A model generated the notes under the pieces. It was not told where the DNA came from and did not search any database. It saw only the letters and a program-made list of their open reading frames with translations. Positions 1 through 64,000 of a DNA stretch of 64,000 bases are shown here, one piece after another. Origin of the DNA: Chloranthus sessilifolius. Lineage: Eukaryota > Streptophyta > Magnoliopsida > Chloranthales > Chloranthaceae. Position 1 is the first letter of the stretch. The number at the start of each line of letters is the position of its first letter. The DNA is taken from assembly GCA_021018995.1 (NCBI GenBank), contig CM037588.1, positions 35,461,000 through 35,524,999 of the forward strand, written 5' to 3'. The position numbers were made by a program, and so were the translations under genes.

Positions 1-1226
1 CAGTGGTTAAAGTGAGCAATACCAAAATTTATACAAACTACTTCTAAAGTTGATTTATATTTCATTAGAAAGATAACTTCCCCAGCTTTCCAACAAGCTA
101 AAAATCGCCTCAATCAGAGTTATACATCAAAAGTTATGGCAAAATGAAGATCGCAGATTTATGCAGGAAATTGCAAAATCGGGCTGGCCCCTGCGGGTCT
201 TCAACTTCCAACAGTTTGGGCCTAGTTTTCCTTCAAAAAAATGGCTAAAATTAATATTGAGGGTTTGACTTGTGGACCATCCCAATGTCTGGGGTATGTT
301 TTTTTAGGACCCTAGTGACCCTATTAGCTTAGGTTATCTCCCTTTTGCCATTCAAGTCACCACCCTATCATCTACCATTAAACCAAAATTCCTCTTCTCC
401 AAGCTCTAGAAAACCCCAAAAACCTTAGATTGCCTATTATCTAATTGCTAACCCTAATTAGCTTCTATGTAGCCTCCTAACCCACCCTTTTCCTATAAAT
501 AGAGCCCCCTTCCCCTTGGATTAAAAGTTGAAAATTTTTACCTACGAGAGAAAGAGCTTAAAGTGAGAAGATCTTTCTCCCTTTGGTGCACCATTGCCCA
601 TACAAATTCCAAAATTCCAAAACCTCCTTTGAGTGATATTTTCCAACTTAGATCTCCTATTTTAGGTGTATGCTACCCATTTACCTTCCCTCTCTTCCTC
701 TGAGCTAACAAGCCTTAGAGCTTAGAAATCTTATTCCACCATACAAACCTTCAAAAGCTCATCAATGCAAACCAATGCAAGGCTCTCCTACGGTGCTACA
801 AGGGTTCGACGGCTCCGACTCTCTCCTTTCTTCTCCTCTCTCTTATCTAGCTCTTCCCATCCTCCCATTTGTGTCATTATGCCATCGAATTTTTGGTAGG
901 AACGGAGGGGCACAAATAGGATTTAAGGCTCATTTGGGCAAGAGGCAGCTATTTTCTTTTCTTTTCTTTTATTTTTGTTTAGCCATTAGTAAATACGGCA
1001 TTATGCTGGTTGATCGGATGCGTAACACCTTCCCAATCTATAACCAAGGCCCCTACCCAAGAGCCTTTGGTGTGGACCAGATTCAGAGTCATATTTTTAG
1101 CACATCGTTGCTCATAAAAATAAACTAGGTTTCCCGGGACACCAAAAGCTCTGGGTGGCGACTCTATATTTTTTGTTAGAGAGCGCATCGTCGCGATGGG
1201 ATTGTCACAAATCCCATGGTTGCACA
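1..1226 (+). mobile_element. 5' LTR of Tat-A (last three quarters)
   Basis: Aligns with 14454-15678 of the 3' LTR, so about 420 bp of U3 are missing to the left. It ends in TTGCACA (CA terminus) directly before the primer site. It contains a TATA box and, after it, the presumed transcript start and R-U5. The ORFs inside (for example 775-1128) have no recognisable domain and are not reported as genes. Confidence 0.9.
494..501 (+). promoter_or_regulatory. TATA box of the Tat-A 5' LTR
   Basis: TATAAATA in the context CCTATAAATAGAGCC. The same motif recurs at the equivalent place in the 3' LTR and in both Tat-C LTRs, which supports it as the element's core promoter. Confidence 0.75.
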
Positions 1227-1228
1227 AA

Positions 1229-1246
1229 TGGTGACTCTGCTGGGGA
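1229..1246 (+). promoter_or_regulatory. Primer binding site of Tat-A
   Basis: TGGTGACTCTGCTGGGGA starts two bases after the LTR end. It resembles the tRNA-Arg primer site known from Ogre elements. The Tat-C counterpart differs at two positions. It is where reverse transcription of the element would be primed. Confidence 0.75.
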
Positions 1247-1366
1247 TAGCTTGTAGAGCTCTTTGAAATTTTGCCTTTTATTTTTATTTTACTAACCATT
1301 TTGATATTTTTTTATTATTTTATTTTATTTTTGTTTTACTTACCCCTACTTTTATGTCATTTACGA

Positions 1367-1571
1367 GCCTTAGCTGATTGGCGGGCCTACATGCGCATTA
1401 TCTTTTAATTTCTTTACTTTTTCGTCATTTTAGTACCTTAGCCGATTGGCAGGCCTACTTGAGAATTGTCTTTCAATTTCTTTAATTTTCCGTCATTTAA
1501 AGTGCCTTAGCCGTTTGGTGGGCCTACTTGTGCAAGCATATTCCAACAGTGGACGCCGACCCGTAGTGGTG
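1367..1571 (+). repeat. Three 68-69 bp tandem repeats in the Tat-A leader
   Basis: Units beginning (G/A)CCTTAGC start at 1367, 1435 and 1504. Each has a C/T-rich core (a CCTTAGC...GGCCTAC block followed by a T-rich arm). Tat-C has a different tandem repeat of nearly the same period at the same place in its leader. Confidence 0.75.
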
Positions 1572-2617
1572 GCACGGGATCATCACCCCCAGTCTTTGAA
1601 CTAAAGAAAACTTCCATAAAAAAAGAGGCATTGAAAAAAATTAAAATTGAATCAAGAATAGGGAGCTTAATTAATTTTTTTTCACTGGATAGATTTTTAA
1701 AGGGTTGGGTTTAGGCACACATACAGCCACCCGGGTCTTTGTATGGCGGCATGCCCTAGTGGTGATAATCCAGAAAAGTCTCAGCCCACCTAGTATCTGA
1801 GAAGGCGCTTGTGCCGGTGGTATAATGGGTGGGTTCTTATTTCCTACAAGCTTAAAACCCATTGGGGAGCACGTTAGCGAGTTATACTAGACTCTAACCC
1901 TTTAGGTGCGATAAGGAGAGAATCGATCATATAAAATCAGTCAGTTCCCGAAAGCCTAGCTTTCACAAAAAAGCTAAAAAGAGACTCAATTCGAGCTGAA
2001 AGTGCTGCTGTCAAGCTTTCTGGAAACCTAGTTTTTCTTGGCGCAAGTATTAGTTACGCCAATGCAAAAATCCCTAGAAATACACTGGCACAACTAATAG
2101 TTGCGCCAGCCTTATTTAGGAGACTTTTGCTTTGGCGCATGTATTAGTTGTGGCAGTGTTATTCTGAGCGATCAAACCTGATTTTGTGGCCTTTTTCCAC
2201 ATCCCGAGTCCCCCGATTAGTATGTTTAGTACCTCTGAGATCCAATACGCCTCCATCGGTCAAAAGAAGGTAACTTCTTTTTTACTCATTTCAAGGGATC
2301 GGATTATTTGCCTCGATTTTTGTGCCTTTAATATATCAAAGATCTTCCTTTGATTCTTTCGAAGTGCTTCGGAATTGTCACCGTGGGTGTTAAATTAGGA
2401 TACAAAAGCCACCCGAGAAGGGAATTCTAAGGCCTTGGAACCTTTGTTTTTATAAAAAAAATTTCTAAAAAAACTAAAATTTAAAAAACCTAAAAAATAG
2501 AGTTCTTGTGGTGCCGGCACAACGGCATCACCTTGCCCTCCATCATCCTTTAGGGGAAGAAGGAGGAAAATCTTTGGGCCTTATCCAAGGCACCCATACC
2601 CAACCCGCCAACGAACA
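1572..2617 (+). other. Rest of the Tat-A leader
   Basis: Non-coding stretch between the leader repeats and the first gag start codon. It aligns with the Tat-C leader (for example the block with GGTTTTAAGC-like and CTCAGCCCACC motifs around 1780-1870 against 43130-43210). It contains the palindrome array annotated separately. No credible ORF seen. Confidence 0.7.
2039..2155 (+). repeat. Palindrome array, 3 degenerate copies at 47-bp spacing (Tat-A leader)
   Basis: Copies of the GGCGCAACTA / TAGTTGCGCC palindrome occupy 2039-2061, 2086-2108 and 2133-2155, so starts are exactly 47 bp apart. Each has some arm mismatches. The array ends about 460 bp upstream of the gag start, like the array in the Tat-C leader. 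Confidence 0.85.
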
Positions 2618-5600
2618 ATGTCGTGGGTAGTGGACCTGGCTTATGCTGATCCCGACTCATCCCCGCAACATTCTCCAACCTACTCCCATTCGGGAGAAGT
2701 CATTTCCCCCATTCCCCTAACCCAATCACCCTTTACCATTACCGGCCCATTTGGTGCCCCCATTTTCCCAACCACTACCTCCAAGAACATCCAGAGTCTA
2801 ACCCCCCATTCCTCATCTTTTGCCCAAACCATGCCCATGCCAAATCCAACACGCTTCCCATACACATCCATACAAAACCCAACCCAATTTTCCCCATCCA
2901 CATCGATGCCCCATTTTCCACCTTGCCCATATAGGCCCGATCCACTCACATTCACCTATGTCACCTCCGCCCTATCGGACCCCCCACCAATCCCCCCATC
3001 TACCCTGGTCATGCCCATTTTCATAGAGGCCATGCCCGATTTTTCCCAAACACTTACACCTCACCCTTCATCATCCCATACATACACTATACATCCCCAT
3101 TTCCCAATGCCCCATCTCATCCACCCCATATCCCACCACCTACCATCGTCATGCCCGATCATACCCGGGGCCATGCCCAATTTTTCCTTCACATCCCCCA
3201 CGTCTACATCTCATCCCCTCTTAAATCCACCATCTACATCCGATCCTCCTTCCATGGCCATGATGGTGGAGATGTTTCAAGCCTACTCCTTATGGAAGGC
3301 TTCCCAAAATACCTCCCCTCATCCACACCCCACATCCATGAACCCATCCCATACCCTAACCAATCTCCATGCCTCTCTCCCCCATGACCCCCATCAACCC
3401 CCATCATCCACACCATCCAAACCCCCTTTTCCCACTTGTCCCAAGACCCATTGGCCCAAGCCCCCATTTCCTATGAGCCCTAAGGCCCGATGGCCCAAAC
3501 TCCAATTCCCCACATATCCCAAGGCCCCATGGCCGAAAACCCCATAACCCATACCTATCAAGGGCCCATAGCTAAGACCCATCAAGGCCCATGGCCCAGA
3601 CCCACCAAGGCCCAATGGGCCAGACCCATCAAGGGCCCATGGTCCAAACCCATCGAGGCCTAATGGGCTAGACCCACCAAGTGCCCACGGCCAAAACCCA
3701 CCAATGGCCCACAGCCCAATCTTATCATGACAAAGGCTTCACAATCCAACCCTCCCAAGGCTTCATAGCCCAAGCCCAAAACCTTGGAACCTCATACCAA
3801 TACCCTTCACCATTCCTCCAAAATTTCACCCATTCACAACCTTCAAACCTAGCTAAAACCAATGCCCATTTTACCCATACCCCTACATCTCAAAGTTAGC
3901 TTCAAACCTTCCCTCATGCCCAATGGCCTCACCAGGCCCACCCCAAAATTCAACTTCCACTCATCCCATCATCCAACAAACTTCCCCTCATCCCCAATGG
4001 GCTCACCCAATCCCCACACATGCCATTCCCATCCAACCCATGCAACACCAACAAGAGAATCCCACCCTCACTATATATTATGCCGACCAACAGTATGAAG
4101 AGGACGAGATTAGGAATAATGGAGCCTATGGTGGGGCATTAACAAGCCTCAACCCTCCTCCTATCATTTCCCACCCCCTGGTAGCACAAAGCGAGATCCA
4201 ACCAGTTGTCGAGAAAGTGGCCCCGATATCCAAAGAGTCAGAGCACCTAAAAGAACAATTGGATAAAATACAAAAGTAGTTGATGAAAATGAGTGGTGCT
4301 GAAATCCACGCCACGAACTTCACAGATTTGTGTTTGTTCGTCGAGGTCCCCTTGCCCCCCAAATTCTAAATGCCGGCCTTTGACAAATACAATGGCACTG
4401 GCAATCTAATAGCACACCTAAAGTCCTACTGTGGGGACATGTGCCAAAATGGATGGTATGAAAGACTACTGATAAAAGTCTTTCAAAAGAGTTTGACTGG
4501 TCCTGCTTTGAGATGGTTCACATCTTTGAAACCATCTATGATGAAGACATGGAAGGACTTAACGCACCTGTTTCAAGAACAATATATCTACAATATAGAT
4601 ATTGAACCGTGTAAGTCAGACTTGGCCCGCTTAAGGAAGAACCTGAATGAGACTTTCAACAACTATTTGGGATATTGGAGAGCACCGGCAGCTCAAGTCA
4701 GAAATAGGATACCTGACGATGAGCAGATCAAAATGATTTCAAAAAATACTCTGCCAGTGATTTCGTACTTCTTGGTGTACCAGTAGCAGTCCAACTTTGC
4801 TGATCTGGTAAGAAATGCTAATAGAGGTAAGGACGCGATCAGGGAAGGTCACTTGAAAAAAAATATACCAAGCGGAACTAGTGGGGTCAGGAGGTTTTCA
4901 GAGAAGAGGAATGAAAAGAGAATCGGGGTCGACGTCTAGAACGTTGCCAATACCAAGCCCAATAATAACGTAACCCTGTTCCAATTTCAAGCGGCATAGC
5001 CGACTCCCGTCAGGACAGGGCCGATACAGAGAGCAGGGAATGGCCAGGGAACGCAAATGACCCCAGAGAGAACCCGTTATGGTTGAGTCTTTACGCCCTT
5101 GGGGCAATCCTTGAGGGTACTTTTGCCATTATTAATTGAAAAGAGTTTAATAACTATTCTCCAACCACGACCTCCTCCTAATCCAATTCCATATAATTTT
5201 GACCCCAATATTTATTGCAATTTCCATCAGGGTTCGGGTCATCCAACTGATCGCTGCATCCCATTAAAGCATGCAATCCAAGATTTAATCAATGCTGGGA
5301 AGATCATTCCCCTTGCACCCACCCAAGCAAACCAGTATGCAAATATTCAACAGGTGCCTTTACCACCACACCCTATCGGTATATCAGGCCTCAGACCCAC
5401 CATAGGAAGGGTAGAGGAATTTGAAGAAGAATTGGAGTTTGATCCGTCAGACTTTATTTGTAATCAAGAAATGTTTGTGGCACTAAGGCAAAGAAATCTA
5501 GGAGAAGGAACTATTGGGGTGATTGAACCCCTAAATCTAGCAGATTACTTCCCAACCCCGGCACCGCAGACTGAACCCCTAGATCTTAGGGCGTATTTTC

Positions 5601-6179
5601 CACCACCCACCCCCATTAACTAAGTACAAATAAATGTGTATCAACCATATTCCACCACCCCCATTAATTACCCAACGGCCCGTCAAACCCCTAATCCTCC
5701 ACCCGCGCTTGTCAGTTACCCATGGCCTGCGCCCACTCCATTACCCCTAATTCAACCACCTGCAAACTCCACCACCCCCGTCAATTACCTAATGGCCCAT
5801 CAAACCCTCGATACTCCATCGCCCATTAGCTACCAATGGCCTACACGCACCCCATTATCCCCGGCACAACCATTTGCAAGCTTCACCACCCCTACCTGGC
5901 CCAACTTTGCCACCCAACCAGCTATCACCGAGGTAAATCAAGTGTTGCCCACACCTCCTAACTCCACAGTACAAGTGCATCCGATACCGGCAGCTATACC
6001 ATTTCAGATCTCGGGACCGACCTATAATCCTCATCAGGTCCCGCTAAGTTATGAACAAACAGATGTCAACACTGGCAGGCATAGAAAATGGGTAGTGGAC
6101 TTTATGACCCGATCCGGGAAGATTTCAAAGCAACCGGAAGCACCAATAGTAGCACAAGCCCAACCTGAGAGGAAGAAAG
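2618..6179 (+). pseudogene. gag: Gag of Tat-A (degenerate)
   Basis: Structural polyprotein. It starts MSWVVDLAYAD at 2618, the same start as in Tat-C. The first part (2618-4100) is very rich in Pro, His, Ser and Thr and includes a 24-bp coding repeat. The retrotransposon Gag core lies at 4280-4790, with the FDKYNGTGN and ALRWFTSL segments typical of plant Ty3 Gag. A C-x2-H-x4-H-x4-C knuckle follows at 5216-5257 (CNFHQGSGHPTDRC). From 3923 on the frame is kept but broken by stops at 4277, 4367, 4784, 5621 and elsewhere; the region 3550-3920 is also shifted. The border with the protease is approximate. It cannot make a full Gag. Confidence 0.85.
3540..3720 (+). repeat. 24-bp coding minisatellite in Tat-A gag
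   Basis: About seven imperfect copies of a unit reading CAAGGCCCATGGCCCAGACC-like, which encodes an 8-residue repeat of the type THQGPMAQ. Units differ by small indels that break the frame here. The same repeat is longer in Tat-C. Confidence 0.75.
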
Positions 6180-7522
6180 ATAGCGCAGTGAATCCTTTCG
6201 AGAAAATGAGTCGACAACATATACTGGACACTCAGCTAAGGAGAATGCCCGCCCATATCACTGTATTAGATCTATTGATGACGTCCGGACTCTATTTCCA
6301 AGCATTAACAGGGGCATTAAAAAATGCTCATGTGTCACTTCAAGTCAGCCCAGATGAAGTCGAGCTAATAATTTGTCAAGTGATGGCTCCAAATGTCATT
6401 TCATTTTTTTACGATGACTTCCCGGAGGAGGGAGGTAGCCACTCAAAGTTGTTGAATATAACAATTGAGTTCGGAAACATGGTAATCCCCTTGGTTCTAA
6501 TCGATAATGGGTCCGCATTGAATATATGTCCACTAAGAACAACCACCAAGATTAGGGTAGACCCATGCATGTTGAGACCAACGAGAACCAGCGCTCGAGG
6601 TTTTGACAATACCAGAAGAGAGATAATGGGAGAAGTTATTGATTGGGCCAACGACCTTCTCCGTATTGTTTCATGTGATGGACATCAAATCCTCATTTAA
6701 TCTGCTGCTGGGGTGCCCGTGGCTACATGAAGTCGAAGCCATACCCTCCACGCTACACCAGAAACTCAAGTTTACATCGGGGCACAGGATTATCACCATC
6801 ATTGGTGAAGGGCACAGTGAGAAAGAGAAGGCCACCAACAACGTCGAAGAGCCCAATGTGCTAGATGTGCCGCACACTACCATGGGTGTCAACCTCCACA
6901 GTTTAGTGTATGAGGTGTCGACAATACTTTCGGAGCCCATCGAGGGCATCATTCCCAAAATCAGGGGTGGTATGGTAGCAGTTGTGACCATACTCCAAAA
7001 GTGGGGCTACCAAAAATGTAGGAGACTTGGCCCCATATTACAAGGTAGAAAGGAGTCTGTCACAGCAAAAGGGGGGCAGAAAGTCAGATTCAGGCTTGGT
7101 TATAAGCCCACAGAAGAAGAAGTGAGAGAGGCTAAGGAGAGTCCGTACGATGGCAGCTGCAAAAGCCAGGGTGATCCACGTAGAAGAAAAACCCCATCGC
7201 AGGCCTCACATCAAGAATTCATTCATAAGTGTCAGGGTTGTAAAGATTGACCGAAATGGGGAAACATGATTAACCCCAAACAAGCCAGCAGCGCCAATCC
7301 ATCCCACCAATCCCCATATCACCCTACCGAGCTTGGAAATAGACCTGGCCGCTCTATCCTTATTTGAAGAGTGAGGTCCCCTACCTGAATAGTCTCCCCC
7401 TGTGGTAAATCACCACAAAATTGTGTTAACGTTTGAGGATATGATCTCAGACGATATAGGGATCAACATGATGGAGGCTGACTCCAAAGAGCCATATCAG
7501 TCGATACCCTCCATCTGAATAG
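6180..7522 (+). pseudogene. pro: Aspartic protease plus G-patch region of Tat-A
   Basis: Retroviral-type aspartic protease that would cut the polyprotein. The active-site segment reads LVLIDNGSALNICP near 6480-6530 (D-N-G where D-T/S-G is usual). A shift at about 6635, where Tat-A has lost around 11 bases relative to Tat-C, moves the reading frame from the ORF ending at 6700 to the one covering 6639-7250. A G-patch-like segment (LQKWGYQK..RRLG) lies near 6970-7065 but has lost a conserved Gly of the motif. More stops follow before the intron. Clearly non-functional. Confidence 0.8.
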
Positions 7523-7798
7523 GTAAAGAAACAGCCTCTCAGGTACGCAACTGGGCATCTTTGTCCCAAACCTTGAAAGTGGAGAGTAGCCTAAAATTTG
7601 GCACTCGTTTCCCAAAAAAAAACAACCTATAAAAATTGAGATAAGCCCTTGGCAGGCAATACCTTGTATATACACAGACTTGCACTGCCAAGGGTTCGTT
7701 TTCGAAGAAGACAAAAATCTCAAAAACATTGAAAAATACAAATTTCTAAAAACATCAAAAAATATAAAGTCTAAAAACATTGTCATTTAAAATTCCAG
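7523..7798 (+). other. Probable intron between pro and RT of Tat-A
   Basis: Stop-rich, A-rich spacer between protease and RT. It starts at a possible donor AG|GTAAAG (7523; a second possible donor is at 7543) and ends at AAATTCCAG (7798). Ogre elements are known to have a spliced intron at this place. Tat-C and Tat-B have the same layout. It contains a conserved stem-loop, annotated separately. The splice sites are inferred. Confidence 0.55.
7646..7694 (+). promoter_or_regulatory. Conserved stem-loop in the pro-RT spacer (Tat-A)
   Basis: CCCTTGGCA at 7646-7654 pairs perfectly with TGCCAAGGG at 7686-7694 around a 31-base loop that contains GGCAATACC. Both arms and the loop are kept in Tat-B and Tat-C, although the surrounding spacer has drifted. 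Possible splicing or translation signal; function unknown. Confidence 0.65.
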
Positions 7799-9345
7799 AT
7801 AAAATTTTACAAAAAGATGCTTTAATCAAAATATCCGTCCCACGTAAAATTGACCCCTTTCCTATAGAAATACAAGAAGAGGTAGGTGTTATGAGTCTGG
7901 ACGAGGATGTCTCCTTTGAGCAGCTCCCTAATGTGCTCCTTGATCAGTTTGCCGAATTTGAGCATGGCCCTACCCCCATTATTGAAGAAACAAAAGATAT
8001 CAATTTAGGGACTGAGGAGATTCTTAGAATAACAAAGATCGGAACGTCACTGTCTCCCAGAGAAAGAAAAAACATGATCGAATTCCTTCAGTCATACCGA
8101 GACATTTTTTCTTGGTCCTACGAGGGCATGTCTGGTCTGGACACTGATTTGTTGAGCATGAGTTACCTCTATACCCTATTATGAAGCCAATTTAGTAGAA
8201 GATGAGACGTCTCCGACCCGAGTGGATGTTGAAAGTCAAAGACAAGGTCATTAAGCTGTATGATGTAGGGTTTGTCATGGTATCCAAATATCTGTAGTGG
8301 CTAGCCAATATATGTGGCTATGCCAAAGAAGCACGGAAAGGTCCGTATGTGTATCGATTTTTGAAATTTGAACAAGGCGAGCCTGAAGGACGATTTCCCA
8401 TTGCCACACATCGACATCTTGGTCGATTACACTGCTAAGCACAGGATGCTTTCATTTATGGATGGATTCTCAGGATACAACCAAATAAAGATGGCAAAGG
8501 TCGATCGGGACAAGACTGCATTCATTACTCCTTGGGTAACCTTTTGCTACCGAGTCATGCTATTTGGACTGAAAAATGCCGGCGTAACATACCAAAGAGC
8601 TATGACCACACTACTTCACAACATGATGCACCGAGAAATTCAGGTATATGTTGATGATATGATAGCCAAGTCACCAGAGCGAGGTGATCACTTGGTAAAC
8701 CTCCAAAAACTATTTGAGAGGCTGAGAAAGTATAGGTTACGTCTGAATCCACAGAAGTGCGCTTTTGGTGCTATGTCTTGAAAATTACTAGGATTCATTG
8801 TCAGCAAGAGAGGGATCGTGGTCGACCCTGTCAAAGTTAAAGCTATCACAGAAATGTCGCTACCGTCTACTGAGAAGGAAGTTAGAAAGTTCTTGGGCAG
8901 AATATAATATATCAGTCGATTCATTGCACAGCTAACTCCAATCTACACGCCGATCTTCAAGCTACTAAGGAAGAACTCGCCTGTTGAATGGAACGACGAC
9001 TGCCAGGCAGCATTCGATAAAGTCAAAAACTACCTCCTTAATCTACCTGTTTTGGTACCACCCGAGCCAGGGAGACCACTCTTGATGTATCTTTCTACGA
9101 CGAAAGTTTCGATGGGATGTGTCTTAGGTCAGCATGATGAGACGAGAAGAAAAGAGCTGGCCATCTACTATCTGAGCAAGAAATTTACTGATTATGAGAC
9201 GTGCTATTCTCATCTAGAGAAAGAATGCCTGGCTCTTGTATGGGTTGCTCAGAGGTTCCACCACTATTTGCTATCTCAAGTCATTCTTCTTTTGGCCCGA
9301 ATGGACCTGCTAAAATACTTGTTCGAGAAGCCAGCCCTTACTGGA
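7799..9345 (+). pseudogene. pol: Reverse transcriptase and RNase H of Tat-A (degenerate)
   Basis: RT copies the element RNA into DNA; RNase H removes the RNA strand. Segments seen: KVRMCIDF-like start of the palm with a shift near 8160-8370, SFMDGFSGYNQIKMA (8451-8500), an intact catalytic YVDD at 8647-8658, and the thumb LLGFIVSKRG (8785-8815). RNase H follows with GRPLLMYLSTTKVSMGCVLG (9070-9130) and DYETCYSHLEKECLALVW (9190-9245). Stops lie at 8182, 8296, 8779 and 8906, and the frame shifts at about 9345. Fragments recover almost the whole domain pair. Confidence 0.9.
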
Positions 9346-9990
9346 TGAACTACGCGTTGACAGCTTTATTATCTGAGTTTGATAACACATACGCCACTCA
9401 GAAGTCGATCAAGGGGCAAGAATTTTCCGATCATCTTACCGACAATCCTTTGCCAGATTATGAGTCTTTGAGAAGTAAGTTTCCCAATGATGACATCCTG
9501 TTCATGGGTAATGGACTTTGACGGGGCAGCTAATGTAGAAGGTCAGGGAGTTGGTGCCATTCTGATTTCGCCGAAAGGATCTCATGTACCCATCTCTATC
9601 AAGCTCAACTTCCCTTGCACTAACAACATGGCAGAATATGAATCTTGTGCCACTGGTCTATAGGCGGCTCTCGATCTAAATATAACTCACGTTCGAGTGT
9701 TTGGTGATTCATAGTTAATCATATGCCAGACGAATGGTGATTGGAAGATGAAAGACGAGAAATTGATCCCCTATCATGAGCACCTCGACGATCTGATAGC
9801 TTGCTTCCAAGACGTGACATTCTCATATGTCCCCGGGAGAAGGAATTGTTTTGTCGACGCATTAGCCACTTTGGCATCAATGATAGAAATCTCGTATGGT
9901 GCTGAGATGAAGCCGATCATGATCGAGTAGAGGAATGAGCCGGCCTTCTACCTCCAGATTAAGGAACCTATAAAGCCTGATGATGAGCCA
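9346..9990 (+). pseudogene. Second, archaeal-type RNase H of Tat-A
   Basis: The extra RNase H that marks the Tat/Ogre lineage. Visible active-site segments are DFDGAAN (9511-9531), NNMAEYES (9622-9650), VFGDS (9700-9715) and CFVDALATLASM (9850-9885), supplying the expected Asp-Glu-Asp-Asp set. Stops after ATGL, GDS and MIE are all TAG where Tat-C has Gln (CAG or CAA). A frameshift separates it from the first RNase H. Confidence 0.8.
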
Positions 9991-11243
9991 CCTTGTTTCT
10001 CAGATATCAAAAATTTCCTCGAGACACTAACTTTCCTTGAGGGTACATACATGGTGGATCGACGAACCATTAAGCGTCTAGCGGCAGGCTATGTCATTTG
10101 CAGGGAGTGCCTTTACAAGAGATCCTACGATAACATCTTACTCAAGTGCCTTATTGAAAGTGAAACGATCAATATCGTGAAGGACATCCATGAAGGAGTA
10201 TGCAGAGCTCATGTCAACGATCACATGCTTGCTAAGAAAAATTTACGGCAGGGGTACTTTTGGACCACTATGGAATTGGATTGCTGCAAACATTTCAGAA
10301 ATGCTACAAATATCAAGAACACTCCAGTATGATACACGCTCCTACCGTCGATCTACACTGCATGACCACTCATTGGCCATTTGCTACCTTGGGCCTTGAC
10401 ATCTTCGGAGTGATTAATCTGAAAGCATCAAATGGACATCAGTTGATCCTCGTCGCCATTGAATACTTCACCAAATGAGTAGAAGTGGCGTTATATGCCA
10501 ACATCACGGCCAGTCACGTTGAGAAGTTCCTCAAGAGTAATATTGTGTGACGATTTGGAGTACCCAAGGATATCATCACAGATAATGACACCAATTTTGT
10601 GAAGCAGCGCATTCGAGCGTTCTGCGAGCAGTACAAAATCAAGCACCATCGCTCGTCACCCTATCGGCATCAAACTAATCGAGCTGTGGAAGCTGTGAAC
10701 AAGACGGTCGTCCGCATCCTTGAGAAAATGGTCATCACTTACCGAGATTGGAGTGAAATGTTACCGTTTGCTTTGTGGGCCTATAGAACATCAATCCGTA
10801 CCGCTACAAGGGCAATACCATTCTCCCTTATATATGGAATCGAGGCTGTCCTACCAGTTGAGGTTGAAGTACCCTCGCTTTGAATTCTCATGGAGTCAGG
10901 CTTGCCCGAAGCAGAGAGAGAGAGATCCTGCTTCGAACAATTTAACTTATTGGACGAGAAGAGACTCCATGCCTTGTGTCACACTCAAGTTTACCAGGGG
11001 TGAATTGCACGCACTTATAATAAACGTGTTCGTGGTCGAGATCTAAAGGTAGGAGACACTGTACTGAAGAAGATCTTCCCATCCCTCCACGCCGATCTGA
11101 GAGAAAAGTTCAAGCCAAACTGGGAAGGACCTTACGTCGTCCGAGAAGTGGTATGGGGATATGCCATTCGCCTCGCCACCATGGATGGAGATCATCTTCC
11201 TGAGCCCATCAATGTTGGATATGTCTGACGGTTCTACTCGTAG
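9991..11243 (+). pseudogene. Integrase of Tat-A (degenerate)
   Basis: Inserts the cDNA into the genome. The N-terminal zinc-binding region (HVNDHMLAKKNLRQGYF) is at about 10210-10260, but the two cysteines are lost. The core keeps GLDIFG (10397-10415), ITDND (10570-10585) and AVEAVNK (10683-10703), the D, D and E of the catalytic triad. The C-terminal part ends HLPEPINVGYV*RFYS at 11243. There is a frameshift near 10320 and stops at about 10477, 10547, 10881 and 11003. No chromodomain is seen, as expected for Tat. Confidence 0.88.
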
Positions 11244-14031
11244 TCTATTGCGATTAGGTAAGTATTGGCAAAATAGATGTGTGACTACTTAAGAATCACT
11301 CAAAAGACGCCATCATTTTAAACATAGTAGCCAAAAAGCATCCCTAAAAATGATGATATCCTTTGCTACCCCATTTGAGCCTAGGCATTTCTTTCAATAA
11401 CCCCCTTTTTCCAAAAAAATGTGTGTGTGTACGTATACAAAAAAGAGGAAGTAAAGTTACCATCAAAATCTAAAAAAATGGAAAACGTAAAACCTCAAAA
11501 AGAGATTGCCTGAATGGAGCAAAAAGAAGAAAAATGTAGAAGAATCACGGCGCATGTATAGTAAAACCCCCAAGGAAGAAAGTATGTTGAGAAAACTGAC
11601 CCGTATCAAGGAAATCCTTTTAGCCTAGCATACCTTCAAATCCTAACCTAGCCCAGCACCCTGAAGAAAGCCCTCTTTTAGGTTCCCACGCAGTCATAAT
11701 GTCTGTTTAGTCAACACAAGCCGAGTTGTGAGACGACACCAGAACCCCGTCTAGCCGGCTATGACGGAATTGACGTCTATGTCGTGGCTGTTGAAAAAAT
11801 AATGATGAAAGAAATAAAAAGAATAAAGAAGAATAAATAAAAATAAAAATACAAGCTCAAAGTAAGATGGATGTGGTGAAAACCCGAAAGGGCACTACAG
11901 GTAAAAACAGCGAGCTTGTCCAAACCATGTGAAAAGTCGAAAGGGCACTTGGGATAAGAGAGCTAAACCCATGGACGTGGTGAAAACCCGAAAGGGTGCC
12001 ACTAGTAAAAAAAGGAGATAAATAAAAAAAAAAAAAGAAAAGAGAAAAAATTGAAAAAGAAAGGTTTGGACTGATTGAGAAGATTGATGTTTGAGGAACC
12101 CTTTTGTTACTCTTCCTATACCCTCTTGTCCGACTGGGCCGCTCATGCTAGTTCGAATCGGGTCCCGACCAGAATTGTCGTTGTGAAATCGCACCATCAA
12201 ACTATGACCCGAGGCAAGGAGAAAGGTTTCACTCAATCCAAAGGGATCAACGTTCCGGCCTTGATAAAATTTAGAAAACTCACTCAGGTCCGACTGCATG
12301 AAAGAGTTCGACTATGCTCAAAATGGGACCCGTTACTCCGTCTCATTGTCAAGGCATCTAAAAAACAAAAACAAAAAAGAAAAAGCCAAAAACAAAAAAT
12401 CAAGAAAAATCTAAATACCAAAAAATATGCATATATTTCTACTCATATTTCTAGCATCATATTTCAATCTCAAAAATGAAGAAAAATAACAAAAAATCTC
12501 CGAAAATAACAATCTAAAAAAATATCTTCAAAATGAAAAAATGTAGGTAGAAATCTACATTTCCTTATATTGTTTAGGATGCATTTTCTTTATATGTATA
12601 AACAAAAAAGGGACTGACCTTTTCTCGAGAATATGCAGGAACATCACATGGTTTAAAGCCTCGAAGTGGGCAACTTCTCAGTGATGGACAAATCAAATGA
12701 AGCATCTCACCACTGACGTCAGGTCTATTAAAAAAAGAGAGAAAATTATTTTACAAAAGAAAGAATAAATCTGTGCTTCCCCACAGAGCTACACACATGC
12801 GTGTTCTGATGCGATAAATGTTGATATTTTATCAGCAACACCACTGTGCTATAGTAACGTCCTAAGTCTAAGGCACACCTTGGATTTTGGATCCTACTTC
12901 AAGGAAGGAGCAATGGTGTTAGTCCTGGTCAAACAGTTAATATTTTGATCGAGTCGACTCCACTGCTAAATCTTTACGATGAGCACTCTATTTCGGATTC
13001 ATGTGAACTCTAGTGTCTTTAACCTCAGATTCGTTGGAAAAGGTCAATCATTGGTAGAGACCAACCTGTTCAGAATGAGATCATGTATCAATCAGACTAT
13101 GTGAAACCAAACATCTGGAAGGGTTCATTTCCCCTTTATTTTCTGCAGGCTTAAAACCTGTATTGGCAGCAATATTGCTGTAAAGTGTACGCCATGCATC
13201 TGGGTATCCATATGATGGTCGTTTGTTCTCATAAATTATACCCGGGCAGGTTCAGGTCGGGGCTTCCATCACCTTTGTTGTTGCTTATTGCCCCTGATGG
13301 GTGAATGATTATGCATAGTTGAATGAGGCTTATGATCATTATTGGCAAAGACCAAGATTGGATGTCCCTTTAGGGGGATACCCAATGTTTGGCTGAACCT
13401 AATCAAACTAGTTGAAGCTGGATGCTCAGGTCATGTTGATCCGGGGCACATCTTCAAAAATAGCACTTCCTCCCAAAAAGCATTGCGACCTCTATTCGCT
13501 CCGCTCGGGTAGTCATGCTAAATAAACTTTGAGATCGATGGGTTCACCCAAAGACCTCGAACCCTGCTTTCAGTAGGGGCACCCGTGAATGGTCAGATGA
13601 GGCAGTCAAATGCCTTGTAGGATTGGACGAAAACTGTGGAGCCTTACATAGTTTTGCTGAGCGCTTATCTTTATGTGTGGGTTGATCACCCCTCTTACTT
13701 GCAAAGCTATTATATTCAGAATAAATCTTAAACATCAAATTCCTTCAAATCATCTCAAGAAGTGAATGTTTGGCCTAGCATATAGGGCTTTCCCAACTCG
13801 TTCCGCCTCGGTTATGCCTAATAATGTCGCTAAGCACTTGGGGATCGATTACCTTGAGAAACGAATGCTTAGCCTAACATCCAGGGCTTTCGTTTTCTCA
13901 ACATGTTACTCATCTGATATATAAAGTTCATTCTGAATGTAGCAGACCCATCAATAATGCCTTGGGCCTCTTCGGATGTCTCCGTTCTTTGGCATTCGAT
14001 CATTAGTGATCAGATACCAAAGAGGGGCATC
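11244..14031 (+). other. 3' non-coding region of Tat-A with polypurine tract
   Basis: No gene recognised. 11380-12440 aligns with the minus strand of Tat-C at about 32500-33600, and 12790-14031 aligns with Tat-C at 24190-25450. Between these blocks Tat-A has only about 350 bp where Tat-C has roughly 7 kb with two antisense genes. The polypurine tract AAAGAGGGGCATC (14019-14031) abuts the 3' LTR. Small ORFs such as 12075-12479 and 13544-13738 lack any domain. Confidence 0.75.
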
Positions 14032-15678
14032 TGTAGACACCCAAATTTGGCCTAAGGCCCGATCGAAACACATTTCGAGAGAGGTGTGCCTCCAAGCTTT
14101 TGATGGCATATATGGAATCCTTCCAAACTCTAAGGAATCATCCCAAAACCCATAGGAATCATTCCAAACCCTTAGGAATCAATCATAGCCTTCGTAGACC
14201 TATTAGAACCCTTCTCAGGCACAATTCAAACCCCGTGAACAGTGTTTAGAAAGAGGAGTGTCAAAGTTTTTATAGATAGTTTCCTAAACAAAGGCATATA
14301 CCATTGGAAAGTAGAGCTTCCCATCTTTCCAACGAACTGAGAATCTCCTAATTTAGAGTTTTACATCAAAAGTTATGGTGAAATGAAGATCACGGATTTG
14401 TGTTGGAAATTACAAAATCGGACCCATAGAGCTAGTTTCGAACCCTCCTGAGCAGTGGTTAAAGTGAGCAATGCCAAAATTTATACAAACCTCTTCTAAA
14501 GTTGAGTTATATATCATTGAAAAGAGGACTTCCCCCACTTTCCAATAAGCAACAAATCGCCTCAATCGCAATTATACATCAAAAGTTATGGCAAAATGAA
14601 GATCGCGAATTTATGCAGGAAATTGAAAAACCGGGTTGGGCCCCTGCGGGTCTTCAACTTCCAGTAGTTAGGGCCTAGTTTTCCTTCAAAAAATAGCTAA
14701 AATTGACATTGGGTGTTTGACTTGTGGACCATCCCAAAGTCTGGGGTGTGTTTCTTTAGGACCCTAGTGACCCTATTAGCTTAGGTTATCTCCCTTTTGC
14801 CATCAAGTCACCACCCTATCATCAACCATTAAACCAAAATCTCTCTTGTCCAAGCTCCAGAAAACCCTAAAAACCTTCGATTGCCCATTACCTAATTACT
14901 AATCCTAATTAGCTTCTAAGTAACCTCCTAAGCCACCCTTTTCCTATAAATAGAGCCCCCCTCCCCTTGGATTAAAAGTTGAGAATTTTTACCTAAGAGA
15001 GAAAGTGCTTAAAGTTAGAAGATCTTCCTCCCTTTGGTGCACCATTTCCCATACAAATTCAAGAATTCCAAAACCTCCTTTGAGTGATATTTTCCACCTT
15101 AGATCCCCTAGTTTAGGTGTATGCTACCCATTTACTTTCCCTCTCTACCTCTTAGCTAGCAAGCCTTAGAGCTTAGAACTCCTATTTCCACCATACAAGC
15201 CTTCAAAAGCTCATCAAAGCAAGCCAATGTAAGGCTCTCCTACGGTACTACAAGGGCGCGAGGGCTCCGGCTCTCCCCTTTCTTCTCCTCTCTCTTTATC
15301 TAGCTCTTCCCATCCTCCCATTTGTGTCGTTAGGCCGTTGAATTTTTGGTAAGAACGGAGGGACACAAATAGGATTTAAGGCCCATTTGAGTAAGAGGAA
15401 GCCATTTTCTTTTCTTTACTTTATTTTTATTTGGCTATTAGTAGAGACTGCATTAAGTGGGTTGTTCGGGTGCCTAACACCTTCCCGACCGATAACCGAA
15501 GCCCCTACCTAAGAGCCTTTGGTGTGGACTGGATTCAGAGTCATATTTTTAGCACTTCAGTGATTATAAAAATGAACTAGGCTTCTCGGGACACCAAAAG
15601 CTCTGGGTGGCGACTCTATATTTTTTGTTAAAGAGCGCATCGTCGTGACAGGATCGTCACAAATCCCATGGTTGCACA
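14032..15678 (+). mobile_element. 3' LTR of Tat-A, complete (1647 bp)
   Basis: Begins TGTAGACACCC after the polypurine tract and ends GGTTGCACA, the TG...CA termini expected of an LTR. The final 1225 bp match 1-1226. The U3 start is close to the Tat-C LTR start, but it has no palindrome array. The next bases, GTACT (15679-15683), should be the right copy of the target duplication. Confidence 0.93.
14945..14952 (+). promoter_or_regulatory. TATA box of the Tat-A 3' LTR
   Basis: TATAAATA at the position equivalent to 494-501 of the 5' LTR. Confidence 0.7.
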
Positions 15679-17195
15679 GTACTTCAAAGGGCCCATTCTC
15701 GCTAGAAGGAGAACCACCTGAGATAGCATGTAGTGGTAAAGTCTCTGTGTAGCCCATACGAGAGAAGGACATGCTTTCTCTAGATGAGAATAGTGTGTCT
15801 CGTAATCAGTAAATTTCTTGCTCAGGTAGTAAATGGCCTTGCTTTCTTCTTCCCGTTTCATCGTGCTGCCCTAGGACACATCCCATTGAAAATTTTGTTG
15901 TAGTGAGGTACATTAAGAGGGGTCTCCCAAGTATCGGTTGTACCAAAATTGGAGGATTAAGGATGTTACCCTTGATTTTATCGACTGTTGCCTTACAATC
16001 ATCGTTCCACTTAACAGGTGAATCCTTCCTCAGTAGTTTGAAGATCGGCGTGCATATAAGAGTTAGATGTGCAATGAACCGACTGATGTATTGTATTCTG
16101 CCTAAGAAGCATCTTACCTCTTTCTCTGTAGATGGCGGTGGTATTTTCACGATGGCTTTCACTTTGATCGGGCAAAATTTGATGCCTCTTCTGCTGACGA
16201 TGAAGCCTAGTAGCTTTGCTGACATGGCACCGAATTCGCATTTCTGAAGGTTCAGACATAATGTGTATTTCCTCAGCCTCTCAAACAGCTTGCGAAGGTT
16301 TACCAGATGATCACCTCTCTCTTCAGACTTGGCTATCATGTCACCAATATACCCCTTGATTTCTCGATGCATCATGTCATGGAACAACATTGTCATGGAT
16401 CATGATATGTTGCTCTAGCATTTTTTAACCTGAACGGCATGACTCAGTAGCAAAAAGTTTTGCATGGGGTTATGAATGTTGTCTTCTCTCGATCTGCTTC
16501 TACCATCTTGATCTGATTATAACTGAAGAATTTGTCCATGAATGAGAGCATCCCATTCCTAGCAGTGTTATTAACCAAGATGTCGATGTGTGGCAATCGA
16601 AAGTCATCCTTTGGGCACGCCTTGTTTAGATTTATGAAATCGATGCACATTAAAACCTTTCTATCTTTCTTCGATACTGGGAGGATGTGTGCTAACCACT
16701 GCGGGTGTTTAGAGACTATGAGAAACCCCGCATCATATTGCTTTATGACCTCATCCTTCACTTTCATCATCCATTCTGGCTAGAGACATCTCAACTTCTG
16801 CTTGACTGGCTTAACATCGGGATATAGCGACAGCTCATGTTTGACCAAATCGGTTTCCAAACCAGACATATCCTCATATGACCATGCAGAGATGTCTTGG
16901 TATGACCGAAGGAAATCAATCATGCTTTTACTTTCCCTGGGAGACAGTGATGTTCTGATTTTAGTGATTTTGGGAATCTCCTCAGTACCCGGATTGACAT
17001 CTTCAATTTCTTCTATGATCGGGGTAAGGCCATGCTCAAAATTGGCATACCGTTCAAGGAGCTCATTGGGAAGCTCCTCGATTAAGTCCTCACCATCCAG
17101 ACTTGTGACTCCTACCTCTTCATGTATTTCTACAGGAAAGAGGTCGACTTTACGCCGAGCGAGGTCTTCCATTAAGACATCATTTTTCTTGCTAT
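15679..17195 (-). pseudogene. pol: RT and RNase H of Tat-B (interrupted by Tat-A)
   Basis: Minus-strand Tat pol read from 17195 down to 15679. Segments: EVGVTSLDGEDLIEELPNE leader, PEWMMKVKDEVIKQYDAGF, MCIDFINLNKACPKDDFRLP, and the thumb KLLGFIVSRRG. RNase H ends abruptly in LLLARMGPLKY, where Tat-C continues LFEKLALTG; the break is the Tat-A insertion. The catalytic box is YIGD (16340-16351) instead of YVDD, so one catalytic Asp is gone. Several frameshifts. The rest of pol must lie left of the window. Confidence 0.88.
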
Positions 17196-17410
17196 TTACA
17201 GGAATTTTGAAACACAATATTTTTAGATTTTTTAGAATTTTTTCTATTTTTTTATGGTTTTCCTTTTCTTCGGAGATGGGCCCTTGGCAAAGCGGGTCTC
17301 TATACACAGATGGTATTGCCTGCCAAGGGCTAATCTCACTTTTTATAGGTTTTTTTTTTTAGGAAGTTGGTGCCGTATTTATGGCCATTTGATGCTTCCA
17401 GAGTCAGGGG
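17196..17410 (-). other. Probable pro-RT intron of Tat-B
   Basis: Homologous to the spacers of Tat-A and Tat-C. The acceptor reads AATTCCTG instead of AATTCCAG, so it has probably lost its splice site. The stem-loop survives: CCCTTGGCA at 17281-17289 and TGCCAAGGG at 17321-17329. Confidence 0.5.
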
Positions 17411-18775
17411 TATTGATACCTAATTCCTTAACTGTTATGCCGCACCTCTATCTGGTCTGATGGACGAGGATGATTTAAATATCCTTTTGAGAGTCAGCCT
17501 CCATCATATTTACCATTAGCTCGTCTAGGACTCGGTCCTCAAATGTTAACAAGTGTTTGTGGTGGTTAATGCCTAAGGTTAGTATTGACGGGGGTACCTC
17601 CTCAAAAAGGTATAGGGTGGTCAGGTCGATTTCCATATCAAGAGGGATGATTTGGGGATTGGTTAGGTGGACGGTGGCTGTCGGTTTGTGTGGGGTCAGC
17701 TGTGTTGCCCCATTCTAATCAATTTTTATAACCCCTACGCTTACAAGGGTGCTTCGGATGTGAGGTCTTGGGCAGGTTTCTTCTTCCAGGTCTATCACCC
17801 TGGATTTTACTTTGGCAGTGGTGCGGGCCTTCTCTTCGGCCTCCTAGACCTCCTCTTCAATAGGCTTGTAGCCTTAGCTAAATCTAATCTGCTATCCACC
17901 CTTGGCCCTAACTGGTCTCTTCTTCCTTACAGGTGAGAACCTCCCTTTCCTTTCTGGTAGCCCCATTTTTGGAGCATGCCAACTGCTACACTCATTCCAC
18001 CTCCTGTACTCGAGGAGACTCTTTTGAGGGGTGCCACCGCTAAGGCATCATATTTAAAGCTGTGAAGATCTATGTCTTCAGCTAAGTGTGGCACATCTAA
18101 TACCTTAAGGTTCTCGATGCTATGTGTGACCTTTTCTCCTTCCTCCTGTCCTTAACCTGGAATGGTGATGACCTTCTTATTAGATACGAATATGAGCTTT
18201 TGGTGCAATGTTATAGGTATTGCCCCGATTTCGTGTAGCCATGGGCGTCCTAGCAGCAGATTGAAGGTGGATTTGATGTCAATAACTTGGAATGGGATGG
18301 AGAAGGTCACTGGCCCAATGGTGAGTTCAAGATTGACTTCTCCTATTATTTCCCTCCTTGTCTTATCGAATCCTCTTACGCTTGTTCAGGCTAGCCTGAA
18401 TGTGGAGGGATCAACCCCTATCTTAGTTATGGTTCTTAGGGGGCACACATTTAATATCGATCCATTGTCTATGAGTACTAATGGGATCACAAAGTCTCCT
18501 GCTTCTACTATGATGTTGAGGGGTTTGGAATTATTGTTGCCCTCGTTCGAAAGATCGGCGTCTGAAAATGAGATGGCATTAGGAGCCAATACTTGCCTGA
18601 TTATCTACCCTACCTCTTTTGGGGACACTTTGTTGGATACATGTGCATCTTTCAATGCTTCCATTAGAGTTTGGTAGTGGAGCGGAGATGTCATTAGTAG
18701 GTCCCAAATGGTGATGTGAGCCAGCATTCTTTTAAACTATGTTTCCAACGCGTATTCCCGACTCATTTTTTCAAA
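17411..18775 (-). pseudogene. pro: Protease and G-patch region of Tat-B
   Basis: Minus-strand protease with FVIPLVLIDNGSILNVCPL around 18430-18500, preceded by APNAISFSDADLSNEG. The following G-patch-like segment (LQKWGYQKGK) is near 17930-17980. Spread over several frames with stops. Confidence 0.8.
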
Positions 18776-20348
18776 TGGGTGCACTACTGGGGGTCTCCTT
18801 TCTCTCTTCCAGTCGGGTTGGTACCAGTACCTCTGATTTCTTAGAGATCCTCCCAGATTGAGTAATAAAATCAATTGCCCCCTCTTTGTTGCTGCTCGCA
18901 TTGATGTTTGTCTGATTGTAATTGAGCGGGATCTAGTGGGGGTCATAGGTCGGCCCTGGGATCTGGAATGGGTTAGACAAGGGTATCTGAGGCTCCTAAA
19001 TCAGTGGTGTTAAATAACTAGATAAGACATGGTTAACTTCTGCTTGAGGGGGATAGGTTGGAAAAAGTCCGCCAAATGGGGTCTACGAGAATCGTGGATG
19101 ACTGTATTGGTGGTGATGTGGTAGAGTGAAGCCAACGGTAGCTAATTGACGCCAGAGGGGGTAATGGGGAAATATCGAGCATCAAATAATCGGAGGGGGT
19201 TGGTGTTGTATATGGTTGATATGGAGATAAGCTAGATTGAACATGATTGACGGGAGATGGTATTGGGAAATACATCCTTAGATCTAAGGGCTCTGCTTGG
19301 GGTGCTGTATTTGGGAAGTAATCAGCTAAGTTTAAAGGCTCAATTACTCCTATGTTCCCATCCTCTTGATTTTCTTGCCATGGTTCTATGATGTTTTCCC
19401 TGACACTGATATATTCTGAAGGATCAAACTCTTTCCCGTCTTCGTCTATCATGTTGAAAGCGGGCCTTAGACCCGTTCCCCCCGGTGGATGTGGCGGCAA
19501 CGGAACCGATGGATGTTTGCATGCTGGTTTGCCGGGGGAGGAGCTGGAGGGATGATTTCCTGACTTCTATCAGATTTTGTATCACATGCTTCAAGGGAAA
19601 GCATCGGTCAGTCGGGTGACTTGGCCCTTGGTGGAAATTGAATGAGTATTGGGATCATAATTTCTTTGGACTAGGTTTGGCGGCGGGCGTGGTTGGAAGT
19701 GTGTAACATGACCTTTTTCCACTAACAATTATAAAAGGATGTTCAAGGATTGCCCCAATGATATAAAAACTCGATTGAACCTGGCCCGCCTTTGTTCTGG
19801 GGTCATCAATGTCCCTTGCCCATTGCCTGTTCTTTGTACTGGTTTAACTCGTGTTGAGGCTGGTTGTGCTGCCATGAACTGGAATGGGGCTATACTGGTG
19901 TTGGGTTGTGTATTTATGATAGTCTACACATCTGCCCTGATTCTTCTATCGTTCCTCTGCTCTGTGAACTTGCAGACCCTGTTGGTTACAGTTTTGTTTG
20001 ACCTCCCCTCTCTTATTGCATCCTTGTAACGCTTGGCATTCATTATAAAGTCAGCAAAGTTGGTTTGCTACTGGTGCACCAAGAAATCTGAGGTGACTGA
20101 CAGAGTGCTTTTCGAGATCATCTCGATTTTCTCATCGTCGGGTATTATGTTTCTTACTTGGGCTGCCAAGGCTCTCAATCTCCCTAGGTAGTCGCTGAAT
20201 ATTTCATCAGGCTTCTGCTGTAGCCAAGCTAGATCGGATTTGCAGGACTCGATGTGTATGTTGTAGACATAGTGTTCCTAGAACAGGTGGGTCAGATCTT
20301 TCCAAGTTTTAATCATAGATGGTTCAAGGGAAGTGAACCATCTCAAAG
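18776..20348 (-). pseudogene. gag: C-terminal half of Tat-B Gag
   Basis: Read from 20348 downward. It starts inside the Gag core at ALRWFTSLEPSM and continues through the linker, the knuckle (HQGPSHPTDRC near 19590-19630, with the first Cys lost) and the Pro-rich region DYFPNTAPQAEPLDLRMYFP. The N-terminal half is displaced to 50627-51304 because Ath-E inserted at the codons for TGP|ALRW. Confidence 0.85.
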
Positions 20349-20353
20349 CTGGG
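20349..20353. repeat. Target-site duplication CTGGG, left copy (Ath-E)
   Basis: CTGGG directly before the LTR terminus TGGTAGC. The identical CTGGG at 50622-50626 follows the other end of Ath-E. Joining the two flanks restores the Tat-B Gag codons GPALRW, so the pair is a true insertion footprint. Confidence 0.88.
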
Positions 20354-20424
20354 TGGTAGCTCTTTACTTATGTATGTATCTAATTAAGTCTTAACCTATT
20401 CCAAGCGCACAATAGAAATTGTAA
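20354..20424 (-). mobile_element. Remnant of the 3' LTR of Ath-E
   Basis: About 70 bp matching 49209-49290 (CTTTACTTATGTATG, TTAAGTCTTAAC, AAGCGCA...AATAGAAATTGTAA). It stops where Tat-C LTR sequence begins; the joint shares AAAATT with both partners. Confidence 0.85.
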
Positions 20425-20811
20425 AATTTGGCGGCATAACGGCACAAATGAAAGGGTAGGGAATGCCAAAAGGACAGAGGAGAAGAAAGGGGAGAGCCGG
20501 AGCCCTACGGCCCTTGTAGCATCGTAGGAGAGCCTTGCGTGGCTTGCTTTGATGAGCTCTTGAAGGCCTTGTATGGTGGAAAACGGGGTTCTAACTCCTA
20601 AGACTTAAAGCTAAGAGTTAGGGAAGGGAGGCTAGGGGATCACACACACCTAGGCTAAGGGTTTTGGATGTAAGAACAAGCTTGAAATGAGGTTGGGAGA
20701 TTCTGGAATTTGGGTGAAAATAGTGTACAAATGGGAGGAAGAACTTCTCACTTTGAGCTCTTTCTCTCTTAAGCAAATTTCTCAACCCCTAAACCAAGGG
20801 GTGGGGGGCTC

Positions 20812-20819
20812 TATTTATA
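20812..20819 (-). promoter_or_regulatory. TATA box of the Tat-C 3' LTR
   Basis: TATAAATA on the minus strand in the same context as the other three Tat LTR copies. Confidence 0.7.
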
Positions 20820-21284
20820 GGAAAAGGGTGGGTTAGGAGGCCACTTAGATGCTAATTGAGGTTAGCAATTAGGTGATCTCAAATCTAAGGTTTCCTAGGA
20901 TTTTGAGAGCTTGGAAAGGTGTGAAGGTGGTTCTAATGGTGGATGATGGGGTGAGGCTTTAGGCCACTTGGAGGGTTGCAAATAGGTAAGGAATGGGTGC
21001 AACAGAACTATCAAAACACACCCCAAAGGTCAAGGTGGTTGTTAAGACCTGAAAAGTACCACTTTCCACCCCTTAACTTAACCTTTGATTAGACCCTTTT
21101 CCATCAAATAAGTTCTTGTTAAGTGTTTTATGTAGGTAATAATCAGCAGTGAAATAAGGCCAGGAATCCTGCTAAGGAGCCTATTTTGGCACCAGAAGTC
21201 CCTCAGAAGGATGGACTCTGAATGCAGACCTAGAATGAGCCTCGTGCAGTCTAACTAAGCTTCCCCAGACTTTACAACAACTAC

Positions 21285-21840
21285 TCGCGCAGCTCTCATG
21301 AAGCTCAAGAGTAGAACACATCACGCAGCTTCTGCAGTTCAAAGTAGACCTCTCTCAACCTCGCGCAGTCGCTCAGAACGGATGAGGAGAGAGAGCTTCA
21401 GGAGACTCCTCGCACAGCTGTCGCGCAATGGCTGTGGGATGCAATTATCAGAAGAGAACTCCTCGCACAGTCCTTGCGCCATTCAAGAAGAAAGAATCCT
21501 CGCGAAGACGGAGCCATCCTCGCGAAGATCAGTCAAGACATGAAACCTCGCACAGTTCAAAACTCATTAAGGCCTCACGAGGAAACTCGTGAAGTCCATT
21601 GAAGAGAAGTGCTCGCGAAGTTCTCGCCCTATTCAAATATGTCCTCGTGAAGCTCAACCCAGCGAACGCACAACTACCTTGCGACTACTTGAACTCCAAT
21701 CTCGCGACATCTGAGGGTTTGATGTCTACTCAACCTCATGACTGCTTGAAGAGCAAACCAAGCCAACTTCGCGACGGTGAAGCTTCAATGTCAAACCATC
21801 CTTGCGAAGAGCATGAGCTACGACGCAACAAGTCTGGGAA
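21285..21840. repeat. Dispersed short repeats of CTCGCGAAG / CTCGCGCAG type
   Basis: Fifteen or more degenerate copies of a 9-10 bp word (CTCGCGCAG, CTCGCACAG, CTCGCGAAG, CTCGTGAAG) spaced irregularly at about 20-45 bp, in the first quarter of the solo LTR. Ends with similar words around 21800. They look like a cluster of related binding sites or a decayed minisatellite. Confidence 0.6.
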
Positions 21841-22159
21841 ATAGTGGCTACCTAGCAAAGCTCTAAACTTCAACTTCCATCTCTTTAGCAGAGGACCTTC
21901 TAGGAATTTCCAGCGATTAGGGCACGCACTCCTACGCTCAAATCTCTGTGCACGTGCCCCAAGGCATTCAAGGATCACTATTCGGCCATGTGGCATCATT
22001 AAAATTAGGGTTTCCTAACCCTAATGTGCCACCACACCACTGCTATAAAAACCCATACTTAGTTTAGGTTTAAAAAATGTTGGAATAGCTGGGAACACAT
22101 CTCATATCTTGAAGACTTGATCTGAGATCGTTTTTCTTTTCTTTTTGTAGTTATAAGTA

Positions 22160-23045
22160 GTTTTCTTTTTCTTTTTCCTTCTCTCCATAGTCCAGCACTT
22201 GCTGGCTATGTATTTGTATGCTTTTTGAACTAGATCAATGGAAGTTTTGTAATAGGATTTGTACTTTGTGGGATTTATGTTTGAATGTGAGATGCTCTGT
22301 GCAAGGCTGCTGCCTTGTGATCCACCATTGCTTTAGCTGTGATTCAAAGTAATGGAGGACTGATTCTAAGGGCCACTCAGATCCAAGTGACCTGTGTGTC
22401 TGGGCTATCATGGTCATATACAGCCTTAGCCCCACCACAGGACCCACTAGATCTGAAATTCCCATGGGAGCTTGAGCTGGTAGCCTGGTGACCATGGTGG
22501 TGGCAGCGATATTCTTGTTTTGTCTTGTTCTCCTTGAGGAGGATAGCCTCTGGGATAGTCTGTGACCTTTCAAGTGGACAGGTTATAGCCTTAGGGTGAT
22601 TCTAATCCACCGATCCAAGATGGATCCTTCTTCTTTGCTCCTGAGCTTGTATTAGCCTGGTGGGAGATTGTACAGAGGCAGACTCTCCTATAATTATATA
22701 GATCCAGATGTTAAATCTGATCTGGTTATAAAGATTGTAGGCTTGTGATTGGAACATTGTAGCCTCACTCAAGTAATGGACAGCTAGACCAAAGGTTGTA
22801 CTCAATCTCTTGTTGGTTCTATGTGTCTGGGCTATCATGGTCCTATACAGCCTTAGCCCCACACATAGAGCTTTAGAGGTTGAGATTCCCTATGGATTCT
22901 TGAGCTGGTAGCCTGGATGAAATAGTGCCTATAATGATTAACTTGTTTTGACCCATCCCTGGATTGTGGTTCCCCTATGGGATAGTCTGTGACCATTTGA
23001 GTGGACAGGTTATAACCTTAAGGGATTGAATCATGGCAGAGAGAT
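22160..23045. repeat. Imperfect tandem duplication, about 428 bp, within the solo LTR
   Basis: Two blocks repeat at a constant offset. TCTGGGCTATCATGGTC...TACAGCCTTAGCCCCAC occurs near 22398 and 22826, and GGGATAGTCTGTGACC...GTGGACAGGTTATA occurs near 22551 and 22979. Confidence 0.75.
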
Positions 23046-23571
23046 GGGTTGGATCCTTTCTCCTCAGTGGTGATAACGTAGCCATTGGATAGGATTTCTA
23101 TAACATCAGATCTGAATCTGAGTTACAAAGCTCCTCTGATCTAGGCTCAATAACATACTTCTCACCCTTTTATATTTATTTTCCACACTCCATCCATCCT
23201 CTCAACCCTTTATGTAGTTTAGACATTAGGTTACCTTAGAATACCAAGAATAAGTGACCTGAAACTCCCCTCCTTTTTAGGACTGCCAGATCTGTAGTCA
23301 GATCTGGAGGGACTACTAAAGATGGCTCCCTTGGAGTTGTAGATCACCTTTCCCTGTGGGACAAACTTTTACTTATCAAAACTTGCCACAATGGACCCTG
23401 TATCTTGCAGGTCTAGGCTGATTCCATCCCCTGTTTTATCTTGATTTTAAATTTCTTTTACCACAAACCAATAAAGCAAGCACACACTCAGAGATCCGCC
23501 AACAGTGGTCAACAAGTCAAACCCCAAATGCAAAATTCGGGGCAAAATCCCATAGTTACTGTTCATATGCC

Positions 23572-23807
23572 TGGCACAACTATTATGTACAGTAAAATAG
23601 TGCAGAACAGTGCCTGGAAGTTAGCTCGTGGGGTGGGGGCCACCTTTCAACTTGGCGCAACTATTAGTTGTGCCAGGCTTAAAGTCTGGGAGAATTAGCC
23701 TGGTGCAACTAATAGTTGCGCCAGGCAAAGTTATAACTGGTGCAACTATTAGTTGCGCCAGGCCAATTCTGGGGAGAAATGGCCTGGCGCGACTAATAGT
23801 CGCGCCA
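23572..23807. repeat. Palindrome array, 4 clear copies plus one decayed (Tat-C 3' LTR, U3)
   Basis: Copies at 23653-23675, 23701-23723, 23738-23760 and 23785-23807, with starts 48, 37 and 47 bp apart. A broken copy is at 23572-23592. It is the same array as 45036-45286 in the other LTR and lies upstream of the TATA box on the element's strand. Confidence 0.9.
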
Positions 23808-24189
23808 AATCCCTAGGGGGGGCCTACTTGAAATTACCTCCCTGCCCTCCGAGTTTGGATTGCCATATCTTTTGATATATACCTTTGATTGGGGCGATTC
23901 TTAGACTGTTGGAAAGTTGATGACCTCTAGTCTTTAATGGTATAAGAGTTGGTCACTGTAGAGGGTCGTAGCCAGTTCTGGTGCACCCCTCCTCCTTCTT
24001 TCCTGGGAAGGTTAGGTTAGGGTTCGGAAAGGGTTCTAAGGGTCGGGGTTGGTTTCTAAAGATTTGGGGTAGGTTCCTAAGGGTTTAGGGTGATTCCTAA
24101 GGGTTCCATACATGCCATCAAAAGCTCAGAATTGCACCTCTCTCGAAAAGTGTTTCGATCGGGCCTTGGGCCAAATTTGGGTGTCTACA

Positions 24190-25480
24190 GATGCCCCTCT
24201 TTGGTATCAGATCACTAATGATCGTATGCCAAAGAAAAGAGACATCCGAAAAGGCCCAAGGCATTACTAACGGGTCCGCTGTATTCAGAACGAACTTCAA
24301 ACATTAGGTGAGTAACACGGTGAGAAAATGAAAGCCCTGGGGTGCCAGGCTAATCATTCATTCCTCGAGGTAATCAGTTCCCAATTTTTTAGCGACATTA
24401 CTGGGCATAGCCGAGGTGGAATGAGTTGCGAAAGCCCAATAGCTAGGAAAAATGTTCACTTCTCGAGTTGCGAAAGCCTGTTAGTCGAGAAAAATGTCAG
24501 CTTCTCAAGATGATTTGAAGGTGATTGATGTTCGAGATTCATTCTGAATGCAACAGCTTCGTAAGTAAGAGGACCCACATCCAAAGATAGGCGCAAAGTA
24601 AACATACGCAAGGCTCCATAGTTTGCGTCCAATCCTACAAGGCATTTGACGACATCATTGGATTATTCACGAGTGCCCTTGCTGAAAGCAGGGTTTGAGA
24701 TCTTTGGGCGAACCCATCGATCCCAAAGTTTATTTAGCATGACTGCCCGAGCAAGGTGAATAGATGTCACACCGCTTTTTGGGAGTACGTGCTATTTTTC
24801 TGAAAGCCTGCCTCAACTTAGCATGACCTAGAGTATCCAATTTCAACTCCTTTGAATAGGTCCAGCCCAATATTGGGCACCTCCCCAAAAAAGGGGGGTA
24901 TCCAATCCGGGCCTCTATTGATAATGATCATAATCATCAATTAACTATGCATAACCATGCACCCATCGGGGGCAATAAGCAACAACAAAGGCAATGGAAG
25001 CCTCGATCTGGACCTGCTCGGGTACAATTTACGAGGGCAAACGACCATCATACGGATACCCAGACGCATGGCGTACACTTTACAGGGATACTGCTGCCGA
25101 AAAGGTTTTAAGCTTGCAGAAAATAAAAGGGAAATGAACCCTTCCGAATGCATGGTTGCACATAATTTGATTGATATGTAATCTCATTCATAACACGTTG
25201 GTTTCAACCAATGATTGACCTTTTTCAACGAAGAATCCGAAGCTTAAGACGCTTAAGTTCATGTGAGTCCAAAACGAAGCGCTCGTCGCAAAGATTTAGT
25301 AGTGGAGTTGACTCGATCGAAACATTGATTGTTTGACCGAGATCGACACTGTTGCTCTTGCCTTAAGGCAAGATCCAAAGATCCGAGGCGAACCTTCGAC
25401 TCAGGACTTTAATGTGGCATAGCTGCATTGCTTATAAAATATTGACATTTTACTGCTTTATGCTTGTACACTCTGTAGGG
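24190..25480 (-). other. Polypurine tract and conserved 3' non-coding region of Tat-C
   Basis: The polypurine tract (minus strand CCAAAGAGGGGCATC, 24190-24204) abuts the 3' LTR. The rest aligns with 12790-14031 of Tat-A, including a block at 24941-25160 matching 13150-13320. No conserved reading frame is apparent between the two copies. Confidence 0.8.
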
Positions 25481-27476
25481 AGTTCAAATTTGTTTTTGAT
25501 TTTTCTATCATTTTATGCGATTTTTTTTTTTGAATTTTTCAACAGTTATTTTATGGGATTTTTTTGAATTTTGAAGCTACTATCTTATGTGAATGTTTTT
25601 GGCTTTTTGAAGTGAATTTTTTGGAATTTTGGAGTTATTATTTTATGTGAATTTTTTTTGGAATTTTGTCATTTTATGTGGATTTGTCTCGTGAATATTT
25701 CCGGTTCTCTGTGGGGATTATAGTTTTTGGATTTTCCTTGTGTGTAGGACCGGGGTGCTCGTTGACCTTGGCCCGTTCTTATTTTAGCATGGCTTTCTTG
25801 GCAAGTCGAAGGATGACCGAAATGTTGCCTTGGGAGCGCGTGCATCTGTCGGAAGTGACAGAACAAACAAACAAAAGGAAGTGGAGGGGACCGGTCTTCC
25901 CATTTGGCCTGTACCAGGCCCAAAACCCGGGCTGAGTGCCTGGCGCAACAAATAGTTACGCCAGGCCCCTATGGGCCCAAAGATAGCCTGGCACAACTAT
26001 TAGTTGCACCAAGCTAAAGGAAGGTGAAAACTTGCCTGGCGCAACTATTAGTTGCGCCAGGTTTGGCTAGGAGATTTAAACAGCCCGAACTCGGGCTGGG
26101 GGGGAGCATTTTGAATTTTTCCCCCTCTTCCTCTTAAAAACCGAAAACCGCTCCCCCCCCCTTTAGGGTTCCTTTATATTGCCTCTACGCATGCCCTATT
26201 GCTGTTACTTTGCTTGGGGATCGATCGCGGGCTTACGCTAGACCAAAGACCCCTTCTACTTCATAAGATAATCATTTAAAACTCTTTTTCTTGATTTTTT
26301 TTTCTTGCTTTTTCATGCAAATATGATTATGATCTTGCATTTCTAGATGACAAGTGGTTCATTTCCGTTGTAAGCATGTTGACTGATGATGTGTGAATGA
26401 ATGATGCCTTATTTTTGTGCTTTTATGGGTTTTATTGGTGCATAATATATATATATATATATATATATATTTATTTATTTATTTTATTTTTATTTTTTAT
26501 TTTTATTTGTTCTTAGAAAAGAGGTTTTTTTTTTGTTTGTTTTTTTTCGTTTTTATCTTAAATGCAAGGCTAAGATTTTACATATCATTTTGAAAGCTAG
26601 TTGGGAGAAAGGGAATTTTTAGTTTTCTTTCTCTCTTTTTTGAAAGATTAATTAAGAGAGTAATGATTTTTTTTGGTTTCGTATATTAATCCAGGAGAAT
26701 GCTTTTCTTTTTTTTGATTTTTTTTTTCTTCAATTAATTAAGGAAAACGATTCTACCTTCGATATATATATTTTTTTGTTTTAGTTTTTTTTTGTAAAAG
26801 AATGATTTTTTTTTATTCTATGGTCATAAAAGGAGGGATTTTTTTTTTGAAAGGAGAATTTTTTGATTTTATGGACCATGACGAAAAGGATTTTTTTTTT
26901 TGGTTTTTAACTTTTGTTTTTCTAAACATAAAAGAAGGATTTTTTTTGTTTCCTTTTTGATAAAGAAAGGATTCTTTTTGTGTTTTTATGATTTTATAAG
27001 ATGATGGAATTGTTTTTTTTGTTTTTAGTTTTTCTAAACGGAAGGACTTCTTTTTTTCCCTTTCTCTCCTTTTTTTGTAAACAATAAGACTGCTTTTTTT
27101 TTTGTATCTCTCTTTTTTGTTGCTGTTGTTTTTTTTTTGTTTTGTTTTTTTTTTAACATAAAAGAAGGGCTTTTTAATTTTGATGATGATTTTTTTTTAT
27201 TTCAACTAGCTTTTATTTTGAAACATAGAAGAAAAGGGAAATTTATTTTATTTTACCTTATTATTTTAGGATAGAAAGGAAGGGATTTTTTTTTGCAATT
27301 TCAATCTAAACAAAAAGGATTTATTCATTTTATTATATATATATTTTTTTGTGTGTATCTTTATTTTGACAATGAGCGGAAAGAGGATGAGCACACTTAC
27401 CTTCCCTTGATGTTGTGCACATAAATGGTTCCTTTGCCACTGATTTGCTTTGATGTGACTGTTTTGTTGCCCCAGC
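25481..27476. other. AT-rich, T-rich spacer upstream of the PMD gene
   Basis: Low-complexity DNA. On the plus strand it is extremely T-rich at 26270-27370 with many runs of 7-10 T, and it has an (AT)n tract at 26445-26470. It contains the first internal palindrome array. No supported gene. It may hold the promoter or 5' untranslated region of the plus-strand PMD gene. Confidence 0.6.
25941..26059. repeat. Palindrome array, 3 copies at exactly 48-bp spacing (upstream of PMD gene)
   Basis: Copies at 25941-25963, 25989-26011 and 26037-26059. The last is a perfect inverted repeat including the outer CCTGG/CCAGG bases. The 25-bp spacers are unlike one another in sequence. Confidence 0.92.
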
Positions 27477-29951
27477 ATGGCGGGCGGTGATGAGCACATT
27501 CCCGAGGAGGGCCACAGGGAGGGACCCGAGATAGTGTGTGGTCCGCGGGGAGAGCAGTTCCTCTGGGTGGAGCGGAGAGCGGGCCCATGACTCGAGATGG
27601 AGGGTGAGGCCACCCGGGTCGGCCTCCTCTATCAACAGCACACCCATATCTCAAATTTTGGAATAGCAGGCAAGGTAAAAGATAGGTTCAGTTTCTTTCC
27701 TTTGCGCAATTTTTTTTCTTTACCTCTGCCATCTGATGTGTATTTCTTTGGGTGCAGGAGCTGCCAAACATTGTGTTCCGCGGGGGGTGGCTCGACTTCC
27801 ACGAGTTCTACCTTTATGTCCCCCCTGTGATGAAAGTCTTGTTGGAGCATGTGGGCTTTGGGGAGTTCTTGTCCTGCCCAGGCATGAGGGCTGATGCCAC
27901 CTATCTGAAGGCCCTCATCGGGAGGTTTCATCCCGAGACCATGACGTTCCACATGCTGTACACCGAGTTGACACTGACGCCCGTTGATTGGGCCATGATT
28001 ACTGGCATTAGGATAGGGGGAGTCCCGATATCTACTTTGGTGGTACCGAGCTAGGAGGACATTATTCGGTTGATCGGGGCCTATCCTCCTCGTGGGCAGA
28101 CCCATGGCACAGAGGTCAAGATGTCTTGGCTGGCCTCCCTCTTTTTTGCTGATGAGTTGGTGGACCTGGGCCAGCCAGATCGGGTGCTTTACATTGCGCC
28201 AGAGCGGGCGATCGTTTTAGCTCGCATCACCCTCCTACTCCTATTGGGCAAGACCCTTTTTACAAATGCCAGCGGGGGACGAGTCAACCTGGCCTTGTTG
28301 AGTGTGATGGATAATTGGGGCAACGTTCCCAGGCATGACTGGGGAGGGGCGGGATACGCCTGGCTGATGTACAACTTATCTCGAGTTATGACCGGGGACT
28401 CGAAGTCTGTCGGGGGATTTTGGGCCGTCCTGGAGGTAATTCCTCACCCCTTTGCTTTTGCAATCACTATCCTCCATTCATCATCATTCATTTTTTTTTT
28501 CGACTGATCCATTTATGTTACTGACCTGCTCTTGTGCCATGCCCCTTTTTCAGGTATGGGGATATCACCATTTTCACTCTGAGCGCCCGCTCCTTTTCTC
28601 GGAGGTGCTCACCTATCCCCTCCTCAGCAACTGACATCAGGCCCGAGGCCGTGACGTGGGCCTAAAGCACCTGGAAATGGGCCTAAGATCCCAGCTTGAT
28701 TTGATGGTGCATGAGCAGGTGATAACTTTTCAACCTTTGTTTACTTTCAGCTTGGACATTTCTTTTGATTGAGGTGTTGCTTACTTGGTCTCTCTCGCTT
28801 TTTGATTTTGAGCAGATCCTCCCTGATCCGTACCTGACATCCCCTTTCTAGGACCGAGTAGCCATGGGTGCCTCCCGCCAATTCAGCAATCGCCACATCA
28901 TCTTCTTCTATGGTGCGTGGGCCAGATGCTACTACTATCTAGGAGAGCGAGTGGTGCACCAGTTTCAGGGCTATTATGCCGTACCCGTAGACCCCCCGGC
29001 TGACGTTTGGAGTCCCGCTGGCAGTATTGAGGAGTTGATAGCGACCTTCTTCAACAATGGGTTCCCCATTCGCGCTCTCCATGTGCCTGGGGATTATCAT
29101 GGCTGGTACGAGTGCCTACCCTACCGGTTCATCCTGCCGTGTTTTGTTCCTAGCGCTAATTTCCTTGCTTTCGGGGGCCCCCTTGGTTAGGTAACTCCCT
29201 CTCAGCTTGAATTAGCTTCCCCTTCACTTTTACTCGGCCTTGGTAATATCTGAATAGATTCTTATCTGGTTCACAGTTTGATCTAGGGGATGGTTCGGAT
29301 GGTGAAGGTGGGCCGAGTGCTGCTGACATGTCAGGGGTAGATCCCTCTGGTGCTAGTCCTTCTGGTGTGGGTCCCTCGGGCGAGGGTTCATTAGGTGCTG
29401 GTCCGTCTGGTACTTCTCAAGCGAGTGTCCCTGGTGGTGGTCCGTCTGTAGCCTACGGGACCTTTCAGCATCTTGACAATGGCTTCTTCTCAGACCTATG
29501 TTCTGACGTAGATCGACAGGCACGGGTCTCTGCCGAGGCGGCTCACGTTCCTCCTCTTGAGGTGGTCCCTGGGGTAAGTTTTCTGATGAGCCACTTCTCC
29601 TTCATTTTAGTTTCCTTCTGCATAGGTTTTCAGGGTTGTTCTGACAACTGAATAATGTATCACAGGACTTCAACTCAGCCATGGAATATGCGGAGTACCA
29701 TCGTCATCTGGCAAAACTTCGAGAGGTGGAGACGGTGAGTACATGGCTGCTCGACTCCTCTCGTTCTTTTCATTATCATTGGCCCTTTGACTGATCTTGT
29801 CCTCGACTGTGTCTTGTAGCGTGCCCGGGCTTAGGAGTCGCATACCCTGCTCAGTAGGATTTCACAGGCGTGGTCTAGAGTGGGGGCTATGAGGACTTAT
29901 CAGAGCTCCTCTCGCCGTCGCAAGAAGTCCAAGGGGGCGAGCAAGGAATAG
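27477..29951 (+). pseudogene. Plant mobile domain (PMD) gene, seven exons, antisense to Tat-C
   Basis: Host-like gene of the PMD / aminotransferase-like family (MAIN and MAIL1 relatives). Exons: 27477-27674, 27758-28435, 28554-28718, 28816-29190, 29277-29573, 29666-29734, 29820-29951. All six introns (81-118 bp) are GT-AG and all joints are phase 0, giving about 637 codons. Exon 1 carries LLYQQHTHIS; exon 2 carries the PMD signature RFHPETMTFHMLYTELTLTP and later TLFTNASGGRVNL and WGGAGYAWLMYNLSR. Exon 5 is rich in PSG repeats; the end is basic (SRRRKKSKG). In-frame stops at 27588, 28052, 28632, 28849, 29188 and 29832 kill it. Most look like CAG-to-TAG or CGA-to-TGA changes. It lies between integrase and 3' LTR on the strand opposite the element. 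Confidence 0.85.
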
Positions 29952-30411
29952 GCTTTTAGTTTTTTGCTTTTTAAAACTCAGTATTTTGGATTTGGATTCA
30001 GGCATTATGGGATGGATGATATATATTTTTTTTTTGGACATGTATCTTTTGAAAATATTTATTTATTATTTTTTTTAATGCCTTTGTTTTGCGTTTATGC
30101 CATGGTTTCCTTGCCTTCTATATTTGTTTCTTTCCAGGATGTGTCGGCCCGTTGCCCCCCCTTTTTTGAAAAAAAAAGCGGCCTTTTGGGTTGCATGCCT
30201 CAATGTAGGATCAATCCTCAAGTAGGTCTGAGACGGATGTAGAGTGGGCCTTTTGGGTCACATGCCTCAATGTAGGATCAATCCTACACATAACAAAATA
30301 ACTCACAAACCATTGATGGTCGGAAGTGCCGATATAAATAAAACCAACAAAAAGGGCAGAACTCCCCTCCTCAGTTCTGTCTTAAGATGGCTGTAGACGG
30401 GGATTTTAATC
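29952..30411. other. Spacer between the two antisense genes, with a short tandem duplication
   Basis: T-rich DNA at 29960-30110, then two copies of a block GGCCTTTTGGGT...CATGCCTCAATGTAGGATCAATCC at about 30180-30222 and 30247-30289 (offset about 67 bp). No gene recognised. Confidence 0.65.
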
Positions 30412-30530
30412 TAGCACAACTAATAGTTGCGCAAGGCTAAAATACCAGGGAAATTACACTAGCGCAACTAGTAGTTGTGCTAGGCCAAATTGGGGGAATC
30501 AATGCACTAGCGCAACTATTAGTTGCGCCA
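30412..30530. repeat. Palindrome array, 3 copies at exactly 48-bp spacing (upstream of the DUF7745-like gene)
   Basis: Copies at 30412-30434, 30460-30482 and 30508-30530. The array ends 30 bp before the first in-frame ATG of the next gene (30560). Several copies have TAGCGC at the left edge in place of TGGCGC. Confidence 0.92.
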
Positions 30531-30559
30531 GGTTTGACCTGGGAGCAGTGGGGCCTTAT

Positions 30560-32197
30560 ATGCCCGAGTTGGCCCAGAAATTATTTCTTTTTTATTTGAC
30601 TTGGCTCCTTTGGCCGGCCTCTTTTGCTCTTATTTTCCCAAGGGGGGTCCATATCCCTACATTGATTCTTATCTTCCCAAAAGATCCTTGTACGTTCATG
30701 GATCTGCCTCCTAACCCTCCCTTACGTGGAGGGCCCGAAGCCAATGTATCCTCATTGTTGGGCCTGGGGCCCATGTTCTTGGAGGCTTGGTTTGGGAGTC
30801 TGAACCAGAGTGAGCTCGCCGACTTGGAGAGCCTTGGGCTATCTCGCCTTCCTTCCTTCCTAAAGATTCCTCTTCGATAGGAACTCCTTCATGCCGCCGC
30901 CTCGTGCTGGGATGTGAACCTCCATGTATTCCGTTTTGGGAAGCGGGAGCTGACCCCAACCCTCGAGGAGCTATCCAATCTGTCTGGCCTGAAGCTTCAC
31001 AAGGACCTTGCCAGAGTTATGCCTAGGCCAGGGTATTCCAGATCCATTCACCTTACTCTAGGTTTGAAGAAATCTGAGTATGAGAAGAGCCTCATCGGGG
31101 GGCCCACAAGGTATTCGCTGAAATTCCTCAAAGAACCTTTGGGTGATGAAAGCCTCCAAAGATTGCCGGTTAGTAGTGTCTTTAATGTGAAAGCTCTAGC
31201 ACTTGGTCTCATCTCTAAAATCCTCTTCTACGCCAGGGGAGAGAGCTTCTCATTAGTAGTTTGTGATATTTTGATGGAGCTAGAGGCGGGCCGGTCCATG
31301 ATGCACTTGGTGCTTGCCGAGCTGTACCGATGCCTTGATTCTTTTGCCTTGGGCAAGGTGGAGGGCCTTCGGGGATGCCCCTTGTTGCTCCAGGTCTGGC
31401 TGGGTGAGCATTTTGACATTTTGGGGCCCGTGCCTCACCTTTATGTTGCTCGAGGCGAGGTGGCCCAATGTTTTTTGGGTAGATGCCACTTACTTCCCCA
31501 GGGTGATACGTCGGCTCTGAAACTTTGGTTGGTCGATGCTGAGCTGACATGGAGGCTTCCTTGCTTAGACCGGACCTTCTCGGTGATTCATTCTAGAGAC
31601 CATGAGGGCATCACCCTCCTAGGACTGACCGGCAGCACCTTCTACTTCTCATTCCAGGTGTTGCATCAGTTTGGCTGCCCTCAGCAGGTGCCTTGTGAGG
31701 CCAGACCCCCTTTATGTGATTTGATCTTTTCTAGGGGATCCTCTGGGGACATAGATCGGATTGCTGCTCTTTGGGAGACGTGTCAGTCGACACTGATGTG
31801 TGATTTTGAGCAAGGAGACTCAGCCAGAATTTCTCCTGACTATGGGTCCTGGCTGTTAACTGAGTGGCCTGCTGCAAATGACCGGATTTTGTCAGAGATC
31901 ATTGATACTGGAGGCCCCTAGCCAAAGAAAGAGGCGGTGCTCCGGACCCGTATCGAGCTATTGGAGGATGAGAAGAAGGTTCTGCAAGAACTCTTGGCAT
32001 GCGAGAGGGATAGAGCAGGCACAACGGAGAGCGAGGTTCTCCGTTTAAAGGGATCACTGAGCATTTCTTTTGGAGCTGCCGACTCTTCTCGGAAGAGGTT
32101 CAAGAGCCTGCATGGTCGTTGGCTGACTGAGAGGAATGTCCGAGAGGATGATCTTTACGCTGAGATTAGCGCTTTGAAGCGCGAGCTGGGCCGTTGA
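30560..32197 (+). pseudogene. DUF7745-like plant transposon-associated protein, antisense to Tat-C
   Basis: One reading frame of about 545 codons with two in-frame TAG stops (30878 and 31919). A shorter start at 30698 (MDLPPNPP) is possible. The core has VFRFGKRELTPTLEELSNL and then AELYRCLDSFALGKVEGLRGC followed by PLLLQVWLGEHF, the pattern of plant DUF7745 proteins often annotated near retroelements. After the second stop the same frame continues as a strongly predicted coiled coil (RIELLEDEKKVLQELLACER...LKRELGR). Both stops fit CAG-to-TAG. Unlike the PMD gene it is intronless. Function unknown; the family assignment is from memory of the pattern. Confidence 0.65.
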
Positions 32198-33648
32198 CTC
32201 CTTCCTGCACATAGAACTTTTTGCACAGATCATATACACAGGAAAAAAAGGGGCGTAGAAAACCCCTTTACAGATACACACACATTTTTGGTATACATAT
32301 TTTCTTTATTTATTTATTATTTATATATTTTATCTTTTTTGTTTTTTGCTTTATACTTGTAAAAAGTAAAACATGCTAGTCATCACACCGACTATTTTTT
32401 GAGATGTGGTGTAAGTGATGCAAAAGGCAGTTATATACATCTATACAGATCTATTTTTGGTTTATGTATTATCTCCCCTCTCTTTTTTGTTTTGCCTTAA
32501 TCATTAGGTGATACTTTGGGGAATCCTGGGTCTACTTTTTTGAGCATGGTCGAACCCTTTCTTTGGAATCGGACCTGGGTGGGTCTCCGGATTTTTCCAA
32601 GGGCGGAATATGGATCCCCTTGGATTGAGTTAAACCTTTCTCCTTGCCTCGGGTCATATGTTTGACGGTGCGGGTTTCACAAAGACAATTATGGTCGGGA
32701 CCCGATTTGAACTAGCATCAGCAGCCCAGTCGGACAAGAGGGTACAGGAAGAGTAACAAAAGGGTTCCTTAAACATCAATCTTCTCAATCAGTCCAAACC
32801 TTTCTTTTTCAATTTTTTCTCTCTTTTTTTTTTTATCTCCCTTTTTTTACCCATGGCGCCCTTACGGATTTTCACCACGCCCATGGGTTTAGCTCTCTTA
32901 CCCCAAGCACCCTTTTGGGTTTTCACCTGGTCCGCACAAGCTCGCTGTTTTTACCCGTAATGCCCTTTCGAGTTTTCACCACGTCCATCTTGCTTTGAGC
33001 TTGTATTTTTATTTTATTTTATTATTATTTTTTTATTCTTTTTATTTTCTTTTCTCTTTTCAACAGCCACGACATTGACCTTGATTCTGTCATAGCCGGC
33101 TGGATGGGGTTCTGGTGTCGTCTCATGACTCAGCTCATGTTGACTTAACAGATATTATGATTGCTTGTAAACTCAAAAGAGGGCTTTTTTCGAGGTGTAG
33201 CTTGGCCATGGGTCAGGTTAGGATTTGAAGGTATGCTGGGCTAAAAGGGTTTCCTTGATACGACTTTAGTTTTCTCAACATACTTTCTTCCTGGGGGTTT
33301 TACTGTACATGCCCCATAATTCTTCTATATTTTTTATTCTTTTTGCTTCATTTTAGGCAATCTCTTTTTGAGGTTTTACTTTTTCAATTTTTTTGGATTT
33401 GATAGTAACTTTATGCACATGCATCTTTTCTCTCTCTCTTTTTTTTTTTGGTATATGCACACATATATATTTTTTTTGGGGGGGAATGGGTTTATTGAAA
33501 GAAAGGCCCAGGCTCAAATGGGGTAGCAAAGGATATCATCATTTTTAGGGATGTTTTTGGACTACTGTGCTTGGAATGATGGCCTCTTTTGGGTGATTCT
33601 TAAGCAGTCATGTATATGTTTTATCAATACTTACCTTATTGCGATAGA
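32198..33648 (-). other. Tat-C 3' non-coding region next to integrase
   Basis: 32520-33600 aligns (reverse strand) with 11380-12440 of Tat-A, for example the repeated words TTTCACC(A)CG.CCATG and AGCTCGCTGTTTTTACC. 32198-32520 is AT-rich and would be the 3' end of the antisense gene. No conserved ORF. Confidence 0.75.
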
Positions 33649-34960
33649 CTAAGAGTAGAACCATCGGACATATCTAGCGTTGATGGGCTCAGGAAGATGA
33701 TCTCCGTCCATGGTGGCGAGGCGGATGGCGTATCCTGGCAGCACTTCTCGAATGACAGATGGTCCTTCCCATTTCGGCTTAAACTTTCCTCTCGGATCGA
33801 CGTGGAGGGATAGGAAGATCTTCTTCAGCACAGTGTCTCCTACCTTTAGATCTCGACCGCATACACGTTTATTGTAAGCGCGTACGATTCTCCCCTGGTA
33901 AACTTGAGTGTGACACAAGGCTAGGAGTCTCTTTTCGTCCAATAAGTTCAGCTGATCAAAGCGTGATCTTTCTCATTCTGCTTCGGGTAAGCCTGATTCC
34001 ATGAGGATTCAGAGTGAGGGTACTTCAACCTCCATCGGGAGGACCGCCTCGGTTCCATACACAAGGGAGAATGGTGTTACCCCTGTAGTAGTACAGATCG
34101 ATGTTCGGTAGGCCCACAAAGTAAATGGCAGCATTTCACTCTAATCTCGATAAGTGAGGACCATTTTCTCAAGGATGCGGACGACTGTCTTGTTTACAGC
34201 TTCCACGGCTCCATTAGTTTGAGGCCGATAAGGGGATGAGCGATGGTGCTTGATCTTGTATTGCTCGCAGAAGTCTCGGATGCACTTATTCGCAAAGCTT
34301 TTACCGTTGTCCGTGATGATATCTTTGGGTACTCCAAATCGGCACACAATATTATTCTTGAGAAACTTCTCAACGTGACTAGCCATGATGTTGGCATATG
34401 ACACCGCTCCTACCCACTTGATGAAGTACTCAATGGCGACGAGGATGAACCGATGTCCGTTTGATGCTTTCGGATTAATCATTCCGACAACGTCAAGGCC
34501 CCAGGTAGCGAATGGCCAAGGAGTGGTCATGCAATGAAGATCAATGGCAGGAGCGTGTATTAGACTGGAGTGTTCTTCACATTTGTAGCATTTTTGAACA
34601 TGTTTATAGCAATCAGATTCCATGGTGGTCCCAAAGTATCCCTGTCGTAAGATTTTCTTAGCGAGCATGTGACCGCTGACGTGGGCTCCGCATACTCTCT
34701 CATGGATTTTTTTCATAATATTGACCGCTTCACTTTCAATAAGGCACCTGAGTAAGATGCTATTGTATGATCGCTTGTAGAGGCATTCCCCACAAATGAC
34801 GTAACCTGTCGCTAAACGTTGAATGGTTTGTTGGTCTGTCTTGGATGTACCCTCTAGGAAAGTTAGGGTCTTGAGGAAATTCTTGATATCTAAGAACCAA
34901 GGTGGCTCATCATCAAACTTTGTAGGTTCTTCAATCTGGAGGCAGAAGGCCAGCTCATTC
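33649..34960 (-). pseudogene. Integrase of Tat-C (nearly intact)
   Basis: Read from about 34960 to 33649. The zinc-binding region is complete (HERVCGAHVSGHMLAKK...CYKHVQKCYKC). The core has GLDVVGM, ITDNGKSF and NGAVEAVNK, so D-D-E is kept. The C-terminal end is DGDHLPEPINARYVRWFYS. It belongs to the 312-codon open frame at 34141-35079, then a TAG at about 34141-34143 replaces Trp of YRDWSEML, and further stops lie around 34000. It is the best integrase in the window. Confidence 0.9.
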
Positions 34961-35511
34961 CTCTGCTCAATCATGATTGGCTTCATCTCAACACCATAGG
35001 GGATTTCAATCATTGACGCCAAAGTTGCTAATGTGTCAGCAAAGCGATTCCTTATCCGGGGGACGTATGAGAAAGTCACATCTTAGAAGTAAGCTATTAG
35101 ATCCTCGAGGTGTTCATGATAGGGGATCAGTTTCTCATCTTTCGTCTTCCAGTCACCATTCATCTGGCATATGATTAATTGTGATTCGCCAAATACTCAA
35201 AGGAGAGTTACATTCAGATCGAGAGCCACCTGCAGACTAGCAGCGTAAGCTTTGTACTCAACCATGTTGTTAGTGCAAGGGAAGTTGAGCTTGATAGAGA
35301 CCGGTACATGGGATCCTTTCGGTGAAATCAGGATGGCGCTAACTCTTTGGCCCTCGACATTTGCTGCCCCGTCAAAATGTGTTACCCATGATTCTTCTGC
35401 TTCTTCAGCATCGTCTTTCTTCATGAACAAGATATCTTCATCTAAGAATTCAGTTCTTAACGGCTCATAGTCAGGTAAAGGATTATCAGCAAGCACCTGC
35501 CCCTTGATCAA
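34961..35511 (-). pseudogene. Archaeal-type RNase H of Tat-C
   Basis: Contains THFDGAANVEGQ, NNMVEYKAY and RFADTLATLASM, the segments of the second RNase H typical of Tat elements. A TGA (CGA in the ancestor) falls before VFGESQL, where GDS has become GES, so one catalytic Asp is changed to Glu. A TAA replaces Gln before DVTFSYVP. Confidence 0.82.
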
Positions 35512-37114
35512 TTTCTAAGTGACATACATAATGTTGAATTTAGACAATAAAAGTTGTCATCGTGCAGTCCGCCCAGTGAGAGCTAGCTTCTCGAATAGGT
35601 ACTTCAATAGGCCCATTCGAACCAAAAGCAGAACTGCCTGGGATAGCAAATAGTGGCGGAGCCTTTGAGTATCCCATACAAGAGCCAGGCATGCTTTCTC
35701 CAAATGAGAGTAGCACGTCTCGTAATCAATAAACTTCTTGCTCAGATAGTAAATGGCTTGCTCTCTTCTTCCTGTTTCATCGTGCTGCCCTAAAACACAT
35801 CCCATCAAAACTTCCATCGTGGAGAGATACATCAAGAGTGGTCTCCCTGGCTCAGGTGGTACCAAAACAGGTGGATTAAGGAGGTAGCTTTTAATTTTTT
35901 TGAACACTGCTTGATAATCGTTGTTCCATTCAACGGGCAAATTCTTCCTTAGTAACTTGAAGATCTGCATGCAGATGGAAGTTAGTTGTGCAATGAACCG
36001 ACTGATATACTGTATTCTACCTAGAAACCCTCTAACCTCTTTCTCAGTAGACGGTGGTGGCATTTCAGTCATGGCTTTAACTTTGATTGGGTCGACCTCA
36101 ATCCCCCTCTTGCTGACGATGAACCCTAGCAGTTTCCCTGACATTGCACCAAATGTGCACTTCTGTGGGTTCAGACGTAGTGGATACTTCCTCTGCCTTT
36201 CAAACAACTTTTGAAGGTTTACTAGATGGTCACTTCACTCCGGTGACTTTTCTATCATGTCGTTGACATACACTTCAATCTCTCGATGCATCATGTCATG
36301 GAATTGTGCAGTCATAGCTCTCTGGTATGTTGCACCGGCATTCTTCAGCCTGAATGGCATGACTCGATAGCAAAAGGTTCCCCAGGGGTAATGAACGTTG
36401 TCTTCTCGCGATCAACCTCTGCCATTTTGATCTGATTGTATCCTGAGAATCCATCCATAAATGAAAGCATCCCGTGCTTAGCTGTGTTATCAACCAAGAT
36501 GTCGATGTGTGGTAGTGGGAAATCATCCTTTGGGCTTGCTCTGTTCAAATTATAGAAATCGATGCACATGTGGACCTTTCCGTCCTTCGGCACAGGTACG
36601 ATATTGGCTAGCCATTGTGGGTACTTGGATATCATGAGAAACCCCGCGGCATACTGCTTGATGACCTCATCTTTGATTTTCAGCATCCACTCAGGTCGGA
36701 GACGTCTCACCTTCTATTTGATTGGCTTCACATCAGGGTAGAGGGGCAACTCATGCTCGACCAAATCAGTATCCAGACCAGGCATGCCCTCGTACAACCA
36801 AGAAAAAACGTCTTGATATGACTAAAGGAAGTCAATCATGCTTTTTCTTTCCTCAGGAGACAGTGACGTTCCGATTTTAGTTATCCTAGGAACCTCCTCA
36901 GTTCCTAGATTGTCATCTTCGGTCTCTTCGATAATGGGGGTAGGGCCATACTCATAGTCGGCAAATCGGTCAAGGAGGTCATTGGGGAGCTCCTCGAAAG
37001 GGACATCCTCATCCAGACTCGTGATCCCTACCTCTTCTTGTATTTCTACAGGGAAGGGGTCGATTTCACGTGAGATGGGTATTTTGATTAAGGCATCCTT
37101 TTGTGGGACATTTT
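35512..37114 (-). pseudogene. pol: Reverse transcriptase and RNase H of Tat-C
   Basis: Read from 37114 downward. N-terminal leader PFPVEIQEEVGITSLDEDVP; palm PEWMLKIKDEVIKQYAAGF, MCIDFYNLNRASPKDDFPLP, SFMDGFSGYNQIKMAEVDREKTTFITP. The catalytic box is YVND (36259-36270) in place of YVDD, so the second-to-last Asp is lost. RNase H: GRPLLMYLSTMEVLMGCVLG and DYETCYSHLEKACLALVW (35557-36207 open). A stop after PIK at about 36716 is CAG-to-TAG. Confidence 0.9.
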
Positions 37115-37418
37115 CTGGAATTTCAAATGACAATATTTTTGGGCTTTAGATTTTTTCAATGTTTTTGAGATTTTGTGTTTTTTGTATGTTTTTAAGATTT
37201 TATATTTTTTTCATGTTTTTGAGATTTTTATTTTCTTCGGAGAAGGACCCTTGGCAAGGCGGGTTTGTGTATATACAAGGTATTGCCTACCAAGGGCTTA
37301 TCTCACTTTTTATAAGTTGTTTTTTTTGGGAAGCGGGTGCCAAATGTTAGGCCACTCCCCGCTTCCAGGGTTTGGGGTAAAGATGCCCAGTTGTGTACCT
37401 GAGGGGCTGCTTCTTTAC
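37115..37418 (-). other. Probable intron between pro and RT of Tat-C
   Basis: On the minus strand the donor CAACAG|GTAAAG is at 37418 (alternative CAG|GTAC at 37398) and the acceptor TTGAAATTCCAG ends at 37115, giving about 304 or 284 bases. It has in-frame stops. The stem-loop is at 37248-37256 / 37288-37296, with one mismatch in the stem. Confidence 0.6.
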
Positions 37419-38775
37419 CTGTTGGGATGGAGGGAGATAGCTGATATGGCTCATTGGAGTCAACCTCCATCATATTGATCCCCATTTCGTCTGAGATCAT
37501 GTCCTCAAATGATACCTCGGTTTTATGGTGATTCAACACAGGGGGGTTTGTTCAGATACCGACCGTCGTTCCTCGAAAAGGGATAACGCGGCCAAGTCTA
37601 TCTCCAAGCTGGGAAGGGAGATCTGGGGATTGGTGGGATGGACTGGGGCTATGGGTTTGTGTGGGGTCAAATGGGTTGCCCCATTTCGATCGATCTTTAC
37701 GACCCCTGCACTGATAAAGGAATCCCTAATGTGCGGCCTAGGGCGAGGCTTCTCTTCTATGTTGATTCCTCGAGCTCTTACAACCGCGGCGACCCTGGAT
37801 TTTTCTGTGGCCTCTCGGACCTCTTCTTCTGTGGGCTTGTATCCTAGCCCGAATTTTACTTTCTGTCCCTTAGCCACAACTGGCACTCTTCTGCCTTGTA
37901 GTTTGGATCCTAGACCCCTTCCTTTCTGATAGCCCCACTTTTGGAGCATTGCCATTGCCGCTACCATACCGCCTCCCATTTTAGACATGATGCCCTCAAT
38001 GGGTTCTAGGAGTATCGCCGACACCTCGTACTCGAAACTGTGGAGGTCGACGTCCTCAGCGGTATGTGGTATATCCAGCATGTTGGGTTTCTCCACACTG
38101 TTGGTGGCCTTCTCTTTCTCACTATGCCCATCTCCAATGATCGTGATAATCTTATGCCCAGATGTAAATTTGAGTTTTTGGTGCAATGTGGAAGGTATGG
38201 CTCCGACTTCATGTAGCCACGGGCGCCCTAACAACAAATTTAATGAGGATTTAATATCCATGACCTGAAACAAGATGGAAAAGGTCATTGGCCCTATCAA
38301 CAGCTCAAGATCAACTTCTCCCATTATTTCTCTCTTGGTATTGTCAAACCCTCTAGCACTGGTTCTGGTGGGCCTTAACATGCACGGATCAACCCCAATC
38401 TTGGTAGCAGTTCTCAACGGGCATATATTCAATGCAGACCCATTATCGATTAGTACCAAGGGGATAATTATATTTCCGAACTCAACGGTTATATTTAAAG
38501 ATTTTGAGTGGCTACCTCCTTCCTCAGGTAAATCGGCATCAGAAAATGAAATGACATTTAGAGCCATCACTTGACCAATTATCTGCTCAACTTCATCTGG
38601 GCTAACTTAGAGTGATACATGCGCATTTTTTAACACCCCCATTAAGGCTTGGAAATGGAGTGGGGACATCATCAACAGGTCACATACAGTGATATGGGCA
38701 AGCATTCTTCTCAGCTGAGTCTCCAGTATATGTTCCCGACTCATCTTTTCTAAGGGGTTCACCACGCTATCTTTC
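37419..38775 (-). pseudogene. pro: Protease and G-patch region of Tat-C
   Basis: Long open frame 37533-38570. The active-site segment is IIPLVLIDNGSALNICPLRT (DNG codons near 38440-38450); flap and C-terminal region follow (FQVMDIKSSLNLLLGRPWLH). A G-patch domain follows at about 37895-37975 (MLQKWGYQKGRGLGSKLQG), seen in some retroelement proteases and likely to bind nucleic acid. The frame closes at TGA 37533 and homology continues to the intron donor (NHHKTEVSFEDMISDEMG). Confidence 0.87.
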
Positions 38776-41700
38776 TTTCCTTCGGGTTGGGCCTGTGCTG
38801 CTACTGGTATTTCTTGCTGCTTTGATATCCTCCCTGATCTGGTAACAAAATCTACTGCCCCTTCTTTACTACTACTTCTGGCATTGATATCTATTTGCTC
38901 GTAGCTTAGCGGGACCTGATGAGGATCATATGTGGGTCCCGAGAGGTGGAAGGGTGTGGCTGCCGGTTGTTGAGGTACTTGTACTATCGGCTTAGGAGGT
39001 GTGGGAAATACTTGATCCACCTTGGTGGCAGCGAGTTGGGTGGAAAGATTAGGCCAAATGGGGGTGGTGAAGCTTGAGGGTGGTGGCATTGGAGGGAAGG
39101 AGGAAAAGTAGGCCATTGATAGCTAGTGGGTGTTTACGACAGATGGGGGGTTTGATGGACCGTCAGGTAATTGACCGGGGTGGTGGAATTTGTCGGTGGT
39201 TGAATTGGGGATGATGGAGTGGGCGCAGGCCATTGATAGCTGATGGGTGCAGGTGTTGGATTGGGGGCCTGGTGTCTTAAAGGGTAACTGATGGGGGTTG
39301 TGGTGTATGGTGGTAGTAGAAATGGGGCGGGCCAGTTGATGTTGATGGTTTATAGGGTAATTGGGGGTTGTGGTGCATGGTTGGTATGCATTGATATTTA
39401 CATAACTGATGGGTGTGGTGGATGGAAAGTATGCCCGAAGATCTAAAGGTTCAAATTGTGGGGTTGGGTTGGAGAAATATTCAGACAAATTTAGGGGTTC
39501 AATTACCCCAACAACCCTTTCTTCGTCATTCATCGGCAATGGTGCCACATAATTTTCTCGACCACTGATATAATCGGATGGGTCAAATTCAAATTCCTCC
39601 TCATCTTCTATCATTCCGATGGTAGGTCTGGGACTTGCTCCTCCGATAGGATGTGGGGCTAGTGGCACTTAGTGAATATTAGCATGCTGAGAGGGTGTAG
39701 GGGGAATGATTTTCCCGACATCGATCAAATCCTGGATGGCATGCTTTAATGGGAAGCAACGATCAGTAGGGTGACCCGGACCTTGATGAAAATTACAGTG
39801 GGTATTTGGGTCATTTGCATTCCTTGCCCATTCCCCATTCTTTGCATCTGCTCAAGCCTAACTGGTGCTAGTGGGGCTGCCTGAAATTGGAACGGGACAG
39901 TATTATTATTGGTCCTGGTATTGACTATGTTCTGGACATCCCCCCTTGTTCTCTTCTCATTCCTCTGTTTTGAAAATCTTCTAACCCCACTAGGTCCACT
40001 TGGTATGTTCTTATTCAGAAGCCCCTCCCTGATGGCATCCTCACATAGGTTGGCGTTTCTCACCAGATCAGCAAAGCTGGTTTACTGTTGATATACCAAA
40101 AAGTCTAAAATCACTGGCAGAGTGTTCTTCGAAATCATCTCTATCTGTTCATCATCAGGTATTCTGCTCCTGACCTGAGCTGCCAATGCTCTCCATCGCT
40201 CCAAGTAGTCGTTGAAGGTCTCGTTCTGATTCTGCTTCAAACGGGCCAAGTCGGACTTACGCGGCTCAATGTCTATACTGTAGACATACTGTTCTTGAAA
40301 GAGATGCATCAAGTCCCTCCATGTTTTCATCATAGACGGTTCTAATGATGTGAACCATCTCAAAGCTGGCTTGGTCAAACACTTTTGAAAGACATTTATC
40401 AGTAGTCTTTCGTCTTCCTCGTATTGGCACATGTCCCCGTAGTAGGACTTCAGGTTTGCAATAGGATTGCCTGTGCCATTATATTTGTCGAAGGTTGGCA
40501 TTTTGACTTTGGGGGGCAGGGGGACTTCAGCGAACAAAGATAAGTTTGTGAAGTTTGTGGCGTGGATTTTGACACCACCCATTTTCATCAACTGTTTTTA
40601 TATTTTGTCTAGCTGTTCTTTCAGCTGCTCTGACTCTTTTGATACAAGGGTTGCTTTCTCGGCCGTCAGCTGGACTTCACTCTAGGCCACCAGAGGATGG
40701 GCAATTATGGGAGGGGGGTTGCGACTGGTCAAAGCCTCAGCATAGGCCCCACTATTTCTGATCTCGTCCTCCTCATACTGCTGATCTATGTAGGGTGCAG
40801 TGAGGACGAGATTCCCAACCTGTTGCTGCATGGGTTGGATGGGAATGACATGAGCAGGGGTTGGGTGAGCCCATTGGGGGTGAGGAAAGGTTTGTTGGGT
40901 GATGTGAATTTGGTGTTGAGGTGGGACTGATAGGGCCATTGGGTATGGGGAAAAGTTTAGAGATGGCCTTGGGGTTTGGGGGATGACATGGGTTTGACCC
41001 AGCTGTGAAGGTTGGGTTAAATGTTGGGGGTATTATGGAAGTTGTGAGTGTGGGGTTTGGGCTTGGGCCATGAACCCTTGATCATTCTCGGTCATGGGCC
41101 ATTGATAGGTTTGGGCCATGGACCCTTGGTAGGTTTGGGCCACGGGCCCTTGATGGGTCTGGGCCAATGGGCCAGGGTAGGTTTGGGCCAAGGGCCCTTG
41201 ATGGGTTTGGGCAAAGAGCCCTTGGTGGGTTTGGCCCAGTGGGTCTTGATGGGTCTGGGCCATGGGCCCTTGGTGGGTATTGCCCAATGGGCCTTGATGG
41301 GTATGGGCCATGGGTCCTTGATGGATATGGGCCATGGGCCCTTGGGGGGGTCTGGCCCAATGGGCCTTGATGGGTCTGGCCTAATGGGCCTTGGTGGGTT
41401 TGGGCCATGGGCCCTTGGTGGGTCTGGGCCATGGGGTATTGAGCCATGGGGCCCTGGGATATGTGGAAAAAGGGGGTTTGGGCTAATGGGCCTTAGGGTA
41501 TGTGGGAGTTTGGAGATTGGGCCATGTGGCCTTGGGCTAAGTGGGTAATGGGGGTTTGGGTGTTGTGGATTATGGGGGGTTGATGAGGGTCATGGGGGAG
41601 TGAGGCATGGAGATTGGCAAGGGTATGGGAAGGGTTCATGGGGTGTGGAGGAGAGGGGGTGTTTTGAGAAGCCTTCCACATGGAATAGGCTTGAACCATC

Positions 41701-42296
41701 TCCTCCATCATGGTCATGGAGGAAGGGTTGGATGGAGATGGGGGATTTAAGGGGTGATGGGGTATAGATGGGATGGAGGTGGTGGAAAAATTGGGCATGG
41801 CCCCAGTATAATCGAGCATGGACACGGTAGGTGGGGGGGTATGGGGTGGATGAGGGGATGTATTGGGTATGTTTTGGGATGATGGGGGGCATGATGAGGA
41901 GGGATGAGGAAAGTTGGGCATGACCCCGGTAAAAATGGGCATGACCCGGATGGATGGGGGATTTTACCGGGGGTTGGATAGGGCAAAAGTGGTGTATGTG
42001 AATGTGGGTGGATCGGGTCTATAGGGGAATGATGGGAATTGGGGCATGGATGTGGATTGGGAAAATGGGTTTGGCATGGGCATGGTTTGGGAAAAAGATG
42101 GAGAATATGGGGTTGGATTTTGGATATTTCGGGGGCTATCGGTTGGGAAAATGGGAGCGCCAAATGGGCCGGTAACGATAAAAGGGGGTTGGGTGAGGGG
42201 GATGGTGGAAAAGACTTCTCCTGAATGGGAGTTGGTTGGAGAATGTGGCGGGGATGAGTCGGAATCGGCGTAGGCCAGGTCCACTACCCACGACAT
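38776..42296 (-). pseudogene. gag: Gag of Tat-C
   Basis: Start MSWVVDLAYADSDSS at 42296, shared with Tat-A. Pro/His/Ser-rich N-terminal region with a TAA at 41964 in the same frame, then an 8-residue repeat region (41060-41450), then the Gag core (40082-40591 open: PTFDKYNGTGNPIANLKS, ALRWFTSLEPSM, ETFNDYLERWRALAAQV). The knuckle CNFHQGPGHPTDRC is at 39756-39797. The tail carries several NYxxYxPP and LDLRAYFP segments. Better preserved than Tat-A but still broken by stops and shifts. Confidence 0.88.
41060..41450 (-). repeat. 24-bp coding minisatellite in Tat-C gag (about 15 units)
   Basis: Encodes repeats of the type THQGPMAQ (variants THQGPLGQ, TYPGPLAQ, TYQGSMAQ). About 15 units, roughly twice Tat-A. 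One internal shift separates the first units (41370-41447 frame) from the rest (41033-41335 frame). Confidence 0.85.
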
Positions 42297-42786
42297 TCTT
42301 TGGGAGCGGGTCGGGTGAGGGTGCCTTGGATAAGGCCCAAAAATCCTCCTCTTTCTTCCCCTAGGGGACGACGGAGGGCAAGATGATGTCGTTGTGCCGG
42401 CACCACAAACTATATATATTTGGGTTTTTATTATGTATATTTTTTGAATTTTATGAAAACTTTTTTGAAAAAAAAAACCAAGGTTCCGAGGCCTTGGAAT
42501 TCCCTTTTCGGGTGGCTCTCGTACCTTAATTCAAGATCCGCGGCTATAATTTCAAGGGACTTCGAAAGAATCGAAGGAGAACCTTCGATCTATTGAAGGC
42601 ACAAAAATCAAGGCAAACGACCCGATCCCTCGAAATGAGCCAAAAAGAAGTTGCCTTCTCTTGACCGGCGGGGGCTTATTAGGTGTCGGAGATGGCGAGG
42701 CCTAAACAAGGCACTATGCGCACTGATCGGGGAACTCGGGAGGTGGAAAGGGCCAAGGATTCGGGCTGGGTGCTGCTAAACAGACC

Positions 42787-42952
42787 TGGCGCAACTAATA
42801 CTTGCGCCTAGGTTGTAGGGGAGAAATTTTACGCTGGCGCAACTATTAGTTGCGCCAAGATAAAATCTTAGAGTTTAAAGCTGCCGCAACTATTAGTTGC
42901 GCCAGTTATAAATTTCAGTGCTTTTACACTGGCGCAACTAATACATGCGCCA
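42787..42952. repeat. Palindrome array, 4 copies at 47-48 bp spacing (Tat-C leader)
   Basis: Copies at 42787-42809, 42835-42857, 42882-42904 and 42930-42952. The second is a perfect inverted repeat. The array lies about 490 bp upstream of the gag start, the same relative place as in Tat-A. Confidence 0.92.
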
Positions 42953-43475
42953 GGCAAAAACTGCCTCTCCAGAATAGAAAACAGCAGCCACTAATGCCCG
43001 AAATGTGTCTCTTTTTTTGGTTTTTGTAGAAGCTAGGCTTCCGAGAACTGAGCTATTTTTTTGGTGATCAATTCTCTCCTCACCACACCTAAAGGATTGA
43101 GTACGGTATAACTCGCTAGCGCGCTCTCCAAGGGTTTTAAGCTTCGGAATGGGAGCCCACCCGATATACCTCCAGCGCAAGCGCTTTCTTAGATACTAGG
43201 TGGGCTGAGACTTTTCTGGATCATCACCACTAGGGGCAGCCACCATACTAAGACCCGGGTATTTGTATGTGTGCCTAACCCAACCCCTTTGAAAAATCTA
43301 CCCCGCAAAACAAATTAATTAAGCTCCCTAACTTGGTTCAATTTTAATTTTTTTTTTCAAAGCTTTTCTCTTTTTTTGGATGTTTTCTTTAGTTCAAAGA
43401 CCGGGGGTGATTATCTTGTGCCGCCACTACAGATCGGCGTCCACTGTTTGGATATGAATGTAAAAAAATGACGGG

Positions 43476-43893
43476 GCCAGTCAAGTGACTAGGCGGGAAA
43501 TATAAAGTGCTGAAACTTAAAGCCAAATTATAAAGGAAAGTAAGAAGGTGCCAGTCAAGTGACTAGGCAAAAATTGCTGAAATTTAAAGCGAAAACATAG
43601 GCATGAGTAAAAAAAGGTGTCAGTCAAGTGACTAGGCAAAAATTGCTGAAATTAAAAGCCGAATCATAGGGGTAAGTGAGAAAGGTGCCAGTCAAGTGAC
43701 TAGGTGAAGATTGCTGAAATTTAAAGTGGAAACGTAGGGGTGAGTAAAAAAAGGTGCCAGTCAAGTGACTAGGTAAAAATTGCTGAAATTAAAAGCCGAA
43801 TCGTAGGGGTAAGTGAGAAAGGTGCCAGTCAAGGGACTAGGCAAAGATTGCTGAAATTTAAAGCGGAAACGTAGGGGTGAGTAAAATGACTTA
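43476..43893. repeat. Six tandem repeats of 68-74 bp in the Tat-C leader, alternating types
   Basis: The word GCCAGTCAAGTGACTAGG (with variants) starts at 43476, 43550, 43619, 43687, 43756 and 43824. From the second copy on, two unit types alternate: one continuing TTTAAAGYGGAAACGTAGG, the other TTAAAAGCCGAATCGTAGG. The real repeat is therefore a dimer of about 137 bp. Confidence 0.85.
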
Positions 43894-44001
43894 ATCGGAG
43901 GGGTGTGTACAAAAAAAACAGCAAAAATAAAATAAAAAATAGCAATAGAATGTTAGAAAATTTTAAAAAGGCCTAGTTCAAGGGGAAACTCTACTAGCTA
44001 G

Positions 44002-44019
44002 TCCCAAGCAGAGTCGCCA
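44002..44019 (-). promoter_or_regulatory. Primer binding site of Tat-C
   Basis: Minus strand TGGCGACTCTGCTTGGGA, two bases from the LTR end; close to the Tat-A site and to the tRNA-Arg site of Ogre elements. Confidence 0.75.
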
Positions 44020-44745
44020 TCTGTGCAACTATGGGAATCAGGACGATCCCCGTCGCGACGATGCGCTCTCTAATGATAAAAAATATAGAGTCGCCACCCG
44101 GAGCTCTCGGTGTCCCGAGATACCTAGTTTATTTTTATGAGCACCTAAGTACTAAAAATATGACTCTGAATCCGGTCCACACCAAAGGCTCTTGGGTAGG
44201 GGCTTTGGTTATCGATCGAGAAGGTGTTAGGAACCCGATCAACCCGCTTAATACGGTCTCTACAAATGGCCAAAAATAAAACGAAGGGACAGAAAAGAAA
44301 ATAGCTTCCTCTTGCCCAAAAGGGCTTAGAATCCTATTTGTGCCCCTGCGTTCCTACCGAAAATTCGGCGACATAACGGCACAAATGAAAGGCTAGGGAA
44401 TACCAAAAAGAGATAGGAGAAGAAAGGGGAGAGCCGGAGCCCTCGGGCCCTTGTAGCACTACCGGAGAGCCTTGCGTGGCTTGTTTTGATGAGCTCTTAA
44501 AGGCCTTGCATGGTGGAAAATGGTTTTAACTCCTAAGATTTAAAGCTAAGAGTTAGGGAAGGGAGGCTAAGGGATTACACACACCTAGGCTAAGGTTTTT
44601 GATGCAAGAACAAGCTTGAAATGCGGTTGGGAGATTCTGGAATTTGGGTGAAAATAGTGCACAAAAGGGAGGAAGAACTTCTCACTTTGAGCTCTTTCTC
44701 TCTTAAGCAAATTTCTCAACCCCTAAACCAAGGGGTGGGGGGCTC

Positions 44746-44753
44746 TATTTATA
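44746..44753 (-). promoter_or_regulatory. TATA box of the Tat-C 5' LTR
   Basis: TATAAATA on the minus strand; it should drive the genomic transcript of Tat-C. The palindrome array begins about 285 bp upstream of it. Confidence 0.72.
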
Positions 44754-45035
44754 GGAAAAGGGTGGGTTAGGAGGCCACAAAGATGCTAATTGAGGTTAGC
44801 AATTAGGTGATCTCAAATCTAAGGTTTCCTAGGATTTTGAGAGCTTGGAAAGGTGTGAAGGTGGTTCTAATGGTGGATGATGGGGTGAGGCTTTAGGCCA
44901 CTTGGAGGGTTGCACATAGGTAAGGAATGGGTGCAACATAACTATCAAAACACACCCCAAAGGTCAAGGTGGTCAACAAGTCAAACCCCAAACACAAAAT
45001 TTAGGGCAAAATCTCATAGTTACTGTTCATATGCC

Positions 45036-45286
45036 TAGCGCAACTAATAGTTGTGCCAGGCAAATGTATAGTAAAATAGTGCAGAACAGTGCCTAGAAGT
45101 TAGCTCGCAGGGTGGGGGCCACCTTTAAACTTGGCGCAACTATTAGTTGCGCCAAGCTTAAAGTCTGGGAGAATTGGCCTGGCGCAACTAATAGTTGCGT
45201 TAGGCAAAGTTATAATTGGCGTAACTATTAGTTGCGCCAGGAAATTTATGGGGAGAAATAGCCTGGCGCGACTAATAGTCACGCCA
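45036..45286. repeat. Palindrome array, 5 copies (Tat-C 5' LTR, U3)
   Basis: Copies at 45036-45058, 45132-45154, 45180-45202, 45217-45239 and 45264-45286. Starts are 96, 48, 37 and 47 bp apart, the first gap being two units. Copies 2 and 3 are near perfect; the last has the arm variant GGCGCGACTA. Confidence 0.92.
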
Positions 45287-45580
45287 AATCCTTAGGGGGG
45301 GGCTACTTGAAATTACCTCCCTGCCCTTCGGGTTCGGACTGCCATATCTTTTGATATATACCTCAGATTTGGGTGATTCTTGGACCGTTGGAAAGCTGAC
45401 GACCTCTACTCTCAATGGTATAGGAGTTGGTTGCTATAGAGGGTCGTAGCCAGTTTTGGTGCACCCCTCCTCCTTATTGCCTGGGAAGGTTAGGTTAGGG
45501 TTTGGAGAGGGTTCTAAGGGTCGGGGTTGATTTCTAAAGGTTCGAGGTAGGTTCCTAAGGGTTTAAGGTGATTCGTAAGG

Positions 45581-47675
45581 GTTTTTAAGATTTTTGGTAT
45601 CAAGAAATTCGTTTTAGGCTTCTAATATGGGTTCAAAGGATAAGTTATTTTATGGGATTTTGGCTTTTTGGCTCTTTTTTAACAAAAGATGACCTTTAAT
45701 CATCTTTACGATTTACTAGCATAGATGCCTTTTTGTTTTGATGCTTCTAATAGATAGTTCTAGAAAAAAAATTAAGTTATCATAGTAATAGAATATTTTG
45801 ATTCTATATTCAGCAATATGAGATTTCATAAATGAAGTAAAGAATTTCAAAGAAAATTTTTACTTGAATAGAAGCAATCTCTCTCTCAAGGAAAGGAAAA
45901 ATTAGTCTCTCATGCTCGCTGGTTTATAATTTTGAAACTATAGTTTAAATGTTGTAGTTTAGATCAATCTATTATTTCAAGCATTCAATCTAATACAGTA
46001 TTCAACGAACTAAAACATGAATTGAATTGTTATATATTCTTGATTATTGAACCTATACTATGATGGATCATAAGTTTTCGAGATTCGTAATTTTTTCTAT
46101 CATAATTGACAGATAATGATTAACTTAAAACTAAAAAAAAAATACTATTTTTAAAAACAGAGAAAAGAAAAAATTATGCAAAAACAAAATAAAACAAACT
46201 AACTAATTGATATAGTAATTAATTACTATTGCACACAAAAGTTGTGTATCCCCCCAAATATAATCTGGACATTGCTCTCATTGGCACAAAAGCAGGGGAC
46301 ACTAAGAATTTATTTACCTGAATTACTGATATTACCCATTGGATATCGGATGTGAAAAAAATCTTTAAAGAATGTCCCCCAAACATGACGAAAACACATC
46401 CATTTTATTCTTAGAGATATCAATAATAAAAATTGAAAAAGAAAAATTAGGAACAATTACACAGTTAGAAAGTTAGTTAAAAGAAAATGTCATATATTAT
46501 AAGAATATTTATAATGAACATGAAAAGAAAACTATAGATAGAAATAAATAAACTAATTACATAATAAGAAATACTCCTAGAAAAAATCTTGATACACAAT
46601 ATCTACAATACTGGCAGCAACGTCCGGGAGAAGATGTCTTCGATAAAGATTGGTCCTTGCATTCTAACCACTTTTTAATTAGAGTCTCTTATTCCTTCCT
46701 ACCAAAGGAGTATCCACACCTTGCCAGGGTCACTACTCTAAGAGCTGCCGGAACACTTCTCACCGCCCTTCAAAATCTCTTGCAAACGGAGCACATCACA
46801 GGTCTTCATTTGAAGAAATGCACTGCCACAGCAGAAGGTCTTTGAAGAGTGGGGAAGTGAACATATCTCCAGATCACCCTTTACCTATACTACTCCCCTG
46901 CGAAGATTCTATGAAGAGGTTGTATCACAGGTAGGGGGAGAAGATGAGCAATGGAGAGGGGTGGCGAGGGACGGCTCAATCCACTATCATCATATAGGAA
47001 CTCACACTCGGGGGTGGGTTGTCATTGGTAAATGGGTAAGAAGTGGGAGAAAATGGGTTATTTGAATGTGGTGTCGGATTTGGGTTAGGTTTAGGGTAAA
47101 GGATAGTTTCGGTGGACGATTCAACATTTGGTGTAGGTTGCCGACGCTTCAAATTTTCTACTCTTTGTATTGCAGCCAGGAGCTCAACCTTGTGTATCTC
47201 AAGGATTCTATCTAGTTTTTTACTGAAATCCCTTTGGTTGGGTTCTCTCACAATAAGGATTAGGGCTTGAAAGGAAGACAAAAGAGATGTGTTTTTGGGA
47301 TGGTGAAGGTCTGATTTTATAGGACAGGGAAGGATTCACATGCCAAGGTGTAGACTTATAGGCTTGGGTAGTTGGCAAGTGGTGAAATTGAATGCGATGC
47401 GTGTTCGCTTCCTCTATAAATTAAATGGGTCTGAATTCCAACGTAGTCGACAAGACTGATCACTGAAATTGCTTGTTCCCTAGAATTGTCGTTTACAATT
47501 CTGTAGAACAAAAATGAGATTCTATGATGCCTCGAATCGTAATCTCTACGATTTGAGCCTTTAAATCACGGGAAATTGTAAATCCATACGCTCAAGTGAT
47601 TATGTCATGACACGAAGGTTTTTACGATTGAATGCACTCTTGTACATTGTAGATCGTAGAGTACTTTCTAATACT

Positions 47676-47719
<44 letters not shown>

Positions 47720-47774
47720 ACAGGTGTTTGCTATGGGTGAGTCGGTAGCTCAACGGGTTCTAAAGGAACTCAAT
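45581..47774 (-). other. 3' non-coding region of Ath-E
   Basis: 45590-46680 aligns with 53745-54720 of Ath-F, including the CCCCCCAAA purine-tract region (46250) and GGCAGCAACGTCCGGGAGAAG. An (AT)n tract lies at 47680-47716. A piece near 47720-47765 (GGGTGAGTCGGTAGCTCAACGGG) matches the end of the Ath-F pol at 55395, so gag is joined almost directly to post-pol sequence. A small ORF is listed separately. Confidence 0.75.
46976..47281 (-). CDS. Small coiled-coil plus Pro-rich ORF in the env position of Ath-E
   Basis: Open frame of 101 codons on the minus strand: charged helix-like segment (SKKLDRILEIHKVELLAAIQ) followed by a Pro/Asn/Ser-rich tail. Ath-F has an ORF at the same place with the same layout but little identity. 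Not a recognised family. It may be a remnant of the protein that Athila elements encode downstream of pol, or chance coding capacity. Confidence 0.35.
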   Translation of the reverse strand: MSSFQALILIVREPNQRDFSKKLDRILEIHKVELLAAIQRVENLKRRQPTPNVESSTETILYPKPNPNPTPHSNNPFSPTSYPFTNDNPPPSVSSYMMIVD

Positions 47775-48917
47775 TTAAAATAGAGGGAGTCGATGTGCCT
47801 CCCATAAATAGACGTCCTCTAGGTGTACCAACTGCATGTGAAGAAGATAAGTTTCTCTCTCAAAAATAGTTAGTTGCTCAATTTCAGCTTTTAACCTTAC
47901 AATAGATTGCTGAAGGGAGTTGAATAACTGTGTCTGGATACGACCATGTTGTAGCCAGGTTTCAGCTATTTGCAGCAAGGCTTCCTCTGCAGTAGTGTGT
48001 TTTTGGGCTTCTGTGGGGTAAGGAGAAATAGTTGGAGGTTGGGAAATTGCCTAAGTTAGGCCATGGTTAGGACCACAAGCTTCACCTTTTTGAGGTGTTG
48101 GGTATGATTTTATACTCACCTGAGATTGAATTTTTGCTTTCCACGACTTCAGCCTTGAAAGACTTTTCATCATTGACTTTAATTCATATAATCCTCCTTG
48201 CTTACGAAGTATAGTTGTTAAAGTCTCCGAATCAATCTCACTCGTTGCGTGGTGTTGCACCGGTTCCTTGCTAAGGGTCTCAAATAGTTCCCAAGCTTCT
48301 TTTGTTGTTAATTTATGAAACATACCACCACAAGCCACATCAATCCTTTGTCGGGTTGCATCTTCAGGGCCTTCATAGAAAGTGGGTAGGAGTTGCCAGC
48401 ACATGACCCCATGGTGAGGGCTCTTGTGCAGAAGATCCTTATGACGGTTCCAACATTCTTGAAAAGGTTCATTCGAGAATTGGTGAAATGTTATAATAAG
48501 ATTCCAGATTTTCTTCATCCAACAGATTGAAAAGAATTTTGAAAGAAACATACATTTCGGTCCTTCCCAATTTTCAATCGAATTATGGGGCAAAGAGTTT
48601 ATCCACTGCTTTGCTTCATCTCTATGGAAATATGCAAACAACCTTAACCGTGTGGATGCTTCTATCAAGTTCTTAATTCGAACGATAGTGCACACTTGTA
48701 CGAACTTATTTAAATGCAAATAGGGATCTTCGTCCATTAGCTCATGAAAAGTAGGAAGTATTTGAAGCACATTGGACGTAATTTCAAAAGTCCTATTACC
48801 GACTACAATGGGTAATTGAATGCATGGGGGAGGTGTAAGAGGTGTCAATGTGTAATACTCCCCCAATGCTTTAGCCACATATTGGTCTTTTCCTGCCATT
48901 CTAAATTGTGTTAGCAC
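47775..48917 (-). pseudogene. gag: Gag of Ath-E (Athila-like), one in-frame stop
   Basis: Probable start ATG at 48899 (MAGKDQYVAKALGEYY). The retrotransposon Gag domain is clear: LMDEDPYLHLNKFVQVC, RLRLFAYFHRDEAKQWINSL, then NSIENWEGPKCMFLSKFF and QECWNRHKDLLHKSPHHG, the pattern of Athila Gag. A TAG at 48051 is followed in the same frame by a probable coiled coil (LLQIAETWLQHGRIQTQLFN) to 47775, so the full protein was about 375 residues. It packages the element RNA. No protease or RT follows. Confidence 0.85.
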
Positions 48918-49183
48918 AGAGCAGGGTGGCTAAAACAGTTATTGTAAATTTCTATTTTATTTTTAGTTTTATCTTATTTTTATTCTAGAAAGCAGGGAGA
49001 AACAAATCTAAGACCCTAGCATCTCTAATCAGGAGAAGTTGAAACCTTGATTTGTTACTCCGAATAAACCTATAAAAGATTTAAGAAGTGATCAAAGAAA
49101 CTTAAAAATATAAAGAAGTATAAAAAGAGAAAGATAAATACTTATTTTCTTAAATTAATATAAATAAAATATAAAATCTGCTA
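48918..49183 (-). other. Leader of Ath-E
   Basis: AT-rich, no ORF, between primer site and gag start. Confidence 0.6.
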
Positions 49184-49201
49184 TCCCCGATATCAACGCC
49201 A
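49184..49201 (-). promoter_or_regulatory. Primer binding site of Ath-E
   Basis: Minus strand TGGCGTTGATATCGGGGA, a few bases from the LTR end. It resembles the TGGCGCCGTTGCCGGGGA site of Athila elements at its two ends but differs in the middle. Confidence 0.6.
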
Positions 49202-49208
49202 AAAACTT

Positions 49209-50621
49209 TGTAGGCCTTTACTTATGTATGCATCTAATTAAGTCTTAACTTATTGCAAGCGCAGAATAGAAATTGTAATACTAGCATAGGATCGTTCCCA
49301 TGAAGATATGGCTTATATTATATATATTAATTTTTTGAAACTTATATTTATCTTTTAAGATCCTAATACTTAAACTAAATTGCAAAAAATAAATCCTAAA
49401 ACCTCCTTCAGATTGTGGTTGTCAATCACAATCCTCGGCTATCAGATGTTTACAAATTTAAAATATTGTTACACTATATTACAGTCTTCTAGAATTTGGG
49501 CATCAATCAAATAACTAAACTCTTCAATATAGATTTATAATAATTTTTAATCTATCTGAAATTTTGGCATCAATCAAACTCTAGAAAATCAAAGATGAAA
49601 AATAAAAACCATTACACTAATTTGCAAACCTTAACCTGAGTCGTCAATTCAAATTAAAACTTGAAGTTGTTTACAAAGCAAGAAATTGCAATAAAATAAA
49701 TCTAAACTAGAAAGCAATCAAAATTATATCTTTCACCCCTCAGCCCAGTCGTCAATTGCTTCTGAGAAACTACATATATCTACTCTAATCGTCCAACTCT
49801 CAATTCCAGTAGTCAATTGTGATCGAGGGACCTTTGATATCTAAATTAAACTACCCTAATGATCGGAAGAAAATACAACCTCAGTTGTCAATTGATGCTG
49901 AGAATTTCTTCGATGATTAATTCCTATATCAAGCCCTCTTATTTATAGATCATAAGCGGACGGCTTACAAAACTCCTAATTCTAATAAAAGAAACTACTA
50001 AAACAAAAGCATCCTATTATAACTCTAATTTCTAATCTTATCTTCCTTATTTTAGATAGTTGATGTACTTTTGGATTGTTCTCCTTATTTTTAGCAGTAG
50101 AGATCTTTTAAAAGTCTTCTCTATCAATCTTCTCAGATTTGTGATTCATCAGACTTCTTCTTGAAGAGATCTTCTAATTTGGTTCATGATGGTGTAAGTT
50201 CTCACATTATCAATAATATTAATAATCTTTTATTCTGTAAAATTGTAAATCACGATTTCCTAGCTTTTACTCTCTGGACGATTTCCCATAACGATTGATC
50301 GTAATCGCCTGTTGCATCATACTTCACTTTTGAATGTCTTCCTTTTGAAGAATCATAAATTACGATTTTCTATTTCTTTCTTTGAAGTGCTCTGTAAAAT
50401 CGTAAAGTACGATTTCTTAGCTTTCAGTAGGATATGATTTATCTTTCTCATTCAATCGTCTTTCTTATTGCCTTTTGAGTTCATTTTGATGAATATTAAC
50501 ATTTTAGTTCTCTTTTACTATTTTTCTTTAATATCTGCACATCAGTAACTTATTAGTAGCAAAGTAAGTCCTAGCATCACTAAGTTAAGGGTGATAGAAT
50601 GGTATATTTTATGACTGATTA
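49209..50621 (-). mobile_element. 5' LTR of Ath-E (1413 bp)
   Basis: Plus-strand start TGTAGGCC and end ACTGATTA; the matching end in Ath-F is GCTGATCA, so the terminal base pair is mutated here. It shares its whole length with the Ath-F LTR at 51305-52579 (AAGTCTTAACTTATTGCAAGCGC at one end, AGCATCACTAAGTTAAGGGTGATA at the other). Confidence 0.88.
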
Positions 50622-50626
50622 CTGGG
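50622..50626. repeat. Target-site duplication CTGGG, right copy (Ath-E)
   Basis: Partner of 20349-20353; the two copies lie 30 kb apart because of nested insertions. Confidence 0.88.
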
Positions 50627-51304
50627 CCTGTGAGGCTCTTCTGGAATACTTTGATGAGGAGTTATTCATCTCTGCCGTACTGGCACATGTCCCCATGGTA
50701 GGACTTGAGGTGTGTAATAGGGTTCCCCTGCCATTGTACTTGTCAAATGTTGGAATCTTGAATTTTGGGGGTAGAGGTACCTCTGCAAATAAGAATAGGT
50801 TGAAAACATCAGTGGCATGGATTTTAGCTCCACCCATCTTCATCAGCTATTTTTGGATCTTGTCCACCTGTTCTTTTAGCAGTTCTGACTCTTTGGATGG
50901 TGGGGCTGGTCCCTCAATAGGTTGTCTCAATTCAATTTGTACTGCCTGTGGGTTGGTCAATACGGGTTGTGAGGGGCTGAAATTGGTAAATGCCCCTATG
51001 TAGGTCCCCCACTATTTTGGGCTCCATCCTCCTCATATTAGTTACTTGCATCAATAATCGAGGGAGGAATGGGATTGATTGGATTTTGGAAGGTTTGGGT
51101 AATTACATTGTGAGGTCATTGTGAGTGGGGGAAGACTTGTTGGATGACTTAGGGGGTAAAACGATGGGTAAGCTGAGGGTTTTGGATAGGTCCCTGGTGA
51201 GGCCATTGTTCTTGGTGGGGGTTTTGCTGATTGGGTTGGGAGGTAAGAGGATGGGTGAATTGGGGTTGGTTGCGGTATGGGATTGATGTGCTCTAAATTC
51301 GTCA
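50627..51304 (-). pseudogene. gag: N-terminal half of Tat-B Gag (displaced)
   Basis: Reads SQCNYPNLPKSNQ...SKESELLKEQVDKIQK, KMGGAKIHATDVFNLFLFAEVP, IPTFDKYNG and, after a shift, LLIKVFQKSLTGP. It ends exactly where 20348 resumes with ALRW. The upstream end is cut by the Ath-F LTR at about 51305. Confidence 0.85.
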
Positions 51305-52579
51305 TAAAGTCTTAACTTATTGCAAGCGCCTAATGGAAATTGCAGCACTAATATAGGATCGTTCAAATGAGGAAGTGATTATCATTATATTTTGTGGCTC
51401 TTAAAAACTTATACCTGTCTTTTAAGATCCTAAACTATTAGAGAAATATGAATAAAAGAATGGTTTGTTTAAATTAATTACAGAAAATAAATCTGAATCC
51501 CCTTCCTTCTGGATTATGGTCGTCAATCACAATCCTTCAGTCCTCAGATATTTACAAAATTAAAGTACCGTTAAACCGTATTGTAGTCCTCTAAAATTTG
51601 GGCATCAATCAAACTCTAGAATTCTTTAACAGTGATTTAATCTAATCAACAATCTTCCTAAAATTTGAGCGTCAATCAAACTCAAGAAAATTAAATACGG
51701 AAAAATAATACCGTTACACTAATCTATAAATTTTCAATCTGAGTCATCAATTCAAATAAAAAACTTCTAGATGTTTACAAAGCAATAAAGGTGCATAAAA
51801 TAAATCTAAAATAGAAAGCAATAAAACTTGTGTTTGTCCTCACCTGTCATCCTCAGGCGTCAATTGATCGAGAGAAACCTCAGACGACGTACACTAATCT
51901 TCCAGCTCCTAGTTGTAGTCGTTAATTGGTCTTAAGAAACCTTAGATATCTAAACTAAACTAAACTAAATCTGATCGGAAGAAAACCCAACCTCAGTCAT
52001 CAATTGATGCTACGATTTCCTTCGATAAACCTTGAATAGTTGATGCTTCTCAAAATTTCAACAGCAGAATCCTTCAGGAATCAATCTTCATCAATTTTCT
52101 CAAGCCTGTGAGCAATCAGACTTCTATTTTAAGATATCTTCTAATTATATGCATGGCAGTGTAGATTTCATGTGATCGGCAACAACAAGAGTCTTCATCT
52201 ATAAAATCATAAATCATGATTTCTCTTTTCAGCTCAACTCTCGGAACGATTCTCTAGTATGAACGATCGCAATTCTCTTTTGTATCGCACTCTGCTTGAA
52301 GTGTATTTTGGAGATTTATAAATTACGATTTCTCATTTTCTCTTTTGCTTTGTTCAATCGCAAAGTGCAATTTTTTAGTTTTAAACATGCTTCAAATCAT
52401 CATTTACGCTCGATCGTCTTTCTTACTACTGTAAGAGTTCATTTTGATGAAGATTAACACTTTGGTTCTCGTTTGTTCTTTATTCTTAATATATGCACAT
52501 CAATATCTCGTTAGTAGCAAACTAGAGTCTAGCATCACTAAGTTAAGGGTGATAATATGGTATATTCTATGGCTGATCA
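51305..52579 (-). mobile_element. 3' LTR of Ath-F
   Basis: Ends (plus strand) GGCTGATCA, complement of a TGATCAGCC start. Similar to the Ath-E LTR over its whole length with clear divergence, so the two elements are separate members of one family. The left end lacks the TG terminus. Confidence 0.87.
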
Positions 52580-52592
52580 CGCTCCCAAACTT
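52580..52592 (-). promoter_or_regulatory. Polypurine tract of Ath-F
   Basis: Minus strand AAGTTTGGGAGCG directly before the LTR start, like the AAGTTTGGGGG tract of Athila elements. Confidence 0.65.
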
Positions 52593-55389
52593 ACGCTTTG
52601 CTAGTCCCTAGTAAACAAGGAAAGAAATACTAATCTAAACTATAAATTTAAATGCCACTTTCGTAGGGAGCACGATTGTATTTAGCAGATGCATCAAGCC
52701 TTTAAACCACTAGGTGTACCCTAGTGGAGGAGTTATATTCTCCTAAAGGTTTTTAGTGAAGTTACCTATAAACTTCAAATATTTTTAGATTTTTCAGTTT
52801 TTTTCTCATAATAAAAGTAAAAATTTAATAATCTAAAATGATTTTGTACAGTAGCTAATTTTTAATCATCACATGGTTATTATGATTTTTCATAAGTATA
52901 AATCCTTTATCCTTAACTTTCCTCGTAACTGTTATCCTTAATCAGAACTCAGCAATTTCGATTCAGTAAGGTGTGGAGTGTGTGCGTATCAGTGAAAAGT
53001 TTATTCATCATAGATTTCTCCAAATTGCAGATTTAGAAAACATTTTCATTCAAACTTTCACTATTGGCATACTCTCAAAAAAAAAAATCAAAATTTTTAG
53101 GTTCTCTCAGTGTATGAAATGTATGATAAATTTCAATGGATAATTGATTAAAAAGGTAAATCTCATGGAAAGATTATCAATTCTATTTATATGTTTCTTT
53201 GTTTTTTCTTAGCATTTACTATAGACATCTCTACTAGTCTCATGTTGTTGTAAACCATAAATCAAAAATGTATTTATTCGGCTTATAATGCGGCTTTGGG
53301 TTAAAAGGTTTCCAAAGAAAGGTAGAAAGGATTCAAGTATTTATGAGAATTCAATTATCTTTCACCTATCTTCCTCTTCTATCTTCTTCTTTTCTACATC
53401 AGTAAGTATAAAAAATGTGATAACTCTTTCTCATTATTCTTTTACTATTTTCTTGTGTAAATCCTTTTTCTCCAGTTGATTCTTTTCTTCAAATATCCTC
53501 TTGAATTTTCAACCTCAAAGCTTTTCACTTCTGTATTTTATATTTTTTTCCAGAATCGTAATTACGATTTCACTTCTTTTACCATATCTCTTCAGTTTAT
53601 TTCTTCTTAGTTGTACCATTTTTCGGCATATCCCTTATCTATTTTCTTATACTCTTTTCACTCCTACTTCTTCCCTTCTTTTATAATCTAAACTCTCATA
53701 AATTGGAAGGTTGAAAGCTCTAGGTAGTGCATTCGGTTAAGAGTTTATAAAATCTTGGTACAAAGAAATTTGGTTTAGGCTCTAATATGAGTTCAAAGGA
53801 TAAATGTTTTATGGGATTTTGGCTTTTTAGCTCTGACTAAACAAAAGATGACCTTAAATTATCTTTACGATTTACTAGTATGCATGCCATATTGTTTTGA
53901 TGTATACAATAAATAGTTCTAAAAAAATAAATATTAAAATCACAGAATATTTGATTCTAATTTTCAGCAATATGCGATTTCATTATAATGCAGTCAAGAA
54001 GTTCAAAGGAAATTTTGAGTTCGAATAGAAAGCAGTCTCTCTCAGAATGAAAGAGGAAATATGGCTCAAAAGCTCACTAGTTTAACAATTTTGAAACTAT
54101 AATCTAAATATTACAGTTTAAATCAAAGTATAGTTTCAAACATTCAACCTGATAAAGTGTTCAAAAGAGCTAGACATGAATCATAATTGTTCTATTTTGA
54201 TTGTTGAACTTCTACTATGATGGATCGTAAAGTTTATGGATTCATAAATTTTTTATCATAACTCTCATATGATGATTAAATTTTCCTAATATTTATAAAA
54301 CTAACTAATATACAGAAAACTGTACCCCCCCCCAAACTTGAATAGGATAATGTCCTCATTGTGCAAAAATAGGTGATACTCAAAAAATTTGGCCTACTAT
54401 TCACCTTGTACCAGGTACAGGATCTAAAAAATATTAAAAAATCGCCCCCCCAACTTGGGGGAAATTACTTCCGGCTTATTCAGATAGAAATTGCAGCATA
54501 AAGAAAATTAGATACAATAGTAGTAATCAAAAGAAGTTTTAATATATTAACTAAAATATTTTTAAAAATGCTATAAAAGAAAGGAAGATGATAAAAGTTC
54601 AAACCTAGGAAAAATCTAAACACATTCAAACTACTACACTAGTAGCAACGTCCAAGACAAAAGGTTCTTCGATAAAGATCGGTCCTTGGCTTCTAACCAA
54701 AATTATGCTGCCCAAAAGGTGATTCACCCTCCGGCGGTGGATGCATCCAATAGAAGATATATAAAAAAAATTGGATTAAGAAGATGGAGGAGGTGGCGAT
54801 GGGGGTTGAGATGTACGAGGCGGTGTATGATTTGGTGAGTGTGGGGGTGCTTAAGGGGTTTTTGGGCTGGTGAAGAGAGAAAGGATTTCCTGAATAAGTC
54901 TCGCCCTCTCTTCTAAGAGCGCAGTGACTTCTTCTTCATGGAGTCAAAGAAGGCACTCAATAGCTTCACTGACCTCGGACCAACTTAGTGGTTTTGTCAT
55001 GGCAAAAGTGTTGATGATGGAAGAAAATATAGGGAATGGAGTGATTTGTTTAAAGGTTTGGACGCATATTTATAACTGATTTGGGGTACGAATCTGAATA
55101 GTTTCCATAAATGTACATTATGACCTGGCATTGAAGAATGCAATCCGTTAGGTAGTGCCATTAATTTCGTGGTTAGACGTGGCTGCACAGCTTAAATCGA
55201 GGTGACGCTTTGGTTATTGGAGATTGTGCCTTTTCGATGGCTGAAGATACGCGGCTCGGACAAAACATTCTCTCATCAATCATAATCACTACGATTTCTT
55301 ATGGTAGAACTCATTCTCTATGAGATATCGTAATCACTACAATTCTTCATATCGATAGGATAACTATATGATACACCTAATTAACTTAC
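52593..55389 (-). other. 3' non-coding region of Ath-F
   Basis: AT-rich. 53745-54720 aligns with 45590-46680 of Ath-E; a CCCCCCCCC tract at about 54326 marks the internal purine tract. No gene apart from the small ORF listed next. Confidence 0.75.
54776..55000 (-). pseudogene. Small coiled-coil plus Pro-rich ORF of Ath-F (broken)
   Basis: From ATG 55000: MTKPLSWSEVSEAIECLL, TGA, then HEEEVTALLEERARLIQEIL, TAA, and a tail with PPRTSQPPSPPPPSS. Same position and layout as 46976-47281 in Ath-E. Not a recognised family. Confidence 0.4.
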
Positions 55390-56780
55390 ACAAAATTGCC
55401 ACAGATGAGTCGGTAGAGCGACACTACCCAAGGGTATATCAGTCATACTCTGGGTCTTTTAGTGACATTGAGATAACTGCCCATTGACCTTGAACGTATG
55501 CCCATCTTTGGGATCTTGGATGGTTACAGCCTCGTGGGGGTATGCTTCCATAACATTATACGATCCATCGCAGCGACTTCTTAATTTTCCTAGGAATAGT
55601 TTTAATCTCGAATTAAACAGCCAGACTTGTTGACCTGGCGTAAAACGTTTTTGTAAAATATGCTTGTCGTGGAATGCGTTAGTTTGGGCCTTATAAATTC
55701 AGCAGTTTTCATAGGCTTCATTACAAATTTCTTCTAATTCATTGAGCTCAAGTTTACATTATTCAGCAGACACGTCCAACTCGAAATTCAATGCTTTGAT
55801 AGCCCATAGAGCTTTATATTCTTGTTCCACAGATAAGTGGCAAGCCCTCTCGTAAACCAACCAATAAGGAGACATGCCGATGGGTGTTTTATAGTCCGTT
55901 CATTATGCCCACAAGGGATCATTCAATCTCATGGACCAATCTTTTCTATCAAGTCTAATAGTCCTATCCAGTATCTTCTTTAATTCTCGGTTAGAAACCT
56001 CAACTTGCCCACTAGTTTGCGGATGATAGGGGGTTTTGATTTAGTGAGCAACACCATATTCCTTGAGAAAACTCTCAAAATATTTATTGCAAAAATGGAT
56101 TCTTCCATCACTTATGATAGCTCGTGGGGTTCGAAACTATAAAAATATATTCTCTCTAATAAAAGAGACTACCACCTTATGATCATTTGTTCTTGTGGCT
56201 ACGGCTTCGACACATTTTAAATGTAGTGGACGGCTATAAGTATATACATGAGTCTTAACAATGGTGGAAAGGGGCCCATGAAATCTGTGCCCCACATATC
56301 AAAGGGCTCTGCGACCAAAATCGGTTGGAGGGGCATCATGTTCCTTCGGGACATGGCTCCTGCCTTCTGACATCGATCACATGCCTGATAAAAATTCTCG
56401 ACATCTATAAATATTGATGGCCAATAAAATCTCGATTGTAGTACTTTGGCAGCCATTTTCCTTCCACCGAAGTGGCCCCCACAAACGTATGTGTGATAGA
56501 ATTGTAAAATTTTGTGGTTGTCACTATTGGGAACAGATTTCCTAATTATTTGGTCTGGGCACATTTTAAATAGGTCAGGATCTTCCCCAATATAGTATTT
56601 TACATTGGAAAAGTAGATAAACCTATCCTGATTAGACCTGGTAGGGGGAATATGACATGTTCCCAGATAATTCACGATATTGGCATACCATGGTATTGTT
56701 GCTCGAATGGCGAAAAGCTGCTCATCGCGGAAGGTAACATACAAAGATTCTTTAATTATGGATTCAACCATTTCAATATT
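55390..56780 (-). pseudogene. Integrase of Ath-F
   Basis: Zinc-binding region HTYVCGGHFGGRKMAAKVLQ...CDRCQ; core GTDFMGPFP (D), then ISDGRIHFCN (D) and [11 protein letters not shown] (E). It ends in the Athila-type DGHTFKVNGQ segment near 55490. The open part is 56217-56858; beyond it are many stops. Inserts element DNA into the genome. Confidence 0.88.
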
Positions 56781-57280
56781 GGACAGGTCATCAGCTACCA
56801 TGTTCTCAACTCTCTTTTTTTGATTTCGAAGTTGAATTCTTGCGAAAGTTGGATCCATCTGATTAGTCTAGGCTTGGCATCCTTTTTGGTCAATAAATAT
56901 TTCAAAGCCGAATGGTCAGAGAAAATGATAATTTTTTATCCCAATAGGCATTGTCGAAATTTATCCAAAGCAAACACGACAGCTCAAAGCTCTTCCTCAG
57001 TGGTGGTGTAGTTCACTTGAGCTTCGATTAAAGTTCGACTCGCATAATAAGTTACATGACAAACCTTGTCTTTCCGCTGTCCTAGAACTGCACCTATTGC
57101 GTGATCAGAGGCATTGCACATCACTTCAAAAGGTAGGGAGTAGTCAGGAGGTTGGATGATTGCTGCAAATGAAAGAAGTGCTCGAAGGTTATTAAATGCA
57201 TCAAGACAGGCACCGCCAAAGTTAAAAGGTACGTTGTTCACTAATAGGCGGCATAGCGGTCTTGAGATTTTTGAAAATTC
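56781..57280 (-). pseudogene. RNase H of Ath-F
   Basis: Segments LRALLSFAAIIQPPDYSLPFEVMCNASDHAIGAVLGQRKDK, with Asp of MCNASDHA, and YASRTLIEAQVNYTTTEEEL (56984-57241), then [16 protein letters not shown] at the end. Frameshifted between the pieces. Confidence 0.8.
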
Positions 57281-58270
57281 TTTGATAAAGCGGCGATAGA
57301 AGCTAGCATGACGAAGGAAAGATAGAATCTACCATACCGAAGTTGGTGGCGGTAGATTGGCTATTATGTCGATTTTGGCCCTGTCAACTTCTATTCCTCT
57401 TTTGGAGACAATGTACCCTAAGACTATGCCTTCTTGAATCATGAAATGGCTCTTTTCCCAACTCAGCACCAAATTAGTTTCTTCACATCTCTCTAAGATG
57501 AGGGCAAGGTGATCAAAACAAGAATCAAAAGTTCGGTAGAATACGGAAAAATCATCCATAAATACTTCTAAAAACATGTCTATTATGTCAGAAAAGATGG
57601 CCATCATGCATCTTTGGAATGTTGTCAGAGCATTGCATAACCTCAAGGGCATGTGTCGATAAGTAAATGTTCCACAAGGACACATGAAGATAATCTTCTT
57701 TGAGCTTTCGGGTATACCAGAACTTGATTATACCCTGAGCATCCATCGAGAAAGCAAAAATATTCTTGACCCGTAACTTTTTCCTAAATTTGATCAATAA
57801 AGGACAGTGGAAAATGATCCTTGCGAGTAATTGAGTTGAGTTTCCAGTAGTCAATACATACGCTCCACCCTGTGGTTTCGCATAATGGTACCAACTAATC
57901 GGCTACATTTTCCTTCACAGTAATTTCAGATTTCTTTGGGACTACCTGGATGGGAGTCACCCACTCACTATTAGAAATCGGGTAGATAATACATGCGTCG
58001 AGTAGTTTCACAATTTCTTTTTAAACAACCTCCCTCATATTTGGATTCAGTGGTCATTGACTTTCTCATGAAGTCTTGGCATTGTTCTCTAAATGAATCT
58101 GATGCATACATATCGAGGGATCAAGCCCTTTAAGGTCTGCAACAATCCATCCTATTGCACGCTTATGTTTCACAAGTTTGGATAACAACTTACTCTCTTA
58201 TACCTTGTTAAGAACAGATAAAATGATTACTGGGAGAGTTTTGTTAGGCCCAAGGAAAGCGTATTTGAGG
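57281..58270 (-). pseudogene. pol: Reverse transcriptase of Ath-F
   Basis: Upstream AIGWIVADLKGLDPSICMHQI; then LLDACIIYPISNSEWVTPIQ and VVPKKSE, WSVCIDYWKLNSITRKDHFP, and CGTFTYRHMPLRLCNALTTF. The catalytic box FMDD (57551-57562) is intact. Thumb: GIVLGYIVSKRGIEVDRAKID. Frameshifts near 57680 and 57860 and several stops. Clear Athila-type RT. Confidence 0.88.
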
Positions 58271-58698
58271 GTGTCGGAAAGTAGTTTCAAATTTAAAGAT
58301 GGTGCTTTTTTATAGATGGTTCTAATGGTTCACTGGAAGTAACGGGCAAAGGTTCTATCCATGGCTTCCAAGTTCTGGATTGGGAATCATGGGAAGAAGT
58401 GTCCAACAGATAAGTCACCTCCTCAGATTATTATTCAAACTCCCTCAAGTCTGTATGCCATAGTGCAGTTTGAAGCGCTTCCTTAGAAAAGACAAAAGGC
58501 AATGCCTCTTCTACCAATTTTTCAATTTCATCTATGGTGAAGCATTCCTTGTCGTCGATTGAAGCTATCTGGTTGGCTGCCCACTACGTGAAAATGGGGA
58601 ATAAACAACACCAGTTGCTTAAAATCAACTATGGTCTCTAGCCATTGTAAAGAAATTAACCAATGCAAGGACCCAAAATTGAGGTTTATTAAATACAA
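58271..58698 (-). other. Decayed upstream end of Ath-F
   Basis: A pre-RT leader-like stretch without a clear domain. Similarity to Athila pol fades and the stretch ends at TGTGACAACCC (58699). No protease recognised. Confidence 0.45.
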
Positions 58699-60640
58699 CT
58701 GTGACAACCCGAGTTTTCCTTACCTCAAATTTCTCACATCGTCGGAGCACATACAGGACCCGAATTATAGTGATACTATGATATCGAAGTTCTAGCATCA
58801 CTTCCTGACAGCTCAATCTTTCCTCGCATTTACCATAAGAAGGATCAGGCCATCACACATTGGTAAGCTTGCATCAATCAGAAGCAAAGTGCGTGAAGTG
58901 AAAAGCATGACAGAGCAATAGTAAGAACAAATGGCAAAATAAACCCACAAAAACTAGCTACCATATACACATGGCTAAAAGAAACTATATATCTACCGAT
59001 GAAGGCCGACATCAATCTAAACAGTGGATCAAAACATATCATTGTATTTAATTACACCTCCCATTTATCGTTTATCAAAAACCAAAAGAACTATCCAAGT
59101 TCCACTCCAAGCAGCTAGGGGAAATGCCCCTCAGGAAGGTCCTACTCTTCCTCTGGGTCATAATTCGGACCGTCCTCCCACTCTGGATCATGTTCGGAAT
59201 TAGCCCCTACAGCTGTGACGTATAGTCGAGGGATGAGCTTCATCTAAGCTCAAAAGAGAAAATAACATGCAAATTCGCACCTTATCATTCATATTTTTGA
59301 TGCATAAATAAATCAATGGAAATTTGTATTGTATCAAAATATATCGATTTCAAAGCAAAGCATTTAAAGCCTTAACAAGTCAAATCATGATGGCAAATAA
59401 ATATTATGCAATGCATATCGGGACAAGAAGTCGAAACACGAATCGAAGCTTGTCAACGGAAACGAGTATCAACACATGTAACAAGGATTCGAGACAATTT
59501 AGAATGCATAGCATATTATCATAACGTAGCATCTCACATAGCATGGTTCGAGACATATCACATCATATGGCATTAGAGTAACTATCCCGTAGTAGGGAAC
59601 AGAGAAGTCCGTATTATGACACAAGGTCGTAATCTCGGGGACTCCACCCCTCTCTTGGAGACTCCACTCCCCTTACGACTAATGCAACTCAGAAACAATT
59701 CACATGGCAAAGCATCCCGTATTAGGGAACTGAGCAGCCTGTAGTAGGGCACAAGATTGTAACCCCGGGGTGTGACAGCCCAGATTTTGGACCTCAAAAA
59801 CTCGGGCCGTCAGCTCAATCCATACGACCGAACCCTGAACACATCGAATGGAACACTTGGCACAATCCACACAAAAGCGGAAACAAAGCACATACTTATA
59901 CTAACAAAAGAAAATCTCCAGTTCTATTTAAAAGTAGTACTCAAAATAATGGTTCTAATTCCATGCAAGTGTACATGGACAAAAGAATTGAAAAGTACCA
60001 CCGGTGATGGCCATCCTTCACCGAAACATGTTTCAGAAAACAATAGTTGACATATTTACATGTATCCGAATTGATACAACAAAAATGGCTTGACGTACCA
60101 AGCCTTATCTACACAAAATCTATCAATGATCACTATCTCTGCTGGAAGAACTCCTCAGGCGAAGGTTCTAACTCCTCCCCCAGTGCGTACTCAGAGTCCC
60201 CTAAATCAGTATCCTCTGTAGCAGTATCTTCACCTGAACTTGTGACATATAGTCAAAGGGTGAGCTTTATCCAAGCTTAATAGAGAAAATATCCATACCA
60301 TGCATTTGATCACATTACACATATGTTTTATGACGAAAATTTAATAATTGAATGATACATTTGCAAGGCATTCAAATCAAAGTAACTAATTCATGTATGG
60401 AATTCTAAAGTATCACGTGGTTTCAAAAGCTTTTCATATCTCACACAAAAGAAAACTTAAATTGATAACTTAATTAATCTTTCGAGCATAAATAGCATCA
60501 GAAGCCGTAACATATTGATGGAATAGCCACCATCGTCGTTCAATGAACTATTCCACGATGCCAAGCCCCTAAACTCCATTACCAGGGTCACTTCACTCAC
60601 ATTGACCACTCTCGGTCCACAGGTCACACAAAGTTGTACA

Positions 60641-60709
60641 GATATCCCGCCGTACCGGTCGCTGATATCCCGTCATGTCGGTCACGGCTATACCGCCACG
60701 TCGGTCGGG
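60641..60709. repeat. Three tandem 23-bp repeats
   Basis: Units start at 60641, 60664 and 60687: GATATCCCGYC.T.YCGGTC and a diverged third (GCTATACCGCC...CGGTC). Confidence 0.7.
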
Positions 60710-61194
60710 TATTCACACATAAACCTTAAATCAAAGTGCAAAAGTTAACTTATAGTTTATCACCGTGGATTGTCATAATTTATAGCTAGGTTTAGGATTT
60801 GAAAGAAAGGTCTCATACATACATGTAGCCCATTGGCACATATACGGATCCTATTAGGTTCGAGTTCACACTCGCACATAAATTTATCATTTTGAAATAA
60901 GAGTGCACAGTTCGCATGGTTGAAATGACAAGATATCACAATTTTCACAACACATACTGGTTATATCACAATTTATATGTTATCGTAACAAGGGCATGCT
61001 ATAGAATTTTCCCTACCTCACACGAAGTCAAACTTAACTTCCATAACTCAAAATGGTTCTTTAAGCCCAAGGCTCAAGCTCACACCTAGCATACATGAAA
61101 TTTATATGCACAGCATAAAAAATGACGTAACATAGGAAGAGACAAGGTCTCTTCAAAGTCCTTAGTCCAAAACAAATAAAATCTAGAACTGCCA

Positions 61195-61500
61195 AAATCG
61201 ACTGGTTGAAATAAATTGGACCGATTGATTTCCTTCATAAACCAGAACTCACAAGAATACCGACCAGTCGATTTTCAAATCAATCGATCGGACGACTTCC
61301 CATTCGACCGGTCAGTGTCCCAGAAACCCATTTTACATGCTCAATATTTTTCTCAAATCGATCGGTCGTGATATTTTCGACTAGTCGGTTCTCCAAATTG
61401 ATTGATCAAAATAATTTCAACCGGTCGGTTTCGTTCATGGCCATTTATGTTCCAAAGCCTGAGAAAATCGAATGGTCGATTTTCAAATCGACCGATTAGT
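61195..61500. repeat. Cluster of CGACCGGTCG-type half-palindromes
   Basis: About ten copies of variants of AAATCGACCGGTCG (for example TTCGACCGGTCAG, AAATCGATCGGTCG, CAACCGGTCGGTTT, AAATCGACCGATT) within 300 bp. Unlike the Tat palindromes the spacing is irregular. Confidence 0.7.
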
Positions 61501-61744
61501 TTTGTCATATCATACCCATCTCCAGTTTGGACCTCTCAAATCCACTTTCTTTAAAATTTTCACTTTTCTTCCTTAATTTCTTCACTCATATGCATAATTA
61601 AGCTCACACACATAATCAATACAAAATCTACACAGATTTACCTTCTACATTGATTGCTTCCTCGAGTTGAGTCATACGAGCGAGAACATCGCCAAGGGTA
61701 GCTAAGGCATGCTGCTATGGTGGAGGCACATGGAATTCAGCTTA

Positions 61745-62855
61745 TTACTGAGTTGGGACATCAGCTACTGGTTGTTCTTGTTCAGGTGGTACTGACTGCT
61801 CCTGCTCTTGCCCTTGCCCGTCATGGTCATGGTCTTGTGGGTCATTAGGTGCGGGTGGTACCACTTGTTCTATAGGGGGTAGAACCCTCTTCAATTGGTT
61901 GTAAGTCTGATTCCAATTCGTAAAAGTATAGAATTTCATGTGATCATTTGCTTTCGGTTCATCATCAGAAATCTTATATTCTTCTGGGTCAGAGTAGTCC
62001 TCGATCATGCTCGCTAAATGATGAGCATATGGAAGATGATCCTTTGGCTTTGCCCCTCCTTTCACAAACTTTCCTCTGATATACCTGATTCCTTCAACTA
62101 CCATTTGGGTGGCACTAAAACATCAGTTCTGAAAAGCTAAATATAGGGCTTGCTGTACCTCTCCTACCCTCTCAGTGTTGTGGTGCAAAGGGTAAAGATT
62201 ACACTTGATGATCTTATTTAACATCCACAAATGAGGAGGCAAATCGATCCTCCGAATTACAAAATCCGACCCACCCCTGTTGCCCCTGGGTCATCTGGTT
62301 TCTTACCTCTAAGAATTTAACTGGTGTGGGGAAAGGGGATAATAAATCAATTCCACGTCCATAGGAGTCATAGCACTCCAAGCCTTTGGAAACGTTGATG
62401 AGAGTGAACTTATACTCACGCTCATCAATCCAGGTCATAATCAGCTGGGGATCAATAGCCTTATGCAGGTTCTGATAAAATAACTTCACTAAACGAGGGT
62501 AGTAATACTCATGCAATGGTTGGAGAATATTTTGTAAGCCGGCCTTAACAATGTACTCTTTAGCCCACACTGTATTTCCCTGAACATTTTCATCTTGGAC
62601 CAGGGCCTCATCGATTATATACTCGTCCACAAAATCTTTACTCTCCCACCACTCATTGGGCTGCTCCGAGTGTGGTGATGGTGGTGGTGACGAGTGGTGC
62701 GAAGATGATGTGGATGATGAAGAAGATGAAGAATATTGTGGGGACTGTGGTGGAGAAGGTGATTTTGGTGGTGACGGTGGTCTCAACGTACTAGGGCGTT
62801 GAAATGGTAGCTTCAAAGCCGCAACATTAGAGGCTTGTCACATTCTAGGTGGCAT
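61745..62855 (-). pseudogene. Putative plant transposon protein (PF20167-like), frameshifted
   Basis: From ATG 62855 (MPPRM, then a TGA). After that the frame is open to 62214 with a Ser/Pro-rich head (PPSPPKSPSPPQSP and a run of Ser) and the domain-like part VKLFYQNLHKAIDPQLIMTW...YKFTLINVSKGLECYDSYG. A frameshift near 62240 leads to NKIIKCNLYPLHHNTERVGE and a second open piece 61745-62104 with an acidic, Gln-rich tail. The order fits the plant retroelement-associated domain known as putative plant transposon protein. Function unknown. Family assignment is moderate. Confidence 0.55.
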
Positions 62856-63511
62856 TTCTATGGCTTAGCCAGAATATCTAACTAGGGCACAAATAAAGTG
62901 CAAATCCAATTAGGGTTTACCTCTTATGGCATGATTTGAATCTGATTCTGCAAGAATCCTATCTGAAATTCTTTGAAATTCACTTCTACTATCTCTCAAG
63001 GAAGAGGAAGGAAACCCTAGCAATTTAGGACCCAAAATGTGAAATTTCGAATGTTTCAAGAAGGGCCCAGATGGAACTCAACTCCAGCCTCTACAAACAT
63101 AGCAAACATGTTATAGGAACTTGAGACTGAACTCAAATTGAAGCCATATAAAGAAAATGTATTGAGAGTTTCAAAGATTTGGAACAAACCTTTGTCTGCT
63201 TCGCAATCAGCGGTAAACAAAATGAAGCAAGCAAGTGATTTGCACATTTTCCTGTTAGGGGACAAAGCATTCAAATGATTGATCTCCTTAAATTAAACAA
63301 AACCACCTCCAACACATCTGATCATTAAAACAAAGAACCAAACTAGGTAAACAGGAAAATAAGACCAAAAAGAATTAGCCATCTTTAAATTTCATTGAAA
63401 TGAACTAAAGTAGAATTGAACATATAACATTTATGATAAGTGATAATGTTACCTTCACATATGTGATGATTAAAGACCTTGGCAAACCCAACGCGTGTGG
63501 TAATATTGTGT
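62856..63511. other. No gene recognised
   Basis: AT-rich DNA. A 72-codon minus ORF at 63056-63274 has no recognisable domain. Confidence 0.5.
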
Positions 63512-63960
63512 TTAAAATTGATATGTCAAAAGTTTATGACAGACTGAGTGGAGGGCTCTCTCTCTCTCGTTCTTCGCGAATTTGGAATTATTGAGCACTC
63601 TTTGGAGGTAAAGAGCATCTCTTTGCTCTGCCATAGTGCAATTTAGTCTGGAAGTGTGCTTAGTTGTAAGTGTTCTTAGCTCTTTTGGAGAGTGAAAGAG
63701 CTGAATTTGGGTCTCTCTTTTAAAGAACAATTTAAACCTATTCTTTTTAAGATCATTGACCAATCCAGCCCAATCTGCATCTATATATTTAGAAATACTC
63801 ATATGGCCATGCCACCTATATGCCAAACCATAGCCCCACTAGAATTGATGAATTGGAGAATGCTAAACAATAGTGAGATGAATAGTGCATGGAGCATGAA
63901 TAAACTGTCTCAAAAAACTGACACAAATGTGATGTTTAGTCTCGTAAGAGTAAGATAAAT
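63512..63960 (-). pseudogene. Ty1/copia RT-RNase H remnant
   Basis: Minus strand, several frames: FIHAPCTIHL (end of RT), a stop, GYGLAYRWHGHMSISKYIDADWAG and VNDLKKNRF, matching the copia RNase H pattern (TDADWAG...DRKS). The remaining sequence to 63512 is degenerate. It is the only copia trace in the window. Confidence 0.75.
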
Positions 63961-64000
63961 CAAACATCCCACTAGCCGCTGGTACTAATGTGGATCTGAC

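Follow-up and report, generated by a model that had tools for sequence, protein, structure and literature searches.

Palindrome arrays with a 47/48-bp repeat in an LTR retrotransposon group of putative Ogre/Tat type: predicted clusters of cis-regulatory sites

A 64-kb stretch of DNA (hereafter the window) contains six arrays of a 21–25-bp palindrome of the form YT-GGCGCAACTA-W-TAGTTGCGCC-AR, and this raises the question of whether such arrays are sites held in place for a DNA-binding protein or the product of tandem duplication.

A palindrome repeated at near-constant spacing

The window contains 21 matches to the palindrome at up to three mismatches and none was found in 100 dinucleotide shuffles, in agreement with the original prediction of about 20 copies. 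That prediction placed the copies at five sites; we find six clusters, beginning at 2040, 23654, 25942, 30413, 42788 and 45037. The clusters it named are real, but their starts were set one base too low (25941 for 25942), and the flanking extension that it gave as CCT/AGG exists in a different form: the copies are preceded by (C/T)T and followed by A(G/A), resulting in a 25-bp palindrome. The consensus, YTGGCGCAACTAWTAGTTGCGCCAR, carries 33.5 bits over 21 bp.

Exact copies number 9405 in the 2.17-Gb host genome, and the reversed-pattern control gives 0. Facing half-site pairs occur 5450 times genome-wide at gaps of 2–32 nt versus 453 times at 33–63 nt, with 0 for the reversed control in both ranges. 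The exact pattern had no match in viral contigs or in a collection of prokaryote genomes, and the literature matches listed for the half-site strings (20 of 22) concern, judging by title, mostly detection, vaccines or medical subjects.

The predicted 47–48-bp period is borne out. Among the 50 close pairs listed, which are the first in contig order and all from one contig, 44 have start-to-start distances of 47 (20 pairs) or 48 bp (24 pairs), the others being 37 (3), 38 (1), 46 (1) and 49 bp (1). The 186 sites of 59 array places give 127 neighbour gaps, of which 95 are 47/48 bp and 11 are 37/38 bp. The latter is a common alternative found in U3 only and is one turn shorter than 47/48 bp; distances of 37.4 and 47.5 bp fall at the same helical phase. 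This is suggestive of helical phasing for the 37/38- and 47/48-bp gaps only; a gap of 96–101 bp fits it poorly.

The features of the window, which belong to two elements, A and B, and to two antisense genes, P1 and P2, are as follows.

1229–1247, plus strand: PBS-like sequence immediately following the 5' LTR of element A, with 3 mismatches against the typed pattern
2040–2154, plus strand: leader array of element A, palindromes at 2040, 2087 and 2134 (gaps 47, 47; 2, 1 and 4 mismatches by site)
23505–24105 with 20423–21039: other LTR of element B, interrupted copy
23654–23806, minus strand: U3 array of that interrupted LTR, with four palindromes 48, 37 and 47 bp apart in window order and a weak fifth site at 23573 (7 mismatches)
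25942–26058, plus strand: array upstream of P2, three palindromes (gaps 48, 48), TTTAAA 17 nt downstream
27477–29951, plus strand: antisense gene P2, seven inferred exons (1914 nt total) and six GT-AG introns
30413–30529, plus strand: array upstream of P1, three palindromes (gaps 48, 48), TTATATG 27 nt downstream
30698–32197, plus strand: antisense gene P1, plant mobile domain (PMD; PF10536, E 1.9e-13, above cut-off)
42788–42951, minus strand: leader array of element B, with four palindromes 48, 47 and 48 bp apart and a GTATTAG variant half in both outer sites
44001–44019: PBS-like sequence of element B, following the leader-side LTR
44022–45584, minus strand: leader-side LTR of element B by self-blast (limits are blast ends), TATAAAT near 44750
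45037–45285, minus strand: U3 array of that LTR, with five palindromes 96, 48, 37 and 47 bp apart in window order and a TATAAAT box 284 nt past the palindrome at 45037

A PBS-like sequence directly follows the leader-side LTR of both elements, and the 3' LTR of element A itself has no palindrome site within 7 mismatches.

The arrays occupy four positions of one element group

In all 39 array places examined the flanks match one Ty3/gypsy group of Ogre/Tat type, as would be expected from the predicted confinement to Tat, a restriction that is not independent of the search, since the places were located via the palindrome itself. The 39 places, one of which (L019) has a single site, correspond to four homologous positions: U3 of the LTR, the leader, upstream of P1 and upstream of P2. 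The set is made up of places with at least one site of ≤2 mismatches and leaves out loci L001–L004, which overlap L005–L007; the 20 fetched stretches were taken in order from the places listed for contig C1, as far as 68.13 Mb, and every one contains an exact palindrome.

Pfam matches to gag (PF03732), RT_RNaseH and rve identify a Ty3/gypsy-type gag, RNase H and integrase, while RVT_1 matched only below cut-off. The one open piece available between RNase H and integrase (35200–35514), where the additional RNase H of Ogre/Tat elements was sought, gave no Pfam match. An extra PMD ORF of the Ogre type is present, with P1 above cut-off and the pieces of P2 below. The lineage name Ogre/Tat is a putative assignment, drawn from the domain content, the element's size and the presence of a PMD gene. 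PMD is reported in 57% of Ogre elements in the excerpts of PMC6317226, and the function of Ogre PMD genes is described as unknown in those of PMC9289625.

In most U3, P1 and P2 arrays the distance to a TATA-like box is nearly constant. TATAAAT lies 275–286 nt past the last site in 17 of 21 U3 arrays, TTATATG 26–27 nt past it in 20 of 21 P1 arrays (the window and 20 fetched copies), and TTTAAA 10–18 nt past it in four of five P2 arrays; no consistent TATA-like box was found behind the leader array. A core promoter common to all four arrays was considered and is not claimed, because alignment scores exceed those of shuffled sequences by no more than about 1 sd, and for U3 with the leader not at all. 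Among three extra U3 copies, most of the array is gone from one (L066).

Antisense genes P1 and P2

The window copy of P1 contains two in-frame stops, and its Pfam scan also returned DUF7745. For P2, two pieces have PF10536 matches that fall short of the curated cut-off (E 7.9e-6 and 0.0016), and the window copy of this gene likewise contains stops. In three of four P2 paralogs, divergence is 0.31–0.35 at third positions versus 0.09–0.18 at the others; in the fourth (L014) the values are 0.118 and 0.084–0.089. Splice junctions of P2 are intact in 19 of 24 cases. Three P1 copies give 0.22–0.25 versus 0.11–0.14, with the codon count started at 30700 and the phase assigned afterwards from the open frame. 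These patterns show that P1 and P2 are under coding constraint.

A search for relatives of the P1 protein found one match, a tobacco PMD protein of 24% identity. An AlphaFold2 model of the longest open P1 piece was discarded (mean pLDDT 35.9, two-sequence alignment), as was the one match from a sequence search of solved structures (E 0.75, meaningless). We also rejected the idea that the palindrome accompanies PMD genes in general: it was absent at ≤5 mismatches from the 3 kb upstream of 20 other PMD places (the top-scoring PF10536 places, best 20 of 128 match rows, presumably other families), where one lone 6-mismatch match was found. Among these 20 places, L057 carries a palindromic cluster of a different kind, of AATCGATT type.

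Palindromes are better conserved than spacers

Identity in palindrome versus spacer columns is 0.88 versus 0.64 in U3, 0.84 versus 0.68 in the leader, 0.88 versus 0.80 at P2 and 0.905 versus 0.746 at P1. At all four positions, then, spacers diverge faster than palindromes, as predicted, and do not align as well as the palindromes in the manner of an ordinary tandem repeat. Across 21 P1 copies, of which the 20 fetched are 20 of 49 match rows to a query that included the array, palindromes are as variable as the flanks (5.4% versus 5.7%), which speaks against constraint on the palindrome, and spacers vary by 14.3%.

The original prediction further suggested that constant spacing reflects selection rather than simple duplication, and this opposition is not supported. 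Spacers resemble one another within arrays (0.73 versus 0.50 shuffled in U3; 0.69 versus 0.50 at P1; 0.61 versus 0.47 at P2; 0.54–0.58 versus 0.46–0.51 in the leader), and U3, P1 and P2 spacers are also alike between positions (0.60–0.65 versus 0.49–0.51 shuffled; 0.51–0.57 versus 0.45–0.46 when reversed). Leader spacers show only a slight excess over shuffled when compared with the other positions, in either orientation (0.51–0.58 versus 0.46–0.49). This relatedness, both inside one array and from array to array, means that duplication produced the units and that part of their regularity is inherited.

The claim of a fixed spacer length holds for P1 and the leader taken together, where length changes of at least 2 nt occur in 1 of 72 spacers versus 51 of 395 flank blocks (Fisher p 0.0018, the blocks not being independent). 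It does not hold at P2 (2 of 9 versus 24 of 99, no difference), and U3 shows the opposite (5 of 21 versus 20 of 396), a comparison confounded by mis-aligned units.

All of this could in principle reflect an ordinary short tandem repeat, a duplicated and dispersed 47/48-bp unit whose period is merely inherited and whose palindrome has no function. The likeness of spacers within one array and among U3, P1 and P2 is as such a repeat would have it, as are the U3 and P2 length tests, in which spacers are no more constant than flanks, and two of the window's six arrays are called tandem repeats by TRF. We nevertheless regard this as unlikely, given that the palindromes are the better conserved part at four of four positions in spite of C>T/G>A decay (most palindrome changes are C>T or G>A), that P1 and leader spacers seldom shift by 2 nt or more, that the distance to the TATA-like box is held in most U3, P1 and P2 arrays, and that leader spacers barely resemble the others, yet palindrome and spacing are retained. 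After duplication, the palindrome and the unit length seem to have been partly held by constraint.

The pattern of changes also bears on whether the palindromes act as hairpins in genomic RNA that serve packaging, dimerisation or processing. Every site could fold into a short-looped stem, all four positions would lie in genomic RNA, and a symmetric double change (A6/T16) is found in both LTRs of element B. Double changes are not in excess, however (10 versus 11.2 expected, 8 of the 10 still pairing), and pairing is broken by 155 of the 220 single changes, the other 65 producing G-U. With a mismatching half retained at the outer leader sites in most copies and no Rfam match in 20000–46000, RNA hairpins are very improbable.

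Predicted function of the arrays

From the observed sequence, spacing, placement and relative conservation of the palindromes, together with the antisense coding constraint, we predict that the arrays are DNA-level cis-regulatory clusters of sites for a dimeric protein in this Ogre/Tat-type LTR retrotransposon group, an explanation that we consider probable. The 25-bp palindrome would be the binding site of the dimer, and a repeat of 47/48 bp, or roughly 4.5 helical turns, would put adjacent bound dimers in constant geometry. The arrays adjoin the element's predicted transcription units, in U3 of the LTR, in the leader before ORF1 and in the proximal promoter region of the two antisense genes, and the bound protein may act on transcription or silencing. 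Counting against this prediction are the separation of about 280 nt between U3 arrays and the TATA-like box, the leader array with no consistent box behind it, the 3' LTR of element A with no site, the U3 copy L066, and the 20 PMD places that lack the palindrome at ≤5 mismatches.

The binder could be a host transcription or chromatin factor, used by the element or serving host silencing. Loci L006, L012, L018 and L022 keep U3 arrays and show no blast block to P1 or P2 between pol and LTR, so a host factor would serve equally; the leader array is likewise kept by element A. The information in the palindrome argues the other way, as 33.5 bits in 21 bp exceeds what plant factor sites usually carry, as does the finding of 39 of 39 array places inside this element group, albeit places found by the palindrome. 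According to excerpts of PMC7156037 and PMC9899485, the Arabidopsis PMD proteins MAIN and MAIL1 are required for genes with a promoter motif, to which direct binding has not been demonstrated. In the excerpt of PMC4844398, one half-site 10-mer occurs within an AtNAP (NAC) probe from the AAO3 promoter, possibly by chance because the probe also contains a CGTG core. Taken together, we hold a host factor to be possible, if doubtful.

In the explanation that we favour, the binder of the predicted cis-regulatory sites would be dedicated to the element, perhaps an antisense PMD protein acting also in trans on elements without PMD genes. In its full form, this proposal gives the retrotransposon a regulon of its own: an antisense PMD protein encoded by the element, whose two PMD genes include one with introns, would recognise its sequence as a dimer and work as a regulator or anti-silencing factor, binding helically phased palindrome arrays at four transcription units and also driving elements that have lost their PMD genes; we advance this full form tentatively. 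If this proposal is correct, it would provide a function for the unexplained Ogre PMD genes, and the palindrome arrays beside each transcription unit are a concrete candidate target for PMD proteins.

Comparison with known systems

The arrays resemble both the motifs of Sireviruses and the target arrays of VANC, and are a member of neither class. The prediction that no named element of this kind exists holds for Tat in the literature searched, but Sireviruses have comparable palindromic repeated motifs, which precede the TATA box and also an extra gene (excerpts of PMC2829016). In both cases a multi-copy palindrome with high identity among copies lies upstream of the LTR TATA box and of a 3'-internal extra gene. 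According to the same excerpts, Sireviruses are Ty1/copia elements, in contrast to the Ty3-type gag, RNase H and integrase found here; their motifs are 10–20 bp with a CGG-CCG core in all but one, compared to 25 bp and a consensus without that core; their extra gene is env-like, whereas here there are antisense PMD genes plus a leader array; and no constant spacing is stated, unlike the 47/48-bp period.

Among large Ty3/gypsy elements, Ogre/Tat elements with a PMD ORF are similar, but their accounts, as excerpted from PMC6317226 and PMC9289625, mention neither palindrome arrays nor an antisense PMD gene with introns, and the strings 'palindrom' and 'antisense' do not occur in the text of PMC6317226. 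Retand elements with TRP28 share antisense ORFs between pol and the 3' LTR, tandem arrays and proposed DNA-binding regulators, but the ORFs encode a TRP28 domain rather than PMD, with no binding motif tied to them in the excerpts of PMC11963269.

VANDAL transposons encode their own sequence-specific factor, VANC, and its targets, like the present arrays, are short motifs in arrays derived from tandem repeats, within non-coding regions and fast-diverging surroundings (excerpts of PMC5735166 and PMC10398659). As described there, VANDAL encodes a transposase, VANA, whereas the present element is an LTR retrotransposon; VANC has DUF1985/DUF287, whereas pieces of P1 and P2 match PMD, with no DUF1985 in the Pfam scan; and the VANC motif, YAGTATTAY, is non-palindromic and occurs in one orientation in its arrays. 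If an element protein does bind the palindromes, the arrangement of a VANC-like factor with arrayed targets would be brought into a retrotransposon. The leader variant AAGTATTAG has AGTATTA in common with the VANC motif, perhaps by chance.

Distribution and spacing of the palindromes

The window contains 21 copies of GGCGCAACTA-N-TAGTTGCGCC at up to three mismatches, versus none in its shuffled sequence. They group into six clusters in which neighbours stand 47 or 48 bp apart or, solely at places in the U3 of the LTR, 37 or 96 bp; TRF calls two of the six arrays. The original prediction placed each cluster one base too low and missed those at 2040 and 23654, the latter lying within the second LTR of element B. 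Across the 2.17-Gb assembly (32 contigs, window included), the exact 21-bp pattern occurs 9405 times and the reversed pattern, also exact, not at all. Facing half-sites of adjacent palindromes number 5450 at gaps of 2–32 nt and 453 at 33–63 nt. Among 50 close pairs listed, taken first in contig order rather than at random, 44 are spaced at 47/48 bp, four at 37/38, one at 46, and one at 49; among 50 wider pairs listed in the same way, 25 lie at 84 bp and the others spread over 54–83. The 84-bp spacing is 37+47, the site between lacking an exact match. The shorter spacing of U3, 37/38, is one helical turn less than 47/48, but gaps of 96–101 fit helical phasing poorly.

Host elements and array positions

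Self-comparison of the window reveals two Ogre/Tat-type Ty3/gypsy LTR retrotransposons, element A oriented along the plus strand and element B along the minus. In element B, the LTR is followed by a PBS-like sequence, a leader, and matches to gag, G-patch, RNase H, and integrase, then by a long 3' region and an interrupted second LTR. Two genes, P1 and P2, lie on the strand opposite pol.

Features of element B
45584-44022, minus strand: LTR, 1.56 kb
37533-38570, minus strand: G-patch domain, gag-pol region
30698-32197, opposite pol: P1, plant mobile domain (PMD, PF10536), E 1.9e-13, above cut-off
27477-29951, plus strand: P2, two pieces matching the PMD, below cut-off

Sorting by flank similarity in the window and 20 fetched 9.9-kb stretches assigned all 39 array places (one of them a lone site) to U3 (21), the leader (9), or the regions upstream of P2 (5) and P1 (4); the stretches were picked for an exact palindrome and thus reveal array surroundings, not the share of array-less elements. 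The 3' LTR of element A contains no site at up to seven mismatches. Both elements also carry 68-bp tandem repeats in the leader past the PBS-like sequence (1347-1534, 43504-43886) and 24-bp repeats of the CCCA..GGCCCA.ACCCA.CAAGG type past the ORF1 start (3541-3718, 41058-41560).

In 17 of 21 U3 places, TATAAAT lies 275-286 nt past the final site; at P2, TTTAAA follows the final site by 10-18 nt in four of five. At P1, TTATATG follows it by 26-27 nt in 20 of 21 cases (the window and 20 copies fetched with a query that itself includes the array-to-box stretch). No consistent TATA-like box was found behind the leader array.

Constraint and origin of the arrays

Mean pairwise identity in palindrome, spacer, and flank columns is 0.88, 0.64, and 0.70 in U3; 0.84, 0.68, and 0.67 in the leader; 0.88, 0.80, and 0.75 at P2; and 0.905, 0.746, and 0.867 at P1. 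By a second measure, over 21 P1 copies, palindromes vary about as much as flanks (5.4% and 5.7%) and spacers more (14.3%); changes within palindromes are chiefly C>T and G>A. Length changes of at least 2 nt at P1 and the leader affect 1/72 spacers versus 51/395 flank blocks (Fisher p 0.0018), the blocks being non-independent and their lengths taken from the alignment, the spacer gaps directly. By alignment, P2 shows no difference (2/9 versus 24/99), and U3 is reversed (5/21 versus 20/396), with 37/38 and 47/48 spacings mixed there and units mis-aligned.

Different spacers within one U3 array are 0.73 identical (0.50 shuffled), as alike as the same spacer between elements; the corresponding values are 0.69 versus 0.50 at P1, 0.61 versus 0.47 at P2, and 0.54-0.58 versus 0.46-0.51 in the leader. 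Between U3, P1, and P2 arrays, identity is 0.60-0.65 in one orientation (0.49-0.51 shuffled) and lower, 0.51-0.57, in the other (0.45-0.46 shuffled), while leader spacers barely exceed shuffled values against other arrays (0.51-0.58 versus 0.46-0.49). The units are therefore products of duplication that later diverged around a kept palindrome. Selection on position rather than simple duplication had been proposed; the better preservation of palindromes than spacers agrees with this, but the relatedness of the spacers removes the exclusion of duplication.

DNA site or RNA hairpin

The palindromes might instead act as RNA hairpins, a reading that gains no support here. Double-sided pair changes over 186 sites are not in excess (10 versus 11.2 expected), in a test that is weak, much of the variation probably being post-insertion decay. 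Eight of the ten doubly changed pairs still pair, two of them representing one symmetric change shared by the two LTRs of element B, but 155 of 220 single changes disrupt pairing (65 yield G-U), most copies retain a mismatching half (GTATTAG) at the outer leader sites, and Rfam has no match in 20000-46000. These outer sites (42788-42951; leader arrays in the fetched loci L005-L024) mostly keep the non-palindromic half GCA[A/T]GTATTAGTTGC, whose AGTATTA also occurs, perhaps by chance, in the VANC21 motif of VANDAL21.

Candidate binding proteins

The arrays are real, widespread in this genome, and near promoters, with palindromes better kept than spacers. We infer their function from sequence: on the best reading, they are candidate binding sites of a dimeric protein, which would occupy the arrayed palindromes and act at promoters of the retrotransposon. 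A dedicated factor is suggested by the 33.5-bit information content of the site and by its presence in this group of elements, and PMD proteins are obvious candidates, since arrays lie upstream of their own genes. A point against them is the absence of the palindrome at 20 other PMD places. Four loci (L006, L012, L018, and L022) keep U3 arrays with no BLAST block to P1 or P2, which would require action in trans or binding by a host factor; for the latter, a weak lead is that one half-site 10-mer is present in a probe to which AtNAP, a NAC protein, binds (PMC4844398).

In Sireviruses, repeated palindromic motifs precede both the LTR TATA box and the env-like gene, and members without this gene also lack internal copies (PMC2829016). 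Non-coding regions of VANDAL transposons contain arrays of short motifs to which VANC proteins bind (PMC5735166; PMC10398659). Reportedly, 57% of Ogre elements carry a PMD (PMC6317226), and antisense proteins of Retand are proposed DNA-binding regulators (PMC11963269). In Arabidopsis, genes with a promoter motif need PMD proteins, whether or not these bind it directly (PMC7156037, PMC9899485). The arrays described here share their palindromic kind with those of Sireviruses but occur in another lineage, together with antisense PMD genes, and this combination seems to be new; the literature searched, chiefly non-subscription, yielded no description of palindrome arrays in Ogre/Tat elements.

Antisense PMD genes

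Both P1 and P2 contain stops in this copy. Third-position divergence of P1 in three copies is 0.22-0.25 versus 0.11-0.14 (counted from 30700, with the codon phase set post hoc by the open frame). P2 is compatible with a structure of seven exons and six GT-AG introns, with 19 of 24 splice junctions intact across four paralogs; third positions diverge about 2 to 3.5 times as much as others in three of these, the fourth (L014) being a close copy with weaker contrast (0.118 versus 0.084-0.089). P2 seems to be an intron-bearing gene that lies antisense within an LTR retrotransposon and is constrained at codon level between paralogs; introns could persist there, since the genomic RNA corresponds to the opposite strand. 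PMD-like sequences appear very numerous in this genome (20277 first-look PF10536 candidates, 117 scored), and a different palindromic repeat cluster, of the TTAATCGATTAA type (L057, 700-1230), precedes another PMD place by about 2 kb.
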